This document shows, in pieces, positions 1 to 64,000 of a DNA stretch of 64,000 nt. How positions within the stretch are numbered: position 1 is the stretch's first letter; the number at the start of each line of letters is the position of its first letter. The translations under genes and the position numbers were made by a program. The notes beneath the pieces were generated by a model. It had not been told where the DNA came from and searched no databases. It saw only the letters and a program-made list of their open reading frames with translations. The DNA is taken from positions 62,001-126,000 of IMG/VR virus record IMGVR_UViG_3300047382_000771. One strand, written 5' to 3'. This DNA is from a virus.

Positions 1-99
1 ATTAACGTCGGAACTGACCCCACTAGCTACTACAAAATAAGTATGAGAATCTCCTGAACCGTAAAAATCTTCAAACTGACTAATTTTTTTATCTGCCAT
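1..99 (-). CDS. Start of a structural-type protein, cut by the window edge
   Basis: An ATG at 99-97 opens a leftward frame that runs without a stop for 33 codons to base 1, so only the N-terminus is visible. It begins MADKKISQFED and continues with a DSHTYFVVASG stretch. Starts of the form MA(D/S)KKIS followed by a short linker and a hydrophobic strand are common at the N-termini of phage tail-fibre and other virion proteins, so a structural role is an inference. A GTGTAATC motif lies 11 nt upstream of the ATG, the same arrangement seen before several other leftward genes here. Family cannot be assigned from 33 residues. Confidence 0.6.
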   Translation of the reverse strand, partial: MADKKISQFEDFYGSGDSHTYFVVASGVSSDVN

Positions 100-110
100 A
101 TCAAGTATAG

Positions 111-117
111 ATTACAC
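111..117 (-). promoter_or_regulatory. GTGTAAT start-proximal motif
   Basis: The minus strand reads GTGTAAT, 11 nt before the ATG of the gene at the window edge. It is one member of a motif family found at nearly constant distance from leftward starts. It could be a -10-like element read by a phage sigma factor. Confidence 0.5.
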
Positions 118-143
118 ATAATTGGCAAAAAGTTTTAAACTAA

Positions 144-2558
144 TTATGATACTTTAAATTTTATTTCAGAATTCGATAGGTAGAAATCAAAATTTATAGA
201 TGTATTTACATTTTTATTTAAAACATAAGAAGATAGTGGAGACTCTATGTTTTTCTTAATTATTCTATCTAAAGGCCTAGCTCCCATGTTTTCTTTTCTT
301 GCTAATTCACATATATATTGTACGGAATCTTCATCTAAAGATAGGGAGATATCTCTTTTTTTCAGTTTCTTTTTTAGAGAAGAGATTTTGCCATTTAATA
401 TTTTAATAAAAGATTCTTGTGGTAAGTTCTCGAATAAAATAATCTCATCAAGCCTATTGCAAAGTTCTGGGCTTAATAATTTTATAGCTTCTTCTCTGAC
501 TTCTTCTTCTTTTGTATTATTTGACTGGCTAAACCCGAGACTGGTTTTGGTTAAAAGGTGAGCCCCTATGTTACTAGTTAATATAATAACACAATCTTTA
601 AAATACGCTTTGCCGCCAAACTGATCTTCTATCTCACCTTCCTCTAAGATTTGTAATAATAATTGCTGGACATCTCTATGAGCTTTCTCTATTTCATCAA
701 AAATTAAAACACAGTGTGGGGTTTTTTTAACTTTTTCTATTAAGAATCCCCCCTCTTCATAACCCACATAGCCAGGAGAAGAGCCTATAAGCTTTGATGA
801 GGATATTTTTTCAGAGTACTCAGACATATCTAGTCTGATGACTTTTTTAGAATCTCCAAAAAACTTTTCAGCTAAAACTTTGCCAGTATAGGTTTTGCCA
901 GTACCTGTTAGACCTAGAAATAAAAATGAAGATATTGGTTTGTGGTTATCCTTAATGCCTAATTTTGACCTACCTATGCTATCCACTATGGAGTCAATAG
1001 CAGATGGTTGACCTATAACTTGAGATTTTAGGGAACGTTTTAAATTATTTAAATTAAACGAAGATGATTTATTGATATGCTCTACTGGCACCTTTGTTTT
1101 TTTAGCGACTATAGACTCAATCAGGTCTATTGATATGGTTCTATCTATAGATTTTTCCCATTTGTTGTATTCATCTTCGTATCTATCCAGTAAGCTTTCC
1201 TCTAGTTTAGCATTAATTTCAGGCTCATAACTTAAGTCGTAGAGCTGGGATTCTATTTGAGATAAAGAGGAAGGTTCGGTTAGATTAAATATTTTTAAAC
1301 AAGAGCCAGCCTCATCCATTAAATCGATGGCTTTATCAGGGAAATATTTAGTTGGCAAAAACTCTTCAGCCAAATCCACAATTTTCTTCAAGCATGTTTT
1401 GGAGTATTTTACATCATGGAATTCTTCGTATGATTTTTTAATTCCATTAAGTATTTCTAGGCACTCGCTTTTGTTGGGCTCATCAACAAACACAGGTTCA
1501 AGCCTTCTGTTCAAAGCCATATCTTTTTCTATGCTTTTTTTATACTCTGGATATGTAGTGGCGGTAATTAGTTTGATTTGACCCCTAGCGAGAGCTGGCT
1601 TTAATATATTAGCAGCATCCAATGCCCCCTCCGCACTCCCCGCACCAATCAAGGTATGAGCCTCGTCAATAAATAAAATAATATTAGAATCAGAAACCTC
1701 TGAAATTAAGTTTTTTAATCTTTGCTCGAATTGACCTCTATATTTAGTGCCAGCAACCATTGATGCTATATCGACAGCATAAACTTCAAAATTTTGCAAG
1801 AAAGATGGGCAGCGTTTAGCCACAATTAGATTAGCTAGACCTTCCACACATGCAGTTTTACCTACGCCAGGGTCACCAATTAAAATGGGATTGTTTTTAT
1901 TTTTTCTACCCAAGATTTCGAAAATTCTATTAACTTCAGAGTCACGACCTATGACTTTATCAATCTTGCCCCTCGATGACATTTCATTTAAATTAACACA
2001 GAAATTTTCTAAACTACTACCTTCAGTATTGCTGGGAATTTCGGTCGGAGTTTTGGGGAAACTGCCTGGGTTGCCTTGGTTGCCAGGAATATCAAATGTA
2101 AGATTTTTAAATTTTAATAAATTCAAAAAGTCTAACATAACCTTGTTTGGTTCTTTATCTATGGAAGTTAGGAACATGCAACCTGCTCCTCCTTTCCTAT
2201 TTAACAAAGCAAAGAAAAGGTGTTCTGCACCTATGTAATGGTCTTGACACTTCTCAGAGAGCTTATGGGCTTCGTTTAAAGCAGTTTTGAAATCATCATT
2301 ATACTGAACATCTTTAAGGCTAAGGTCTGATTCCCCTTTCTTGTTCAGGGAACCAAAGGTTGTTACAAAAGATACGAATTCATTTTTAGATATTTTTTGT
2401 TTACGCAGAAACAGATCTATGAAATCATCTTCAGATTCTAACAAAAGAATCAACAAATGCTCTTCTCTTACGGACAGATGGCCAAGAGAAAATGCAAGCT
2501 CTTTAGATTTAGTTATGAAATACTGGGACTTCGGTGAAAAGTTTGGGCCTTGTGACAT
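144..2558 (-). CDS. Two-ring Clp/Hsp100 AAA+ unfoldase (ClpC/ClpA-like)
   Basis: This 804-residue protein is an ATP-driven protein unfoldase. Two Clp N-repeats are visible (around residues 20-50 and 95-125). AAA-1 has Walker A GDPGVGKT (228-235), Walker B with D298-E299 and a KYRG pore loop near 272. AAA-2 has Walker A GLTGTGKT (549-556), Walker B D621-E622 and a GYVG pore loop near 597-600. The segment between the rings is short (about 60 residues), as in ClpC or ClpA and unlike the long ClpB middle domain. A loop at 671-678 carries LGF, in the position where ClpA, ClpC and ClpX carry the IGL/VGF/IGF tripeptide that docks on ClpP, so it may redirect the host protease. It follows the polymerase gene by 11 nt. 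Phage-encoded full Hsp100 proteins are uncommon. Family call sure; ClpP docking inferred. Confidence 0.9.
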   Translation of the reverse strand: MSQGPNFSPKSQYFITKSKELAFSLGHLSVREEHLLILLLESEDDFIDLFLRKQKISKNEFVSFVTTFGSLNKKGESDLSLKDVQYNDDFKTALNEAHKLSEKCQDHYIGAEHLFFALLNRKGGAGCMFLTSIDKEPNKVMLDFLNLLKFKNLTFDIPGNQGNPGSFPKTPTEIPSNTEGSSLENFCVNLNEMSSRGKIDKVIGRDSEVNRIFEILGRKNKNNPILIGDPGVGKTACVEGLANLIVAKRCPSFLQNFEVYAVDIASMVAGTKYRGQFEQRLKNLISEVSDSNIILFIDEAHTLIGAGSAEGALDAANILKPALARGQIKLITATTYPEYKKSIEKDMALNRRLEPVFVDEPNKSECLEILNGIKKSYEEFHDVKYSKTCLKKIVDLAEEFLPTKYFPDKAIDLMDEAGSCLKIFNLTEPSSLSQIESQLYDLSYEPEINAKLEESLLDRYEDEYNKWEKSIDRTISIDLIESIVAKKTKVPVEHINKSSSFNLNNLKRSLKSQVIGQPSAIDSIVDSIGRSKLGIKDNHKPISSFLFLGLTGTGKTYTGKVLAEKFFGDSKKVIRLDMSEYSEKISSSKLIGSSPGYVGYEEGGFLIEKVKKTPHCVLIFDEIEKAHRDVQQLLLQILEEGEIEDQFGGKAYFKDCVIILTSNIGAHLLTKTSLGFSQSNNTKEEEVREEAIKLLSPELCNRLDEIILFENLPQESFIKILNGKISSLKKKLKKRDISLSLDEDSVQYICELARKENMGARPLDRIIKKNIESPLSSYVLNKNVNTSINFDFYLSNSEIKFKVS

Positions 2559-2568
2559 ATATAATATT

Positions 2569-2575
2569 ATTACAC
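2569..2575 (-). promoter_or_regulatory. GTGTAAT start-proximal motif of the Clp gene
   Basis: The minus strand reads GTGTAAT, 10 nt before the ATG at 2558. Its TAA is also the stop codon of the upstream polymerase gene, which ends Val-stop (GTG TAA). No Shine-Dalgarno sequence is visible between it and the start. Confidence 0.5.
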
Positions 2576-5146
2576 AGAATCGTTCTTAAAGTCGGAAAGT
2601 TTCATGTAGATCATTTCGTCAATGATCCTTATTCGATTTAAAAATAATGCATCTCCAGACCTATTTTTTTCCCCATAAACAACAACTATGTTCCCTTCTG
2701 AGGGGACCTTATTATCCTTTAAATATTCTGTGCATTTTTTGAACCTAGCTGTATCTACTAATATACCATCGACATTCCCGACCTCATCTTCGAGTTCGAG
2801 TTTGATGTAAAGATTACCATTTCTGGATTTTTCTTTTTTTGCAAATTTAACGACCAGTAAATATTTAGCAACAGTACCAGCTTCGCACTCTTTAAAAAAC
2901 TTAGAGTCCTTTAACTCCGAGTGTGAACTAGAAAATACATCTTTTAATCTAGTCGAGTAACTGAACCCAAGTAAGCTGCGTTCGAAGTACCAATTGGCGA
3001 ATTTCTGGTTCTTACTGTTTTTGTAGTATATTTCTTTTTGTGGCAAGTATTTTTTCTTAATAGTTTCATATCTAGATTCTTTAATTAATGGCTTGCCATC
3101 GTCCCCTGAGTATTTAAAACCAGAAGTTTTTGCTGAATTAAATATTTCGAACACGTCTTTATCTTCTTTTTCATGTATTGATATGAAGTTTCTTTTCTCT
3201 CTGTCAGTAAGAATATTAAATAATTGAGCCTCTAGTACTTGTTTGGCCCTATCTTCGTTTTGAGAGTCACTAAGAGCGCCTGCCTGTATTAAGGATGACA
3301 ATGTGCCTATATTGAGACCAGAATGCTTAGCTGCTATGAATACTTCGAATTTATTAACAAACTTTTCTTCCTTGAACAACTGTATGGCATGTAAAGTTTT
3401 ATCGCTTATGCCCTTTATGCTAGACAAACCATATCTTATGTTTCCATCTTCAACACAATAATCAAAATCAGATTTAACTAAATTTGGTGGTAATAGTTTT
3501 ATGTCAAAATTTGGTAGCTCTTTGCTGATATTAGAGACTTCAAGCTGCGGATTTGGCTCAAAGTTTGTCATTTTTAATAACGCAAGAAAGAACTCTTGTG
3601 GATGATTAAATTTTAAATAAACAGTCCATGCCGCTAATGTAGCGTAACTGATAGAGTGGCTTTTATTAAATGAATAATTAGCACTATCTTCAGCCACCTT
3701 CCATAAAATATCACCAATAGTCTCTTCGAGATTTTGTTCTTCTATCTTATCTTCAATCTTGCTTTTCCACTCTGGCATTTTGTCTACCTTTTTCTTGCCT
3801 ACAATTCTTCTTAATTGTTCTGACTCGTCAAGGGTGAACCCTAATCTCACCGCCATCTTCATTAACTGCTCTTGGTATAATGGTATACCACCAGTATACG
3901 AGAGCTCTTCTTCAAAGAAATCATGAACTACCTGAGCCTCTCCAGACCTAATATAGTCAGAGTACTTATCAACAAAATCTAATGCCCCTGGCCTGGCTAA
4001 AGCTATAACAGCACTAAGCTCTTCAAGGCTTCTGGGTTTCACTTTTCTGCAAACAGAAAAATTAGTATGAGCCTCTATCTGAAATAAACCATGCGGAGAA
4101 TCTAGTTCAGAGAAAGGGTAATAGGTCTTGTCTTCATCTAGAGGTATCTTTGTTGGGTCAATACCTATTGAGTTGCAGGTGTTGTAAATTACACTTAACG
4201 TACGCAACCCAAGAATATCAAACTTAACCATAAGTTCTGACACCCAATTCATATCATAACCAGTGACAAGAGAGCCGTCATTAGTTTTTTGAACGGGACA
4301 TATGTCTTCGATTGCATTACAGGAAATAGCTATGCCAGACGGATGAACTCCTGAGTTTTTGTTTAAACCCTCAAGCTTCCTTGAAATGTCTACCACCCTC
4401 GTGTTATCTTCGGACCACTCCTTGAATTTAGTACTCTCCTCTAAGGATTTATCTATAGATGCTACCTTCCCAAAATTCTTGGGTATAAATGATGTAACAT
4501 GATTTATGTCTTGCTCTATATAATTACCTACTATTTTTCCACACTCCCTAATGCAGAGTTTGCTGCTCAAAGTATTCAATGTGAGAATTTTAGCAGTTCT
4601 ATTTGGGTAGCGATTTTCTATGTAAGAAACAACCCTGTCCCTATGTTCATAAGAAATATCATTATCAATATCAGCTAGTAAGCTTCCATCAAGATATGTT
4701 ACTCCATCTTTCTTGATCTTTTTTGCTCGACTCTCACTCACGAACCTCTCAAAAAATAAGTCATACTTAATAGGGTCAATCTTTGTGACACCAATAAAGA
4801 ATAAAACTAAAGAACCAGCGGCAGAACCACGACCTGGCCCAGTAGGTATATCATTTTCATGACAAAAATTTAATATGTCCCAATTCAGCAATATATAATC
4901 TATAAACCCTAATCTTTTTAAAATTGATAGCTCGCTAGATAGTCTGCCCTTGTACCCAAGTTTATCTTTTGATAAATCAATCCCTTTTAGTTTAGCTCCC
5001 GATTCACAGATCCTTTTTAGAAACATGAAATTAGATGCCCCGTCCTCCAAACCAACAGACTCGTACTGTTCTTTAGAGATGTTGATAGTGGGAAGGAGCA
5101 CTCCCGCAGGGATGCATTCTTCATAACTTGTGTAGGAATCAAACAT
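2570..5146 (-). CDS. DNA polymerase III alpha, catalytic part (DnaE-like, lacks PHP domain)
   Basis: This 858-residue protein is the polymerase part of a bacterial-type C-family replicase. GPGRGSAAGSL matches the DnaE palm motif GPGRGSGAGSL. The catalytic aspartates are present in ADIDND (matching DFDVDF of E. coli, D401/D403) and in KFDILGLRTL (matching KFDFLGLRTL, D555). A helix-hairpin-helix segment follows around residues 600-650 and an OB-like C-terminal region around 750-840. It starts where E. coli DnaE passes from the PHP domain to the palm; the missing N-terminal part is encoded separately at 6151-6900. It overlaps the small gene upstream by 8 bp. No obvious clamp-binding motif was recognised. 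It should synthesise phage DNA together with the separate PHP subunit and exonuclease. Confidence 0.92.
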   Translation of the reverse strand: MFDSYTSYEECIPAGVLLPTINISKEQYESVGLEDGASNFMFLKRICESGAKLKGIDLSKDKLGYKGRLSSELSILKRLGFIDYILLNWDILNFCHENDIPTGPGRGSAAGSLVLFFIGVTKIDPIKYDLFFERFVSESRAKKIKKDGVTYLDGSLLADIDNDISYEHRDRVVSYIENRYPNRTAKILTLNTLSSKLCIRECGKIVGNYIEQDINHVTSFIPKNFGKVASIDKSLEESTKFKEWSEDNTRVVDISRKLEGLNKNSGVHPSGIAISCNAIEDICPVQKTNDGSLVTGYDMNWVSELMVKFDILGLRTLSVIYNTCNSIGIDPTKIPLDEDKTYYPFSELDSPHGLFQIEAHTNFSVCRKVKPRSLEELSAVIALARPGALDFVDKYSDYIRSGEAQVVHDFFEEELSYTGGIPLYQEQLMKMAVRLGFTLDESEQLRRIVGKKKVDKMPEWKSKIEDKIEEQNLEETIGDILWKVAEDSANYSFNKSHSISYATLAAWTVYLKFNHPQEFFLALLKMTNFEPNPQLEVSNISKELPNFDIKLLPPNLVKSDFDYCVEDGNIRYGLSSIKGISDKTLHAIQLFKEEKFVNKFEVFIAAKHSGLNIGTLSSLIQAGALSDSQNEDRAKQVLEAQLFNILTDREKRNFISIHEKEDKDVFEIFNSAKTSGFKYSGDDGKPLIKESRYETIKKKYLPQKEIYYKNSKNQKFANWYFERSLLGFSYSTRLKDVFSSSHSELKDSKFFKECEAGTVAKYLLVVKFAKKEKSRNGNLYIKLELEDEVGNVDGILVDTARFKKCTEYLKDNKVPSEGNIVVVYGEKNRSGDALFLNRIRIIDEMIYMKLSDFKNDSV

Positions 5147-5330
5147 TATTCTGTAAGGTGTTTTCTATTTCAAGTAAATCTGTATAAACTGCGTATACTT
5201 CATCTGGTCTCGTGCTCCAATATTCTGGAGGTTTTGATAAGAAAAATTTAATTAGATCAGCTAAGTGTTGGTTGGCTTTGTTCTTGAGTAATGTGTCTTT
5301 TAAGTATTGGTATGTAATAGTATTATTCAT
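5139..5330 (-). CDS. Small protein of unknown function between exonuclease and polymerase
   Basis: A 63-residue protein beginning MNNTITYQYLKDT. The ATG at 5330 is preferred because it forms a 4-bp ATGA overlap with the exonuclease stop; an in-frame ATG five codons earlier is possible. It has no recognisable motif. The composition suggests a helical protein with a PPEYW turn. It lies within the split-replicase block, coupled on both sides, so a role as a small replisome subunit or assembly factor is possible, but only position suggests this. Confidence 0.6.
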   Translation of the reverse strand: MNNTITYQYLKDTLLKNKANQHLADLIKFFLSKPPEYWSTRPDEVYAVYTDLLEIENTLQNNV

Positions 5331-5968
5331 ATTGAAATATTCCAAATCATTTTATTAAAAACTTCAAAATTTTTAGTTATATCGTAAAGCGCATCATGCA
5401 GTTTTGCAGGATCAAAACTTATATCGTACTTTTTGCAACAAGAGGCTAAGTTTAAACTCATACCCCTCTCTCTGAAAGAATTTAATTTGAATTGAAAAAC
5501 AGATAAATCTTCTTTTTTGTTGTATGGTATTTCTTTTTGTATAGCTTTGCCGATTGATAATGTATCAATAGATCTTTTAAGATAACTGTAGTCAGTCTTT
5601 CTGCCTAAGCACTGTCTGAATATGTTGTGTATATATATATCAAAACCAAATATATTGTGCCCCAAATTTATGTACTCTGGATTATACAAGTAGGTCTCAA
5701 AGTGATCTAAGATAAAAGAAGGATCTTCGCCTCTAGCATTATATACTTTTCTCGAAAAACCAGTAATCTTTTCTGCATCTTTGGATATTTTTAAGTCATC
5801 CCATTTTATATAATAATCGTGCTTGGAAATAATCTTTGTTCCCTCAGCAATAATAAATGCTAACTGCCAAGGCTTGTTATCTTCTGACGCTAAATTAAGA
5901 TTGCAGGTTTCGAAATCAAAGATAAGATATTTTTGATCTTTTTTAAACCTTAAAAGTTCGTTATCCAT
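5327..5968 (-). CDS. DEDD-type 3'-5' exonuclease (DnaQ-like proofreader)
   Basis: A protein of about 213 residues with the RNase H-fold exonuclease motifs in order: Exo I FDFET near the N-terminus (metal-binding D and E), Exo II HNIFGFD in the middle (D), and Exo III with HDALYD near residue 190 (H and D), which makes it the DEDDh subclass. It probably removes mismatched 3' ends made by the polymerase encoded just downstream. The ATG at 5968 overlaps the upstream stop and is preferred over a GTG two codons earlier. In bacteria, epsilon proofreaders are separate from DnaE or inserted in PolC; here the gene sits between the two halves of the split alpha subunit. Confidence 0.88.
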   Translation of the reverse strand: MDNELLRFKKDQKYLIFDFETCNLNLASEDNKPWQLAFIIAEGTKIISKHDYYIKWDDLKISKDAEKITGFSRKVYNARGEDPSFILDHFETYLYNPEYINLGHNIFGFDIYIHNIFRQCLGRKTDYSYLKRSIDTLSIGKAIQKEIPYNKKEDLSVFQFKLNSFRERGMSLNLASCCKKYDISFDPAKLHDALYDITKNFEVFNKMIWNISI

Positions 5969-6167
5969 TATCACTTGAGAGGTTTTTTAAATTATTAATT
6001 AAAGCATGCTTTTCCTTGCTGGGTAAGGAGTTATACTGCCTCTTTAATGCTTTAAGCATTCTTTTGTGTTCTGGTATAGAGCTGTCATAATTTATGATAG
6101 ATTTTATTTTTTTAACAGTACTGGAATTCATAATTTTATATTTAGGATTGTTATAGGAGACTCTCAT
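5961..6167 (-). CDS. Small basic protein of unknown function
   Basis: A 68-residue, lysine-rich, mostly helical protein (MRVSYNNPKYK...). The ATG at 6167 lies 17 bp inside the PHP gene; a second in-frame ATG at 6131 would start just after that gene stops, and either is plausible given how often genes overlap here. It overlaps the exonuclease start downstream. It has no recognised domain. The basic charge and the position between replicase genes suggest nucleic-acid or replisome contact, but this is guesswork. Confidence 0.55.
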   Translation of the reverse strand: MRVSYNNPKYKIMNSSTVKKIKSIINYDSSIPEHKRMLKALKRQYNSLPSKEKHALINNLKNLSSDNG

Positions 6168-6900
6168 AGCAAAATTCTTTACTACCCATGTGGTCTAAGT
6201 TGGGTTTTTCTAGAGAACTTTTTCTAGACGCGAAAGAGCTTCTAGAACATATGAGTTTATATGTTAAGAATGCTTCAAAATCTTTACGATTTTTATAAAA
6301 AACAGATTTAGTTTTATGGGTCGGGTAAGAATGATTCAATGTATAGTTTTTGATATTGTTTTCTAACATAAAATCAAAGGGTAAACCATTGTCTTCCAAA
6401 AAGAAATGAGGGTTAAAACTAGATAAATCCACGACAAATGAATTAAATAAAAATAAATTACAAAACAAAAAAGAATCATAAAATGGAACAGCTAAATCTA
6501 GATGGTCTGAATTCCAATATGAAGCCAAATCCGTTAAGGTGATAGCATTTATATCACTCGACTTTACTTTACTATAAATTTTAAATAAACACTTGCACCC
6601 TTCGGAATTCTTACTAAATACAATTAACTTATGTTTCGGAGTTTTTTTGTCTTCTGGGTCAAAAGATTCGTCTACTATATCTATTCTTAAACCGAATCTA
6701 AAATTAACATCCATAGCCTTAGCTACTTTGTTCGCTTGAAGGAAACCCATAAAGCTATCTTCAACCATTACTACTTCTGTAAGATTGTTTTCTTTAACTA
6801 TATCAAATACAGAATCTGATGAGCCATTCGACTCGGAAGGCTCGTTTAATGTTAAGATAGATTTACCAATAGAATAGTGGCTTTTGAATAGCGGTATCAT
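6151..6900 (-). CDS. DNA polymerase III alpha, N-terminal PHP-like part (split DnaE)
   Basis: A 249-residue protein that resembles the DnaE N-terminus: an MIPL-KSHYSIGKS opening, a VVMVEDSFMGFLQANKVAK helix and RFGLRIDI strand typical of the DnaE PHP fold, then a long divergent region ending with DHMGSKEF, which lines up with the segment just before the DnaE palm. Most PHP metal ligands (the HxH pair and later histidines) are absent, so it is probably a structural, catalytically dead PHP domain. It lies about 1 kb upstream of the palm-carrying gene in the same transcription unit. Its start is 8 nt after a TTGACT-N17-TATGAT promoter candidate, so it opens this replication unit. Confidence 0.72.
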   Translation of the reverse strand: MIPLFKSHYSIGKSILTLNEPSESNGSSDSVFDIVKENNLTEVVMVEDSFMGFLQANKVAKAMDVNFRFGLRIDIVDESFDPEDKKTPKHKLIVFSKNSEGCKCLFKIYSKVKSSDINAITLTDLASYWNSDHLDLAVPFYDSFLFCNLFLFNSFVVDLSSFNPHFFLEDNGLPFDFMLENNIKNYTLNHSYPTHKTKSVFYKNRKDFEAFLTYKLICSRSSFASRKSSLEKPNLDHMGSKEFCYESLL

Positions 6901-6908
6901 CGCTAAAC

Positions 6909-6937
6909 ATCATAGCAATAAACAGGTTCGAAGTCAA
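6909..6937 (-). promoter_or_regulatory. Sigma70-like promoter, nearly leaderless, for the split-replicase unit
   Basis: On the minus strand TTGACT (6937-6932) and TATGAT (6914-6909) are separated by exactly 17 bp. Only 8 nt separate the -10 box from the ATG at 6900, so transcription should begin within one to three bases of the start codon. No Shine-Dalgarno sequence is present. The same layout recurs before 14127 and 22357. Confidence 0.65.
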
Positions 6938-6939
6938 GG

Positions 6940-8094
6940 CTATTTTTTAGCTCTCTCAATGAAGTGGTCGGCTAAACCACCTTCGTCTATGTACTCCTGC
7001 AACTCTTCTAATAATTTATTCCTAATAGCTTTTACATCTGGTGGTAGCTCTTCCTTCTTGTGGGCTGCGAAAGTCATCGTAGCTGCTATCAGGAGTAGGA
7101 TAGCTAGAGGGTCAAATACGAATATAAGAGTTATTATAACTACACGGATGGCTTGATTAGTGTCAATAGACATACCTGCCCATTCGTTTAGCATGTTAGC
7201 TATATATAGGATTGGACCTATCTCCACTTCTAGGGCCCTTAATTTGGATCCATACTCAAATTTTTCTGACTCCATGACATCTATTCTGTCGTAAGCTTCT
7301 TCTATGACAGTTCTTGGGACACTTGTTTCTTTTGGAGCAATGGAGGTGCCTATTAAAATATTATCAATTTTATCTCTTGAGTCTTTTATTTTATCATCAA
7401 AACTTGAAGAAATAGATTGAATTTCTTCCTCAATAGATAAACGCTGTGAAGCTAAGCTTTCTTTTTCTTTTTTTTGAGCATCGACTAGTTGGTCATATTT
7501 TTTTTGACTCCCAAAAAGACCGCTTGGTTTTGCGTTTTTTAATTCTAGATCTAACTCCAAGAGCCTTCCTGATATATTTGTTATAATTTTCTCTTGTACA
7601 GATATAGAGGAAGACTTTTCTTCTTTTAATAATTTAACCCTAGACTCTAATACTGCAACAGTATCGCTCGAATTTTCTTGAGCGGACTGCATGGATTCAT
7701 TTAAGGATTTAAATTCTAACTCTTTTCTTTCTATAAATTTTAATTCCCTATTGATTTTATCATCTATCTGTTGAATGATTGCTTGTTCTTTTTCTATAGA
7801 TGCGTGGTGCTCCACGTGCGATCTTGAAAGGAAGCCAAAAATACCCATACTTGTTATCAAACTTAAAACAACAACAGAAAATAAAAGATAACGTTTAAGA
7901 AACTTAAATGCATTATTCCAATTATGGTGCAACCATACGGACGCAATAAGTTTTCCAATCTCCAGTACCCCGCCCATAATTATGATAGCTTCCCTTGAGC
8001 CTGGGAACATGGTAGCTAGACCTATGACACTAAAATAAGCTGCCGTCAAAGAAATAGATACGGCAGAAACAAAAACTAGTCCTGCAAAAAACAT
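6940..8094 (-). CDS. Membrane protein with long coiled coil
   Basis: A 384-residue protein. Hydrophobic segments lie at about 3-29, 36-55 and 69-90, then a charged coiled-coil region at about 98-240 (many E, K, Q and L in heptads), and a last membrane segment at about 316-343 followed by a charged tail. A central SGLFGSQKKYDQL motif interrupts the coil. It has the look of an inner-membrane protein with a large domain on one side. Function is not known to me. It follows the preceding small gene directly (TAA ATG) and has a rare strong Shine-Dalgarno sequence. Possible roles include anchoring replication complexes to the membrane or superinfection control; nothing in the sequence decides this. 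Confidence 0.75.
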   Translation of the reverse strand: MFFAGLVFVSAVSISLTAAYFSVIGLATMFPGSREAIIIMGGVLEIGKLIASVWLHHNWNNAFKFLKRYLLFSVVVLSLITSMGIFGFLSRSHVEHHASIEKEQAIIQQIDDKINRELKFIERKELEFKSLNESMQSAQENSSDTVAVLESRVKLLKEEKSSSISVQEKIITNISGRLLELDLELKNAKPSGLFGSQKKYDQLVDAQKKEKESLASQRLSIEEEIQSISSSFDDKIKDSRDKIDNILIGTSIAPKETSVPRTVIEEAYDRIDVMESEKFEYGSKLRALEVEIGPILYIANMLNEWAGMSIDTNQAIRVVIITLIFVFDPLAILLLIAATMTFAAHKKEELPPDVKAIRNKLLEELQEYIDEGGLADHFIERAKK

Positions 8095-8355
8095 TTATAA
8101 GTCCTCCTTTAATCCTCTTTTCTTTATTTTATTATTTTGATATGTACAAAAAGTAATCAAAACAAAATGCCTACCCATAACTTTTTTATGAGTAATAGAA
8201 TAATTGTAGTTTTTTAGGAAACGAGATAAATCAATTAAGTATTTATCTTGTACATATATTATGATTTTTTTTGGATTACCTTTGTCGTCAATATCTTGAG
8301 AGAACATGACATCGTCTGCATATTCATAGCAAATATTTTCTATCGTAGTATTCAT
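8095..8355 (-). CDS. Small protein of unknown function
   Basis: An 86-residue protein (MNTTIENICYEYADD...) with alternating charged and hydrophobic strands and a basic C-terminus. It has no recognised motif. The start at 8355 has a GTGTACA motif 9 nt upstream, the same start-proximal signal seen elsewhere. Its stop abuts the start of the membrane protein, so the two are probably translated together. Confidence 0.65.
   Translation of the reverse strand: MNTTIENICYEYADDVMFSQDIDDKGNPKKIIIYVQDKYLIDLSRFLKNYNYSITHKKVMGRHFVLITFCTYQNNKIKKRGLKEDL
8103..8108 (-). promoter_or_regulatory. Strong Shine-Dalgarno (AGGAGG)
   Basis: The minus strand reads AAAGGAGGAC with 8 nt from AGGAGG to the ATG at 8094. 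Most starts in this window lack a clear Shine-Dalgarno sequence, so this one stands out and fixes the start of the membrane protein. Confidence 0.8.
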
Positions 8356-8364
8356 TCATAATAA

Positions 8365-8371
8365 TGTACAC
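8365..8371 (-). promoter_or_regulatory. GTGTACA start-proximal motif
   Basis: The minus strand reads GTGTACA, 9 nt before the ATG at 8355. It is a variant of the GTGTAAT motif. The 22-bp gap between the nuclease stop and this start is otherwise featureless. Confidence 0.4.
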
Positions 8372-8377
8372 TACAAA

Positions 8378-9448
8378 TTACAAAAAATCATCAATTTCTA
8401 CAGCAGGTTTATTCCAATAAGGGCAGCCTTTGTATTCCATTTTTTCCACATATTCCCCTTTAGATTCGTCAGGTGTAAGTATATTTTTGGCTTCTTCAAA
8501 AACTGACTTAATAATTTTACCAGATTCATTTTTGATAACATAATAAGTCAACGGCTTCCTGTAAGAACATATATATGCCACGATAGGCTCACCGTTTTTA
8601 TCTAAAAGGGGACTACCTTTAGATATTTTATAACCATCCTTCCCGCACATTAGCGGGCCGCCAAAGGTTCCGTCTTGAGGATAACCTTGTGATCCAGCAA
8701 AGTTAGCTACTGCGTCTTGCTCGTCAAAACTATCTAGGAAAGATTGTATATCGGTTAAGTGAAGCTCTACCCCCTCTAGCTCTTCGTCTGATAAATTTTT
8801 CATTTTCAAATTGCCATTCGCATTTAAATCAAACTTTAAAAACAAAAACTCAACTTGACGTTTGGTGAAATTAGGGAACATTTTTTTAACAGCGAGAGTG
8901 TAAAGAAAATCTTGGAGATTATCTGTCACTTCTTTACCTTTGAAAATTTGCTTACTGCTCTTAAAGTCTCTGATGATGGCGGTGCTTTTTTCTTTATACA
9001 AGAATAATTTATCAATAAAGCCTCTAAGTCGGTAAAGTTTTCCTGCTTCATCAACAGTAATATCAAAAGATTGCTCAGATATAGCTTGATCGGGCGTCCC
9101 ATTATGATTGTCCCCGAAGAAATCAAAGTGCAGGCCTGCCAGCGTCATGTCGTCAATCATTTTTAAATTGTCTACATCGTTTACATTTAATTTTTTAGCA
9201 TGATACTGGACCAGCCTTTTGATTGGGGCACACGCAAATATAGAATCTTTAAGAATGATTTCGTCATATATTTTTTTGTGTTTTTCTTCCCCTAATAACT
9301 CAAAGATTAAGTGGCATATCCATCCCCTGCTTGCACCATCGTTACTTTTGTCTGGAACTTTTAAATGGTATGTAGCCCAATAACTCCAAGAGCAACTTTG
9401 GGCTTTTTTAATTTTACTAGCTGATAGTGGAGTGAGTTCTTTTTTCAT
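8378..9448 (-). CDS. PD-(D/E)XK nuclease of the RecB/Cas4 type
   Basis: A 356-residue exonuclease-type protein. It starts with the S-x-I-x-x-A-x-x-C-x-x-x-(W/Y) signature of RecB-like nucleases (S11 to Y23, C19). Motifs follow in order: H46 in WICHL, D146 in RGFIDKL, D161-x-K163 in RDFKSSK, and Q179-x3-Y183 in LQDFLY, together a complete PDDEXK_1 active site. Cysteines near the C-terminus (in LMCGK, YICSY and KGCPYW), with C19, might hold an iron-sulfur cluster as in Cas4 and AddB, but their spacing is not the usual one. It lies after the primase gene with a TAATG overlap, so a role in end resection for recombination-dependent replication is likely. Confidence 0.85.
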   Translation of the reverse strand: MKKELTPLSASKIKKAQSCSWSYWATYHLKVPDKSNDGASRGWICHLIFELLGEEKHKKIYDEIILKDSIFACAPIKRLVQYHAKKLNVNDVDNLKMIDDMTLAGLHFDFFGDNHNGTPDQAISEQSFDITVDEAGKLYRLRGFIDKLFLYKEKSTAIIRDFKSSKQIFKGKEVTDNLQDFLYTLAVKKMFPNFTKRQVEFLFLKFDLNANGNLKMKNLSDEELEGVELHLTDIQSFLDSFDEQDAVANFAGSQGYPQDGTFGGPLMCGKDGYKISKGSPLLDKNGEPIVAYICSYRKPLTYYVIKNESGKIIKSVFEEAKNILTPDESKGEYVEKMEYKGCPYWNKPAVEIDDFL

Positions 9449-10482
9449 TACATGTGTTTTTTGAATGATTGATAAGCAGATTTAGATATATCACCAGATT
9501 CATTGTAAGATTTTATATCACTATCTATTTGTTCTAGATTTGAGCCTGGCTCAGAAAGGTTTGATGACCAGACTTCTATCTGATATTCATTCATGTCTCC
9601 GAAGTCATTAAGTGTCGGAGGGTTAATAGCTATCCTTGATCGAGAGAAATAATTCAAAAGCTTACAATAAACTCCTAGAGATCCTATTTTGCCTCTATTT
9701 TTTTCTTTCCCTTCATCGTTATTAAGACAAATGTGAATACATTCAGCGTCAATACTTAATAAAAAACATAGAACTTTTGAAGATATAGATGTACCAAAAG
9801 TACATATAGTATTATGTATACCTGCAGAATGAAGTGATAGTATATCACCTATACTTTCAACTAAATATATACATCTGTTTTCTTTAATTGAATTTAGGAA
9901 TATATTTTCACCGTCAACGGGAACAAAAGCTGGGTATACCCAATTAGTTTTTTTACCGACATGTTTCCATTTGGGCCTATTAGAGGATTTACTATTCATG
10001 TCCCTTCCGCTGAAACCATGTATCTGACCAGTTTCATTGTAAATTGGGAAAACGAACCTTTGATACATAGCCCCCTCTGTAGCGAGACCCCCTTTTAAAT
10101 TAACCAAGACATCTTCACTAACCCCCTTGTTGGTATAAAAAATATAGTGAGGCATTAATTTTTGCAGAATGGATTCGTCGTATATTTTTTCAGAAGACAT
10201 TTTAGGTTTTTGCTGATTTACTGGGTTGTTAGAAAAGTTTTCTAAAAACTCACTAATTTTAGATTCATCTGTAGTTTTAATTGTTGCACAAATTAATTCC
10301 TTAAATGGCATTCTTGGGGTGTTTTTAACGAAGTCAGTCCACACCCCTGTGTCCTTATATATCATTAAAGCTGTGGGATTATTACCACCCCTGTACAATG
10401 CACTGGTCCTCCAATGATTGCCGCAATCTTGCAGAGAGTAGCCCATTTTGTTTAGGCTAGTTTTAATTACTTCTTGATTCAT
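9448..10482 (-). CDS. DNA primase (DnaG-type TOPRIM)
   Basis: A 344-residue primase that would make RNA primers for lagging-strand synthesis. The DnaG catalytic-core signature is clear: YQRFVFPIYNETGQIHGFSGRD (split here as RFVFPI and GFSGRD), then a TOPRIM domain with the glutamate in YLVESIGD and an acidic LNNDEG for metal binding. The N-terminal region resembles a CHC2 module (GNHWRTSALYRGG, DTGVWTDF) but lacks the four zinc ligands. It is shorter than DnaG (about 580) and has no C-terminal helicase-binding domain. TAATG overlaps join it to the helicase upstream and the nuclease downstream. Confidence 0.87.
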   Translation of the reverse strand: MNQEVIKTSLNKMGYSLQDCGNHWRTSALYRGGNNPTALMIYKDTGVWTDFVKNTPRMPFKELICATIKTTDESKISEFLENFSNNPVNQQKPKMSSEKIYDESILQKLMPHYIFYTNKGVSEDVLVNLKGGLATEGAMYQRFVFPIYNETGQIHGFSGRDMNSKSSNRPKWKHVGKKTNWVYPAFVPVDGENIFLNSIKENRCIYLVESIGDILSLHSAGIHNTICTFGTSISSKVLCFLLSIDAECIHICLNNDEGKEKNRGKIGSLGVYCKLLNYFSRSRIAINPPTLNDFGDMNEYQIEVWSSNLSEPGSNLEQIDSDIKSYNESGDISKSAYQSFKKHM

Positions 10483-11984
10483 TAAAGCTCTGGATCGAAT
10501 AAGTCTCCTCCGCCTGGGTTATTTACATTTAATTCTGCAGCTGTCTGTGCATCCACCATGTCCTGCAAGTCGCCTACTTCTTTGACTGCAAAATTTTCAA
10601 TTTCAAGATTAATGCAGTTGCGTTTTAATTCACCGTCATGCATCCTTACTGGAACTACAGCTCTATGTACGTCTTCCCCTAAGTGCCTACACTTAAACCA
10701 GCTCAATTTATGAGTACCAAAACCCTCTTCTTCAGCTAATTCGTCTGTTGTTTTCTGCCTAAGACTAAGTAAGTGAGAGCTGAACTGAGTAATCCTGTCG
10801 GATAAAGAGACGATGCTCTCATCTTCAACTAAACTGTCTGACCTTCTATTATTAGTGATGCCAGTCCTATTACTTTGAACGCTGGTTATTAATGATAAGG
10901 CGGGTTCATCATTAAAGACTAAGTCTTTTTGGATGAGTCTTTTAAGTTTATCAACCATCTCCCCAACAACTTGCCATTCAGATTTATTTTGCATGCTTTC
11001 TGACGTGGTTTTGATATAGTCAAAGCTTAATATCATGGGGTTACCCCTCCCTACATTTGAAAAATAAAAATGTTTTACTTTCTGGATCATGGCATCTACA
11101 GGTAATCCCCCTACATTTTCATAGAAAAACTGATAGTTTTTAACCTTAGACCAAACATCTCTTACCTTAGAAACTATTTCGTCACCAGCCTGCCTCCATT
11201 GACCAGTTTCTAATAGTCTAATAGGTACCCCAGATAAAGCAGAGCACTGACGCATTATAAGTTCTTCTTTACTCATTTCGCCGTTGTCTAGATGCAAAAC
11301 AGGTATGCTGTATTTCAAGGAAACTTTAGTACAAAAGTCCATGACAAATTGTGTTTTACCAACACCAGATCTAGCTACTATTGTGGTGATGTTTCCAGGC
11401 CTAAGTAATGAACCTAGAACTTGATGTAACCTAGGGTGCGGACCAGTTGGGCCAAAATCTGTTATTGGATTGTTGCCTCTATCTTCTATTAACTCGCTCA
11501 TCTCTGAGAAAATATTTTTAGGAGCATCTGCTTGGTTTTCATAAGAACTAATTGTTTTATTGAAAATTTCATCAGCAGTATTGACTATATCTGTATAGGA
11601 TTTTTCTGCACTCATCTTTTCCATGGAGGATGAGAGTTTTAATCCTACTTGTTTAATTTCCCTGCGTATCGATAATTTTTTTACTTCTCGAGCTGAGGAA
11701 ACCGTACCTGCTTCAGAGCACTTCCTTAAGGATAACGCATGCAGATAGTCACCTATATCTATGTTGTCTTCAAAAGAGATCCCCGATAGAGATATCTTTT
11801 CAGCAAGAATAGATGAGTCTATTGATTCAGACTTTTCGTAACTGTTAGCGAGGAAAGCATAAATAGTTTTATTGACATCTGATACGAAGTCGTTAGCACT
11901 AAAAAAGGGGGCTACTTGACTGTAAGCACAAGGATGAGATAATAATCCAGCAATTAATTGCTGTTCGAGTTCAAATGAATGCAT
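10482..11984 (-). CDS. Replicative DNA helicase (DnaB family)
   Basis: A 500-residue hexameric helicase. The N-terminal DnaB_N domain spans about 1-130 (FELEQQLIAGLLSHP). The RecA-like motor has Walker A ARSGVGKT (204-211), an NGEMSKEELIMR H1a motif with the catalytic glutamate, Walker B SFDYIKT and a late SVQSNRTG motif resembling the DnaB Q-containing motif. It should unwind the fork ahead of the polymerase and pair with the primase encoded directly downstream. The acidic C-terminal tail (GGGDLFDPEL) may contact SSB or the primase. Confidence 0.93.
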   Translation of the reverse strand: MHSFELEQQLIAGLLSHPCAYSQVAPFFSANDFVSDVNKTIYAFLANSYEKSESIDSSILAEKISLSGISFEDNIDIGDYLHALSLRKCSEAGTVSSAREVKKLSIRREIKQVGLKLSSSMEKMSAEKSYTDIVNTADEIFNKTISSYENQADAPKNIFSEMSELIEDRGNNPITDFGPTGPHPRLHQVLGSLLRPGNITTIVARSGVGKTQFVMDFCTKVSLKYSIPVLHLDNGEMSKEELIMRQCSALSGVPIRLLETGQWRQAGDEIVSKVRDVWSKVKNYQFFYENVGGLPVDAMIQKVKHFYFSNVGRGNPMILSFDYIKTTSESMQNKSEWQVVGEMVDKLKRLIQKDLVFNDEPALSLITSVQSNRTGITNNRRSDSLVEDESIVSLSDRITQFSSHLLSLRQKTTDELAEEEGFGTHKLSWFKCRHLGEDVHRAVVPVRMHDGELKRNCINLEIENFAVKEVGDLQDMVDAQTAAELNVNNPGGGDLFDPEL

Positions 11985-11994
11985 GTTTTATTTA

Positions 11995-12267
11995 TTAGTT
12001 GGAATCCTCTGGATCTATATCTCCGAAGCCAAACATGGATTCAGATTCTTCTAAGTTGGTGAGGTATTTTTCCAAAGATTTGCGTAATCCCATTTCTATG
12101 ATTTGGTTTTGAGCCCTTGTATAAACAAGAGGTTTTCCCTCTTGAGTTACGAAAGCTAATATGAAACCTTTGTGTTGGTTTCCCTCCCCGCTTAATTCAA
12201 AAATTGTATCAAGCAATGATTCGGGCATTTCAAATTTATTTAAGTCGTCTGGATTTATATCTGACAT
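11995..12267 (-). CDS. Small acidic protein of unknown function
   Basis: A 90-residue acidic protein (MSDINPDDLNKFEMPES...) with a central strand-rich part (GFILAFVTQEGKPLVYTRAQ) and a very acidic C-terminus (FGFGDIDPEDSN). No family is recognised. It sits between the nuclease and helicase genes, 10 nt from each neighbour, and its start has a GTGTAAT motif 8 nt upstream. It may be an accessory replication protein. Confidence 0.65.
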   Translation of the reverse strand: MSDINPDDLNKFEMPESLLDTIFELSGEGNQHKGFILAFVTQEGKPLVYTRAQNQIIEMGLRKSLEKYLTNLEESESMFGFGDIDPEDSN

Positions 12268-12275
12268 AATAATAT

Positions 12276-12282
12276 ATTACAC
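12276..12282 (-). promoter_or_regulatory. GTGTAAT start-proximal motif
   Basis: The minus strand reads GTGTAAT, 8 nt before the ATG at 12267. The TAA is also the stop codon of the upstream nuclease gene (Val-stop). Confidence 0.5.
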
Positions 12283-12687
12283 ATCTATCCCTAAGGATTT
12301 TAATAAAGTTTTGGATAAATCGTCCTTGGGGTATACCTCTATGAACTTAATGTTGTTGAGTTTGCAATATTCTTCTTTACTATTGTCACGTCTAATTTGG
12401 CTAAGAAAATTTGACTTAGCTTTGCCGTGAAAAAATGGAGTATATTTTAAGTGTTGCTCTCCTTGGACTTCTATAGCTATTGAGTGACTGGCATTGTAAA
12501 AATCAAAGGACATTCTAGTGCCAACTACAGGCATTTCCTCAAAAACAAAATCTGAAGACCAGTACTTTTTTAGAAATTGTTTTACAAAGAATTGCCTTTT
12601 GCTTCTGCTTGGTTTTTCCCAATCAATTAAATATTTTTTTGGCTTACTTAATCTTTTACTGCCGCCTGTGAGAGTTTTAAAAATCAT
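12277..12687 (-). CDS. Small PD-(D/E)XK-like endonuclease
   Basis: A 136-residue protein. After a basic N-terminus it has RMSFDFYN, then IAIEVQGEQH, then a D-x-x-KEEYCKLNNIKFIEV ending. This is the layout of small DUF559/Vsr-like or resolvase-like PD-(D/E)XK nucleases: an aspartate, an E-x-Q in place of E-x-K, and a helix of the form (R/Q)D..K..(Y/W)C. It is likely to cut DNA during recombination, repair or packaging; Holliday-junction resolution fits its place beside RecA, but is inferred. It overlaps the RecA-like gene by 4 bp (ATGA). Confidence 0.6.
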   Translation of the reverse strand: MIFKTLTGGSKRLSKPKKYLIDWEKPSRSKRQFFVKQFLKKYWSSDFVFEEMPVVGTRMSFDFYNASHSIAIEVQGEQHLKYTPFFHGKAKSNFLSQIRRDNSKEEYCKLNNIKFIEVYPKDDLSKTLLKSLGIDV

Positions 12688-13799
12688 GCTTTACAGATTA
12701 AGTTTTTAAAATGTTTAATTAAAAAATCTACTAACTCTGGGTTGGCTTCTAGTTCTTTGTTTAGATTAGATTCTCCTTGTATCTTATCTGGGAACTCAAA
12801 TTTGTTTTGCTTTAAGGTCGATATAAAATCTTCTTCACAGGATATCCAAGCTCCTTTCCTATTGATGTAGCCCCACATATAAAGCATGTCTATGATTTCA
12901 CGCTCAACCCATATAGAATTACCATCAGTTCTGCCATACTTGATTGGGTATTCGAGAGTATAATTAGTTTTTTCAATTGGAGATTTCTTTACCGTGATTT
13001 TAGCTATATGTCCAAGTATTTTATTTTTCTGTTGATCTATCGGTTGAGTTTGGTTCTCTAAGATGAGATCTTTTTTGAATCTAGGCTCGAACTCGAGTAT
13101 GTAATTAGCAAAGTGGAGTAAAGCATTACCTCCCGTCGCTGTTGTTTGCCTTATGGGAGCTTTACTGTAGGGGTCAAGTTTAATATCTGCACGAACTTGC
13201 GAGATAAAAATAGCCATATGACCTCTTTTAGCTAAAGCTATACTCATTTTTTGCATGAACTTAGCTCCCAATAAAGCTCCTCCTGCAACTTTATGAGAGT
13301 CCTGAAAGTCTTTTTCTAAGTCATCTTTCATGATTAAGCCATCTAAGGAATCCAAGACAAAGCAATACCTTGTTTCGTCTGGATTTTTAGCAACTAAAAC
13401 TCTCATTAGATCTAAAACCGTCTCATATATATTACAGTCAAAGATGAAGCATGTGCCTTGCTCCCAGTCACTTTCCTCTGTGACAAAGTTTATGCCGCAC
13501 CTTTTCTTCATTTCTTTAGAAAGTCTTCCTTCAGCTTTTATATAAACTGCTTTTGAATTAGGCATTTTGAGGAAATTTTTTGCTACCTCTAAAGCTTCAG
13601 AGCTCTTGCCCCCTTCATTCATCCCTGTAAAGCGATGTAATCCTGGACCTAGACCCCCATTTAATTCAAAGTCAACCTTTAAACTTCCAGAAGAGACTTT
13701 GTAATCTACTTCCTTTTCGAAGTTGTAATGGTGATCTTCGTTTTGTTTTAAAAATATTTTTAAAGCTTGTTGTCCTGATAAATCTTGCGTCTTACTCAT
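12684..13799 (-). CDS. RecA/UvsX-like recombinase
   Basis: A 371-residue strand-exchange ATPase. Walker A is GMNEGGKS (59-66). Walker B lies in YCFVLDSLDG, and the RecA-core segment from AGGALLGAKFMQKM to FISQVRADI matches the RecA region around Q194. ATATGGNALLHFAN matches the RecA L2 and post-L2 region (the TTGGNALKFYAS of bacterial RecA). This is a strong family match. It probably promotes recombination-dependent replication and repair with the adjacent nucleases and the phage SSB. It overlaps the gene upstream by 8 bp and the endonuclease by 4 bp. Confidence 0.9.
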   Translation of the reverse strand: MSKTQDLSGQQALKIFLKQNEDHHYNFEKEVDYKVSSGSLKVDFELNGGLGPGLHRFTGMNEGGKSSEALEVAKNFLKMPNSKAVYIKAEGRLSKEMKKRCGINFVTEESDWEQGTCFIFDCNIYETVLDLMRVLVAKNPDETRYCFVLDSLDGLIMKDDLEKDFQDSHKVAGGALLGAKFMQKMSIALAKRGHMAIFISQVRADIKLDPYSKAPIRQTTATGGNALLHFANYILEFEPRFKKDLILENQTQPIDQQKNKILGHIAKITVKKSPIEKTNYTLEYPIKYGRTDGNSIWVEREIIDMLYMWGYINRKGAWISCEEDFISTLKQNKFEFPDKIQGESNLNKELEANPELVDFLIKHFKNLICKA

Positions 13800-14127
13800 A
13801 AAGGAATGATTTGATAGTTTTTGTAGATTTTTTATTTAAAATATTATCGCCACAAACTTCTCCGAGTTCTACCGTTTGTTTTTGTGGGATTTTATAATGA
13901 AACCTTTTGTACTTTTTGTCAAGCTCTTTAGCATAAAACCCTGACCTAAGTACGATTAATGTTTCTATTTTATCTGGAAACCTAAGGTTTTTCCAGAATA
14001 ACTTGGATGGATATTTTTCTAATAAAATATTAAGCGTTTTGATTTCTCTTGCCCAGAAAGGTCTTTTACCTTTTGCGGGAACATCTACCAAAGATTCAAT
14101 AATTATTTTCTTGTCTGAATGCCTCAC
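13792..14127 (-). CDS. Protein of unknown function heading the recombination/replication unit
   Basis: A 111-residue basic protein starting at GTG (14127-14125). It contains FWAREIKTLNILLEKYP and FWKNLRFPDKIETLIVLRSGFYAKELDKKYKRF, an alpha/beta pattern with many aromatic and basic residues that suggests nucleic-acid binding. I do not recognise the family. The start lies only 6 nt after the -10 box of a promoter candidate, so it is the first gene of the RecA-to-nuclease unit. It overlaps RecA by 8 bp. Confidence 0.65.
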   Translation of the reverse strand: MRHSDKKIIIESLVDVPAKGKRPFWAREIKTLNILLEKYPSKLFWKNLRFPDKIETLIVLRSGFYAKELDKKYKRFHYKIPQKQTVELGEVCGDNILNKKSTKTIKSFLYE

Positions 14128-14133
14128 CCGACC

Positions 14134-14162
14134 ATAATACCAAAAGAGTTCGGTAAAGTCAA
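14134..14162 (-). promoter_or_regulatory. Sigma70-like promoter, leaderless, for the RecA/helicase unit
   Basis: On the minus strand TTGACT (14162-14157) and TATTAT (14139-14134) are 17 bp apart. The GTG start is 6 nt beyond the -10 box, so the predicted first base of the mRNA is the start codon itself. This is the gap between the long adhesin gene and the recombination unit. Confidence 0.65.
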
Positions 14163-14168
14163 GTATAA

Positions 14169-17100
14169 TTATGAATAACTATTTGGTGTAAAAGATGTAT
14201 TACTAGAAGGGTAGGATCTTGATGGGCCCCAAATCAATCTCGCTGCACCAACTCCACCTAGGCCTCCGTTAGCTCGGGTATCGTCTTCTGCACCACCACC
14301 GCCGCCACCGAAATTTCCTCCGTGTCCGCCAGATGAGCCATCGCTCCCTCCAGAACCACCCTTGCCTATTGTTGAGCCGCTTCCAGATCCTCCAGAACCA
14401 CTACTACCAACACCATAAATGCCGACTCCGCCACCCCCATTAGATTGAGTGCCACCTCTTGCTTGACCTGCTCCGCCTCCTCCGCCGCCACCTGATCCAT
14501 TAAATCCATTTTTGTAATTTCCTGATGAACCTTGGCCTCCATTACCAGAATACCCAGCAGCACCACCTCCACCGCCGCCCCCGTTATTGTATTGAGAGGG
14601 TCCTCCGTATCCTCCTCTGAAGCCATTTGGGCCAGTAATATGAGAACCTCCAAGAGTGGCATTACTACTTCCATACGCTCCACCTTTACCACCGCCTGCT
14701 TCTAAAATGGTTGAATTGTTAAGTTTAATTACAGTATTACCTCCGTCAACCCCAGATGTTTTTGCCCAACCAACTCCTCCGCTACCACCTCTACCGACTA
14801 TGATGGTTATTTCATCACCTGGATTCACTGACTGTGAGGATGTGTAAGAGAGTGCTCCCCCGCCTCCTCCAGAACCAGAGTGTGTACTATTACCGAAAGA
14901 TCCAGCGGCCCCACCACCAGCACCAACCGCTAAAGCTGATATAGAATTAACGTGATTTGGTACTATGAATCTATATGTACCATCGGTTGTAAATTGCTCT
15001 TCACCCTGAGGGGTGATTGGGTTAGTTCCACCACTCATTTGAATGGTTTGTCCTTGGTTTAAAATTACAGAGCCACCTTGGTTTATAATAATGTCGGGAT
15101 CATTAGAGTCGTTCCAGTCATTAACAAACTCGGTTATAGTTTTTATTCCGTCCCCACTAAATGTGAACCCATTAAAAAACGAACTGTTGGTACTACTAGT
15201 TAATGAAACACTGGCCTGACTCTGGTCTGACGCAGTCACATTGCCAGAAAATAAAGAAGGGGAGCCTATAGAGCCTACCATGTACAAGGCTCTTATGTTA
15301 TCATTACCAGTAGAAGTAGTAAACTCAGTGTTCGGGTCAATCGGGTCCGCAAAAGTTCCAGGGCCATCCGTAACCCATTTAGCAAAAAGATATCCATTAT
15401 TAGGTGAAGCTGATAATGTGATTTTAGAATCCATTACCTTAGACAGGTTATTAACTCCATCCCCGTTTTGGGTACCTTGATTACCTGAAACCGTGATATT
15501 GTATCTGATTAATTTAACAGACAAATTAATAGTAGCATTTCCAGCCCCAACCGTAAAAGTTGTGCTAGGAGTGCTTGGACCAATTTGGCCAGCACCAGAA
15601 AGAGACCATGATTCAAATTCATAGCCAAGATTAGGGAGTGAGGATATAGTAACTACATCACCAATATTATAAACCCCACCCCCAGTTGCACTGGAGTTAG
15701 AGCCATTAATTGTAATTGTATAATCGATTGGTGTGAAGACCGCCTCTAAGAAAGCATTTCCATCACCGCCAATAAAAGTGGTTGATGCGGAGTTTACGTC
15801 TCCTATCGAGCCAGGTCCGCTTATGTTCCAGTGACTAAATTCGTAGCCGAGGTTAGGTGTAGCTGAAATGTTTACAACTTCCTGGTAATTAAATGAACTA
15901 GAACCAGTGGTTGAACCCGTGAAAGATTGCAGGCTTAGTTCGTAATTTATTAATGTATAAGTACCTTCTATTGTAGCATCACCTGCACCAACAGTAAAAG
16001 TTGTGCGTTTATTGAAAGAGTCAAATAAGGATCCAGTACCAGTTATGCTCCAATGACTGAACTCGTATCCAGTATTACCTATAGCTTCAATAGAAAAGGT
16101 ATCATTTATATTATATATGCCAGATCCAGTTTCGGTACCATTATCACCTTGTACTGAAATATTGTAATCAATAGCTGAGTAGTTTGCTGTAAGAGTAGTA
16201 TGCCCTTCTCCGACTGTAAAACTAGTCGAAGCTGAATTAGAATTAGCAATGCTTCCAGAACCTGACTTAGTCCAGTTTACAAACTCATAACCAGAGTTTG
16301 GTACAGCTTCAATAGTGAAGTTATCGTTAATGATGTGACTACCCCCAGCGGTTTCAACTCCGTTCTGTCCACGAATAGATATCGTGTAAGGTATTGCTAC
16401 ATAATTAGCTGTTATTGTTGCATCTCCAGCACCAACTATAAAATTAGTATTAGTGATAGAGCTATTTTGTATAACTCCAGATCCAGATAAAGACCAATGA
16501 GAGAATCTGTAGCCAGGGTCAGGGTTAGCTGTTAAAGATACAATATTATTTATATTATAAATGCCCCCTAAGCTTTCTGTTCCATTGTCTCCGTTTACAG
16601 TTATAGTATAATCGATAGCATTATATGTCGCTGATATGTCACAGTCTCCGTTTCCTACTGTGAATTGTGTTGATGCGGAGGAGGTGTCAGCTATAGTTCC
16701 AGCTCCAGATTTAGACCAAGATACAAATTCATAACCTAGGTCTGGAGTTGATAATAAATTAATATTGTCATTAATATTGTATATACCAGGGCTATTAACT
16801 GTTCCATTAGTACTATTAAAGTTAATTAAATAATCTATAGCTTTATAGATTGCAGTAAGTACTGCATCACTAGTATTGACAACATAACTAGTATTATTTA
16901 AACTGGAATTAGTAATTGACCCATCTCCATTTGTGGACCAATTAGAAAATAAATAGCCAAGGTCTGGTGTCGCTGTTATATTAACAATATTGCCTATGTT
17001 ATGAATCCCTGGGCCAGGTGTTTCCGTACCATTGGAACCGTCTGTACTAATGGAGTAATCTATTAAAGTGTAAATAGCTTCAACCGTACAATTACCTGCA

Positions 17101-19547
17101 CCTACTGTGAGTTTTGCATTAGGGGAGGTTGAGGAATCCAGAGAGCCTTGACCTGTTATAGACCAAGAAGTAAACTCATAACCAGGATCTGGTGTTGAAG
17201 TGATATTAATTACATTATTTATATTATAAACTCCAGAACCTGTTTCTACGCCATTTGAACCTTCGACAGTAATTGTGTAATCTATCAACTCGTAAATAGC
17301 TGTGACTGCAGCGTGTCCTGCACCAACAATAAATGTCGTTGATGATACAGCTGTATTGGAAATTGATCCTGGGCCAGATTTAGACCAAGATACAAATTTA
17401 TATCCAGGGTCTGGGTTAGCACTTAATGAAATTGCGTCTCCTATATTGTAGACACCTGAGCCAGACTGACTGCCATTTGGGCCAATGATTGATATATTAT
17501 AATCTATAGCTGTATAATTAGCGCTGATTAATGCATCTCCTGCACCTACTGTAAATTTGGTTTGAGTTGAGGCAGCTGAAAGTATGGTGCCTGGATCAGA
17601 AGATGACCAAGAGGTGAATTCATATCCAAGTTCTGGCTTGGCTGTTATATCTAAAACATTACCTATATTATAGATGCCTCCGCCTGTTTCTACCCCATTA
17701 GATCCATTTGTAGATATTGTGTAGTCAATAGCTTCATAGATAGCCTCTATGGTGCAGTTGCCGTTTCCAATAACAATAGATGTGCTTCTTGAGGTGCGGC
17801 TTGTAAGGCTTCCAGGTCCAGTTAGTACCCAGTTTTTAAATAAATAACCAGGATTGGGTGTAGCCGTAATATTAATTACATCGTTAATATTATAAATCCC
17901 GCCTCCTGTGGAGCTTCCATTAGATCCTGATAGTATTAGGGTGTAATCAATTGCTTGATAGTTTGCAGTAATTAAAGCATCAGATGAAGATACTTGGAAA
18001 GTAGTTGATGGGGAGTTAGGTTGTGTTATTGATCCCGCGTCTGAGGTAGACCAGTTAGAGAATTCATAACCAGGGTCAGGGGTAGCTGTAAGTCCAGGAG
18101 CACTTAAATATTCAAAGGACCCAGATCCAGTCTCGGTTCCATTATCCCCAGATACTGTGATGTTGTATAGTATTTTTGAGTATGAGGGGTATACCTCAGA
18201 GTTGCCAGCACCAACTACAAATGTTGTGGTTTCAGAACTTGGCGAAGATACTGTGCCGTCTCCTTTTACTATCCATTTGTCAAAATTAAAACCAACCAAA
18301 GCATCGGCGGAAATATTTATAGTATCACCTATGTTGGATACCGTTTTAGTAGTATAATCATTTACTGGGGTGTTGTCAGACTCCCGTCTTGTTGAAGTGG
18401 TAATATTATAATCTATAGCTTCATAAGTAGCTGTTAAGTCAACACTGGAGGTACCTATAGTAAAAACAGTGCTTGCGGATCTGTCGTTTTTAATAGATCC
18501 TGCACCAGAATTTATTACCCATTTTTTGAACTTGTAACCCGCATTTGGGGTAGATGAAATATTAACGGTATTTCCTGTTTTATATTGTCCAGAGCCAGTC
18601 TCTATACCATTACCACCTGTAAGATTGAGTAGGATAATACTCTTTTTATATTTAGCTATAATTTCACACGATCCCGCACCGACAGTAAAATTAGTGGTTA
18701 ATGAAGATTTATTTTCCAGATTACCAGGTCCAGACAATCCCCATTGTGTAAATTCATAACCAGGCACAGATGCGGCAGAAATAGAAAATGTATCACTAAT
18801 ATTGTATATGCCACCTTCTGTTTGAGGACCTAGTCCAGATACTTTTACATTATAATCTATAGCTTCGTAATTAGCTACTATATTTGCATTGCCTGCTCCA
18901 ACTTTAAAATTAGTAGATGATGAAGAAGGGTCAGCTATAGTTCCTGGGCCAGTGAAACTCCATTGTTTAAACCTATATCCTGCAAATGGTTTTGCTGATA
19001 TATTAACTATGTTGGTGATATTGTATACTCCTGAGCCTTTTTCAGAACCATTAGTACCAGAAACATCTATGTCGTAGTCAATAGCTGTATAGCTAGCTTC
19101 AACTTTAGAGTGGAATGTGCCTACTGTAAATTGTGTAGAAGGGGAGGTTTTTTGAGCAACTGAACCTGGGCCGATGACTTTCCAGCTTTTAAATAAATAG
19201 CCAGGATTAGGTGTTGAGGATATTGGGATAGAGGTACCTACTGGAAATGCTCCCGCTCCAGTTTCTACACCGTTGTCGCCATCAATTTCTATGATGAATG
19301 TTGATATTTCAGCTAAGTCATCTGGCCTAAATGAGTTATCAAATGTATCTTGTAATAGATTATCTAATTCAGCTGTTTTTAATCTTCTATTAAATTCCCT
19401 ACCAATATGATTAACATAATAATCTTTTGCGAACTCTCCTCCGTTTTTTAAATATTCCTGAATCTCAACTTCAAGAGCATTATGTTTGCTCGAAAGTTTC
19501 CCTGAATTTCTAAGGGCATGTATTCGGTGGCGAAGATCGTATGACAT
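14169..19547 (-). CDS. Giant repeat fibre/adhesin with glycine-rich tip
   Basis: A 1792-residue protein in three parts. Residues 1-80 are a charged helical N-terminus, probably the virion attachment part. Residues about 83-1450 hold 18 tandem repeats of about 76 residues, each with an AIDYxIxVxGxNGxETGxGxY-type opening, NPGYxFxxW in the middle and STxFTVGAGxxxIxAxY at the end. This is the InlB-B/Flg_new type of beta repeat. The last 220 residues are a glycine-rich domain with long G runs ending in ARLIWGPSRSYPSSNTS, resembling the glycine-rich tips of phage adhesins, in which polyglycine helices display receptor-binding loops. It is probably a long flexible host-recognition fibre. A GTGTAAC motif precedes the start. 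Confidence 0.85.
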   Translation of the reverse strand: MSYDLRHRIHALRNSGKLSSKHNALEVEIQEYLKNGGEFAKDYYVNHIGREFNRRLKTAELDNLLQDTFDNSFRPDDLAEISTFIIEIDGDNGVETGAGAFPVGTSIPISSTPNPGYLFKSWKVIGPGSVAQKTSPSTQFTVGTFHSKVEASYTAIDYDIDVSGTNGSEKGSGVYNITNIVNISAKPFAGYRFKQWSFTGPGTIADPSSSSTNFKVGAGNANIVANYEAIDYNVKVSGLGPQTEGGIYNISDTFSISAASVPGYEFTQWGLSGPGNLENKSSLTTNFTVGAGSCEIIAKYKKSIILLNLTGGNGIETGSGQYKTGNTVNISSTPNAGYKFKKWVINSGAGSIKNDRSASTVFTIGTSSVDLTATYEAIDYNITTSTRRESDNTPVNDYTTKTVSNIGDTINISADALVGFNFDKWIVKGDGTVSSPSSETTTFVVGAGNSEVYPSYSKILYNITVSGDNGTETGSGSFEYLSAPGLTATPDPGYEFSNWSTSDAGSITQPNSPSTTFQVSSSDALITANYQAIDYTLILSGSNGSSTGGGIYNINDVINITATPNPGYLFKNWVLTGPGSLTSRTSRSTSIVIGNGNCTIEAIYEAIDYTISTNGSNGVETGGGIYNIGNVLDITAKPELGYEFTSWSSSDPGTILSAASTQTKFTVGAGDALISANYTAIDYNISIIGPNGSQSGSGVYNIGDAISLSANPDPGYKFVSWSKSGPGSISNTAVSSTTFIVGAGHAAVTAIYELIDYTITVEGSNGVETGSGVYNINNVINITSTPDPGYEFTSWSITGQGSLDSSTSPNAKLTVGAGNCTVEAIYTLIDYSISTDGSNGTETPGPGIHNIGNIVNITATPDLGYLFSNWSTNGDGSITNSSLNNTSYVVNTSDAVLTAIYKAIDYLINFNSTNGTVNSPGIYNINDNINLLSTPDLGYEFVSWSKSGAGTIADTSSASTQFTVGNGDCDISATYNAIDYTITVNGDNGTESLGGIYNINNIVSLTANPDPGYRFSHWSLSGSGVIQNSSITNTNFIVGAGDATITANYVAIPYTISIRGQNGVETAGGSHIINDNFTIEAVPNSGYEFVNWTKSGSGSIANSNSASTSFTVGEGHTTLTANYSAIDYNISVQGDNGTETGSGIYNINDTFSIEAIGNTGYEFSHWSITGTGSLFDSFNKRTTFTVGAGDATIEGTYTLINYELSLQSFTGSTTGSSSFNYQEVVNISATPNLGYEFSHWNISGPGSIGDVNSASTTFIGGDGNAFLEAVFTPIDYTITINGSNSSATGGGVYNIGDVVTISSLPNLGYEFESWSLSGAGQIGPSTPSTTFTVGAGNATINLSVKLIRYNITVSGNQGTQNGDGVNNLSKVMDSKITLSASPNNGYLFAKWVTDGPGTFADPIDPNTEFTTSTGNDNIRALYMVGSIGSPSLFSGNVTASDQSQASVSLTSSTNSSFFNGFTFSGDGIKTITEFVNDWNDSNDPDIIINQGGSVILNQGQTIQMSGGTNPITPQGEEQFTTDGTYRFIVPNHVNSISALAVGAGGGAAGSFGNSTHSGSGGGGGALSYTSSQSVNPGDEITIIVGRGGSGGVGWAKTSGVDGGNTVIKLNNSTILEAGGGKGGAYGSSNATLGGSHITGPNGFRGGYGGPSQYNNGGGGGGGAAGYSGNGGQGSSGNYKNGFNGSGGGGGGGAGQARGGTQSNGGGGVGIYGVGSSGSGGSGSGSTIGKGGSGGSDGSSGGHGGNFGGGGGGAEDDTRANGGLGGVGAARLIWGPSRSYPSSNTSFTPNSYS
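15285..19300 (-). repeat. 18 tandem protein-level repeats (InlB-B-like) in the adhesin
   Basis: Eighteen in-frame units of about 230 bp each are recognised from repeated (A/L)ID(Y)-type openings and NPGY(E/K/L)F(S/T/K)xW cores. DNA identity between units is modest, so the array looks old and diverged rather than recently expanded. The fifth unit has an irregular insertion (RRESDNTPVNDY) and the fourth lacks the AIDY opening. Confidence 0.88.
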
Positions 19548-19555
19548 AAATAATA

Positions 19556-19562
19556 GTTACAC
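19556..19562 (-). promoter_or_regulatory. GTGTAAC start-proximal motif of the adhesin gene
   Basis: The minus strand reads GTGTAAC, 8 nt before the ATG at 19547. It lies in the 21-bp gap after the preceding small structural gene. Confidence 0.45.
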
Positions 19563-19568
19563 TAAAAA

Positions 19569-19808
19569 TTAAGATATGACTGCATCAACCCACTGAGAAT
19601 TTGTTCCGTCATTATAGTAGATTCTAAGTTTGCCGTAAACAGTATCAAACCAAAGGTCATTGTCGGCAGGATTAGATGGTGGCGTATCGCCACTAGCAAT
19701 GCCTGGGGTGAGGTCAGCGTTTGTGTTGACTGTAGTCTTGATTTCATTAACATTTACTGCTAATAATTTATCTCCGCTATTTTTATTCGCAAAAGTTATT
19801 TTATTCAT
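19569..19808 (-). CDS. Small fibre-associated structural-type protein
   Basis: A 79-residue protein starting MNKITFANKNSGDKLLAVNVNEIK. It contains a PSNPADNDLWFDTVYGKLRIYYNDGTNSQWVDA motif; the pattern D-LW-D...(G)-L-(R/Y)-(I/V)-Y-x-(D/G)-...QWVD is a widespread module of marine phage tail and fibre proteins, in which a small beta domain presents an asparagine-rich loop. It is probably a virion component near the adhesin. It overlaps the upstream gene with a TAATG junction. Confidence 0.7.
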   Translation of the reverse strand: MNKITFANKNSGDKLLAVNVNEIKTTVNTNADLTPGIASGDTPPSNPADNDLWFDTVYGKLRIYYNDGTNSQWVDAVIS

Positions 19809-20101
19809 TATTGTAAGATCATTGGTAGTGTTCCTGGTAGAAAAGCTGGATAATCAATAAACCTCGAGGTGATCCCAGACTGGGTAACATAAAATAAAAA
19901 AGCAACTCCAGGGGTTCCTATTTTTTTACATTTAATAGGGGAGAAAAAAGATATAGGCTCAACATCAATAGCTACATCATCAATAACAATAGTTCCAGCA
20001 TTTAAAATAGAAGTAAGATGTATGTACTCACCATCGGCCTGCATAGTGTTAGCATAAGGAGTCAAAACTGAGGATGAAGATACTATCTTTGATGTAATCA
20101 T
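19808..20101 (-). CDS. Small structural-type protein, paralogue of its neighbour
   Basis: A 97-residue beta-rich protein. The part YIHLTSILNAGTIVIDD...SFFSPIKCKKI lines up with NIYITAVLYSGPIVIDG...SFASPLECKSF in the gene just upstream, so the two arose by duplication. No catalytic motif is seen. Its position between adhesin and holin-like gene suggests a minor virion protein. It overlaps both neighbours by 1-4 bp. Confidence 0.6.
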   Translation of the reverse strand: MITSKIVSSSSVLTPYANTMQADGEYIHLTSILNAGTIVIDDVAIDVEPISFFSPIKCKKIGTPGVAFLFYVTQSGITSRFIDYPAFLPGTLPMILQ

Positions 20102-20361
20102 TGTATGTAATACGCAACCTGAGCTAAACCCGCAGTAAAAGATTTACATTCTAAAGGTGAGGCGAAACTTAATGCTGCGAAATCAGACTCTTCTCCGTCT
20201 ATAACTATAGGGCCAGAGTATAGCACAGCCGTAATATATATATTATCGTATTGACTGCGGGTCCAATCAGCACTGGGTGGCCAAGATAAATTGGAGTTAT
20301 TATCGATAGATACAGTTGGGTCAAGATTTAACTTGCTTGGTATAGATTGCGATAGGGGCAT
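20098..20361 (-). CDS. Small structural-type protein, paralogue of its neighbour
   Basis: An 87-residue protein homologous over its last 50 residues to the product of 19808-20101. The start has a Shine-Dalgarno sequence (AAGGAG, 8 nt upstream of ATG). It overlaps the next gene by 4 bp (ATGA). The function is unknown; a small beta-sandwich capping or fibre protein is a guess. Confidence 0.6.
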   Translation of the reverse strand: MPLSQSIPSKLNLDPTVSIDNNSNLSWPPSADWTRSQYDNIYITAVLYSGPIVIDGEESDFAALSFASPLECKSFTAGLAQVAYYIQ

Positions 20362-20364
20362 TAA

Positions 20365-20799
20365 TCATCTCCTTTTGTTTGGGACTGCATAAAAACCCAC
20401 AACCATAAAACATAAATCCATAAATGCCGACAACATTAGGCCTCCAGTTAATGTCACAACTTCCCAATCTTTACCACCAAAAACCCAACTAAATAAACCC
20501 CATTTAGCTGAATCACCTTTGGGTACTATTAAGTCATAAGTGATGTTGGGGTTATGGGCATAATAAATCATCATATAGCACATTGTAAAAGTTATACTCA
20601 TAAACAAAACCCTGCGTGTGACTTTAACAAATGGGTCATCAGCCCTCTTGTCTTGGTTGGATATTAATGCATTAAGCATTTCATTATCTCTTGCTGCAAG
20701 TAACATTTGATCTTGCCTCTTTTGTTCGAGCCAGGCATTAACTAGGTTACATCCAAGCTTGATGCCAGCACCTAAAATAGTATTTAATATGGGACCCAT
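20365..20799 (-). CDS. Holin-like membrane protein (three-segment, GTA-holin type)
   Basis: A 144-residue protein. An amphipathic N-terminal segment (GPILNTILGAGIKLGCNLV) is followed by a charged helix, then two clear membrane segments (about 67-83, VLFMSITFTMCYMMIYY, and 118-137) separated by a loop with KWGLFSWVFGGKDW. The order resembles the GTA_holin_3TM family of holins in proteobacterial phages and gene-transfer agents. It would form the lesion that starts lysis. No endolysin gene was recognised nearby. The start has a GTGTAAT motif 8 nt upstream. Confidence 0.6.
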   Translation of the reverse strand: MGPILNTILGAGIKLGCNLVNAWLEQKRQDQMLLAARDNEMLNALISNQDKRADDPFVKVTRRVLFMSITFTMCYMMIYYAHNPNITYDLIVPKGDSAKWGLFSWVFGGKDWEVVTLTGGLMLSAFMDLCFMVVGFYAVPNKRR

Positions 20800-20807
20800 A
20801 AAGGTAT

Positions 20808-20814
20808 ATTACAC
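20808..20814 (-). promoter_or_regulatory. GTGTAAT start-proximal motif of the holin-like gene
   Basis: The minus strand reads GTGTAAT, 8 nt before the ATG at 20799. The TAA is also the stop of the upstream gene (Val-stop). Confidence 0.5.
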
Positions 20815-21339
20815 TTTTATGGAAACAAATAGTTTAATTATTGAAGTTTTTTTAATCGAGTCAGAGTAAAACCATACCCAGGGATAACTGCAATGTATTG
20901 AATTTACTTCTTTTTCTGCATCACTTATAGATTGTTCTAAATGCCTTATACTTTTGTAATCTATATCTGATGTGTCTATTTTTAATTTTTCAGCTATAGA
21001 GATCAAATCATAGGATTTGTTTTCTTTTTTAGCTTGAACAGCTTCTTCTAGTAGGCCTCTAGTGGAGTCATCTTTAGTTATATCTGTATGGGTTTGTGTA
21101 GCTATTTTCCTAAAAATACTTTTAAGATTTTTTGGGAGAGGCTCTTTTTTTTGACCCTCTTCTTTTTTGAGGTTTTGAAAGGGGTCTTTTAAATTATTCT
21201 TAGAGCAATACTCGTGAACAGCAGAGCAGAATAAAGGGACGGATTGTTCGTAAATTTCTTTACAAAGCGAAAGCTCTTCTTTTATCTCTTTGCTTTTAAA
21301 CTTTAACCTTCTGATTAAAGTTTTTTTATACCCATCCAC
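20809..21339 (-). CDS. J-domain-like protein with altered HPD motif
   Basis: A 176-residue protein. Residues 70-125 read KNLKSIFRKIATQTHTDI...LLEEAVQAKKENKSYDLISIAEKLKID, which follows the pattern of phage J-domain proteins (FRKIA-x-x-(T/L)HPD, then helices with LL-x-IA-x-xL). The critical HPD tripeptide is HTD here (84-86), so stimulation of DnaK may be lost or changed. The C-terminus ends with a conserved-looking HCSYPWVWFYSD aromatic patch. It could direct the host chaperone toward phage assembly or replication. It starts 1 nt after the NrdB stop. Confidence 0.5.
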   Translation of the reverse strand: MDGYKKTLIRRLKFKSKEIKEELSLCKEIYEQSVPLFCSAVHEYCSKNNLKDPFQNLKKEEGQKKEPLPKNLKSIFRKIATQTHTDITKDDSTRGLLEEAVQAKKENKSYDLISIAEKLKIDTSDIDYKSIRHLEQSISDAEKEVNSIHCSYPWVWFYSDSIKKTSIIKLFVSIKV

Positions 21340-21340
21340 A

Positions 21341-22357
21341 TTAAAAGTCGTCTTCTAATGATCCTGCCTGTTGGTATTCTCTAACTCTGCGCTCAAAGAA
21401 ATTACCCATAGCTTGCACATCTACAACCTCACCCAACCAGGGGAATGGGTTTTTATCACTAGGGAAACGAAAATCTAAACCGATTCCTTCTAATCTCCTA
21501 TTGCCTATATAATGCATGTAGTCAACGAACATTTCCGCATTCAAGCCCAAGATACCTGTCGGTAAAACATCGTGAGCATAGGCTATTTCAAGCTCTACAG
21601 CTTTTTTGATATGGTTGACAAATTCATCTTGGATTTCTTTGGTCCAAATTTCTGGGTTTTGCTCAATCAATGTATTGATTAAATATGTCCCAAAAGCTAT
21701 GTGGGAACTTTCATCTCTCAAAGTGTATTTAATTTGGTCAGAGACCCCTTGGAGTTTATTCTGGCGACCAAGAGCTAGAAGCATTGCGAAGCCGCTGAAG
21801 AAAAATGTACCCTCACAAACAATCCAGTAGGTCAAGAAATTTCTCAACAACTCTTGTTTGCCCTCTATGGTGGAAGTACTAAAATCATTTCTGGTTAAAT
21901 CATTAGTGATGCTCATTAAGAAGTCGTCTTTAGCCTTGATACTAGGTATAGTTTCGTAGGCTGTGTAAACTTCATCTATATCTAAGTCTAGACTATCGCA
22001 AATATAGACTACGGTTAAATTGTGCAAACTCTCTTCAAAGGCCTGCCTTAAGATGTACTGCCTACATTCCGCATCTGTGATATATTTAAACGCAGATAAT
22101 AATAAATTATTGCCCACTAAAGATTCAGACCCAGCAAAGAAACCTAAGCATCTTTTGACTAAAAGTTTTTCATCTTCTGTGATTTCGTCACCTTTCCATT
22201 GTTTGATATCATTTTGCATTGATATCTCAGTAGGCATCCAGTTGTTTGCGCAACTTTTTAAAAACAAGTCCCAGGCATATTTGTGTTTATGCGGAAGGAT
22301 CCTGTTGACGCCAGCAATATTTTCAGTTAAAAGTTGTCCTGTCTTATTAGTATTCAT
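21341..22357 (-). CDS. nrdB: Ribonucleotide reductase small subunit, predicted subclass Ic
   Basis: A 338-residue class I R2 protein that generates the oxidising cofactor for dNTP synthesis. Metal ligands are in place: E78 (FFAGSESL), E109 and H112 (AFEESLH), then a glutamate in CEGTFF and E-x-x-H in RDESSHIAFG. The residue four after H112, where E. coli NrdB has the radical tyrosine Y122, is valine (V116), and the first ligand is glutamate instead of aspartate. Both features mark the tyrosine-free Mn/Fe subclass Ic first described in Chlamydia trachomatis, whose corresponding stretch is similar. It pairs with NrdA encoded four genes upstream. A perfect promoter precedes it. Confidence 0.93.
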   Translation of the reverse strand: MNTNKTGQLLTENIAGVNRILPHKHKYAWDLFLKSCANNWMPTEISMQNDIKQWKGDEITEDEKLLVKRCLGFFAGSESLVGNNLLLSAFKYITDAECRQYILRQAFEESLHNLTVVYICDSLDLDIDEVYTAYETIPSIKAKDDFLMSITNDLTRNDFSTSTIEGKQELLRNFLTYWIVCEGTFFFSGFAMLLALGRQNKLQGVSDQIKYTLRDESSHIAFGTYLINTLIEQNPEIWTKEIQDEFVNHIKKAVELEIAYAHDVLPTGILGLNAEMFVDYMHYIGNRRLEGIGLDFRFPSDKNPFPWLGEVVDVQAMGNFFERRVREYQQAGSLEDDF

Positions 22358-22366
22358 AGTGTGATC

Positions 22367-22395
22367 ATTATATAACGAAACTAAACTAATGTCAA
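22367..22395 (-). promoter_or_regulatory. Perfect sigma70 consensus promoter of nrdB, nearly leaderless
   Basis: On the minus strand TTGACA (22395-22390) and TATAAT (22372-22367) are separated by exactly 17 bp. Only 9 nt separate TATAAT from the ATG at 22357 and there is no Shine-Dalgarno sequence, so the mRNA would carry two or three bases before the start codon. The rest of the gap 22358-22458 shows no other feature. Confidence 0.75.
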
Positions 22396-22458
22396 GATCA
22401 ATTTTATTTCCATAAAGTTAAAATAAGAACTATAACGCATAATAAAATAAGTCCCCAA

Positions 22459-22848
22459 TTACTTTTTTCGTTTAAATATCCCTTTAGCATAATTGTAAAA
22501 ATATAATATTAACCCTGGGAATGTAAAAATCAAGCAACAACCTATAATAAATAAAAAAGTAAACGCAGAATTAGATATACTATCGGGAGTGATGGAGGAT
22601 AATGGATAGTCCATTTCTTTAGTGATATTTAATTCATCCGATTTAATTATAGGTTTCATCGTTTTATTCGGTTGTTGTAATGTTTTTAGTTTACTGACAA
22701 CCTTTGTAGAACAAGAGCTTAATCCGAGAGTAAATAAGACATAAAGGCTAAGTAGCCATATATAGTGAGATAGTAAGCGAGGAAACTTGATAAACATAAT
22801 ATTGCTGATAGCAAAAGAGCTATTTTGTCTTTCATAATTTATATTCAT
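22459..22848 (-). CDS. Candidate unimolecular spanin (lipoprotein plus C-terminal membrane helix)
   Basis: A 129-residue protein. An internal ATG (M18) would give a typical signal: K21 and R24, then a hydrophobic stretch ending in the lipobox LSSC with C46. A short polar periplasmic part (47-94) is followed by one membrane helix (about 95-117) and a basic tail (AKGIFKRKK). Outer-membrane lipid anchor at one end and inner-membrane helix at the other is the architecture of u-spanins such as phage T1 gp11, which fuse the two membranes in the last step of lysis. The length is also close to T1 gp11. It begins 1 nt after the stop of the gene upstream. Function is inferred from architecture. Confidence 0.55.
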   Translation of the reverse strand: MNINYERQNSSFAISNIMFIKFPRLLSHYIWLLSLYVLFTLGLSSCSTKVVSKLKTLQQPNKTMKPIIKSDELNITKEMDYPLSSITPDSISNSAFTFLFIIGCCLIFTFPGLILYFYNYAKGIFKRKK

Positions 22849-22849
22849 T

Positions 22850-23155
22850 TTATATAGAGCGCAATGAATTAATTATAAAAGCTAAGTTCCCAGCATGTAT
22901 GTTTGGTATTTTAAGGTTTCCTTTTGTAGTTGAAATGGTAAATCCGTATTCTTTTTCGTCTTCTGTTAGTAAATATGATATAAAATCATGCGCCCCATGT
23001 CTTTTTAACCAATCCCAATATATACTGCGAGTTCCATTTTTACAGCGAAGTAAAACATCTTCGCAGCGATATACTTTCGCATACAGTGTAACATCCCTAA
23101 AACATGAAATTTCGCTAGGAGGCTCAGATAGAACCGAATCTATAATTAATTTCAT
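22850..23155 (-). CDS. Small protein of unknown function
   Basis: A 101-residue protein beginning MKLIIDSVLSEPPS from the ATG at 23155; a longer frame would need a TTG start inside an upstream GTGTATT motif. It contains four cysteines and an IYWDWLKRHGAHDFISYLL helix, and ends with a strand-rich GNLKIPNIHAGNLAF part. No family is recognised. It lies between the Nudix gene and the candidate spanin. Confidence 0.6.
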   Translation of the reverse strand: MKLIIDSVLSEPPSEISCFRDVTLYAKVYRCEDVLLRCKNGTRSIYWDWLKRHGAHDFISYLLTEDEKEYGFTISTTKGNLKIPNIHAGNLAFIINSLRSI

Positions 23156-23162
23156 GCATAAT

Positions 23163-23169
23163 AATACAC
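23163..23169 (-). promoter_or_regulatory. GTGTATT start-proximal motif
   Basis: The minus strand reads GTGTATT, 7 nt before the ATG at 23155. It is a weaker variant of the GTGTAAT family. Confidence 0.3.
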
Positions 23170-23179
23170 ACAAAAAAAA

Positions 23180-23566
23180 CTAGCAGTTCGATTTTATAAT
23201 TTTTACTATCTTGCTATCTATTAAATATGGGAACCTATCTAGCTCTTCAACTTTAAACCAACCGTACTCTGTATGCTCTTCATTCAGGTTAACATTAGGT
23301 ATTTCATCGAAGTTGTATTTGAATATGTCAAAAGTATTTGAACCCTTATATATAGTTTTGCAGAAAACAAGGTCTATTGGAGATATTTTTATGCCCGTTT
23401 CTTCGTCCAGTTCTCTGCTGGCACAAACCCTAGGAGACTCTGCAGGAGGCTCTCTTGAGCCTGCAAATATACTCCAGTAACCACTGTAGGCGATCTCTGG
23501 CCCTTCTATGCGTCTAGCCAAAAGGACTAAGGAATTATTATATATAATACAACCAGCAGCACTCAC
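23180..23566 (-). CDS. Nudix hydrolase
   Basis: A protein of about 129 residues with a Nudix box: AGSREPPAESPRVC followed by ASRELDEETGI, matching E-x7-REUxEExGU. The glycine lies one residue further from the first glutamate than in the GX5E consensus. It should hydrolyse a nucleoside diphosphate derivative; the exact substrate is unknown, but its place next to NrdA suggests nucleotide-pool cleansing or NAD/ADP-ribose metabolism. The GTG at 23566 is preferred as the start because a GTGTACA motif lies 8 nt upstream of it; a GTG five codons earlier is part of that motif. Confidence 0.85.
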   Translation of the reverse strand: MSAAGCIIYNNSLVLLARRIEGPEIAYSGYWSIFAGSREPPAESPRVCASRELDEETGIKISPIDLVFCKTIYKGSNTFDIFKYNFDEIPNVNLNEEHTEYGWFKVEELDRFPYLIDSKIVKIIKSNC

Positions 23567-23574
23567 TGCCAATA

Positions 23575-23581
23575 TGTACAC
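23575..23581 (-). promoter_or_regulatory. GTGTACA start-proximal motif of the Nudix gene
   Basis: The minus strand reads GTGTACA, 8 nt before a GTG start at 23566. It begins 4 nt after the NrdA stop codon. Confidence 0.4.
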
Positions 23582-23585
23582 CTAA

Positions 23586-26084
23586 TTACTGGCAACTTTC
23601 ACAGATTTCTCCATTTTTCATAGCCTCGATACTACAAGCAGAGGCTTCGGTTGTTTCCTTGGATTCCGTTTCAGACGAAGAGGGGGTGGATTTCTCAATT
23701 TTACTAGCAGCCCTATTCCTTAAATAGTAGGTTGTTTTTAAACCATCTTCCCATGACTTCATATATATATCATTAAGATACTTGAGAGATGTCCCTTTAT
23801 TATACAGATTAAAACTAATCGATTGATCGAACCACTTTTGCCTAGAAGCATTACATTCAATCAACTTGATCATATCCCTGTCGAAAGCTGTTTTATATTT
23901 TTCCTTAATACGATCAGGTATAGATCCATTGAGTAGAGATAAATCTCCATCGCAACTTTTAACTAAAGCTGCCATTTCGCTATTCCATAAACCTATGTCC
24001 TTCATGTCTTTAACGAAATGAGGGTTTGTGATGTAAAAATTCCCGCTCTTATTTTCGTAAACGAATAAAACAGAAAAGTTTGGCTCAATGCTTTGTTCTA
24101 CACCATTAATGTAACCTATTGTTGCGGTAGGCGCAATAGCCATGACATTGGAGTTTCTCATGCCAAATTCAGCGATGTGATCCCTGACAGTTTTCCAGTC
24201 ATCAAGAGATTCACCCTTGCCTTTTGGTGGGGATTTTCTCTCTTGGACTTGGTCGTTGTATTGGTATGTCTTGTTCCTGTATGCCATTAGATTATTGTAA
24301 GAATCTATAGGGAGTATGTTTTGACTCCACAGAGAACCTTCGTAAGTTTCATAAGAACCTCTTTCTTTTGCTAATTTAGAGCTAGCAAGAATAGCTTGTT
24401 TGCTAAAAAACTCAAAGAAAGAATCGTTCCATTTAACGGCTTCGTCGCTATCAATATTAATATTCATTACATGCAATACATCATGAATACCCATGACACC
24501 CAAGCCTATAGGCCTGTTCTTGAGATTGGAGTTACTAGACTCCTTTGTTGGGTAGAAATTAATATCAATAACATTATCTAACATTCTTACCGCTGTATGT
24601 ATTGATTCTTTTAATTTTTCGTAATCAAATACATAACTACTTTTACCATGAGTCATCTTTTCCTTGACATGATTGAGTAGATTAATAGAACCTAAATTAC
24701 AAACAGCAGTTTCTCCTATCTCTGTTTTTTCTCCTTTACTGTACTTTGAGGCTTTTGTGTGGAGAGTTATTTCTGTACAAAGATTACTACTATGAACTAC
24801 TCCTTCGTGCTGATTAGTATAACGTATGTTACAGGGATCCTTAAATGTACTCCATGGGTGAGAAGTTTCAAATAAAACCTTTAACATTTTTTTCCATAAC
24901 TCTTTTGCAGGGCTTACTCTGTAATTTTTAATTAAACCTTCCTCTGCTTTAGCGCATAGTTCATTGTATTTTTTATCAAATTCAGCCCCAAAGCAATCGT
25001 GTAAATCAGCTTCTGTTGGGTCAAAAAAGTACCAATCATCTTCGTTCTGTACTCTCCTCATGAACTCATCTGGAATCCAAGACGCAGTATTCATATCGTG
25101 ACAACGTAATCTGTCATCTCCAGTATTTCTTCTTAAGTTGAGGAAATCTTCGTAATCCAAATGCCAGGGCTCTAGATAAGCACAGCCTGCTCCAGGCCTT
25201 TTACCTCCCTGGTTAACTGCAACCAGAAGATCATTGTATATTTTTAACCAAGGTATTAAACCTCCAGATATACCATTCGTTCCTTTAATGTGAGAACCAG
25301 CAGAGCGAAACGGAGTGACATCAAAACCTAAACCTCCTGCAAATTTTGACTTGCGAGCTTCTTGCCAAGCCCCATCAAAAATTCCATCAATACTGTCGTC
25401 AAAGGTATTTAAATAACAAGAGCTAAGTTGAGAATGCGTGGTACCACTATTGAATAAAGTGGGTGTTGAGGACGTGTAAAGTTGTTGGCTTATCAGATTG
25501 TAAAACTCTATAGCTTTTTCGTTCTTATCTTTCTCGTTTAAGGCTAAACCCATGGCGACCCTCATGTAGAAAGACTGTGGAGCTTCCATCACTTTATTAT
25601 CAAGTCTTATAAAGTACCTGTCATACAAAATTTGTATGCCGAGATATTTTAAGTTCCTGTCTCTTCTAATAGAAATTGCTTCTGACAATTTAGAGAGATC
25701 GAAGTCGAGCAACTTACTATCTAACCTTTCTTCTTTTACTAATTTTTTAGTATTCTGAATAAAACTTTTCCTGTACTGGAGCTTGAACGCATCCGAATCC
25801 GCGCTTTCTTTAAATACTTCTTTATACAAAGTATTGAGTAATAATCCCGCTGCAGCGTAGGAATAGTTTGGTTCTTTCTCTATCTTTTCCCTTGCCGAAA
25901 AAATCAGAGCTTGGTCTATCTCTCTCGTAGTGATTTTATCAAATAGCTGAAGCTGTGCGTCTAGCACTATCTCGCTAGCTGATACATCTTCAATGCCTTC
26001 ACACGCTCTTTGGGCGCTGGCATTAATTTTCTCTACAGTAAAGTCTTCTAATCTTCCGTTTCTCTTCTTAACTTTTATATCCAT
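23586..26084 (-). CDS. nrdA: Ribonucleotide reductase large subunit
   Basis: An 832-residue class I R1 protein. One ATP-cone domain lies at about 1-90 (VKKRNGRLEDFTVEKI). Active-site cysteines are present: SSCYLNTFDD (C225 equivalent), NLCTEI with the N-x-C-x-E thiyl radical site, and CNLGSINLL. The two relay tyrosines are in TTYYLRNRA, and the C-terminal CESCQ supplies the redox pair recharged by thioredoxin or glutaredoxin. It reduces ribonucleotides for phage DNA synthesis with the NrdB encoded downstream. The two subunit genes are separated by the Nudix, unknown and spanin-like genes. A GTGTAAA motif precedes the start. Confidence 0.95.
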   Translation of the reverse strand: MDIKVKKRNGRLEDFTVEKINASAQRACEGIEDVSASEIVLDAQLQLFDKITTREIDQALIFSAREKIEKEPNYSYAAAGLLLNTLYKEVFKESADSDAFKLQYRKSFIQNTKKLVKEERLDSKLLDFDLSKLSEAISIRRDRNLKYLGIQILYDRYFIRLDNKVMEAPQSFYMRVAMGLALNEKDKNEKAIEFYNLISQQLYTSSTPTLFNSGTTHSQLSSCYLNTFDDSIDGIFDGAWQEARKSKFAGGLGFDVTPFRSAGSHIKGTNGISGGLIPWLKIYNDLLVAVNQGGKRPGAGCAYLEPWHLDYEDFLNLRRNTGDDRLRCHDMNTASWIPDEFMRRVQNEDDWYFFDPTEADLHDCFGAEFDKKYNELCAKAEEGLIKNYRVSPAKELWKKMLKVLFETSHPWSTFKDPCNIRYTNQHEGVVHSSNLCTEITLHTKASKYSKGEKTEIGETAVCNLGSINLLNHVKEKMTHGKSSYVFDYEKLKESIHTAVRMLDNVIDINFYPTKESSNSNLKNRPIGLGVMGIHDVLHVMNINIDSDEAVKWNDSFFEFFSKQAILASSKLAKERGSYETYEGSLWSQNILPIDSYNNLMAYRNKTYQYNDQVQERKSPPKGKGESLDDWKTVRDHIAEFGMRNSNVMAIAPTATIGYINGVEQSIEPNFSVLFVYENKSGNFYITNPHFVKDMKDIGLWNSEMAALVKSCDGDLSLLNGSIPDRIKEKYKTAFDRDMIKLIECNASRQKWFDQSISFNLYNKGTSLKYLNDIYMKSWEDGLKTTYYLRNRAASKIEKSTPSSSETESKETTEASACSIEAMKNGEICESCQ

Positions 26085-26186
26085 GAAAGTAATTTACACG
26101 ATCTTGTGTGGGGTTTTAAAAAAATACAATTAAATTGTTATCTTTTATAGATTAGCACATTTTTATGTGTATGACAAGACTATAAT
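26085..26186 (-). promoter_or_regulatory. Upstream region of nrdA with GTGTAAA motif and a small dyad
   Basis: The gap holds GTGTAAA on the minus strand (26099-26093), 8 nt before the NrdA ATG, and a perfect 13-bp dyad ACAATT-A-AATTGT at 26126-26138, about 40 nt from the start, in the position of an operator. The dyad does not match the NrdR box. Nothing else is seen. Confidence 0.4.
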
Positions 26187-27218
26187 TCAAGAGTTGTTAA
26201 CAAAATCATTTTGGTACATCTTTTCTACTAATTTATTAAAGTCTGTTTTTCTTGTCCAACCTAACTCTGTTTCAGCCATAGAGGGGTCTCCGCAAAGCTT
26301 GTGTACTTCTGCTGGTCTATAAAAATTGGGGTCAACTTCGAAAAATAATTTACCGTCGAGGGTGAAGTATTTTTCATTAACACCTTCTCCTCTTGAGATA
26401 AATGGTATATCTGCGTAAGCGAGACTAAGGTTTAAGAATTCTCTGACAGAGTGCATCTCCCCGCTGGCTAGAATATAATTTTTTGGCGAATCTTGGTTTA
26501 ACATTAACCATACACCCTCCATAAAATCTTCTGCGTCACTCCAATCTCTTTTAGCTTCTATGTTGCCTAATTTAAGTAGGGGCAGTTCGTCTGCATTTGA
26601 GTTTATTGCTTTTTTAAGTTTAGCTATTGAGTGGGAGATCTTCCTGGTGACAAAATCTAAACCCCTCCTAGATCCCTCATGGTTGAAGAGCCAGCCTTGA
26701 ACGGCATATAAACCGTAAGATTCTTTATAAACTCTAACTATGTGCCTCGCTGCACATTTAGCTGCCCCGTAAGGAGATTGGGGGTTTAATGGATGAGACT
26801 CGTTTTGAGGTGTGTACTCTACATCTCCAAACTCTTCAGATGATCCAGCATTATAAAAATTACAATGTGGGGAAAACCTTCTTATGGACTCCAAGATATG
26901 CAGGACTGAGTTTGAGTCTGTCTCCCATGTTTGTATGGGGTAATCCCAGCTCCCAGCAACGAATGACTGTGCTGCAAAGTTAATAAAGTAATCTGGCTGT
27001 ATGTCAATAATAACATCCCTGATACTATGAGCATCGTTTAGGTCCATGTTTAGTAATTGAAATCTGGGCTCTTTCTCTAGATGGAGGATATTACCATGGT
27101 TTTTGACACTCAACCTTCTCGCTGTTCCGTATATCATGTGCTTAGTATTGGCTAGAAGGTAATCAACCATGTGGCTTCCGTCTTGACCTGTAACTCCTGT
27201 GACTATAATTTTTTTCAT
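26187..27218 (-). CDS. gmd: GDP-mannose 4,6-dehydratase
   Basis: A 343-residue short-chain dehydrogenase/reductase that converts GDP-mannose to GDP-4-keto-6-deoxymannose, the precursor of GDP-fucose, GDP-rhamnose and related sugars. NADP binding is shown by TGVTGQDGSHM at the N-terminus; catalysis by S-S-E in AGSSEEFG and Y150-x3-K154 in SPYGAAK; GDP binding by RRGLDFVTRKI. All are diagnostic for Gmd. The ATG at 27218 overlaps the GT11 gene by 4 bp (ATGA); the longer frame upstream of it is rejected. No GDP-fucose synthase was found, so the next step may rely on the host or on a gene outside the window. Confidence 0.95.
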   Translation of the reverse strand: MKKIIVTGVTGQDGSHMVDYLLANTKHMIYGTARRLSVKNHGNILHLEKEPRFQLLNMDLNDAHSIRDVIIDIQPDYFINFAAQSFVAGSWDYPIQTWETDSNSVLHILESIRRFSPHCNFYNAGSSEEFGDVEYTPQNESHPLNPQSPYGAAKCAARHIVRVYKESYGLYAVQGWLFNHEGSRRGLDFVTRKISHSIAKLKKAINSNADELPLLKLGNIEAKRDWSDAEDFMEGVWLMLNQDSPKNYILASGEMHSVREFLNLSLAYADIPFISRGEGVNEKYFTLDGKLFFEVDPNFYRPAEVHKLCGDPSMAETELGWTRKTDFNKLVEKMYQNDFVNNS

Positions 27219-28003
27219 AACATTTGTATCCATTCTTCGGGGATTATATCTCGATAACCAGGACCTTCTGGGCCAAACCATTTAGATGGTGCGATAATTT
27301 TCTTTTGTTTATTTTGGTTTAACCATGCAGCCCACCAGCTAAAACTACTATTTGCGATAATATTGTTTTCACAGCAACTCATGATTTTGAGGTCCTCTAG
27401 ATTGGAGTTACCTTCCATGAATATCATGTTCGGATATTTTAGTGAATTCTTGCACCATTGTATATCATCTGAGAATACGAATATATTACCACTTGGGTTA
27501 ATTTCTTCAAGGGCTTTATTATAATAATCAGCACTTAAATTTAAGTGGTATTTAGGAGCATTTAAATAATCCGTGCGTCTTATATGTATGGAGCAAGATC
27601 CAAGGAAGTCGAAGTTGGTAAACTTAGGGTTTTCTCCAAAATCTAATAAATTAATAATACCCTCTCTATGATGTTTGAAATATTTCTCCGATTGCCAGAA
27701 GCCGTCAAGCAATAGATTGCCATCAAGGGTGCTCAGATCTAGGTGATTGTAGAAATTTTCATCGCTAATTTTGTAAACTTTTTTGCTAAAAAAGTCATCC
27801 ATGATTTGGCCTTCGAATCTATCTATTTTTATTTTCTCAAAGTTTTGAAGGTCAAACGTCCTTGGAGTACAACCCTTGCAACCACCTCTAAAAAAAGAAT
27901 CATCTAGGTATAGGTCTAGTCCGTAATCTAAACTTAATGAATAACCGTAGGCCCATTGAAAGATTTGATTAGCTAGTCCACCTTGTATTTTGGATACTAT
28001 CAT
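27215..28003 (-). CDS. Alpha-1,2-fucosyltransferase (GT11)
   Basis: A 262-residue GT11 enzyme that would transfer fucose from GDP-fucose in alpha-1,2 linkage to galactose, making an H-antigen-type end. Diagnostic features: KIQGGLANQIFQWAYG at the N-terminus, the HxRRxDY motif as HIRRTDY (140-146), FSDDIQWCK, and ANSSFSWWAAWLN near the C-terminus. The ATG at 28003 overlaps the upstream stop (ATGA). It is coupled to gmd, which makes its donor precursor, and lies five genes from an ABO-type transferase. Confidence 0.92.
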   Translation of the reverse strand: MIVSKIQGGLANQIFQWAYGYSLSLDYGLDLYLDDSFFRGGCKGCTPRTFDLQNFEKIKIDRFEGQIMDDFFSKKVYKISDENFYNHLDLSTLDGNLLLDGFWQSEKYFKHHREGIINLLDFGENPKFTNFDFLGSCSIHIRRTDYLNAPKYHLNLSADYYNKALEEINPSGNIFVFSDDIQWCKNSLKYPNMIFMEGNSNLEDLKIMSCCENNIIANSSFSWWAAWLNQNKQKKIIAPSKWFGPEGPGYRDIIPEEWIQML

Positions 28004-28602
28004 ATTTCCACATACCAATTATGGTGACTTAAGACATTAACACCCAGACCCTTAGAGTTGAAGAAACGGTCTACACATTGTGAAACATGAGGGAAGTTAG
28101 GGTGATTGTAATCGTGCCCTGAAAGTATGCCTCCTGACCTTATTTTCGGAAACCAATTTTCTATATCTTGCTTGACAAATTTTTCAAAATGATTCCCGTC
28201 TATGTATACGAAATCCAAAGACGCATCTTCGAATAGTTCGTAGCATTCATTGGATAATTTCCTAATAAGCTCGAATCTATCTCCGTAGAAAGACATTCTA
28301 CCCTTGACCATGAGGTGTAGATCATCTTGCTTCTCTTGTTCTAAATTCCTCGAATCCCCTTTGTATTCGGAATAATTTAAATAAGGATCTATGCCGTAAA
28401 GTTTTGTGATATTAGTTTTATCTAAAATACTAATAGAATGACCACCATAAGCTACACCAACCTCTACCCCGATCTCATAATTATTGTCATTAATTATATT
28501 GGGTATATCGTTATGCCACTCTTTCCATTCCGAAAGATTTTCAGAAGGATATTTTGCAGTATATTTAACTTCGATTTCTTTTTGTTGTTTTTTACTTATC
28601 AT
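28000..28602 (-). CDS. SAM-dependent methyltransferase (class I)
   Basis: A 200-residue protein with a Rossmann methyltransferase core: GVEVGVAYGGHS (motif I, SAM binding), KLYGIDPYLNY (motif II acidic end), LDFVYIDGNHFEKFVKQDI and GGILSGHDYNH (a metal-coordinating DxxH-type pattern seen in the Methyltransf_24 group). It probably O-methylates a sugar or another surface group in this cluster. It lies 6 nt after the GT2 gene. Confidence 0.8.
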   Translation of the reverse strand: MISKKQQKEIEVKYTAKYPSENLSEWKEWHNDIPNIINDNNYEIGVEVGVAYGGHSISILDKTNITKLYGIDPYLNYSEYKGDSRNLEQEKQDDLHLMVKGRMSFYGDRFELIRKLSNECYELFEDASLDFVYIDGNHFEKFVKQDIENWFPKIRSGGILSGHDYNHPNFPHVSQCVDRFFNSKGLGVNVLSHHNWYVEI

Positions 28603-28608
28603 GAGAGG

Positions 28609-29331
28609 TTAAAACATAGACCTTAATTGGGCGGATATTTTCTGAGACTCAAAAGAGTTCTGGGTGTACCAACTGTCTTTAGAGGTTATGTCGTGATTAT
28701 ACTTTAGGCCTGGAACTATATTTAGCTTGAAGTTTTTTTCATTCCTAAAACATAAACATAACACATATAGCACATCAACACCGAGTGGGTTTATTGGGTT
28801 TTTACAAGATTCAATACAAGAGGTGTAAGTGTGTTTGTTGACTAGAAAATTGCCTGTATTAATTAAACACTGGTCAATTGAATCTTTGGAATAAATTAGA
28901 CCCCTGAAATCATCAATATCTAAAGTCCTGCCTGAGTAACGGGAATAATCGAGAGAGGGCGAATTACATTTAGCTAAGCTTGGTAGATAAAAAGTTTTAC
29001 TATCCAATTCACCTGGTAATGAATCTAAATAATCAGTACCGATAATATTGTCAGAGTCGAGTAGAACCACCCAATCATTTGAGGCAAGATCTATAGCTTT
29101 ATATTTATTTAGGAAGGCTCCTAGGTTTTCTGTATTCCTGTGTATTTTTAGCTTTTTAGATCCTATACATTGCACTTGGTCAGATAGGTCATTGAAAATA
29201 CTTGGCTTGGAGTGATCATCTAAAATAATAATTTCATCAACCCTGTCATCGTTTACAACGTTGTGGAAAGATCTAATTGTTTCACTAGACCTATTGTAGG
29301 ATGTGATAGCTAGGGTAATTTTATTTAACAT
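28609..29331 (-). CDS. Family 2 glycosyltransferase
   Basis: A 240-residue GT-A enzyme: KITLAITSYNRSSETIRS at the N-terminus, EIIILDDHSKP (nucleotide-sugar binding), and LLDSDN (DxD-type metal motif). The C-terminal part is divergent, so the acceptor and sugar are unknown. The ATG at 29331 overlaps the upstream methyltransferase stop by 11 bp. Confidence 0.83.
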   Translation of the reverse strand: MLNKITLAITSYNRSSETIRSFHNVVNDDRVDEIIILDDHSKPSIFNDLSDQVQCIGSKKLKIHRNTENLGAFLNKYKAIDLASNDWVVLLDSDNIIGTDYLDSLPGELDSKTFYLPSLAKCNSPSLDYSRYSGRTLDIDDFRGLIYSKDSIDQCLINTGNFLVNKHTYTSCIESCKNPINPLGVDVLYVLCLCFRNEKNFKLNIVPGLKYNHDITSKDSWYTQNSFESQKISAQLRSMF

Positions 29332-29941
29332 ATAATGCATCCCCCCATTCGTACTCTGTCATTTTAGTTTCCTTTCTGGAGAAACCAAACTGGCTTAGGT
29401 AGTAGTCAATTTCATCTATCAGTGCACAGTTTTTATATAAATGTGCGGTGTTGACTTCTGTATAAATAAGGTCTATTGAATTTATTAAATTACCCGCACC
29501 CTTGAGAGCTAAGAGTTCCGCCCCTTGGATATCTATATTTAAAAAGTTATAAGAACTTATGTCAATTGAGTTTTCTTTAATTAAAGAATCGAGACGCTTT
29601 GTCTTCACTTTTATCGTCTCAGTAACATGTATGTGTGGGTGATGTATAGTATGTTTGCCTAAATCAAGTATTGAGGAAGACTCCCCGTTGTTTGTTATAT
29701 GGAAATCTAACTCTTGGTTATCAGTATCTGTAATCGCATAATTAAAGACACACTCAGGGCTTGGTGTATTGTTTGTTTTGCAAATAGATTTGTATTTGGA
29801 AGGGTTAGCCTCAATCCATATGGTGTTTTCTAAACCATGAAGAAGGTAGTCATTCCTTTCCTCCATAAGGTGAGCACCTATATGTATAATACCTTTTGGA
29901 GTACCATACTTAGATACTATATCTTTGAATTTAATTAACAT
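29321..29941 (-). CDS. FkbM-type methyltransferase
   Basis: A 206-residue protein of the FkbM family: IIHIGAHLMEERNDY (motif I), IWIEANPSKY (acidic SAM-binding end), NYAITDTDN, TKRLDSLIKE and NFLNIDIQGAELLALKG, the last being the most diagnostic FkbM motif. FkbM proteins usually O-methylate sugars in surface polysaccharides and natural products. It fits as a tailoring enzyme of the glycan made by this cluster. Confidence 0.88.
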   Translation of the reverse strand: MLIKFKDIVSKYGTPKGIIHIGAHLMEERNDYLLHGLENTIWIEANPSKYKSICKTNNTPSPECVFNYAITDTDNQELDFHITNNGESSSILDLGKHTIHHPHIHVTETIKVKTKRLDSLIKENSIDISSYNFLNIDIQGAELLALKGAGNLINSIDLIYTEVNTAHLYKNCALIDEIDYYLSQFGFSRKETKMTEYEWGDALYVK

Positions 29942-30591
29942 TATAAGATTTTACTTAGGTCGTGCTTCTTAGTATTGAAGTTACTTTCTGAATGAACTCT
30001 ATGAAAGACGAGGCTGATTGGTATATTATGGAAAAGGTAGCCTTTTTTCAATAGCTTTAACCAAAAGTCAAAATCCTCTATTCCATCTAAAGACTCATCC
30101 CAGCCCCCAATTTCAAGTGCGTGTTGTTTTTTGAACACCGCACTAGAATTTGCTGTCTGGTTATCTCCAGAAAGGGATTTGTTTTTTATTTTACTATGCT
30201 CCATAGATAAGTCTGGTTGACCGCATGGTTTATTGTTTTCATCTATGTAAGTTATGAAGGAGCCAATCACATCGAATTTATCAATGTACTTTACCTGCTC
30301 TTTTAGTTTATCTTGATGCCATAAATCGTCGTCATCTTGGATAGCACAAAAATCATAATTAGACTCTTTAATTAATTTATTAAGAGTTTTGGCTTTCCCC
30401 TTGTCGTTAGCATAATCAAAAACCCTAATCCTAGTATCACTAAATGAATTAACTAAATCTTTTGAGTTATCAGTCGTTCCGTTGAACCCTACTAATAATT
30501 CCCAGTCCGTGAAATTTTGATTTAATATAGATTCGATACTTGATTTTATATATTTTTCTCCATTATATGTCGCTAGTAGAATAGAAATCAT
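29941..30591 (-). CDS. Family 2 glycosyltransferase
   Basis: A 216-residue GT2 enzyme: ISILLATYNGEKYIKSSIESIL, WELLVGFNGTTDNS and QDDDDLWHQDKL (DxD metal site), then GGWDESLDGIEDFDFWLKLLKKG, the usual acceptor-side ED motif. This is a standard short GT2 as found in rhamnosyl, galactosyl and glucosyl transferases. Sugar specificity cannot be read. Confidence 0.88.
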   Translation of the reverse strand: MISILLATYNGEKYIKSSIESILNQNFTDWELLVGFNGTTDNSKDLVNSFSDTRIRVFDYANDKGKAKTLNKLIKESNYDFCAIQDDDDLWHQDKLKEQVKYIDKFDVIGSFITYIDENNKPCGQPDLSMEHSKIKNKSLSGDNQTANSSAVFKKQHALEIGGWDESLDGIEDFDFWLKLLKKGYLFHNIPISLVFHRVHSESNFNTKKHDLSKIL

Positions 30592-30593
30592 TA

Positions 30594-31286
30594 CTAAGTC
30601 CTTAGTTCTTTGTGGTTTTTGTCGAGGGCTATTAATCTTGGATGAAACGGAGGTTTAAGACTTTCTCCATAACAGTAACCTGGGTCTAGGATTTTGGTTG
30701 GAGGGTTATCTATCATGTATCTATTAAGGTGACTTTCGTCGTGCCAAATAGCTATGTATTTTTTAGTTAAATCTTTATTAATGTTGCTTGATATTCGATT
30801 GGCCATTCTTAGGTAGGCAGATGAGCTGCCGCCATTAAAACCCCCAGCAAAATACTCCATTGGTTCTGAATCAGATACAAATGCCGAAGAGTCTTTATTA
30901 GTCTCAGGTGTGCCGCGTGTACCGTAGTAACCAGGATGTTGTGTGGCTACTAAATGGCTTAATATTTCCTCACCGACATGATCTCTAAAAATCATATCAG
31001 CATCGCAATAAAATAAATAATCGAATTTAGATAGTTGTTCTTTATTTTTATCAAAAATGTGATACCTACCTAAAGTCATCCAGGGCCAAGGCTCATGCTT
31101 CGTTAAGATAAAGTTCACAACTCTATCAGTATTTTTTGTATCGCATATAGTATCAGTAAAAATACAATACTCTACATCTATATTGTTTTGTTTTAAAAAA
31201 TATTTGTCCGCACTATGTATTAGGGGTTGTATAAATTTTTGGTATTTATTTGTAGCAATAATTAATAAGCCAACCTTAACACCCAT
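30594..31286 (-). CDS. GT6 glycosyltransferase, histo-blood-group ABO type
   Basis: A 230-residue soluble enzyme of the family that adds Gal or GalNAc alpha-1,3 to an H-type (Fuc-alpha-1,2-Gal) acceptor in vertebrate A and B transferases. The matches are strong: DADMIFRDHVG (D95, D97; DVDMEFRDHVG in the human enzymes), QHPGYYG (HPGFYG), FAGGFNGGS (LGGFFGGS) and WHDESHLNRY (181-190), whose glutamate corresponds to E303 of the human enzymes. The DxD metal motif is kept. Glycines at the positions matching 235 and 268 are those of the human A (GalNAc) enzyme, though family-wide specificity is not that simple. It overlaps the GT25 gene by 11 bp. Confidence 0.9.
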   Translation of the reverse strand: MGVKVGLLIIATNKYQKFIQPLIHSADKYFLKQNNIDVEYCIFTDTICDTKNTDRVVNFILTKHEPWPWMTLGRYHIFDKNKEQLSKFDYLFYCDADMIFRDHVGEEILSHLVATQHPGYYGTRGTPETNKDSSAFVSDSEPMEYFAGGFNGGSSSAYLRMANRISSNINKDLTKKYIAIWHDESHLNRYMIDNPPTKILDPGYCYGESLKPPFHPRLIALDKNHKELRT

Positions 31287-31914
31287 AGTTAACCACCCTT
31301 CCTTCTATATCACTAAAATCATTAGCTTGCACCCCGCATCTTTTTAATAAATACCATTTATTTTCAATAGATTGAAAAGATTTCCAAGTTTGGTCTATAG
31401 CATGTAGGTTAGGGTCTTCTCCGTTTTTTAAGGCATCTATTGATGCTTGTATTTTAGGTACGATCTTTTCACAAAAAGAAAGCCTAATAACATACGCAGA
31501 TGTAGTTTGAACATTATCGGATTTTAAAACTAAGCCTGATGAATCGATAGGTTCGCCTTTGGTCACATCATTATAGGATAGTTGGCATATATTAAAGTCT
31601 GGGTAACGTTCTATGAAATAATTCCACCTAGAAAGTAATTCACTAGTTTCTATCACTGGTATAAAATCATCCTCTAGAACAATAATTGTTTTATAGTCTT
31701 TCTCTATAGCGTCTTTGTATATATTTAAGTGGGATTGAGCGCAACCCACACTACGTAGGGGTAGTGTGGGTTGCTTTGATGTATCTATGGCTGGATATCG
31801 AGTAAAAAATCCCTCCTTAAAATTAAAAAAAGGTAGAACTAATTTGAGGGTGTGGCGATTCCTGTCCTCCCTTTTGTCTAGGTTTAAATAATAACAGTGA
31901 TCAATTTCATTCAT
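31276..31914 (-). CDS. GT25-type (LPS) glycosyltransferase
   Basis: A 212-residue protein of the LPS galactosyltransferase family: CYYLNLDKREDR at the N-terminus, VGCAQSHLNIYKDAI and TIIVLEDDF (the ED-D metal motif). The ending AIDQTWKSF and GVQANDFSDIEG also fit. The ATG at 31914 overlaps the upstream gene's TGA and is preferred to a TTG four codons earlier. A perfect 14-bp inverted repeat lies inside the coding sequence. Confidence 0.85.
   Translation of the reverse strand: MNEIDHCYYLNLDKREDRNRHTLKLVLPFFNFKEGFFTRYPAIDTSKQPTLPLRSVGCAQSHLNIYKDAIEKDYKTIIVLEDDFIPVIETSELLSRWNYFIERYPDFNICQLSYNDVTKGEPIDSSGLVLKSDNVQTTSAYVIRLSFCEKIVPKIQASIDALKNGEDPNLHAIDQTWKSFQSIENKWYLLKRCGVQANDFSDIEGRVVNYGC
31741..31774. 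other. Perfect 14-bp inverted repeat with 6-nt loop inside a gene
   Basis: The arm GCAACCCACACTAC (31741-31754) is repeated exactly in inverse at 31761-31774, with six bases between. It is GC-richer than its surroundings and codes for QPTLPLRSVGC in the GT25 gene. No T-run follows on either strand, so it is not a standard terminator. Confidence 0.9.
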
Positions 31915-32575
31915 AATTACAAGCAATGCCTACGCACATATCTTCGCACCCTCCCATGAGATTTTTACAGTCTTCGAACAAATCTTTTTGTTTAATGATT
32001 TTACTTACATATCTTTTACTTAAACAGTATCCACCGCCAGCCCAGTAATGATCTGGGAGTCCACTTAGGGAGTGGTTTGATATGAATATTTCTGGTAGTA
32101 CAAATAGTTTTTTAGATGAAGCCCAGTTCCTGAAGCCTTCAATCGTGCTTCCAATTATGGGTGTGAACCCACCGTAATCTTCAAACATAGTTTCATCGTG
32201 AAAACATTTCTTGAAATTATCGAAAGAAAATAAAGGGCTTGTTTGATTGTGTAGATTGTCTATGATTCTGCAGTCTATTTTAAGCAAGAAGTCAAATTCA
32301 AATATAGTTGAACAACAAGATAGCATTTTGAATGTTTTAATCGATAGGTTATCGTAAGACTCCTCGGTATTTAACCTTAAAACTTTAGTACTTGCGTCAT
32401 AAAGGAAGTCATTTTTATCAAGGGATGGATCTGCATAATAAGAAATTATTGTTATATTATCTTTTGACTCGCAATACTTATACCAATCAGATTTCTTTAT
32501 TTTATCTACTGAGCCAATATCTTTCTCGCAAGAATTTATACATATTAGTATTTCACTTGTGGATAAAATAGACAT
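31907..32575 (-). CDS. GT31-like glycosyltransferase
   Basis: A 222-residue protein with the layout of beta-1,3-galactosyltransferases: FDFLLKIDCRIID where GT31 enzymes have a KxDDD metal motif, YWAGGGYCLSKRYVSKI (matching YxxGxGYxLS) and GGCEDMCVGIAC (matching EDVYVG). Only the first aspartate of the DDD motif is kept, so metal use or activity may differ. The ATG at 32575 is preferred over a GTG 16 codons upstream that lies deep in the preceding gene. Confidence 0.65.
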   Translation of the reverse strand: MSILSTSEILICINSCEKDIGSVDKIKKSDWYKYCESKDNITIISYYADPSLDKNDFLYDASTKVLRLNTEESYDNLSIKTFKMLSCCSTIFEFDFLLKIDCRIIDNLHNQTSPLFSFDNFKKCFHDETMFEDYGGFTPIIGSTIEGFRNWASSKKLFVLPEIFISNHSLSGLPDHYWAGGGYCLSKRYVSKIIKQKDLFEDCKNLMGGCEDMCVGIACNYE

Positions 32576-33305
32576 CACTTCTTTCCTCCTCGTACTCTTT
32601 ATACTTACTACACACAGGGTCACCCATTACAAATTCCTTCTCAGATAAAACTGACCTAAGCAAATATTGGCATATCCACATGTCGGCATTAAACTCTGGC
32701 TCACCCATTTCCTCCCTCACCTCCTTGAATTTAGAATAAAACATGAGCATATCATCATAACTTCCGCCCACTACACCCATATTAATTAAATCCCAATCAT
32801 GGTAGTTTAACATAAACTTAAACCTATCATCCCAACCGAAGTGATCATGAACTTTGATATAAGGGAAGGAATCTAGGGGTATAGAATCCTTACAGCAAAA
32901 ATAAGACATACTAGGCATCTCAGAGATAAGGGTAGATGGATCCCTGACAACCTTCACATCTGAACCATCCGTATGAAAGACCACATCTGGTTTATCTTTT
33001 AGATTTAGCAAAAAATCATTAAAGCAGAAAAACCTCCAGTCATTATTGGAGTAGGTGCCAACATCTACTTTTTCGAAAGAAACTTGATCAGAGCTATATT
33101 CCTGCACGAATTCATCTGATAATTCGTCGTGAAAAACCACACCATTAATATCGCTGGAGTGAATTGAATCATACCAACCTTTAATATAATTAATATCTTG
33201 TTGCATAACCCTACCATCTGGACCCCTACCCACAACTGCGTTATCCGATGGGTCATTAGGGTGAGGCTTTGACGAAAAGTAAGAGGTTAGAATTAAGGTT
33301 TTCAT
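32553..33305 (-). CDS. GT-A-fold glycosyltransferase-like protein
   Basis: A 250-residue protein. VVFHTDGSDVKVVRDPSTL looks like the metal-binding strand of GT-A enzymes, followed by DLINMGVVGGSYDDMLMFYSKF, which matches the N-x-G-(V/I)-x-G motif of nucleotide-diphospho-sugar transferases, and FNADMWICQYLL. The specific family is not recognised. It is the first gene of the leftward glycan cluster, with its start about 120 nt from the predicted leftward transcription start. Confidence 0.6.
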   Translation of the reverse strand: MKTLILTSYFSSKPHPNDPSDNAVVGRGPDGRVMQQDINYIKGWYDSIHSSDINGVVFHDELSDEFVQEYSSDQVSFEKVDVGTYSNNDWRFFCFNDFLLNLKDKPDVVFHTDGSDVKVVRDPSTLISEMPSMSYFCCKDSIPLDSFPYIKVHDHFGWDDRFKFMLNYHDWDLINMGVVGGSYDDMLMFYSKFKEVREEMGEPEFNADMWICQYLLRSVLSEKEFVMGDPVCSKYKEYEEERSDVYFIHK

Positions 33306-33312
33306 TTTTTAC

Positions 33313-33341
33313 TTGACATTTTGCTAAATTATTGTTATAAT
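33313..33341 (+). promoter_or_regulatory. Perfect sigma70 consensus promoter, rightward
   Basis: TTGACA (33313-33318) and TATAAT (33336-33341) are exactly 17 bp apart on the plus strand. Transcription would start near 33348, inside the dyad at 33346-33367, and lead into the sigma-factor gene through a leader of about 118 nt. Confidence 0.8.
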
Positions 33342-33345
33342 AGTT

Positions 33346-33367
33346 TTTCCAAAACTGGTTTTGGAAA
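33346..33367. promoter_or_regulatory. Operator-like dyad at the rightward start site
   Basis: TTTCCAAAAC and its exact inverse GTTTTGGAAA flank two bases. The dyad covers the predicted +1 to +20 region, a classic place for a repressor to block the promoter. As RNA it would form a 10-bp stem only if two loop bases sufficed, so DNA binding is more likely. Confidence 0.6.
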
Positions 33368-33374
33368 TATAAAT

Positions 33375-33414
33375 CGTTAATCTTAGATATATTTCTAACG
33401 TTAACCTTAAATAT
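33375..33414. repeat. Pair of 16-bp direct repeats in the control region
   Basis: CGTTAATCTTAGATAT (33375-33390) and CGTTAACCTTAAATAT (33399-33414) agree at 14 of 16 positions and start 24 bp apart. They lie between the two opposing promoters and look like paired binding sites. Confidence 0.6.
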
Positions 33415-33433
33415 AATGTTGACATAACTATAG

Positions 33434-33461
33434 ATTATATGTTAACATAGTCATTTTTCAA
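33434..33461 (-). promoter_or_regulatory. Leftward promoter candidate for the glycan cluster
   Basis: On the minus strand TTGAAA (33461-33456) and TATAAT (33439-33434) are 16 bp apart. The RNA would start near 33427 and run left over the direct repeats and the dyad into the gene at 33305. A further weaker rightward candidate, TTGACA (33419-33424) with TAACAT (33443-33448) at 18 bp, overlaps it. Confidence 0.5.
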
Positions 33462-33465
33462 ATAT

Positions 33466-34035
33466 ATGGAGCAAAAAGATGATCAAGAGTTGGTATCCAA
33501 CCTTAAAGTTGGAAGGGATGTGAATGAAAGTTTATTTCATTTAGTCGAAAAGCATAGTGGCATATTTATAAATATGGTAAACCAGTACATGAATAAACAG
33601 TGTAGGTCTGAATTCATAAATGACAAGGAATACTATATTTATCAAGCTGCACTAAAATATGATTCAAGTAGGAATACAAAATTTTCAACATACCTAGGGA
33701 GTGAAACGAAGTGGATGTGCCTAAACACATACAACCGCTCGAAGAAAAAACATGAGGTTGATATTGATTATATAGAAAACCTAGGAGACAATTCCCAGCA
33801 ATACCATCAGATAATCAAAAGAGATACCCAGAATAAAATCTTAGAATTAGCTAACAGTAATCCAGACAAAAGAGTTCATAAAATTTTTCAATTAAGATAT
33901 AGTGGAGGCAATAAGAATAAAGTTATGCCATGGAGCGAGGTTTGCTCAAAAATAGGCCTAAGTGTGCAAGGCTGCATTAATGTACACGATCAAGCTTTAA
34001 CAAAAATAAAACAAGAACTGAAAGGCGAAATATAA
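33466..34035 (+). CDS. Phage sigma-70-family factor
   Basis: A 189-residue protein with sigma region 2 (EYYIYQAALKYDSSRNTKFSTYLGSETKWMCLN, split here as AALKYDSSRNTKFSTYL and ETKWMCLN, matching the core-binding and -10-recognition helices) and region 4 at the C-terminus (HKIFQLRY, then a helix-turn-helix in PWSEVCSKIGLSVQGCINVHDQAL). There is no region 1.1. It would redirect host RNA polymerase to phage promoters, and the GTGTAAT motifs upstream of many leftward genes are candidate targets. It is the first rightward gene after a perfect host-type promoter, so it is probably expressed early. Confidence 0.8.
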   Translation: MEQKDDQELVSNLKVGRDVNESLFHLVEKHSGIFINMVNQYMNKQCRSEFINDKEYYIYQAALKYDSSRNTKFSTYLGSETKWMCLNTYNRSKKKHEVDIDYIENLGDNSQQYHQIIKRDTQNKILELANSNPDKRVHKIFQLRYSGGNKNKVMPWSEVCSKIGLSVQGCINVHDQALTKIKQELKGEI

Positions 34036-34037
34036 TT

Positions 34038-34445
34038 ATGATAAATAAATTCATCGGTATAGGGCATTTATGCCAAGACCCTAAGATACAAAACTTAGGA
34101 GATAAGAAGAAAGCATCGTTTAGTGTGGGTATTAATAATACTAAAGATGATGTGCTTTTCTTAAACGTAGAGTGTTGGAATAAGGTTGCAGAGAACTGTA
34201 AAAACTTTCTTTCTAAAGGATCTTGTATCTACTTAGAAGGTAAAGTTAAAACTAGCAAATGGACAGATAAAGAGGGTAACAATAGAACGAATTTCTATAT
34301 TGCTGCCGACATAGTCAGGTTCCTCCCCAACTCTAAAAGAGATACTCCCGCACCCAAGATACATAGTATCGAAAAAAAGGTTGAAAAACCTTTACCCAAA
34401 AGTAATATCCCTGATATAGTAACAGAAGACGAAATGCCTTTTTAA
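34038..34445 (+). CDS. ssb: Single-stranded DNA-binding protein
   Basis: A 135-residue OB-fold protein: KFIGIGHLCQDPKIQNLG, then FLNVECWNKVAENCKNFLSKGSCIYLEGKVKTSKW, and the acidic C-terminal tip TEDEMPF that in bacterial SSBs recruits partner proteins. It coats single strands at the phage fork and during RecA-mediated recombination. It follows the sigma gene by 2 nt. Confidence 0.94.
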   Translation: MINKFIGIGHLCQDPKIQNLGDKKKASFSVGINNTKDDVLFLNVECWNKVAENCKNFLSKGSCIYLEGKVKTSKWTDKEGNNRTNFYIAADIVRFLPNSKRDTPAPKIHSIEKKVEKPLPKSNIPDIVTEDEMPF

Positions 34446-34448
34446 TAT

Positions 34449-35528
34449 ATGAAAAATTTAATATTCTCAGCACCTATCAATTCTTTAAGTTTCGGAAATG
34501 TCTCTTATAATTTCTTAAGAGAATTTTATAAGCTCGGAGTCAATTTAAAGTTCTTCCCCATAGGTAAGGATTTAGATTTTTCTGCGTTTGATAATACTGA
34601 CGAAGATTTCAAGCAGTGGATAGTTGATGCTTACAACTCTAGGCTAAAGAAAGTTTCCAGAGAAATTCCGTTTTTAAAAATGTGGCATTTGAATGGTTCC
34701 GAATCTGGCATAGGGGACAGAAGGCACTTGTACACATTCCACGAAACAGACGAGGCAACCGAAGAAGAAAAATCCATATGCTCGGTTCAAACTAAGACTA
34801 TTTTTTCTAGCAGTTTTTCTAGAGATATTTTTTCGCAAGAATGTGACAACTGTCATTTTGCCCCAATTGGATTCGATGAGGATTTTCACGAAACAAACAA
34901 AAAATATTTAAGTGGTAAAACCCATTTTGGATTAATGGGTAAATGGGAGAAAAGGAAACATACAGCAAAAATAATTTCATTATGGGCAGACAAATATGGA
35001 GACAATAAAGATTACCAATTAACCTGCTGTGTAGGTAATCCATTCCTTCAAGACGATCAATTCAAAGAGGCTATTCAGTCTGCTCTTAAAGGTAAGAAGT
35101 ATAAAAATATCAACTTTTTACCAAGACTAAAGACGAACTCAGAAGTTAATGAATTTCTAAACTCTATCGATATAGACCTAAGTGGACTTAGCGGGGCGGA
35201 AGGCTGGAATCTTCCATCGTTCAATGCGTCTTGTTTAGGTAAGTGGAGTATAGTTTTAAATTCTACAGCTCATAAAGATTGGGCTACGAAAGATAATTGC
35301 ATTTTAGTGGAACCCATAGGTCAAGAGCCTTGCTATGACGAAGTATTTTTCAAGGAAGGCAATGCCTTCAACCAAGGATCCATCAATGCATTCTCTGATG
35401 AATTATTTTATAAAGCTATCGATTCAGCTCTATCCAAAAATGGTACCTATAATAAAAATGGATCATCATTGAAGGAAAAATTTAATTACACTAAAACCGT
35501 TAACACTATTATAGACATTATATCATGA
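34449..35528 (+). CDS. Glycosyltransferase, GT-B fold (GT4-like)
   Basis: A 359-residue protein: an N-terminal Rossmann part (NLIFSAPINSLSFGNVSYNFLREF), a linker with FHETDEATEEEKSICSVQTKTIFSSSFSRDIF, then the sugar-nucleotide half with FGLMGKWEKRKHTAKII (the usual GRWE-RK-type start of GT4 C-domains) and DIDLSGLSGAEGWNLPSFNASCLGKW, matching the E-x7-E region of GT4 enzymes. Donor and acceptor are unknown. It ends in a 4-bp overlap (ATGA) with the next gene. Confidence 0.75.
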   Translation: MKNLIFSAPINSLSFGNVSYNFLREFYKLGVNLKFFPIGKDLDFSAFDNTDEDFKQWIVDAYNSRLKKVSREIPFLKMWHLNGSESGIGDRRHLYTFHETDEATEEEKSICSVQTKTIFSSSFSRDIFSQECDNCHFAPIGFDEDFHETNKKYLSGKTHFGLMGKWEKRKHTAKIISLWADKYGDNKDYQLTCCVGNPFLQDDQFKEAIQSALKGKKYKNINFLPRLKTNSEVNEFLNSIDIDLSGLSGAEGWNLPSFNASCLGKWSIVLNSTAHKDWATKDNCILVEPIGQEPCYDEVFFKEGNAFNQGSINAFSDELFYKAIDSALSKNGTYNKNGSSLKEKFNYTKTVNTIIDIIS

Positions 35529-35731
35529 AACAAATAGGCAATATTAAAATTGAAAATAAAGAAATTCTGCTATGTTGTGGGAGAGGTAGATGCCCCTCCA
35601 TCTCAAGAGATGAATCTTCTAACGAAAAAGAAATGTTCTTACTCAAAGATGACTTCGGGGGTTTCGTAAAACTTGACAGAGAACAACTAAATGCAATCAA
35701 AGAAGCATTTAATAACTTAGATGCTATTTAA
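35525..35731 (+). CDS. Small cysteine-containing protein of unknown function
   Basis: A 68-residue protein with LLCCGRGRCPSISRDE near the middle and DDFGGFVKLDREQLNAIKEAF at the C-terminus. Three cysteines in CCGRGRC could bind a metal. I have no family name for it. Overlaps on both sides show tight translational coupling in the rightward operon. Confidence 0.65.
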   Translation: MKQIGNIKIENKEILLCCGRGRCPSISRDESSNEKEMFLLKDDFGGFVKLDREQLNAIKEAFNNLDAI

Positions 35732-36020
35732 TCTTACAGCTTGTCTGGGGTTAATGTGGGTCCTGAAGTATGGAACCATACTAAACACTCCAAGAAACTT
35801 TCTGTCATCTAAGAGTAAAACCTTAAAGGAACTACTTAGTTGTAGCTTATGCTTAGGTTTTTGGGTTGGTGTTTTGTTTGGCTACCTAGAGTATCATTTA
35901 AATGGAGTAAATCCACTATATGTCTTATACCTAGCTTTTTCCTCTGCCGCAGTATGCTGGTTCTTTGACATCTTGTTCGAGCTGATAACCCTATCTTGCG
36001 ATAAAATAGACCCTAAATAA
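35721..36020 (+). CDS. Small membrane protein (DUF1360-like)
   Basis: A 99-residue protein with two or three hydrophobic segments and a central KELLSCSLCLGFWVGVLFGY, which matches the C-x2-C-x-G-(F/W)-W-x-G pattern of the DUF1360 membrane family. Function unknown. It overlaps the previous gene by 11 bp and the next one by a TAATG junction. Confidence 0.65.
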   Translation: MLFNLTACLGLMWVLKYGTILNTPRNFLSSKSKTLKELLSCSLCLGFWVGVLFGYLEYHLNGVNPLYVLYLAFSSAAVCWFFDILFELITLSCDKIDPK

Positions 36021-36403
36021 TGCCAATGTACATATTCCAGAAACCTGAAACCGAAGAGTATACTGAGGTTTTTTTCTCAATGAATGATGAGAAGAAATAT
36101 ATAGACGACGACGGTGTTGAGTGGAAGAGAGTATGGAGCCTGCCCCAACTTTCGACTGAGGCATCTATAGACCCCTGGGACAATGCTGACTTTGTAAATA
36201 AAACTTCAAACACCAAGGGAACACTTGGGGATATGATGGACAGAAGTCAAGAATTGTCTCAAAAAAGAGCTGAACAGAATGGGGGTGTAGACCCTGTTAA
36301 GGAAAAATACTACGAAAACTATAGTAAGCAAAGAGGTGGAGCTGTTCACCAAGACAAAGAAACCAAAACTTTTGAGAATAAACATATAAAAATAGACCTA
36401 TGA
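36020..36403 (+). CDS. Conserved-looking phage protein of unknown function
   Basis: A 127-residue protein starting MPMYIFQKPETEEYTEVF, followed by DDGVEWKRVWSLPQLSTEASIDPWD and DFVNKTSNTKGTLGDMMDRSQELSQKRAEQNGG. This layout (a FmdB-like opening without the zinc cysteines, then WKRV and a helical DRSxELSxKRAE part) is one I associate with phage hypothetical proteins. The function is unknown. Confidence 0.65.
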   Translation: MPMYIFQKPETEEYTEVFFSMNDEKKYIDDDGVEWKRVWSLPQLSTEASIDPWDNADFVNKTSNTKGTLGDMMDRSQELSQKRAEQNGGVDPVKEKYYENYSKQRGGAVHQDKETKTFENKHIKIDL

Positions 36404-36954
36404 GTATACAAATTTATAAACCAAATAAAAACAATAATGGATTCGCTTTTAATTTCGCATTAGGATTTGAAAGAAAGAATAAAGAACCAGTACTTTATGT
36501 ATCAGCTATCGCCCAGCACAGTTGGGATGCAAAAAAACGATTAGGCTCATTCACCGCCAACAAAGATAATCCAGAAAAAAACATAAACCTAAAGTTTAAT
36601 GAATTCGAATGTGGATCAATTATAGACGCTATTGAGAGAAGGTACGAATATAGTACGTTCCATAAATTTGAAGACAACAAAACCACCATCAAATTTAGTC
36701 CCTGGGATAAAAAAGTTAAATCTAGTAAATTTAATCCCTCAACTAAAAGTTATGATGATTACGAATATATTTCTCCATGCTTCGGTTTATCTATTACGAA
36801 AAACGGCAACAACACTTTTAAGATCCCACTAGAACCTGGGGAAGCTTTCTGCGTTAAAGAGTATATTAAAAATATTATACTTAAAACATACGCGAAAAGA
36901 GATCGTGAAAGGCTCAAGGAATATTCTACCCCCTCGGAGGATTGCCCTATATAA
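36400..36954 (+). CDS. Protein of unknown function, possible nucleic-acid binder
   Basis: A 184-residue protein: FAFNFALGFERKNKEPVLYVSAIAQHSWDAKK, NINLKFNEFECGSIIDAIERR, TTIKFSPWDKK and a second strand-rich half (FGLSITKNGNNTFKIPLEPGEAFCVKEYIKNIIL). Repeated beta strands ending in a long helix recall Whirly-like or PC4-like single-strand-binding folds, but this is an impression and not a family match. It overlaps both neighbours by 1-4 bp. Confidence 0.55.
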   Translation: MSIQIYKPNKNNNGFAFNFALGFERKNKEPVLYVSAIAQHSWDAKKRLGSFTANKDNPEKNINLKFNEFECGSIIDAIERRYEYSTFHKFEDNKTTIKFSPWDKKVKSSKFNPSTKSYDDYEYISPCFGLSITKNGNNTFKIPLEPGEAFCVKEYIKNIILKTYAKRDRERLKEYSTPSEDCPI

Positions 36955-38858
36955 TGAAAAAAAAGAAAATACTTTTCCACAGCAACTTTAGTAGAGCATA
37001 TACTGGCTTCGGGAAAAATGCAAAAAATGTCTTATCCTACTTGTATAAAACTGGTAAGTATGAAATTGTAGAAGCCGCCAATGGTCACATCAAGACATCT
37101 CCCAAGCTTTCTAAAATGCCATGGGAATGTATCGGCACCTTACCAGATGATCCATCTAAAATAGAAATGATCAACAAAGATCCAGCCCTAGCCAGGCAGG
37201 CTGGGTATGGGTCTGAAACTATAGATGAATTAATTAAAGAAATTAAACCTGATATATATATAGGTGCTGAAGATGTATGGGGGTTTAATAATTTCTGGAA
37301 TAAAAAATGGTGGAACAAAATAAATTGTGCTATATGGACCACTATAGATTCTCAGCCAATACTTCCCCTAGCTGTAGACGCTGCACCCAAAATTAAAAAC
37401 TACTTCGTCTGGGCTTCGTTCGCCGAAAGAGAGATGAAGAAGTTAGGTCACGACCATGTCAAAACTTTAAGGGGCGCAATTGATACGGACTTTTATTTTA
37501 AGACCATCAAGTCTTACCGTAAAAATTTAAGACAAAGATTCGATATATCTGATGATACGTTTGTTATAGGTTTTGTTTTCAGGAACCAGTTAAGGAAAAG
37601 TGTCCCGAACTTACTTGAGGGGTATAAATTATTCTGTAAAAAAAACCCTAAAGTAAAAGCAAAGTTATTACTCCATACATCATGGTCTGAGGGTTGGGAT
37701 ATCCTAAGGCTACTAAAAGAAAAAGGTATACATCACTCAAATGTATTAACGACATACTACTGTTCAGCTTGTAAACGTTACCATGTAAAACCTTTCTCTG
37801 GAGAAGAAAATGATTGTCCTTACTGCAAAAGTAAAAAAACTTTCAGTACAACTAATGTTAAAAACGGCGTATCTGAAAATCAGCTTAATGAAGTTTACAA
37901 TTTAATGGATGTCTATTGTCACCCATTCACGAGTGGGGGGCAAGAAATTCCAGTGCAGGAAGCCAAACTCGCAGAGCTTGTAACCCTTGTAACTAATTAT
38001 TCCTGTGGTGAAGACTGTTGTACGGAAGAAAGCGGTGGACTACCTCTTGAATGGTCTGAATACAGGGAGCCAGGAACTCAATTCATTAAAGCTAGTACTA
38101 GCCCAGAAAGCATTTCCAATCAATTGGAAGTTGTCTACAATATGCCCCCAGAAGATAAAGAAGAAATGGGTAAAAGAGCTAGAGATTTTGTTTTAAATAA
38201 TTACTCCATAGATGTTATTGGTCCTAAGATAGAAGAATTTTTAGATAATTTACCAGAAATAGACTGGGATTATGATTTCTCTGAAGAGCAAAGAGACCCA
38301 AACTACGATCCGCCAGAAATTGAGTCAGACGCAGAATGGTTAATTGATATATATAAGAATATATTAAAAGTTTCAGTCGATAAAAATGATGATGGATTAA
38401 AGCATTGGGTTCAACAAATTCAAAAAGGCGGTAAAAGATCAGATGTTTTAAACTACTTCAAGAAGGTTGCTAAGAAAGAAAATAAAGATATAGAAGGGTC
38501 TAACTTTGAGGACTTACTGGACGACGAAGGTGCCGACAATAGGATAGCTGTGGTTTGTGAAAAAAATGCAAGAGATGCAATCATAGTAAATAGTTTCTTA
38601 ATTAACCTCCAGGAACTATATCCAGAAGATAAAATTTATGTAATCACTGACCCTAAATTTTTTCCCTTAATAGAGGATAACACTAACTGCTACAAAACAT
38701 TACCCTACATTAAGGAAATGGATTCCCCTTACTCATTAGAAGGTAGAGCTGATCACCCAGGTTATTTTAAAATTGCATTTTATCCAAGTGCAACTACTGA
38801 TAAATTTCAGTCTTTCACACACAATACAAAAGATAAAAATATTTTCAATATACTATGA
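36954..38858 (+). CDS. Multidomain glycosyltransferase: GT4 with zinc-ribbon insertion, DUF4214-like, GT9 N-half
   Basis: A 634-residue protein. Residues 1-460 form a GT4-like enzyme (FHSNFSRAYTGFGKNAKNV, GFVFRNQLRKSVPNLLEGY, then HPFTSGGQEIPVQEAKL with the donor-binding glutamates). A zinc ribbon is inserted at C270-x2-C273 and C288-x2-C291. Residues about 463-512 resemble DUF4214 (DIYKNILKV, D-GLKHWVQQIQKGGKR). The last 105 residues (RIAVVCEKNARDAIIVNSFL) look like the N-terminal half of a GT9 heptosyltransferase, continued by the next gene. The ATG at 36954 is in a TAATG overlap. It ends with an ATGA overlap. Confidence 0.75.
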   Translation: MKKKKILFHSNFSRAYTGFGKNAKNVLSYLYKTGKYEIVEAANGHIKTSPKLSKMPWECIGTLPDDPSKIEMINKDPALARQAGYGSETIDELIKEIKPDIYIGAEDVWGFNNFWNKKWWNKINCAIWTTIDSQPILPLAVDAAPKIKNYFVWASFAEREMKKLGHDHVKTLRGAIDTDFYFKTIKSYRKNLRQRFDISDDTFVIGFVFRNQLRKSVPNLLEGYKLFCKKNPKVKAKLLLHTSWSEGWDILRLLKEKGIHHSNVLTTYYCSACKRYHVKPFSGEENDCPYCKSKKTFSTTNVKNGVSENQLNEVYNLMDVYCHPFTSGGQEIPVQEAKLAELVTLVTNYSCGEDCCTEESGGLPLEWSEYREPGTQFIKASTSPESISNQLEVVYNMPPEDKEEMGKRARDFVLNNYSIDVIGPKIEEFLDNLPEIDWDYDFSEEQRDPNYDPPEIESDAEWLIDIYKNILKVSVDKNDDGLKHWVQQIQKGGKRSDVLNYFKKVAKKENKDIEGSNFEDLLDDEGADNRIAVVCEKNARDAIIVNSFLINLQELYPEDKIYVITDPKFFPLIEDNTNCYKTLPYIKEMDSPYSLEGRADHPGYFKIAFYPSATTDKFQSFTHNTKDKNIFNIL

Positions 38859-40015
38859 GCCACATTATAGAAGAGTATGCTAAAAGTCTTGGCACTAAGC
38901 CAGGCAAACCTCAAATTGATTTACACTTTTATCCGATTTCTCTTGATAGGTATGTGACTGTTGACACGAGCTCTGTAGACTCATTAAATTATCAACACTT
39001 CGAGTCTGTAATAAATTTAATAAAACAATACGACCCTTCTATAAAATTTGTAGACATAACAGAGAGCAGGGAAAAAGGCTTAGAGTATTTTGATAAATCC
39101 TTATTAGGTAAGTGTTCTTACAGACACATTTCTTATATAATTTCTAAAGCAGAATTACATCTTTGCGTTGATACATTCTCTTCTTACATAGCTTCAGCCT
39201 TTAATGTTCCCACCGTTTGCTTGTACGGACCTATGTATCCAGAAAACAGCAAGCCTATTTGGGACGGTAAATTAGTTTGCTTATTTGAGTGCCCCACTGA
39301 CACAAAGCCAAGCTATAGCGGCAAAGACCCCAACTCAATCATTAACCTAGTAAGTCCAGAAAAAGTTGCTAAAGAGTGCTTGTCTTTAATTGGTGTTGAA
39401 AATGACTTAGATTGTTTCACCACAATTAATATAGGTAAATACTACAAAGATAAAATATTAGAAGTTATACCAGATTTCGTTCCCCACCAAGAATACAAGC
39501 CAGACAGACTAGTTAACCTGCGCTGTGATTATAATTTCGATCAAGAAATAATTTCTAAATGGATGCAGTTTAAGGTAAACTTAATGCTAGATAAAGCCTT
39601 AGATATAGATCTGATTGTTAAATACGCAAATAATATAGCTGGCATTACCCTTTTCTTGGGAGATAAATCCTTAACCAGTAGTTATGTCTCCACACTACAA
39701 ACCTTAAATTTAAACCCGTCACTAATCTGTAAAGATGAGTCTATAATATCAGATATTAGATTAGACTTTTTTGGTTCAGATGTAGAGGAATATAAAGTTA
39801 AGTCTAAAAAAGATCTTGACTTTGTAGATGAAGTATGCGATAATTGCTTCTATGATAGTAATAAAATACTCAAGTCTAAAAACAAAATATACAAGAGTAG
39901 AGCTGCATGGAAAATTGGTCAAACAACAGACAAGCTCACACCAATCATAGATTCCCCCGATTTTTGGGAAGAAATCGAACACTTCAATATCTATAAATAT
40001 GACAGGAAAAACTAA
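38855..40015 (+). CDS. GT9-like C-terminal half plus extra domain
   Basis: A 386-residue protein. Residues 1-180 match the donor-binding half of GT9 (ADP-heptose:LPS heptosyltransferase-like): YRHISYIISKAELHLCVDTFSSYIASAFNVPTVCLYGPMYPEN, where D-(S/T)-x5-(H/A)-A-x4-P-x-(V/I)-x-L-(Y/F)-G is the family signature. Its N-terminal half is encoded at the end of the preceding gene, in another frame. Residues 200-386 form a second domain of unknown type with NLRCDYNFDQEI and several cysteines. Four-base ATGA coupling suggests both chains are made together and may assemble. Confidence 0.65.
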   Translation: MSHIIEEYAKSLGTKPGKPQIDLHFYPISLDRYVTVDTSSVDSLNYQHFESVINLIKQYDPSIKFVDITESREKGLEYFDKSLLGKCSYRHISYIISKAELHLCVDTFSSYIASAFNVPTVCLYGPMYPENSKPIWDGKLVCLFECPTDTKPSYSGKDPNSIINLVSPEKVAKECLSLIGVENDLDCFTTINIGKYYKDKILEVIPDFVPHQEYKPDRLVNLRCDYNFDQEIISKWMQFKVNLMLDKALDIDLIVKYANNIAGITLFLGDKSLTSSYVSTLQTLNLNPSLICKDESIISDIRLDFFGSDVEEYKVKSKKDLDFVDEVCDNCFYDSNKILKSKNKIYKSRAAWKIGQTTDKLTPIIDSPDFWEEIEHFNIYKYDRKN

Positions 40016-40811
40016 AATAGAAGATAAAATATCTAAAGCAAGAATCAAAACATCAAATAGTAAAGGCCCAAGCCTTTATGTTAGAGATGACAACGGATTA
40101 CTGCAAAACGTTATCTATGAATTCAATGAAGATGGCTCAATAAACTGGAGGGCTATGATAAAAGAAGAGCACTTGTTCCCCAACAGGTCCTGGTTTGAGT
40201 CTAGGGGTAAAGATTGCCCTAGGTCAATAGATGGGTTAGCTGACCATCAGCTTTTAATTAAGCTCGCTGGGATCAAAGAATTAGCAAAGCTTAGGGGGTT
40301 TGAATCTATTAGTTATGATACAGTTAAGTGTGATGAAGGTCATGTAGCCGTATGTTGCACTGTGTCATTTACACCAAACTATGAAACAGGTTCTCAGAGT
40401 GTTACTTTTCAAGACATGGCTAATGCTACATTAAATAACACTAGTAGCTTTGCGACTAAATTTTTAGAGACCATAGCTTGTAACAGGGCTTTTGTTAGGT
40501 GTGTTAGAAACTTCCTTAATGTACATATTGTAGGAGATGACGAAATAGATAAGTCTGATAAGAAAAGTGTAAGCTCTGCAGTTTCTAAAACCAACTCTAA
40601 TCCATTCAGCCCTGTAACTACTTTGCAAAAACAAGCCGAAAGTGTTTTGGGTTGTACAGATTTTCAAGACTTCAAGTCCCACATAAGGGAGTGGTGGAGG
40701 AATAAAGTTGCAGGAGTCTACCAGAATGAAAGTATTTCTAAATGGGAAGACTGGTTAGATATCTCGGATAAAGACGCAAGGATACTGGTTGGAGTAATTT
40801 CTAAATCTTAG
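39999..40811 (+). CDS. Unknown; possible single-strand annealing recombinase
   Basis: A 270-residue protein. DHQLLIKLAGIKELAKLRGFESISYD is followed by a beta-rich VAVCCTVSFTPNYETGSQSVTFQDMA and by TKFLETIACNRAFVRCVRNFLNVHIVGDDE. The pattern of beta sheet followed by (E)TxAxxRA(F/I)xRxxRxxL resembles Rad52/Erf/Sak-type annealing proteins, in which a conserved arginine-rich helix ends the core. The C-terminal half is a linker (SSAVSKTNSNPFSP) and a helical tail. The assignment is tentative. It overlaps the preceding gene by 17 bp and converges with the tail operon by 4 bp. Confidence 0.4.
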   Translation: MTGKTKIEDKISKARIKTSNSKGPSLYVRDDNGLLQNVIYEFNEDGSINWRAMIKEEHLFPNRSWFESRGKDCPRSIDGLADHQLLIKLAGIKELAKLRGFESISYDTVKCDEGHVAVCCTVSFTPNYETGSQSVTFQDMANATLNNTSSFATKFLETIACNRAFVRCVRNFLNVHIVGDDEIDKSDKKSVSSAVSKTNSNPFSPVTTLQKQAESVLGCTDFQDFKSHIREWWRNKVAGVYQNESISKWEDWLDISDKDARILVGVISKS

Positions 40812-43168
40812 TCTTCGACTTCTTCGCTCTGCGAAGTTATATTCAAAACATACCCCGCTGAAGGTGCCGATTGATTCGTTAGAAAATCAACGCCACTAAT
40901 CGTAGGCTCTCCTATCATCATGGCGTTTATAAAAGTTGGTGTTGATGACCCAGTATAATTTATATTAAAAGACACACTAGGTATACTTGTGTGCTTATCC
41001 TTAAACGGAACATTAAAACTTGTTCCTACACCCTCTAGATCAAACTTAGTCTCCTGCCTGGGAACCAAGTATTCTATGCTATCATTTACTTGGTAGTATT
41101 TATTGGGTCCAGCAGCATCATGAGTCATTATCGTTATATACTGTGGCCTATTACCTTCTAGGTCTGTGGAAGCTGCCCCGACATGCAGACCATCAACATT
41201 TGAATCTTCGATTGTTGCCTCACTATAAAAGTTATTATCATCAGGTATTATATTAGGAATTTCTCCTGTATGAAAAGATACCTTAGTTAAATCTAAATTA
41301 TTTTTATTTTTCTTAAATTCCGAATCCCTTATTTCGTAAGTTATTGTGAAATTCGTTCCATTAGTTGTATAATTTAGGTTGTCTAGTTCTATTTTATTAA
41401 ATACATGCACCTTACTATGACCACCTACCCTCTCTTGATTTTCTCTTTTAATAAAATCTGATCTTATCAATATACTATCATTTCTTAAGTAATCACAACC
41501 AAGATCTCGATAAACATGAGACCCGCTTGAATTTACCCAGCACCAACCTGAGCCCACATCATTTGAGGTAAAATTAATTATCTCGTTATTGTTATTGATA
41601 TAGTCTCCAGATCTAAACCCACTAGGATGAAACTGATTAAACGACGATCTATTTTTAATTTCACTATCAAAGACTTCGTCGAAAATTCCAACATTACCCC
41701 TCCTTAGCCCTAGCCATCCTTTAGCTCCACTAAATTGATTAACCTGATTCCATTGAGATTTATTTAATAGAACCGCTGGCATTTCAGCAATTTGATTTAA
41801 ATAAGATGCTGACATTTCGTAACCACTACTAAACTTCTCCCCTTCTCTAAATTGAATATTTAAACCATTAGGGTTGTCTCTTTCCATTGAAAATGTTCCA
41901 TTAACGTAGCATTGGCCAGATAATATATCTTCGTATGTATGAAAACATATTCGTTTTTCATCTACATCGTAGTATGCGTATTCATAAATCCCACTTTCTC
42001 CACTATATAAAACTTCCCCACCTTTAAAATAATCACCAGCACCACTACCATAAATAAGGCCGTCTTTTTCTTGTAGATCTCCAGTGGTTGTTTTTGATAA
42101 AAAATCATAAGTATGATCATAATAGAAAGAACTATTATCATTTACTTCGGTAGAGATTGAATTATTAATACTAGCATGATCAATTAATATATTACCATTA
42201 TAACCAGACTTTGGCTTTGAGATTAAACCTGTACCATCTACTTTATATATAAGGTCTACAATTTGGTGGTCTTGCCAGTCGTAGTTTAATTTTATTAAGC
42301 TTCTAATTCCTGCTTCAACTTTTGTTACATCTACATCTTTAACTATTGGCTTGAAATTTACACCGCTAGCCTTATACGGATCTTGAGTCTGACTAACCAA
42401 AGGTAATGGCCCACCTTCGCCAAGATTATCAAACGGTACTGCCATTAAATAATTATTCCTATCTGGTAATAAGGGTATCGACCCACTCCTATTGTAATTC
42501 ACTGTTTTTATTTTAGCTCCAGATTTAAACTCAACGGTGTCCTCTAATTCACCGTATGCATTTGTCCCTGTAAATAAATACATATTAATACCTTGTAGGT
42601 CGCTTGTTCCAGTGTACTCTATCTCAAAATGCCCCCCAGTTTTATTGTAACTCGTAATTTCGCCAGTAGGCGGGGGGTTATACATATAAAGGTGTCCTGT
42701 TTCTTTATTCCCAAATTTATCGTTCAGTACAACTGAAACATTCAGGTATCTATTAAAATCACCAGACGCATCTATAGTGGTCTGATTCCCTGAGATTCCA
42801 GTTTCGCTATGTATTAACTTACCCCCCTCGAAGGATGGATTATTTAAACTAGAAGGATCTTGCCTGTAAACAAAAACATCAAAATTATCTATGTATTGAT
42901 TTTTCTTAACCAGTGATTCATTCTTGATAACCTTATTACCCTTAGGTTCAGTAACACTCCACCTCAAATTTATCTTACTAGATAATGTTTCCTGGGAAAA
43001 AAGTTTCTCTCCAGTTTCATCTTTAATTATTACTAATTCTGGTTGGTTAACACCATTATCCACAAATATTTTATTAATCCTGAAAGTTTTTCCGAACTTA
43101 TCTTTTGGATTTTTGAGAGGTATTTGGATGGATGCACTGGATCCAATATTTGTTTTTCTAATACTCAT
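40808..43168 (-). CDS. Tail-tip accessory/fibre protein of unknown family
   Basis: A 786-residue beta-rich protein. It begins MSIRKTNIGSSASIQIPLKNP and contains several fibronectin-III-like strands (LRWSVTEPKGN, GEITSYNKTGGHFEIEYTG). A middle part has aromatic and glycine-rich segments (SGWCWVNSSGSHVYRDLG, GSGAGDYFKGGEVLYSGESG) like those in host-contact fibres. It directly follows the J-like tail-tip gene through a TAATG junction, where lambda-like phages often encode fibre or J-accessory proteins. It is the last gene of the leftward tail operon. No family is recognised. Confidence 0.65.
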   Translation of the reverse strand: MSIRKTNIGSSASIQIPLKNPKDKFGKTFRINKIFVDNGVNQPELVIIKDETGEKLFSQETLSSKINLRWSVTEPKGNKVIKNESLVKKNQYIDNFDVFVYRQDPSSLNNPSFEGGKLIHSETGISGNQTTIDASGDFNRYLNVSVVLNDKFGNKETGHLYMYNPPPTGEITSYNKTGGHFEIEYTGTSDLQGINMYLFTGTNAYGELEDTVEFKSGAKIKTVNYNRSGSIPLLPDRNNYLMAVPFDNLGEGGPLPLVSQTQDPYKASGVNFKPIVKDVDVTKVEAGIRSLIKLNYDWQDHQIVDLIYKVDGTGLISKPKSGYNGNILIDHASINNSISTEVNDNSSFYYDHTYDFLSKTTTGDLQEKDGLIYGSGAGDYFKGGEVLYSGESGIYEYAYYDVDEKRICFHTYEDILSGQCYVNGTFSMERDNPNGLNIQFREGEKFSSGYEMSASYLNQIAEMPAVLLNKSQWNQVNQFSGAKGWLGLRRGNVGIFDEVFDSEIKNRSSFNQFHPSGFRSGDYINNNNEIINFTSNDVGSGWCWVNSSGSHVYRDLGCDYLRNDSILIRSDFIKRENQERVGGHSKVHVFNKIELDNLNYTTNGTNFTITYEIRDSEFKKNKNNLDLTKVSFHTGEIPNIIPDDNNFYSEATIEDSNVDGLHVGAASTDLEGNRPQYITIMTHDAAGPNKYYQVNDSIEYLVPRQETKFDLEGVGTSFNVPFKDKHTSIPSVSFNINYTGSSTPTFINAMMIGEPTISGVDFLTNQSAPSAGYVLNITSQSEEVED

Positions 43169-46100
43169 TAGGGTACCGCCTCAATTCTAACATAATAACT
43201 CTTACCTTCCTCTATGGATGTATCCCTAAAGTCATAAGAAATTTGTTTAGTTAAATCGTCTCTATTTATGTTTTTATTCCCAAGCTCAAGTGTTTTTATT
43301 AGCTGCTTTGAGTGGAAAACTTGAACACGATATAATCTTGCAGCAGAAACTTCGTTCCAGAATATCCTTAAGCCATATTTTAACCCAAGCTCTTCATCTT
43401 CATCTAGCATTTCGATGTATATATTTTCAGGAGGCGGAGTAAAGTTTGTATTCATAACAATTGGGGATCTTGGGACAGGCAGAGTTGCGTTATCTTCAAT
43501 TGTTCCAAATTTACCAGAGTTATATTCCATAGCTTCTATTTTATATATAGCATCCCCCTCTTCAATTATATTTAAAACTTTATACTGCTTTGTTGTTGCT
43601 AAATTTAATTCATCCTCTATAACAAAAGTAGTACCTTCTATATCATGCAACTTAAGTAAAGCATCGTCAGTTTTCCTCTCAAGTATATAGCTTTTTAATA
43701 TATTTTTGTCATGGGTTACCCAATCCCCATGGTCTTCAAAATCGCTAGATCCACTAACACAAATAAAATTATAACCAGAAGGCAAATCTGGATCCTCTAC
43801 TATAATCTCCATAGATTCACTCACTAAGGGTTTAGGATAACTAGGAGAATCCGTTTCCACCCCTTCTTGAGCTTCTAGACTAGCTATCCTATCTCTCCCA
43901 ATATCAGATTCAGTATTACCAAATTCATCTTCTAGGGGATCTCTAGCTATCGTTAATCCAACTTTTGGGTAACCTACCCCCCAATTATAAAAATCTATTT
44001 CATCATCAGTACAGCCTTGTGGGTTAACCCATACAAATTTTTCAGGAGGAGGAGTCTCTCTGTAATACCCGCCTATCCATGCAAGCTCATTATCATCTTT
44101 TGGCAACACATCCCCAACGAATTGTTGGTCTACTTCGTTAGCAATCGAAGCTACATCGCCACCTCGTAATCTAGCATCCTGCATTGCTGTCACAAATGTA
44201 AACTTGCCAGATATATGCTCGTAAGGATTATTGATAACTTGCACCCTAGTATCGTTATTAGTTATAGAGCCTATAGTGTATTCACCTATTTGCCCAATCC
44301 TAATACTATCTATTTCTTCATCCGTTATCGCATCCCCATAAAGTGATTTTTGATTTAAGGTCTCCAGAGTGTTGTAGCCCGATATGTTGTATAGTTTTAT
44401 TTTCTTGTGAGTCCTATTATCAAATGAGTCAACTATAGTCCTAACTGGAAAATCTATATCTAGGTATGCTACCTTACCATCACCACTTACATCTATATTT
44501 AAAACTTTCCCAGCAAATCTACCTACAGTTTTTTTATTGTCTAATATATCTATCACATCTCCAGGCCTAAGATAAGATCCTGGATGAGCAGTATTAAATG
44601 TGACAATCTCTGTCTCTAAGTTCTTCCCTTGTACTAAAAACTCAGCCGTTCTTTGAGCTTGTGATTTAGATGTAACACCTAATGCGTTTATAGACTCTTC
44701 ATATAAACCGTTCTCTACGATCTTTTCTCTGTTTTCTGCGAACGCAATTTTTGGTCTATACCTATTGTATTGATCTAGGTATTTAACTTTTACAGAATTA
44801 GTTCTACTACTCCTGGGTGTATTTGAATACTGAAAGCCCTCGCTGGACACCATATTATTAGTAAACAACATGATACTATTAGTAGGCACATCCTGATAAA
44901 AGTTTATTTTCCCTCCACCCCAATAAGTGTATGCCCTAAATATGTCAGCTATTTCATTTATTAATTTAAAAGCATTACTAGGCTGGGATAAAACAGCATT
45001 CATTTTATACCTATGCTCTATTACTGGGTAATATATTTCGGCAGCACAAGTACCTTCCATCACATTACCTATACCTCTATCAAGGACAACATAATACCTA
45101 CCTATAGTTTCATCTCCAGTGACAGAGACAATTTTCCTTAATGCTCTTTTTTTATAACCGTTTTCCTCCCAAAATAGAGCTATATTCTTTTGTATATGTT
45201 TAAATTCTTGACCAAATTGTTCTTTAGTTAAAAACTGACCCTCCATTAAAATTCTAGCACTACCAACTGTTTTAAAATTTCTCCTTGGATATGTTGATGA
45301 ATACCCAGTTGGAACAAGTTCGTCACAAAATTTTGCTACTTTGTAAAATGTCCACTTGTCTATAAACTCTTCTTCCATACCGAACTTACCCAATCCATAA
45401 ACATTATTAGATATTAAATCGTATAGACACCATGCTGGATTGTCAGTCCACACAAGTTCATCTGAAAATTGTCCATTCCACGCTTGCCCATAAGTTTTCA
45501 AAACTGGATCGTAATTATTTGGTACTTTTACTTTTTTAAGTTTTAAGTTGTAATTTCTCCTTAACTGCTGTGGGACTTCTTTTGCTGAAACCCTAGTTCC
45601 TATTACTACTGAATTTGGGTAATTAGTTTTTATAGTGGATATTTCAGTTATGTTAGCTAAAGCAACATCATCCTTGTACCTCGCTGCTGACTCACCCTCC
45701 CTTACTACATTTCGCTCTCTAGTTATTTTGAAAGCTTTTATAATTCTAGGTCTACCCAACGGATTAGGAGGTAGATAAATTTTAATATCCTTCATGTACC
45801 CACCTGTGCAGGTTCCGAAGAAAGAAACATCTGTCTCGTATAAAGTTTCTCCTTCATTTCCATAGTGTATTCTAACCTGAACTCTGTTCGGCCAAGTTTC
45901 TCCAGAATTTTCAATTTTAGTTCCTATCTTAAATTCAGAATTTTTTTCAAGAATAATACCAAAAATTAAACCAACAACGCCTCCCCATATAACACTGGTC
46001 AGAAATGCACCCAAGTCAAATGGTTCATCACTTTCAGCCATTAAGTCAGCTGCATAACCTGCCCCAGTAATAGCACCTATAACAGCAAATAAAGTAGCAC

Positions 46101-48573
46101 CAGGAACATATGTAACCTCTACTTCGTCCCCTGGGTATATAAAAAATAATTGATTTATTTGAAATGTAACCAATGCTTCATCTACTAAGGGATTCGTTAT
46201 TATATGTTTTACTGGATATTCTTCTTCTGGTCTTACGTCTCCAATATCTCCTAATGAGTCTAATGAAATAAAAACTGGGTCATCCGATACAGCGGATGTG
46301 TCTTCGTTGTAAAAAACTACCCCAGGATTTTCTATAGTAATTTCTTTCCATAAGTTACTATTCGTTTCGGGATCTGGATCTATGGCTGTAAAAATGGTGG
46401 GAAATTCTTCGGCAACAGTTTCTAAAAACCCTCTTCCGTTTAATTCTATTTTCTCGAAATAAACAACCCCTTGCTGAGCTTGATCACTTAAAGATACTAT
46501 AGTTGAATTTTCATCACTTAAGTCTCCCTCTGGGATAGCTGTTATTGTTTTATAAACAGACGTATTATTAAAGTAAACAACATCATTCACTGCAAAAGGT
46601 TTAGCTGGCCTAAATTGCTTAAACCTTGTTGCTGCTTCTGGGCCAGCCCTAAAATAACCAGAACCTACTAGATCTAAATCCTGATTATTAGGTATACCAT
46701 CACCATCATCGTCATCCATAGGATATTGGCCCATATATTCAGGCTCTTCAAAAACCACGGTATTCGCATCGTAAGCCATATTGTATGTAAAAACTTGAAT
46801 ACCATCCCCAGGATTGTCTGGATCTTCTTTAAATATTCCTCTAGCCTCAAATAACCTTGTTCCCTTTTTAACTATTGGGAGCGGGTCAAATTGTCCAACA
46901 ACATAATTAGACGCAGGACTATACTCAGTATCGGTGGCTCTTAATGTTTTATACCTAACCTCTGTAGTTCCATTAAAAAATGTAACTATTGTGCCCTTGG
47001 GATAAAAAGGTGTAGATTTATTAAAATCTTTAAAATTAGTACCCTGGAACTTAGCCGCATTAACTTCATCTAATATTCTAGGCCCAAAAAGTTTTGCGTT
47101 TATTGGTTTTGTTTCCCCTATAAACTGGTAAGGCTTTTCTAACAAAGATTGATCGTTTGCTCCAATCTCTCCTTTTGTATTCCTAGCTACATCAATATCA
47201 AACTGTAATAGATTATAACTTTCTTGTACAGTTGTTTCGTCTATATATTTCTCTTCTTTTACTGGTAGGTCATTAAGTAAAACAGCCTTAAGGTAACTAT
47301 CCGAACCATCTCCAGGATTACTGTCTTTCGCATCTGTAAAAATTAAATCATTACCATCGTCATCAGAGAATCCTTGAATTGGTCCTTCGCATATTAAATC
47401 TACTATTGTAGCTATCGCTGAAGACTCGAATTTATACCAACCTAAACCATTCCTTTTACTTCCATTCTTGTATCTTCTTCCAACACAAATAACATTTCCT
47501 AGGTTAGAGGATTGAACATTAGTTGGGTCATCTACAAGTTGAGCATTCCTGAAATTTATCGGATAAAATATTCTTTCTGAAGAATCGTTAATTCTTTTGG
47601 GTTCGCTCTGCAGCATAGTGAAAGGAGCTAAATGTAAATCAGCCTCTTTAACTGTAGCTATTCCTTCTTGTGGAGTTGGTCCCCAATCCCCATTGTAACT
47701 ACTATAATTTTGAAGGAAATATTCTGGCACCCCTTTGTTATAAATAGTTTTATAATACAATGTGCCCGCACTTAAAAAACCCTTACCAAGTTTTTGCTTT
47801 TCAATAGCTTCCTCCCCTGTGTATGATACATCTGCTCCGTACATTCCATCATTAGATCCAAAACCTGTAGCAGGGTCCCTAGATTTAAGAGCCTTAAATA
47901 CTATACTTTCTATACCCATTTCTGATGGCCCGTCAGCGATAGAGGAAAAAGCACTAGATAATAGCGGGCCAGGATCTTCTCCTAATTGCTCAATTAATAA
48001 CTGTCTGTATTTATTATATAAAGGTATAAGGTGGTATGCTCCATTTTCTAATTTATATATTTTACCTAAATCAGCATCATATTCATAATTATTAATTGAA
48101 TTTGATACAACCTTAGAGCCCACTTTCATTTTACCGTAACCAAGTGGTACATTACTACCTTGTTCTGTTACATTCTCCACACCCCTATAAATATAAGATT
48201 TGGTTTGAGCTTGTAAAACTCTAGTATCTCTCTCTTTCTTCCCTAGCATTTTATTCTGAATCCATCCGCTAAGGAAACTTGTACCAAAAGACATAGCCAT
48301 TCCCATAACCATTCCAGCACCTTGAGCTACAGGAGATATAATAATATCTTCTTTTGTATTTTTATCTATTTCTTCTTGGCGGAAATACTCATTAGAGTCT
48401 TTCTTCTTAAAAGAGTACCTAACTCCATCCATCTCTTTAGATTGCAGGTATTGTATAAAACCATCAGTATTTGCTTCGATAGCCGATATAGCTTCTAGGG
48501 GAGACCCCACATCTAGTTCCCACTTTTTCCCAAAGCGTTTGCCTAGTTTTCCATATAAGTATACCTTTTTCAT
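43168..48573 (-). CDS. Tail-tip attachment protein: lambda I-J fusion
   Basis: An 1801-residue protein. Residues 1-160 match lambda tail assembly protein I: VYLYGKLGKRFGKKWELDV, EDIIISPVAQGAG, a hydrophobic GMVMGMAMSFGTSFLSG and VPLGYGKMKVGSKVVS. From about 390 the J-family core follows: VDLICEGPIQGFSDDDG, and DNPAWCLYDLISNNVYGLG with YKVAKFCDE. A TSP3-like calcium motif DDDDGDGIPNNQDLD lies near 618-632, two hydrophobic stretches near 830-890 and a fibronectin-III module at the C-terminus. It should form the tail-tip receptor-binding hub. The start has AGGAAAAAGG as a Shine-Dalgarno sequence and GTGTAAT further upstream. Confidence 0.88.
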   Translation of the reverse strand: MKKVYLYGKLGKRFGKKWELDVGSPLEAISAIEANTDGFIQYLQSKEMDGVRYSFKKKDSNEYFRQEEIDKNTKEDIIISPVAQGAGMVMGMAMSFGTSFLSGWIQNKMLGKKERDTRVLQAQTKSYIYRGVENVTEQGSNVPLGYGKMKVGSKVVSNSINNYEYDADLGKIYKLENGAYHLIPLYNKYRQLLIEQLGEDPGPLLSSAFSSIADGPSEMGIESIVFKALKSRDPATGFGSNDGMYGADVSYTGEEAIEKQKLGKGFLSAGTLYYKTIYNKGVPEYFLQNYSSYNGDWGPTPQEGIATVKEADLHLAPFTMLQSEPKRINDSSERIFYPINFRNAQLVDDPTNVQSSNLGNVICVGRRYKNGSKRNGLGWYKFESSAIATIVDLICEGPIQGFSDDDGNDLIFTDAKDSNPGDGSDSYLKAVLLNDLPVKEEKYIDETTVQESYNLLQFDIDVARNTKGEIGANDQSLLEKPYQFIGETKPINAKLFGPRILDEVNAAKFQGTNFKDFNKSTPFYPKGTIVTFFNGTTEVRYKTLRATDTEYSPASNYVVGQFDPLPIVKKGTRLFEARGIFKEDPDNPGDGIQVFTYNMAYDANTVVFEEPEYMGQYPMDDDDGDGIPNNQDLDLVGSGYFRAGPEAATRFKQFRPAKPFAVNDVVYFNNTSVYKTITAIPEGDLSDENSTIVSLSDQAQQGVVYFEKIELNGRGFLETVAEEFPTIFTAIDPDPETNSNLWKEITIENPGVVFYNEDTSAVSDDPVFISLDSLGDIGDVRPEEEYPVKHIITNPLVDEALVTFQINQLFFIYPGDEVEVTYVPGATLFAVIGAITGAGYAADLMAESDEPFDLGAFLTSVIWGGVVGLIFGIILEKNSEFKIGTKIENSGETWPNRVQVRIHYGNEGETLYETDVSFFGTCTGGYMKDIKIYLPPNPLGRPRIIKAFKITRERNVVREGESAARYKDDVALANITEISTIKTNYPNSVVIGTRVSAKEVPQQLRRNYNLKLKKVKVPNNYDPVLKTYGQAWNGQFSDELVWTDNPAWCLYDLISNNVYGLGKFGMEEEFIDKWTFYKVAKFCDELVPTGYSSTYPRRNFKTVGSARILMEGQFLTKEQFGQEFKHIQKNIALFWEENGYKKRALRKIVSVTGDETIGRYYVVLDRGIGNVMEGTCAAEIYYPVIEHRYKMNAVLSQPSNAFKLINEIADIFRAYTYWGGGKINFYQDVPTNSIMLFTNNMVSSEGFQYSNTPRSSRTNSVKVKYLDQYNRYRPKIAFAENREKIVENGLYEESINALGVTSKSQAQRTAEFLVQGKNLETEIVTFNTAHPGSYLRPGDVIDILDNKKTVGRFAGKVLNIDVSGDGKVAYLDIDFPVRTIVDSFDNRTHKKIKLYNISGYNTLETLNQKSLYGDAITDEEIDSIRIGQIGEYTIGSITNNDTRVQVINNPYEHISGKFTFVTAMQDARLRGGDVASIANEVDQQFVGDVLPKDDNELAWIGGYYRETPPPEKFVWVNPQGCTDDEIDFYNWGVGYPKVGLTIARDPLEDEFGNTESDIGRDRIASLEAQEGVETDSPSYPKPLVSESMEIIVEDPDLPSGYNFICVSGSSDFEDHGDWVTHDKNILKSYILERKTDDALLKLHDIEGTTFVIEDELNLATTKQYKVLNIIEEGDAIYKIEAMEYNSGKFGTIEDNATLPVPRSPIVMNTNFTPPPENIYIEMLDEDEELGLKYGLRIFWNEVSAARLYRVQVFHSKQLIKTLELGNKNINRDDLTKQISYDFRDTSIEEGKSYYVRIEAVP

Positions 48574-48592
48574 CCTTTTTCCTAAAATAGGT

Positions 48593-48599
48593 ATTACAC
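48593..48599 (-). promoter_or_regulatory. GTGTAAT motif upstream of the I-J gene
   Basis: The minus strand reads GTGTAAT, 19 nt before the ATG at 48573. Unlike the other copies there is room for a leader with a Shine-Dalgarno sequence, so here it could work as a promoter -10 box inside the tail operon. Confidence 0.4.
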
Positions 48600-49328
48600 T
48601 TAAGAATTAGGTCTGTATACTCTAACTATTCTTTTTCTCCATTTATCGTCTAAAAAGTCTTCGCCAGATAAGTGGTGAGCTTTTTGATGATAAAATTCAT
48701 CTACTTCAGAGCAAACACCTACGTGCAATACATCTTCATTAGGGATATGAAATATCAACATGTCATGTTTTCTTATGTCTTCCTTATCTTTAACTTTAGT
48801 AAATCCCTCCTCAAATATTTTAAGCATATATTTGTTAGCTTTTTTACCATCTATAGGGGGAAAATAATTAAAGGATTTATAATCTAATTTAAACCAAGGG
48901 CATCTTTCGGAATAATAATCTCTAGGAATATTAACGCACTCACAAAAGCCCCTAACATAAGGTCTACCAGTTAGACTTGGCGGCTCAAATGAATCAGGTA
49001 TATATAAAAATATTTTTTTAGTTACCAAGCTATATATTAAGAAAGGTATACCCAGTTCTTCTGAATTATTTATATCAACCTGAGATGGATTCTCTGAAGA
49101 TGTAGGATGGGAGTGATATATACCTAAAAGTTTTTTTTGCCCTAAAATTTTTAAAGGAGAAATCTCAAACATTCTCTGTTTATCAAAGCTTTGATTTTTT
49201 TCCCTAGTAACTTTAACTATCAAATTAGAATCTAAAGATATGGTACCGCAAACTTCTTCACTTGGATTTGATTCTGCGTGCTCTATAATTTCTTTATAGT
49301 AATCTTTATTTTGTTTATTCAAAGTCAT
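48600..49328 (-). CDS. Tail assembly protein K-like (JAMM plus NlpC/P60)
   Basis: A 242-residue protein with two hydrolase domains, as in lambda K. The N-terminal JAB/MPN domain has a JAMM site: E25, H72-x-H74 in YHSHP, and D85 in PSQVD. The C-terminal NlpC/P60 domain has its cysteine in GFCECVNIPRDYY (C131, where lambda-type proteins have DC...VRDYY) and the histidine in LHVGV (H202). It probably processes tail proteins and cuts peptidoglycan during assembly or entry. It overlaps L by 14 bp, keeping the lambda order L-K-I-J. Confidence 0.9.
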   Translation of the reverse strand: MTLNKQNKDYYKEIIEHAESNPSEEVCGTISLDSNLIVKVTREKNQSFDKQRMFEISPLKILGQKKLLGIYHSHPTSSENPSQVDINNSEELGIPFLIYSLVTKKIFLYIPDSFEPPSLTGRPYVRGFCECVNIPRDYYSERCPWFKLDYKSFNYFPPIDGKKANKYMLKIFEEGFTKVKDKEDIRKHDMLIFHIPNEDVLHVGVCSEVDEFYHQKAHHLSGEDFLDDKWRKRIVRVYRPNS

Positions 49329-50340
49329 AAGGTTCTACTCCTGGAAAACCTCCGAAGGGCAAACCTTCATTGAATTCCGTATATAAATCGTCATCTCCTT
49401 GGTTTGATTGAAATCTTTTACACCCCCCAGCTTCTTTTGCGTCATCTGAATACCTTAACCTGCAGCCACAGATACTTTTGTCACACTGATCTTGAATCCA
49501 GTTTTTTCTATCAAACAAGGGGCTTGATATAACTTCCTTACCAATGCACACATATATAGATATAGGCTGGTTTTCTGATGTGCCTGTTTTTGGTGTTATG
49601 GTTACAACATCTCCCTTATTGTAAGTCCCATATGCAGTCCATTCTGGGTAAGATCCATTTTCATCAGGCTCAGCAAAACCATCAGGAAAATCATCTTTAT
49701 TCAAATGCACAAAAGCCCCCACATCTTCGCCTTCGTATCCAAGTTCCACGAATCTTTGGTTTTTTATGTCAGCTATAGGTTTACCCACATAACCACATCC
49801 GACTGTAGATCTATATTTCCACTCACAGTAATTAGAATATATTGTTCTGGATGGTATAGTTGAATTTTCAAGCTCCAACGGAGATACTAACTCAAACTCC
49901 ACTAAATCATCAGTTTCTCTTAATTTTTGGTTAACAAAATATATCTCTCTAGCAAAAGCCTCCTCTGGGTCTGGTTCAGCATAAGGATTAATATTGTTTG
50001 GGAAGTTCGAATGATCTAAATATTTTAATAAAGTTTTTATCCTAGTAACTCTGTAATTTGTAAAGTCATTAAATATTGGCAGCCTTACCGATATGTTACC
50101 TCTATAATTAGACAAAGTCATGGTCGGCCTAGGTAGTCTTCCATCGCCTTGAAATTCAAACCCCTGAACTTCTATAGGGTAATATAAATATTCCATACCG
50201 TCAAAAACAATTTTACCACGAAACTCATTCTCTCCAGCATGAAAAGTAAACACACCCCTTTCCTTTATATCCAGCTGATATAATACTATAGGCATAGTAG
50301 GGTCTGCCTGAAATAAATCTTTTACTTTTTCTTCTTTCAT
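49315..50340 (-). CDS. Minor tail protein L-like (cysteine cluster)
   Basis: A 341-residue protein in the position of lambda L. It opens with a beta domain (PIVLYQLDIKERGVFTFHAGENE, DGMEYLYYPIEVQGFEFQGDGRLPRPTMTLSN), typical for the L family. Cysteines in SNYCEWKYRSTVGCGY and in QCDKSICGCRLRYSDDAKEAGGC can supply the ligands of the iron-sulfur cluster found in lambda L. It sits between tape measure/M proteins and the tail tip. Confidence 0.85.
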   Translation of the reverse strand: MKEEKVKDLFQADPTMPIVLYQLDIKERGVFTFHAGENEFRGKIVFDGMEYLYYPIEVQGFEFQGDGRLPRPTMTLSNYRGNISVRLPIFNDFTNYRVTRIKTLLKYLDHSNFPNNINPYAEPDPEEAFAREIYFVNQKLRETDDLVEFELVSPLELENSTIPSRTIYSNYCEWKYRSTVGCGYVGKPIADIKNQRFVELGYEGEDVGAFVHLNKDDFPDGFAEPDENGSYPEWTAYGTYNKGDVVTITPKTGTSENQPISIYVCIGKEVISSPLFDRKNWIQDQCDKSICGCRLRYSDDAKEAGGCKRFQSNQGDDDLYTEFNEGLPFGGFPGVEPYDFE

Positions 50341-50341
50341 T

Positions 50342-51838
50342 TTAGTATGAACTCGTACTTATGTTACCGCCTGTATTTGTCTGGTTATTAATTTCGCCTA
50401 TTTGAGTTCCCTCTGCAACATCTTCTTCGCTTGCTGAAACTATATTGTTATATAATATGATTTTAGGGTCATAGTTTCCAAGGAAAAATGTTTTATTTTC
50501 AATTAGCCCCTCAGGCATAAAATACATCTTGCCGTTAAACTCAAACTTCCTAAACGCTCCGCTTCCTGATTTTTCCGCGCTAGCTTTAGATAAATACAAC
50601 GGATAGTAACCTTGAACATTTTTAGGCGACTCTATATACGAGCTACCAATATCTACAGCTAGCCTTTTATCACTTTTTACATTTTCCGAAACGATACCCC
50701 TTAAAGGTAAATCATATACTCTACTAAATTCAATTGATTTATTAAGTGCGGTAACAAACGAATATTCACGACCAAGATATCTTTTATTGGCTCCTAATTT
50801 AGTTGCTCCCCCTAAACCTATATGCCATCTCATAGATTGGCCAAGCCTACCCTGCTGCTGTTGATATTCTGACATTATTTTTATGTCATCTGATGCTCCA
50901 TGCCTAGACAATTGATAGGATATAACTTTTTTTAGTTTAATAGGGTCATCCGTACTTAGAGATTGCCCTATGTTTTGTACAGAATCTTTCCACAGAAAAT
51001 CTCTAAGCATGCCATCCCAATGCCTGTTTACGAAATTCTGAATTTCCTTAACATAAACCTCGTCCCTTATTTCTTTAGTATCGAATGTAGAGTCGGCATT
51101 CGAGTCGTCATTTATTCGAAAAATAGAGTTCCATTCTTTAATTAAATTCCTTTCACTATATTCGCCTGTATAGATAGGGTATATTCTCCTCGTCTCTGGT
51201 ATACCTGATATATCTTGGGACAATTCTGTCGTTATATCAGGCTTGATTTGCAAAGAAAATATAGATCCTTTTTCCGATGAAGAATATATATCAAATACAC
51301 AAATGCCTTCTGCATTTTCTTGAACATCTATAAAAGGAATATTAGATTCTCCCGCTTCTAATTCTAACAACTCCATAATGGAAGCTCCACTCCAGCCGCC
51401 AGAAAACATATCACTCAAAACTATAGTGTTCCCTTCAACTATGCCAGACATACCTATATCCTGAGGATCAAAATCTCCAGTTCCAGTAATCAGATAACCT
51501 CCCGACCAATAAGACCCTCCAGGCAACCTTAATTCATTTTCGATTTGTTTAGAACTCGATAGTGAGCTAGACCTCTGTCCAGGTACCCAAGAAAACTGAT
51601 CAGGGTATCCTAGTAAATTGTTTTTGTCTAGATTTAAATCTCTTTCTTCGTTATTAAAAAAAGATATTCTTTTTACTGTGTGAATATAATCAGACTCAGT
51701 TAAATAAGTTATAAAACCAGATCCATTTATTGTTCTCAAAACTAGAGTTGAGACCGAGTCTGGATCCATCGCTATACCTAAACTGACACCATCATTGTAG
51801 GTATTGAAATCCCCGCTATTAAAATTAATTTTTTTCAT
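50342..51838 (-). CDS. Tail-associated protein of unknown family
   Basis: A 498-residue protein beginning MKKINFNSGDFNTYNDGVSLG from the ATG in a TAATG overlap (an ATG three codons earlier is also possible). It has beta-rich and serine/glycine-rich parts (LPGGSYWSGGYLITGTGDFDPQD, MFSGGWSGASIMELLELEAG), a helical middle and a low-complexity Asn/Thr/Gly end. No family is recognised. It lies just upstream of the L-like gene, with a TAA-A-ATG junction. Confidence 0.65.
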   Translation of the reverse strand: MKKINFNSGDFNTYNDGVSLGIAMDPDSVSTLVLRTINGSGFITYLTESDYIHTVKRISFFNNEERDLNLDKNNLLGYPDQFSWVPGQRSSSLSSSKQIENELRLPGGSYWSGGYLITGTGDFDPQDIGMSGIVEGNTIVLSDMFSGGWSGASIMELLELEAGESNIPFIDVQENAEGICVFDIYSSSEKGSIFSLQIKPDITTELSQDISGIPETRRIYPIYTGEYSERNLIKEWNSIFRINDDSNADSTFDTKEIRDEVYVKEIQNFVNRHWDGMLRDFLWKDSVQNIGQSLSTDDPIKLKKVISYQLSRHGASDDIKIMSEYQQQQGRLGQSMRWHIGLGGATKLGANKRYLGREYSFVTALNKSIEFSRVYDLPLRGIVSENVKSDKRLAVDIGSSYIESPKNVQGYYPLYLSKASAEKSGSGAFRKFEFNGKMYFMPEGLIENKTFFLGNYDPKIILYNNIVSASEEDVAEGTQIGEINNQTNTGGNISTSSY

Positions 51839-52680
51839 TATGGCCAATTAGGTTCATTGATCGTATCAAGTTTATACATTTGATTAGCTAAAGGTCCAAA
51901 GTAAGCTGTCCTAGGGATTGCTGTTAAACTATTAACAAGATTAGTTCCATTATAATTCCAATTAAGCACTATACCTAAATGAGTAGGAGGTTGTTGTGTA
52001 AATCTAAGCTGAAACGGGTGAAGGCCTTTCTTTAAAAAAACACTTCCTGTAGCACTCCAAGCAAATCCATGATTACTGTAATCATCATCAATAATTAATG
52101 TTCTATTAGTTGGAGCTAGACCACCTTGAAATATATAAAATATCGCCCTATCATCCGATATTGTAGCAAATTTATAGGTGCCATCTACTGGTGCATAAAT
52201 TTGACCATCCCAAACAGCTGCGAAATACTGGGTTAACGAGGTCATTCCAGGAAACCCTTTAGTGTAAGACTGGTTAGGCACATTTATTTGGTGACTACAC
52301 ATATCTGTTTTAAATTTACCGTTATAGTTAGTATCTGTCTTTAGTCCATTAGCTCCAATACCTCCAATTTGGTAAAGCCTTAATGCCATAGGCAATCCAG
52401 GCGACCCACAAGGACCCCCGAACGCAGAGAATACAGCTGATGGGTCAGGAGCTGGAGCGGGCTGAGGCACTTCTTCTACATCTACAACATTGATATTGAA
52501 ATTTTTCTCCAAGCTCAAACCCCTCTCGTCCGTGCAAGACACTCTAATTGAAAAAGAGGGATTATTAAAAGCTTCGTAATCTAAGCTTTGAACAAGTTTA
52601 ACCTTTCCATCTTCGGTGACAGAAACATATTGGTTACCTTCACTCCCTGCCCCAGATACTAATTTAAATTTTCTAGCCAT
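51838..52680 (-). CDS. Cadherin-like fragment plus PA14-like domain, tail-associated
   Basis: A 280-residue protein. Residues 1-70 (KFKLVSGAGSEGNQYVSV, LDYEAFNNPSFSIRVSCTDERGLS, INVVDVEE) are the last two thirds of a cadherin-like repeat whose first strand is at the end of the preceding gene. After a proline/alanine linker (VPQPAPAPDPSA) comes a PA14-like carbohydrate-binding module: FAAVWDGQIYAPVDGTYKFATISDDRAIFYI, FLKKGLHPFQLRFTQQ. It probably helps bind surface glycans. Its start follows a stop by one base (TAA A ATG). Confidence 0.72.
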   Translation of the reverse strand: MARKFKLVSGAGSEGNQYVSVTEDGKVKLVQSLDYEAFNNPSFSIRVSCTDERGLSLEKNFNINVVDVEEVPQPAPAPDPSAVFSAFGGPCGSPGLPMALRLYQIGGIGANGLKTDTNYNGKFKTDMCSHQINVPNQSYTKGFPGMTSLTQYFAAVWDGQIYAPVDGTYKFATISDDRAIFYIFQGGLAPTNRTLIIDDDYSNHGFAWSATGSVFLKKGLHPFQLRFTQQPPTHLGIVLNWNYNGTNLVNSLTAIPRTAYFGPLANQMYKLDTINEPNWP

Positions 52681-52681
52681 T

Positions 52682-54004
52682 TTATTCTACCACTCCTAGT
52701 TGACCTATTAATGTTCCAGCTGGAAGGTTTTCTTTGATATCTGAATTAGATAATGTTATATCCGTAAAAGGCACATACCTTGCGGCATCCAACTCCACAA
52801 ACCCAGGCGAAAAACAAAATCCTTCATTCACAAAATCTCCTTTCTCGGATAAAAATATATTATTATCCCTCAAAGTATTATCTCTTTTTTCTGTATTAAA
52901 AAATATAGACATATTACTGACAAGTGTCGAAGGACTATCGGTTGTAACATCTATATGCATGCCTGTGTATTCAATACCATCGAAATATATTCTCTCGTTT
53001 TGCCTAAAATATGTTCCAGTTACTTTTGCATTATTAAAGTCTATAATTTCAATAGCGTAACTATCCAACATTTCATCTAAGCTCGAAGCGTCAAATATAG
53101 CTTTATTAAATGTCGCCATAGCTGCCTTAAATGACACTTGGTCTTTACAATACTTTTGGGTTATCTGTTGAGACAAACCCTGTAATGCAAAAAACTTATC
53201 ATAATCACTATCAGTAATATCAGAAAATATACCAGATGTTAATAAACAATTCTCGAATTCTAAATCCCCCAAAGGATTTTGATCTTCGCAAGAATAATAA
53301 CCTTCATAGTTCTGGTAATTAAGTAGTGGCTCTCTATCAAGCTTGTCGCAAACTAATTCCCCACTAACAATGAAATTTGTATCACAATTATTTGTTTCAC
53401 AATTAACAATAGGAAACCCTGGGAAAATACTAAACTTTGCATGCCATGCGTCTCCAGTCCTATTCTCCCAAGACCCTTCTCTCCCATCCTCTATTTCATT
53501 TCTTGACGGATGAAAAAATGTTGGTATCCTTAATCTTGTATAAGGAGCTATAGTGGCTGGCAAATAGTCCTCATCCACATTTCCTGTATTATATTCCTCT
53601 AACCCCTTATATGTTTGCTCGAAAATAGTAAACCTAACTGGGTCAGAATTAGTAAAGCCAGTTATAGTAATTGGCATATCGCAAACATTTACTATCTCCA
53701 AAGACTTACCATCAGCCGTTAAACCGACTGGTTCATTACAGGGGTATGTTATTTCTGAAGTTTCACAGTCGTCTAAATAAATAACCTGAGGCTGACCAGG
53801 AGCAACACCAGAAACACCATCGGTTAAAATAAGCTTATTATTATATGTTGCTTGCTTTAGGATCCAATCTTCATATGTAGGTGAAGATGGGTCAGTATCT
53901 TGTACATAATACAACCCTGTTTCCTGAAGTAGTCCACCGCAATTCGCATACTCAGTAATACCAGTGTAAGCGAAGTCGACGTTTTTGTCATTCAAGAAAC
54001 TCAT
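52682..54004 (-). CDS. Tail-associated protein ending in the first part of a cadherin-like repeat
   Basis: A 440-residue cysteine-containing protein of unknown main family (ANCGGLLQETGLYYVQD, NVCDMPITITGFTNSDPVRF). The last 25 residues, ITLSNSDIKENLPAGTLIGQL, have the I-x-EN-x-PxGTxIGxL opening of cadherin-like repeats, with the remainder encoded by the next gene. It overlaps the vWA gene by 4 bp (ATGA). Confidence 0.65.
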   Translation of the reverse strand: MSFLNDKNVDFAYTGITEYANCGGLLQETGLYYVQDTDPSSPTYEDWILKQATYNNKLILTDGVSGVAPGQPQVIYLDDCETSEITYPCNEPVGLTADGKSLEIVNVCDMPITITGFTNSDPVRFTIFEQTYKGLEEYNTGNVDEDYLPATIAPYTRLRIPTFFHPSRNEIEDGREGSWENRTGDAWHAKFSIFPGFPIVNCETNNCDTNFIVSGELVCDKLDREPLLNYQNYEGYYSCEDQNPLGDLEFENCLLTSGIFSDITDSDYDKFFALQGLSQQITQKYCKDQVSFKAAMATFNKAIFDASSLDEMLDSYAIEIIDFNNAKVTGTYFRQNERIYFDGIEYTGMHIDVTTDSPSTLVSNMSIFFNTEKRDNTLRDNNIFLSEKGDFVNEGFCFSPGFVELDAARYVPFTDITLSNSDIKENLPAGTLIGQLGVVE

Positions 54005-56796
54005 TGCTTCTTCATTGTTATATTTTTAAAATTAGAAGACACCCACAGGGTTGAGCTTGCTGGGTCACTAGCATCAGGCTCAACAGTATAGTCGGCTAGG
54101 TGAGCCCAAGTCTGCTGTGGTATGAGCCATCTTCCATGGGCTCCACTAAACGCCCCCACGATATCATTCATCTTGCCAGGGACATCCGTAAGTGTGGGGA
54201 AGTCAGCATTAGCTATATAAAATTGAAAACACGAATATGTGGTATTCGGGCTAGTGATTTGGTTTTTTCCTAAAAGGTCTGCCGCTTCAGGACTTAAGTC
54301 ATACTTAATCAACTTAGGATTTTCCCCAACTTTATCATTTATTTTTAAATGAGGTGGCGGAGGCTCCCCTGACTGATTTAAGGATAATAATTCTGGCCCC
54401 GATACTATGTACAGCTCTCCAGTTTGTGCATAATAAGTGAACTGGGCTTGATGATAATATGTGGTACTAGGTGCGGATGCTAATGTCGATGGGGTTGATG
54501 CATACGCATTTATATCTGCGAGGGATTCAGCACTTAAAGTTGCTATCACCGCAGTTCCATCTTCGTTCGTTACGTCGGGTGAAGCTGCAACCGAAGACCA
54601 AAAGCCACTAAGATTAAACTCTCCTGATGGAATGTTATGCTCAAGAATAACTTCCCCAACCATCACATCTTCAGTTGAACCTATAGTGTTTCCATCTTCA
54701 TCAACACCTGAGTTTGGGGTAGGATATCGAGGTAGTGTTAATTTAATTTCGCTCCCTGCTGGCAAATAGCCAGCTTCAGGCTCAATAATCCATGTTCCAT
54801 ATATAGGTAACTCCAGTGGCTCTTCCTCTTCTGGCTCATCTTCAAATTCTCCTGGCGTATAAGGCAAATACATTCCTATCCCATCTACAGACCTACCTGT
54901 GCTAGTAAATGGCATTTCACATGTTAAGTCGAAATGCATGTTAGCATAAGCCTGCATTTGATTCATTGTTTTATCTTTTCCATTAAAAACCATCTGAATT
55001 TTTTCGACGATAGCTTGATACCCTGGCTTGGTTGGCATGCTTTGATTCATTCTTACTCCAAAAAACAAATCTATTTCTTGCCCTCTCATTAATAAAGGTA
55101 AATGAGAATAATCACCCATATATCCATTTTCTTTAGATACGTTACCTATATTATAATCTATTATTTCTAACCCAGTTGTTTGTGATCTAAAAACCCTAAT
55201 TGGCATACCCCTTGATGCTACCCCTTGGTTTTTCACGCCCTTACTTTTTAGCCAATTATTAGCCCAACCTCCACCTACATTGTAAAGTACCCCACGTCTA
55301 TACACTTCATACTGTGTATTAAATGAATGCCAAAGTATATTGTAATTACTATTAATATCTTCCAGGTAATCTCTATTTAAAGGATCATTATAAAATTGGC
55401 CACCATTACCAGCTTCTAGATTTAAATTCAACCCACCTATTCTATCTGAAGGATCATCAAATGGAGTGGCTTCAAAAACCATTTGGTGATCGTCGGTAGA
55501 CTTTAAAAAAGTACCATCTTCTATACCCGCAGCCATATAACCATAACTAGTATTACCATTTCCTGGTTTCAAGAACTGCATGTTATGTAAATCATTACCC
55601 TTAAGTATCCCTTGTTTTAAAGTTTCAGTCCTCCATCTTGTAGCCCCCACATCTGGATCATTCCTACTTTCTTCTGGGGTTGGGTCTTCATCTAATTCGA
55701 AATTTACTATCGTGTTTAGTAGGTTAACTTCATGAGGTCCACAATTATGAAGTGTTATCGAATATAAATTCTCAAAACCAGTGTCATAACATAACCTATC
55801 AATCATGTTAACAACGCCAAGAATTCTCCTAAATTCCTTATCTGGGTTTTTTCCATCTGTCAGCTCTATATATCCTACGGGTAATTCTGGCCTTGCTTCG
55901 TAATCAAAAGCATATTTTTTAGCATCAGGAGAAATGCCTTTGCTTTTTGGGTCACCTACTCCGATAAAAAAAGAAGAAGTTTTTACTGGGTATTTATACC
56001 AGTCTTGTTTGTCTGCCCCAGAATATCTTGTTGGCAATTTTAAATGGGTACCTTCTATAGGTTCCTGATTTGATATAACAAAATCTCTTCTCAAATTTAT
56101 ATCTAAAGGTCTTCGGTATGAGTATATCCTATCATCTCTAGTTAACCCAAGTATGCCGTCAGCATTTCTACCAAAATCACTATAACCATCACCTATGTAA
56201 AATAAAAATCTTTTCTTTACCTGCCTGGCTCTTGGAGAGAAGAATAATTCATAGAAAGCTTTTCTTGTTGCATTAATATAATCCTTCCCGTCGCCTGGTG
56301 TTATTCCAGATTCAAGGTTCTTATACAAAGCATGCCTATCCATGTTTTGAGGGTAATCTAAAATAGAAGATATAACTTCGCAATCTTCCTTGCTGGATAT
56401 TTTTATAACACCAATATTTACATGTTGACCTTCTATCCTAACACTGAACCTTTTAAGCTCTCGAGGAGACATCGCATTCAAACCATCTGCATCAAGAAGA
56501 CCTCCTCCTGATGCAGCTCCCCATGGCGGTATATTTTCGTTGTAATCTATAGTCGGACAATCTATTTTATCTCCATAACCAAATGATTCTGTGCCAGGCA
56601 TAACGCTACAGTCGTGCAGTGTTGCAACTTTTTTTATAACATCTGTTATAATCTCAAGTCTAGTGAAAATCTTTACACCACCGCCTTCTACAGGAATGCG
56701 TATTTGGCTCGAAGACGAAGGTGATGAATCGACCAAAAAAATCAAATCTATCTGATTATCATGTACTTTGTACAACCTATCGTATTGCTTTTCCAT
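54001..56796 (-). CDS. von Willebrand factor A-domain tail protein
   Basis: A 931-residue protein with an N-terminal vWA domain: DLIFLVDSSPSSS carries the DxSxS metal (MIDAS) motif at D23-S27, and FLFYIGDGYSDFG fits the later MIDAS aspartate strand. The long C-terminal part is beta-rich with an acidic/proline linker (EDEPEEEEPLELP). vWA domains bind proteins or glycans through a metal ion. Its place between M- and L-like genes indicates a virion tail component. It overlaps both neighbours. Confidence 0.8.
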   Translation of the reverse strand: MEKQYDRLYKVHDNQIDLIFLVDSSPSSSSQIRIPVEGGGVKIFTRLEIITDVIKKVATLHDCSVMPGTESFGYGDKIDCPTIDYNENIPPWGAASGGGLLDADGLNAMSPRELKRFSVRIEGQHVNIGVIKISSKEDCEVISSILDYPQNMDRHALYKNLESGITPGDGKDYINATRKAFYELFFSPRARQVKKRFLFYIGDGYSDFGRNADGILGLTRDDRIYSYRRPLDINLRRDFVISNQEPIEGTHLKLPTRYSGADKQDWYKYPVKTSSFFIGVGDPKSKGISPDAKKYAFDYEARPELPVGYIELTDGKNPDKEFRRILGVVNMIDRLCYDTGFENLYSITLHNCGPHEVNLLNTIVNFELDEDPTPEESRNDPDVGATRWRTETLKQGILKGNDLHNMQFLKPGNGNTSYGYMAAGIEDGTFLKSTDDHQMVFEATPFDDPSDRIGGLNLNLEAGNGGQFYNDPLNRDYLEDINSNYNILWHSFNTQYEVYRRGVLYNVGGGWANNWLKSKGVKNQGVASRGMPIRVFRSQTTGLEIIDYNIGNVSKENGYMGDYSHLPLLMRGQEIDLFFGVRMNQSMPTKPGYQAIVEKIQMVFNGKDKTMNQMQAYANMHFDLTCEMPFTSTGRSVDGIGMYLPYTPGEFEDEPEEEEPLELPIYGTWIIEPEAGYLPAGSEIKLTLPRYPTPNSGVDEDGNTIGSTEDVMVGEVILEHNIPSGEFNLSGFWSSVAASPDVTNEDGTAVIATLSAESLADINAYASTPSTLASAPSTTYYHQAQFTYYAQTGELYIVSGPELLSLNQSGEPPPPHLKINDKVGENPKLIKYDLSPEAADLLGKNQITSPNTTYSCFQFYIANADFPTLTDVPGKMNDIVGAFSGAHGRWLIPQQTWAHLADYTVEPDASDPASSTLWVSSNFKNITMKKQ

Positions 56797-59700
56797 TATT
56801 CAGTATATTCTATTAATATAGATCCTATGTGCTGCCAAGAATACTGAGCCCATTTTATCCTAGTGTCATATATCCCAAAAGATTTTAGATAAGTTCCAGC
56901 TTTAGGTAAAAACCCTAATTTAGATCCATCATTAAGAGATGGCCTAAGTTTCCATAGATCTGAAATAGTCATCTCTAACTGATCGTAATAACCTAAATCC
57001 CTCATATTTCTTTTTATAACATTATTCCAAAGTTTATTTCTGTAATCATCCCTCTCTACCCAAAAGTTATTATATATTATAAATGGCCCGATTTCATCCA
57101 TTATTAAATCACCCTCAAAGTTTTCCTTACTATACATCCTAACTCTTACACCTTTAGGGGCACCTATTGCATCAAGCAGCCCTTTACTAACGGATACTGG
57201 GTCTTCTGGTTCCCTTCTGTCTATCAGAACATTTTTAAGAACAAATTCTGCGGCTGGGAATCTACCTACTGGTAAAGAGTTTGTGAATTTTGACGAGTCT
57301 GACTTAAAGGGTTGTGCGAGGCAGTGATAATTATTTAATAAACCTCCGTATTGTTCCCTGGTAATAACTTGCCCTGCAGCATAACTATGCTTAAAGTCCC
57401 ACTGCTGGTCATGTATACCCACCCCAGAGAAAGTAACTTTTAATGGCTCAGACAATGTCACAGGTTCCCAGGGAATAAGTTTACTTTTATATAAATAATC
57501 TGGGGTTGTGAACGCAGCTTCCACCACGGAGGACAAAACACACATAGTGTTCAATGTAATGGGTTCGTAAAGCTCTGCCCCGAAACAACCAGATTGAATC
57601 CTTTGCCCTCCAAAACCAAACACTTCCTTAAGGTTTTCATTTATACCACTAACAGACTCAATGAAAGTGCAAGATATGGTGTTATTATTTTTGTATAAAA
57701 CAGTATGCTCCCAGCTAGGACAATAAAAAGTCGATGTATTCGGTGATGCTGGAGTCGTGTATGGGTTTAAATCTTTCGAGAAAGGCCTAGGCAGCTGAAA
57801 CCTGAACTTTTTGTAGCCTAAATGAGACTCCAGAAACTGAAGTATTTCCTTAGCTTCTCTGTCAGACCTTTGAGAAAACTCAATATTCACACTTACTAGA
57901 TTTTGATTTATACCTACTTTTGTGTATCTTTTATAAACCTGAGTAAACGCAGTCTCTTTATGTGTTGGAGTATTTTCAATACTAAAAGATATAGAAGGCA
58001 AAAAATCTAAAGACCTAACTTGCAAATAAGGATAAGACGCAAATTCGTTAGCATCATCTATATATATATTTCTCCTCCCTTTTACAGCTGGAACAATAAA
58101 ACTAAAGTTATCCTTGACTTGAAAGTTTTCTAATGGAGTTATCTTTAATTTATTAGACTTTGGGGTAATTTTAGAATCCAAAGTAATCCTCCTGTAATCC
58201 CTTAAGAATAATTCCCTAGCCCTAAAAGTCCCATCTTCGGATGTGGAGGCGGGTATTTCATCTATGTTTTCTGGAAAGAAAGTCTTACTAGTTAAACAGT
58301 CTTCAGGGCACCTTCCAAGTTTTATTATATTCCAGGGTATTTCATCAACAGTTAGATCTTCGTAGTCTACCACTAATTCTTCAGCAGGAAAAGAATCCGC
58401 AAAAATTCTATTTCTATCTGAGTCTGTTATCATTCCTTGTTCGGTTTTTTTGTTTGCTCCAGGATCCTCTACTATAGGCCACTCTATTAATTCAAAGGAT
58501 ACATTTTCAGATTCTAGATCAAATTCCCCCTCAAACAGATATTCTGTAGCACTTATTCTTTTTGTAATTTTTACTACTCCAACATTAAATATAGAATTCT
58601 CATTTGGTTCTGGGATGTCAATATTTAAACATTGACCTATATCTAGAACATAATCTTCCTTAAACTCAATCTTACCTGCTTCGAAATCTTTGCCTGGATC
58701 TTCTGGATATCTAGAAAGGGTTTTGATCATTTTCCTTATCTGAACATTCTCGGTTGTCTCCCTATCCCTGCCTTTATATTCTCCACCAGGCTCTTCCTCT
58801 ATTTCTGCGGATATTTCGAACATCCTCAAACTCAACTGTTTGCCTTTCTCAAATTGTATTGGTTCATCTATCGCAACGGGAACTAATGCATCAATTCTTT
58901 TATTAAATCCAAAATGACTGTCAGAACTATACAGTGTGCTAGATGTGTTACATATAAATGTAGCACTTACATTATTATCGTTTCTGTAATTTTTCTCTTG
59001 ACCAAAACTTAAGCAGGTGAAATCTAAATCACTTTTATATGGGTAACCAAAATGAAATTTAAATTTTTGCACATCTGAAGATAGTAGTCTCTCTCCTTTA
59101 TAGTCTAAGGAAAAGGCAGAATCATAAGGAAAATGTTTTTCCTGTAAAAAATGCATTATAGCCTTTGCTTCTCTATCTGTTCTGTTTTCGAACTTTAGCG
59201 AGCACTGCATCGGCATAGAATTTATACTTTTATTACCAACGTATTCGTATCCATCACCAAGCTTAAGAGCTTCGTTTATAGTGCCAAAAGACGCACTCGA
59301 TCCGTAGCTTGGTCTCCAGAAAAAATCTTGAGACCATAATTCTTCAACATTTAACTCTGGAAAAGAATTGTTTGGGTTTAGTTGGAAATTTGAAACATGA
59401 TCTTTCTTGCAATAAAAAAACGGACTTAGATTGGATACGCTTGGGTTCCTAAAATAAAAACCACCAGTAACCAACCCGCCAATAATTGCATACATCCTTG
59501 CATACCTTGCGTTCGCTGGTATAGTTCTTTGGTGAATGTCATGCTGCATATGGAAGTATTGAGTCAAATCAAACTCACTAGACGCCATAAATCTAAAATG
59601 GTCTCTGTAATTTATAGGTTGAATATATTCTGAATTTTGATCGTAATATTTTATTCCAATACCAACCCCAATCGATGTCTCAGGGTCTATGTCGTATTGA

Positions 59701-60092
59701 CCATCATGACCATGTGTATATGAGATGTGCTCTTTTTCCGAAATTAAAGTATTAAATATATCAGTAGTAGCAGTATCTTCAGAATTTTTTCTCACCATAC
59801 ATTTAACTGTATAGCTGTACTTAGGATTAATTGCGAAGTCTACCCCCATTTGTTTCTGAAGGCCTTCTTCTTTATTATCTATATTGATACTAGCCTCACC
59901 CTTATAGTCTAATCCAAGTATGTAATCGTTTTCTGCATCTATTATATTAACAATTGGTTGGGTCTCATCCGCTAAACCTATACCATCTAATGCTGGGTTT
60001 TCAGGAAACGCAAGATTACCTATGCTTACTATCTCATGAGCAAGGTATTCTCTTCCATTGGGATCCCATGGATTATTTACTGATATATCCAT
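56796..60092 (-). CDS. Large tail protein with two M-like domains
   Basis: A 1098-residue protein that carries twice the pattern of lambda minor tail protein M-type domains: (N/S)R(T/S)DREAKAIMHFLQE...FKFHFGYP...N-x-x-ATF in the N-terminal half, and QRSDREAKEILQFLESH...FRFQLPRP...W-x-H-x-N-x-x-SCTFIES in the second half. The two differ clearly, so the duplication is old. Additional domains lie around them. It occupies the M position after the tape measure gene. Confidence 0.7.
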   Translation of the reverse strand: MDISVNNPWDPNGREYLAHEIVSIGNLAFPENPALDGIGLADETQPIVNIIDAENDYILGLDYKGEASINIDNKEEGLQKQMGVDFAINPKYSYTVKCMVRKNSEDTATTDIFNTLISEKEHISYTHGHDGQYDIDPETSIGVGIGIKYYDQNSEYIQPINYRDHFRFMASSEFDLTQYFHMQHDIHQRTIPANARYARMYAIIGGLVTGGFYFRNPSVSNLSPFFYCKKDHVSNFQLNPNNSFPELNVEELWSQDFFWRPSYGSSASFGTINEALKLGDGYEYVGNKSINSMPMQCSLKFENRTDREAKAIMHFLQEKHFPYDSAFSLDYKGERLLSSDVQKFKFHFGYPYKSDLDFTCLSFGQEKNYRNDNNVSATFICNTSSTLYSSDSHFGFNKRIDALVPVAIDEPIQFEKGKQLSLRMFEISAEIEEEPGGEYKGRDRETTENVQIRKMIKTLSRYPEDPGKDFEAGKIEFKEDYVLDIGQCLNIDIPEPNENSIFNVGVVKITKRISATEYLFEGEFDLESENVSFELIEWPIVEDPGANKKTEQGMITDSDRNRIFADSFPAEELVVDYEDLTVDEIPWNIIKLGRCPEDCLTSKTFFPENIDEIPASTSEDGTFRARELFLRDYRRITLDSKITPKSNKLKITPLENFQVKDNFSFIVPAVKGRRNIYIDDANEFASYPYLQVRSLDFLPSISFSIENTPTHKETAFTQVYKRYTKVGINQNLVSVNIEFSQRSDREAKEILQFLESHLGYKKFRFQLPRPFSKDLNPYTTPASPNTSTFYCPSWEHTVLYKNNNTISCTFIESVSGINENLKEVFGFGGQRIQSGCFGAELYEPITLNTMCVLSSVVEAAFTTPDYLYKSKLIPWEPVTLSEPLKVTFSGVGIHDQQWDFKHSYAAGQVITREQYGGLLNNYHCLAQPFKSDSSKFTNSLPVGRFPAAEFVLKNVLIDRREPEDPVSVSKGLLDAIGAPKGVRVRMYSKENFEGDLIMDEIGPFIIYNNFWVERDDYRNKLWNNVIKRNMRDLGYYDQLEMTISDLWKLRPSLNDGSKLGFLPKAGTYLKSFGIYDTRIKWAQYSWQHIGSILIEYTE

Positions 60093-61294
60093 TATCTATA
60101 GGATTGTTTTATACTCGCCCTTCCTTGCAAGTATCCACCGTCACCAACACTTATGGTGTCTTGTTCAACAACTCCATAACTTTGTAATTGTTCGGGTATG
60201 GGTTCTGGATAAACAAGATTACCTATTAATCTAAATTCTCCAAGCTCACCTCTATTGTTATCAGTAAAACCTGTTTCAAATCCAATATCAGAAAGCCTAA
60301 CGGTTAAGTCGGCTCTTTGTCCAGTTATCTTTAAGTATGGGTCTAATTTTTCACCCATTATATCTGCCGTGATATCTATGGAAGTTTTATTAACTCTTAC
60401 TGGTATTTCTCCATCATCCCCAATGTTTCCACTTTGAGGTATATGATATGTTGGATCCCTATCAACAGATATAGTATATGTAAAATCTAAAGGATACTCC
60501 ATACCTATATTTTCTATACCTTCTAGTTTAGTTCCTATTGAGTGAGGTACAGTCAACTGCTCTTTTCTATAGCAGTAGTAATCATTATCTATAATTGATT
60601 GAGCTTGCCCCGACACATACTCTAATGTGCCATATATATCTAAAGTTATTTGCGTCTCTATAGGTTCGTATGCTCTAGCATTAAATGACATTTCAGTTAT
60701 ATACGCATCATTAAAAGCATAATCACCAAGTACACCAGTTATTTTTCCTTCATTTACTTGGGGGTAGATCTCCTTATCAAGTAAACCAGTAATATCAAAA
60801 AAGCTATGTATATTCCCAGTATTCATGTAATAACTAACATTTAGTCTACCACGGACACCTTGTTCAGCTGCATAATGCCTAACAACATCAACTTCACCAA
60901 ACTCTATATCATTATAATAATTTAATAATGTATCCCCTGTTGATTGAACCTTTATATGGTAATCCCCAGGGAACATGTCCTGAGCAACAACCAAGCTTTG
61001 TTTAGATGGGTAAGAAATTTTCATTCCTTTTCTAATTACCTCAATAGACTCAGGCACTCTAATGCCAGGCCCCTCTTTAGGGCCGAGTAAAAATTCCTTC
61101 TCCTCTATGCCCTCAAACCTTATGTCTCCCGTCTGAAGAGCGAAAGATATCCTGTAGTCATCATCAAACTTTTTAGACTGAATACTTTGGGAAACTCCTA
61201 TACTAGCATTAGATGCAAATATAAATGTAGGCTCCCCACCCTCGTCCGCTAAAACAAGGGGTACATCTTCATATGCCAAAAAAGGTTTACTCAT
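60092..61294 (-). CDS. Tail protein, possibly tube-like
   Basis: A 400-residue protein beginning MSKPFLAYEDVPLVLADEGG with FIFASNASIGVSQSIQSKKF, then a repeated beta architecture (MSFNARAYEPIETQITLDIYG). Its layout resembles that of the next gene upstream: a beta domain, a central strand LDFTYTISVDRDPTY and a closing beta domain. No firm family match; tail-tube or tail-terminator relatives are possible. It overlaps its neighbours by 1-4 bp. Confidence 0.6.
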   Translation of the reverse strand: MSKPFLAYEDVPLVLADEGGEPTFIFASNASIGVSQSIQSKKFDDDYRISFALQTGDIRFEGIEEKEFLLGPKEGPGIRVPESIEVIRKGMKISYPSKQSLVVAQDMFPGDYHIKVQSTGDTLLNYYNDIEFGEVDVVRHYAAEQGVRGRLNVSYYMNTGNIHSFFDITGLLDKEIYPQVNEGKITGVLGDYAFNDAYITEMSFNARAYEPIETQITLDIYGTLEYVSGQAQSIIDNDYYCYRKEQLTVPHSIGTKLEGIENIGMEYPLDFTYTISVDRDPTYHIPQSGNIGDDGEIPVRVNKTSIDITADIMGEKLDPYLKITGQRADLTVRLSDIGFETGFTDNNRGELGEFRLIGNLVYPEPIPEQLQSYGVVEQDTISVGDGGYLQGRASIKQSYR

Positions 61295-62343
61295 CTCTTA
61301 TTATAATAAGAATTATAGGTTAAATTTACAGTTAATCTTCCTTGAGCCGACGCACTAACTTGTTCAGCTACCATTCTGGCTTCCCTAACTATATAATCCT
61401 GAACTTTATTACCCAAGCAATCGTCAACCTTAATTGATATATCTTCCACTTTAGGCTTAATTAAATATTCCTTCATCCTGTGATATTCGTACTCATCTAC
61501 CTCAAGGGTAAAGTTAGTAGTTGTAACTATAGGCCAAACCACATCTACTTGTACGGGAGCACTTTTACCCACAACATAAATTGGGGTCAGATTAACATTA
61601 ACTGTATGTTGAAATGAAACCACCCTATCAGTTTTTGAACCAGCACACTCAATTCTTATGGAGCCTGGATCGGGCACTCTAATTTCTGGAAACGGATTAT
61701 CCCCAGAAGCATTATATGGTTGCTCTGGACCAGTTCCCTCAACAGCTATCCCAAAATCATTTTCTTGATCTATATAATCATATGGATCTTCAGAGTCTTC
61801 TGTTGCAAAGTAATCTGGGGCTCCACCTATATCGCCAAACACGGTTACGCTCGTCGATGTTTGTGGTATTTGATTCACGGCGCACGAAACACTATGAGAT
61901 GTCACATACCCATGATAAAAGCCAAAATATTCCTTACCGTGATGAATACTTCCAGTAAAAGGATTATCTCCAGTATAATCTAACATGAAGTCATCTCCAA
62001 CTAAAACTGAATTTATATTAAATTGTCCCTGCATTGGGGCATTAACCACCGCCAGGCTTTTAGGCAAGTCGCCTTGAGATGACATACAACTTTCATTAGT
62101 GGTTATCTTGAAACCATCTTCAGATAAAATAAAATCCTGCTTCTTGAAATACCCTCCCTGAGAAGAAGTTTCCCCTTCCATTTGGCCAACCAATTCATTG
62201 TAGTTGTGATTAACATGCCCCCAACCAATAACATTAATCGGTTTTTCGGATATCGAATAAGATCCGTCTACGCTTTGTATACCTGATAACTGAGTTCCGT
62301 CAACAAAAAACTTTTGTTCATGACCTAGGATAGTTTGCTTCAT
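61291..62343 (-). CDS. Tail protein, possibly tube-like
   Basis: A 350-residue protein beginning MKQTILGHEQKFFVDGTQLSGIQSVDGSYSISEKPINVIGWG, a beta hairpin opening often seen in tail-tube-like proteins. It has conserved-looking VVSFQHTVNVNLTPIYVVG and a basic strand-rich end. It directly follows the tape measure gene. The role is inferred from position. Confidence 0.6.
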   Translation of the reverse strand: MKQTILGHEQKFFVDGTQLSGIQSVDGSYSISEKPINVIGWGHVNHNYNELVGQMEGETSSQGGYFKKQDFILSEDGFKITTNESCMSSQGDLPKSLAVVNAPMQGQFNINSVLVGDDFMLDYTGDNPFTGSIHHGKEYFGFYHGYVTSHSVSCAVNQIPQTSTSVTVFGDIGGAPDYFATEDSEDPYDYIDQENDFGIAVEGTGPEQPYNASGDNPFPEIRVPDPGSIRIECAGSKTDRVVSFQHTVNVNLTPIYVVGKSAPVQVDVVWPIVTTTNFTLEVDEYEYHRMKEYLIKPKVEDISIKVDDCLGNKVQDYIVREARMVAEQVSASAQGRLTVNLTYNSYYNKR

Positions 62344-64000
62344 TAGCTAAGCTCCCCACCAACTCTTTTTTCCTGCCTTATTACATCAAGTACTGCTGCT
62401 TTAATTTTCTTAGATAAATCTTTTTCATTAGCTCCCCCTTTAGAACCTCCAGCCCCTCCTGTCTCTGTAGATGTTTCTTTTCCTGATTCATCTATGCTAA
62501 CATTTACATTTATATTATTAGTGACACTTGATGCCGAGCTTGGTTGCTGCCCAGACTGACCTGTAGACTCTGGGAGAGGGGCCATTTGCGGGGCCTGAAC
62601 TTGCGGCATCTGGGGAGCCATTTGTGGCTGGGCAGACGCACTAGGCAACCTATTGTTAGAAACAACTCCACCCTGGTAGTAATTATTAATTCCTTTCCTA
62701 AATCCATCAGGGTTTTGGACGGCCATCTTAAATAAGTTCGGATTTCTCTTCATCAACTTATCTGTGGATGACTTTTTGACTACAAAATCTCCTTCGTTTA
62801 ATCCAACTGGACCGACCTTATCTATACCAGATTGACCTCTCACTATGGGTATATCCCCCGAAGTATTCAACTGCTCAAGATTTGAATACCCTATTTTCTT
62901 TGCCACACTAGATGGAATTAAAGATTCACCCGCAGTTAACATTGCTGGCACAACACTGCCTCCTTTATTATAACCTCTTAATTTTCTTCTATTAGCGTGA
63001 TCTATTCCCGTTTTATTAGCAGAATATCTATTGTGTCCAGCAAGGATATTTGCGTTAGTTAGATTTATGCCGCTTTGAACTGTATGCTTCTTAGCTCTTC
63101 TGTTTTGTGATATTTGATTTTTGCTTTTACCATCTCCATAAAGGTCGCCAATAAAACTATTAACCTCATCACTAACAGCTTTTGATGTTACATCTTTTTT
63201 AGCTTGATCTAACATTTTTTCTTCTTTGGATTTGAACAAACCGCCTAATTTTTCTTTTCCTTTTGCGATTAAGGGTGAAGCTAAAGTTGTGCCCATTGAT
63301 ACGAGTCCGCTAGTAACATAACCACCTACCATGCCCATAATTTGATTAAAGGTACCCATCCTTTTTTCAAATTTTTGGTTTTTCTTACCAACATTATATT
63401 CATGCAAGTTTAATAAATGTTGTTCGTATTCTTGTAAACCTGCATTACTTTCAGCCAGCCTACCGCTAACCATTTTATCGTTAGCATTAAGGGATACATC
63501 AAATCCTAAATCTAGAGATTGTAATTGTTTTTCATCGAATACTGGGGGGCCAGCCTCTTGAGGTTTTTGTGCTGATCGAGACGCTGCGTGTGAGCCATAT
63601 GCAGAAGCAGCTGTATTCATTACTCCTTGAGCTCCAGACTTTAATCTATCCTGCCAAGTAGCCTTTCCTCCTTTATTAAACTTAGACACAACATCTTTGG
63701 GTATGACATACTCTCCAGCAGTGAGCATAGCGGGAACATTATCTATCCCTCCTGGGCCATTTACTAGTCCACCCTTGGCATATTTTTTAACCTTTCCACC
63801 AGCCATCATTTCAGCAGGGCTTGGAGTAGAATTTTTAATACCATTTAAAGCTATAGGTATTTTAGATATTTCGGTTTTAGCCGAATTAACTTCGCCTACT
63901 AATTTTCCTAAATGAGCGTTCGTAGCTTGAGCATTAGCATCCGCACTTTGTACCAACTGTGATAATTCAGGCGTACCCGCTGTAGCTATTGATTCTTGAG
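62343..64000 (-). CDS. Tape measure protein, C-terminal part (runs off the window)
   Basis: An open frame with no stop from 64000 down to 62343, so the true start is outside the window. Two copies of the motif VPAMLTAGE(Y/S)(V/L)IP (GGLVNGPGGIDNVPAMLTAGEYVIPKD and GGSVVPAMLTAGESLIPSS, shown in part) are typical for the C-terminal region of long-tail tape measure proteins. Helical and glutamine/proline-rich low-complexity parts follow. The protein should set tail length and travel with DNA into the cell. Confidence 0.75.
   Translation of the reverse strand, partial: QESIATAGTPELSQLVQSADANAQATNAHLGKLVGEVNSAKTEISKIPIALNGIKNSTPSPAEMMAGGKVKKYAKGGLVNGPGGIDNVPAMLTAGEYVIPKDVVSKFNKGGKATWQDRLKSGAQGVMNTAASAYGSHAASRSAQKPQEAGPPVFDEKQLQSLDLGFDVSLNANDKMVSGRLAESNAGLQEYEQHLLNLHEYNVGKKNQKFEKRMGTFNQIMGMVGGYVTSGLVSMGTTLASPLIAKGKEKLGGLFKSKEEKMLDQAKKDVTSKAVSDEVNSFIGDLYGDGKSKNQISQNRRAKKHTVQSGINLTNANILAGHNRYSANKTGIDHANRRKLRGYNKGGSVVPAMLTAGESLIPSSVAKKIGYSNLEQLNTSGDIPIVRGQSGIDKVGPVGLNEGDFVVKKSSTDKLMKRNPNLFKMAVQNPDGFRKGINNYYQGGVVSNNRLPSASAQPQMAPQMPQVQAPQMAPLPESTGQSGQQPSSASSVTNNINVNVSIDESGKETSTETGGAGGSKGGANEKDLSKKIKAAVLDVIRQEKRVGGELS

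Follow-up and report, generated by a model that had tools for sequence, protein, structure and literature searches.

The question raised by this locus is whether a phage encodes enzymes that would act in sequence to build an H-type and then an A- or B-type blood-group-like glycan end. The window (the whole stretch of 64,000 nucleotides analysed) corresponds to bases 62001-126000 of a 200,094-base record from a large uncultured bacterial virus. In a preliminary description of the window, genes for Gmd, a GT11 fucosyltransferase and a GT6 transferase had been placed in one operon within 5 kb and read as an H-to-A/B pathway. All three genes are present on the minus strand, and the operon itself stood while its extent did not: it comprises ten minus-strand genes (26187-33305) with intergenic gaps of -71 to +6 bases, which encode seven transferases, two methyltransferases and Gmd (Table 1). 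The order of the genes is GT6, then GT11, then Gmd, with GT6 and GT11 separated by 2.6 kb and four genes.

Table 1. Genes of the glycan operon, listed in the order of transcription.
Gene product	Coordinates	Strand	Evidence
Glycosyltransferase-like (weak), first operon gene	32553..33305	-	phrog_1579 8.9e-07; no Pfam match; homologue at same place in sister phage L047
Galactosyl_T-like protein (weak), listed start GTG	31907..32623	-	PF01762 25.6 bits, cut-off 23
GT25-like glycosyltransferase, listed start TTG	31276..31926	-	PF01755 4.3e-08
GT6 glycosyltransferase, 230 aa	30594..31286	-	PF03414, PDB match, predicted structure
GT2 glycosyltransferase	29941..30591	-	PF00535 8.2e-25
FkbM-family methyltransferase	29321..29941	-	PF05050 8.5e-20; TIGR01444 above cut-off
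GT2 glycosyltransferase	28609..29340	-	PF00535 9.4e-14
Methyltransferase (Methyltransf_24)	28000..28602	-	PF13578 1.9e-15
GT11 fucosyltransferase, 262 aa, HIRRTDY	27215..28003	-	PF01531, motif alignment, fold matches
Gmd-like GDP-mannose 4,6-dehydratase, 343 aa, divergent	26187..27218	-	PF16363, TIGR01472, PDB matches

The 230-residue protein had been assigned to GT6, with structure prediction and a phylogeny including P-SSM2 and bacterial GT6 proposed as checks. HMM searches did not place it outside the family, as it matched PF03414 with E 3.3e-41 and 141.5 bits (cut-off 25); its score against NCBIfam Gltr_6 (198.8 bits) was under the subfamily cut-off of 250. Its best PDB relatives by sequence were BoGT6a (E 4.6e-48), then the human ABO transferases, and its AlphaFold model (pLDDT 93.7) was also closest to BoGT6a, on which it superposed at TM 0.93, with the ABO transferases next. 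HMM, motif and fold all uphold the assignment, the protein having the GT-A family fold, a DXD-type motif (DAD at 95-97) and the catalytic Glu of WHDE (181-184) expected of CAZy GT6. Four positions (176, 235, 266 and 268) distinguish the A from the B enzyme in humans, the A enzyme having Gly235, Leu266 and Gly268 and the B enzyme Ser235, Met266 and Ala268 (PMC4202792). The donor triplet of the phage enzyme is A-G-G, as in BoGT6a, and the residues aligned with ABO 235, 266 and 268 (Gly, Ala, Gly) are also identical to those of BoGT6a, which moves GalNAc onto 2'-fucosyl-lactose (PMC3961637). We predict from these residues, by analogy with characterised enzymes, an alpha-1,3-GalNAc (or Gal) transferase. 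An A-like step appears likelier than a B-like one because the donor-site residues match a GalNAc enzyme, and metal use is predicted because the phage enzyme is of the DXD type and the Parachlamydia DXD GT6 is known to require metal (PMC3961637); an A-like, metal-dependent step is our best guess for this protein.

The GT11 assignment, which had rested on the HIRRTDY motif, also held up. The protein scored 87.6 bits against PF01531 (cut-off 23.9), and from its likely start, the ATG at 28003, HIRRTDY spans residues 140-146 and is conserved in the alignment as the HxRRxD signature. While no sequence relative was found in the PDB, the predicted model (pLDDT 91.2) has the fucosyltransferase GT-B fold, and among the fold matches listed 50 of 50 were PDB fucosyltransferases, the best with E 2.5e-06 and a TM of about 0.5. 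Family, motif and modelled fold together suggest that the protein is an alpha-1,2-fucosyltransferase.

For Gmd, family membership was confirmed by PF16363 (341.5 bits, above the Pfam threshold) and by PDB Gmd structures, which matched with E values down to 2.8e-79; TIGR01472, the gmd equivalog, was still the best family, but its score of 313.3 bits did not reach the cut-off of 415. The likely start is the ATG at 27218, not 27281, such that the gene overlaps the GT11 stop by 4 bases. The preliminary description had found no GDP-fucose synthase in the window, and this was confirmed when the search was widened to the entire 200,094-base record (possibly a fragment), in which nothing matched the GDP-L-fucose synthase model and the only Epimerase-family gene was Gmd. 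Consequently the record holds Gmd without the fucose synthase that would complete a viral GDP-L-fucose pathway.

In order to evaluate the pairing of GT6 with GT11, we used the collected loci to make a profile of each of GT6, GT11 and Gmd, and removed near-duplicate loci before counting. Among 74 distinct viral GT6 loci, sampled as those nearest the query, 66 had GT11 within the retrieved stretch, and no locus with one of each had the two genes on opposite strands. Controls were loci fetched by Gmd or GT25 that had no GT6, and the comparison was split into strata according to how many further glycan genes a locus contained. Across the three cluster-size strata, GT11 was present/absent in 11/0, 39/4 and 16/4 GT6 loci versus 5/36, 15/11 and 1/4 controls, respectively (Fisher p 7e-8, 0.002 and 0.02), with GT6 loci richer in GT11 each time. 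In the reverse direction, GT6 was found in only 8 of 66 GT11-centred loci. Such a one-sided dependence is expected if GT6 needs the GT11 product, and we infer that dependence because 66/74 GT6 loci have GT11 yet so few GT11 loci have GT6. Spacing between the two genes within clusters was not shorter than chance (P 0.31), and no tight physical coupling beyond cluster membership was found. GT11 was also common in GT25-centred loci whether or not they had GT6 (22 of 29; 6 of 7 with GT6), and was present at 38 of 60 GT6 loci in cellular (bacterial) genomes.

The same data bear on how exceptional the locus is. GT6 had been called rare in phages, a view contradicted by relatives in 71 GenBank phage records and by a pattern scan of IMG/VR that returned at least 536 GT6-encoding stretches. 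The pairing is non-random and far stronger than in control clusters, but it is not unusual, since it recurs in hundreds of phages. Previously, a count of GT6 published in 2014 included two cyanophages (PMC3961637); S-SCSM1 was reported to encode gmd, fucose synthase and an alpha-1,2-fucosyltransferase, interpreted as cell-wall modification (PMC9602691); and in DSL-LC02/03 GT6 was listed with gmd and fucose synthase and read as DNA-modifying (PMC10611076). We found no statement of a GT11-GT6 association in phages within the open-access literature, a scope that takes in little of the subscription journals. The association is strong and apparently unremarked before. The surprise is its scale and one-sidedness, not its presence in this phage, and the operon is no isolated case but one more instance of a glycan module that is widespread among phages and has hardly been studied.

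The proposed phylogeny placed the window enzyme within a phage clade of 13 (SH-aLRT 96) of the DXD type, with the P-SSM2 group in the same larger DXD region and the cyanomyovirus enzymes with a QGC triplet forming another group. The Dependentiae and Chlamydiae sequences formed a clade of the DXD type, and almost every NXN sequence, BoGT6a among them, fell in a single clade. Counted from alignment columns, DXD was present in 124 of 126 phage GT6 sequences, and the sampled cellular sequences had 44 NXN and 34 DXD. The single ABO sequence sat on a long branch, and the AU test (p-AU 0.54) did not settle its placement. A broader reading would be that tailed phages carry a widespread H-to-A module making GalNAc-alpha-1,3-(Fuc-alpha-1,2)-Gal on virions or hosts, and that phages, along with bacterial endosymbionts of amoebae (Dependentiae, Chlamydiae), constitute the principal reservoir of metal-dependent DXD GT6 and a possible source of vertebrate ABO. 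We consider this speculative and improbable; the DXD count in phages, the confinement of NXN essentially to one clade and the p-AU value are compatible with it.

Close homologues of the window's DnaB are shared by 35 stretches (the window and 34 other loci), and Gmd recurs near DnaB in these, at a frequency that is biased because most of the loci were fetched by Gmd. The neighbouring transferases vary from phage to phage, and in most Gmd-bearing contigs of this lineage neither GT11 nor GT6 lies close to Gmd. Because Gmd recurs while the adjoining transferases differ among sisters, the locus resembles a glycan cassette of changing content placed next to a sugar-nucleotide gene that recurs. Sister phage L041 has GT6, GT11, Gmd and fucose synthase within 6 kb, as does L042; both keep the window's order of GT6, GT11 and gmd, with fucose synthase directly after gmd. 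Gmd without fucose synthase is found in L044, L045 and L047 as in the window, and L047 has the same first four operon genes in the same order. Among isolates, the helicase and terminase of the window phage have distant relatives only. A cyanophage origin was rejected, given the absence of a psbA-type gene and the presence of a lambda-J-type tail protein.

Comparable clusters are known elsewhere. P-SSM2, a Prochlorococcus phage of the Kyanoviridae, had been cited as a rare example of a phage GT6; the enzyme is indeed there, but as part of a cluster (PSSM2_257-271) that likewise encodes gmd, GT11, GT6, GT2 and GT25 transferases on one strand, together with its own GDP-L-fucose synthase (PSSM2_258, 462 bits). 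Its GT6 is 45% identical to that of the window, and both have DXD and the AGG triplet, whereas the window phage differs in its lambda-J-like tail tip and in lacking psbA and fucose synthase. In cyanophages B23, S-CAM9, Bellamy, S-PRM1, SynMITS9220M01, DSL-LC02 and DSL-LC03, GT6 begins where GT11 ends on the same strand, and in ACG-2014f GT11 precedes GT6 on the same strand by two small genes; the GT6 enzymes of these eight form a separate clade with the QGC donor triplet and are about 27-34% identical to the window enzyme. Escherichia coli O86 has the same family pair in WbwK (GT11) and WbnI (GT6), whereas BoGT6a and Helicobacter mustelae BgtA are GT6 alone. WbnI, BoGT6a and BgtA are known to extend Fuc-alpha-1,2-Gal into ends resembling the B or A antigen (PMC4202792, PMC3961637); those papers describe these bacterial enzymes as NXN and mostly metal-independent, and the phage enzyme is DXD. 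Chlorovirus PBCV-1 resembles the window phage in its virus-encoded Gmd and glycosylation machinery, and its glycan contains fucose (PMC4691112), but it infects a eukaryotic alga, its capsid glycan is solved and it has its own fucose synthase.

Our explanation, to which we assign a probability of roughly 0.55, is that a phage cassette supplies a GT11 that fucosylates and a GT6 that caps, yielding an A-antigen-like end. No transmembrane-like segment was found in any of the ten operon proteins and no lipid-carrier initiating enzyme (PF02397) is encoded in the 200-kb record; because of these absences, we suggest that the ten enzymes are soluble and work in the cytoplasm of the host, where they would build or remodel an oligosaccharide, acting either on a protein or on a lipid-linked glycan of host origin. 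Gmd would convert GDP-mannose to the 4-keto-6-deoxy intermediate, from which a host fucose synthase would complete GDP-L-fucose. GT11 would then attach alpha-1,2-fucose to a galactose, and GT6, with a divalent metal and most likely host UDP-GalNAc, would cap Fuc-alpha-1,2-Gal with an alpha-1,3 sugar. The remaining transferases and methyltransferases would make and modify the rest of the glycan, with the Methyltransf_24 protein probably modifying one of its sugars. The families, folds, motifs, operon and recurrent GT6-GT11 association are observed, whereas the sequence of reactions, the sugar donor, the acceptor and the target in this scheme are inferred. For the target, the prospects of a host envelope glycan are about even and a virion protein is a tentative candidate; some target apart from these and DNA is improbable, and DNA itself more so. 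Glycans on a mycobacteriophage capsid and tail have been reported (cited in PMC12619734). The phage may benefit from an altered receptor or surface met by other phages or its own progeny, whether by excluding superinfecting phages, by masking the receptor or by coating the virion; mimicry, also raised in the preliminary description, would be a further conjectural role.

Several observations run against this scheme, namely the missing fucose synthase, a Gmd score below the equivalog cut-off, the unremarkable GT6-GT11 spacing and the frequency of GT11 in GT25-centred clusters without GT6. These feed two alternatives, both of which we regard as unlikely. GT6 and GT11 could be independent members of a diversified cassette that act on different sugars and co-occur simply because clusters are large, with no H-to-A chain; with seven transferases in the operon, GT6 may act on something besides the GT11 product, and the chance-level spacing, the frequency of GT11 in GT25-centred clusters irrespective of GT6 and the changing cassette content of sister phages all fit such independence. 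It does not, however, account for a GT11 excess at GT6 loci that is one-sided and holds in every size stratum, and the characterised GT6 enzymes named in the review, those of E. coli O86 (WbnI), B. ovatus (BoGT6a) and H. mustelae (BgtA), all use Fuc-alpha-1,2-Gal (PMC4202792). Equally doubtful is that the Gmd product goes to another GDP-6-deoxysugar (e.g., D-rhamnose) while all GDP-fucose used for fucosylation comes from the host. It may be that Gmd supplies other sugars, since most Gmd contigs of the lineage, in which the gene recurs beside DnaB, have no GT11 or GT6 near it; the absent fucose synthase and the sub-threshold score agree with this, as does the PBCV-1 Gmd, which alone also makes GDP-D-rhamnose (PMC4691112). 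Against it stand the position of Gmd immediately after GT11, with their 4-base overlap, and the sisters of identical GT6, GT11 and gmd order in which fucose synthase follows straight after gmd.

Modification of phage DNA against restriction, as assigned to GT6 of DSL-LC02 and DSL-LC03, is very improbable. It has been proposed for PF03414 proteins (PMC10611076), and phage transferases are well known to glycosylate DNA (PMC13216743), but GT6 matches oligosaccharide transferases in its fold and at its donor site, and the link with GT11 and GDP-fucose genes would be left unexplained. DNA hypermodification was counted out on the absence of any thymidylate-synthase-family hydroxymethylase gene from the 200-kb record. 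The pathway reading of the preliminary description is partly supported: the family assignments by sequence, motif and fold and a GT6-GT11 link above controls bear it out, whereas the rarity does not hold, and the product, acceptor, virion or host location and roles that it names are conjectural.

If phage GT6 acts on the GT11 product, hundreds of aquatic phages would encode blood-group-like ends, giving a testable function to genes annotated merely as glycosyltransferase or, once, as DNA-modifying. Variation of phage or host surfaces would then be tied to defined sugars, metal-dependent prokaryotic GT6 enzymes would become available for glycan synthesis, and there would be broader sampling toward settling the origin of the vertebrate ABO gene.

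Close relatives of this operon, loci L278/L003 and L006, lie on two distinct contigs of metagenome 3300023109. GT11 and GT25 share 97% and 94% identity between the operon and these relatives, whereas GT6 shares only 80%, a disparity suggesting that GT6 has either evolved more quickly or been replaced. In loci L004 and L005, GT6 resides in a long open frame (Table), apparently a fusion with a different N-terminal domain. The closest cellular GT6 enzymes of the DXD type (L120-L150, genome contigs) are mostly from Dependentiae/Babeliales and Chlamydiae, bacteria which inhabit protists.

Sugar genes and related features.
Feature	Location	Strand	Remarks
Glycosyltransferase	window 34449-35528	+	phrog_2170
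Glycosyltransferase	window 36942-38858	+	phrog_2170
Heptosyltransferase-looking protein	window 38855-40015	+	without PHROG match
~800-aa open frame containing GT6	L004 4447-6852		GT11 directly after
~800-aa open frame containing GT6	L005 8312-10717		GT11 directly after
Repeat protein, 1792 aa	window 14169-19547	-	C-terminal phrog_4474 match

Another set of sugar genes occupies 34449-40015 (+) in divergent orientation, with small genes interspersed. The large repeat protein consists of about twenty divergent repeats of the GSNGxETGxGxYNIGD type; its C-terminal portion is rich in glycine and matches phrog_4474. It may be a fibre or other surface protein, and is a candidate carrier of the glycan.

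Within the window lineage (stretches sharing a close DnaB homologue, e.g., L041, L326, L330, L332, and L360), Gmd repeatedly adjoins DnaB while the neighbouring transferases vary, an arrangement resembling a variable serotype locus.
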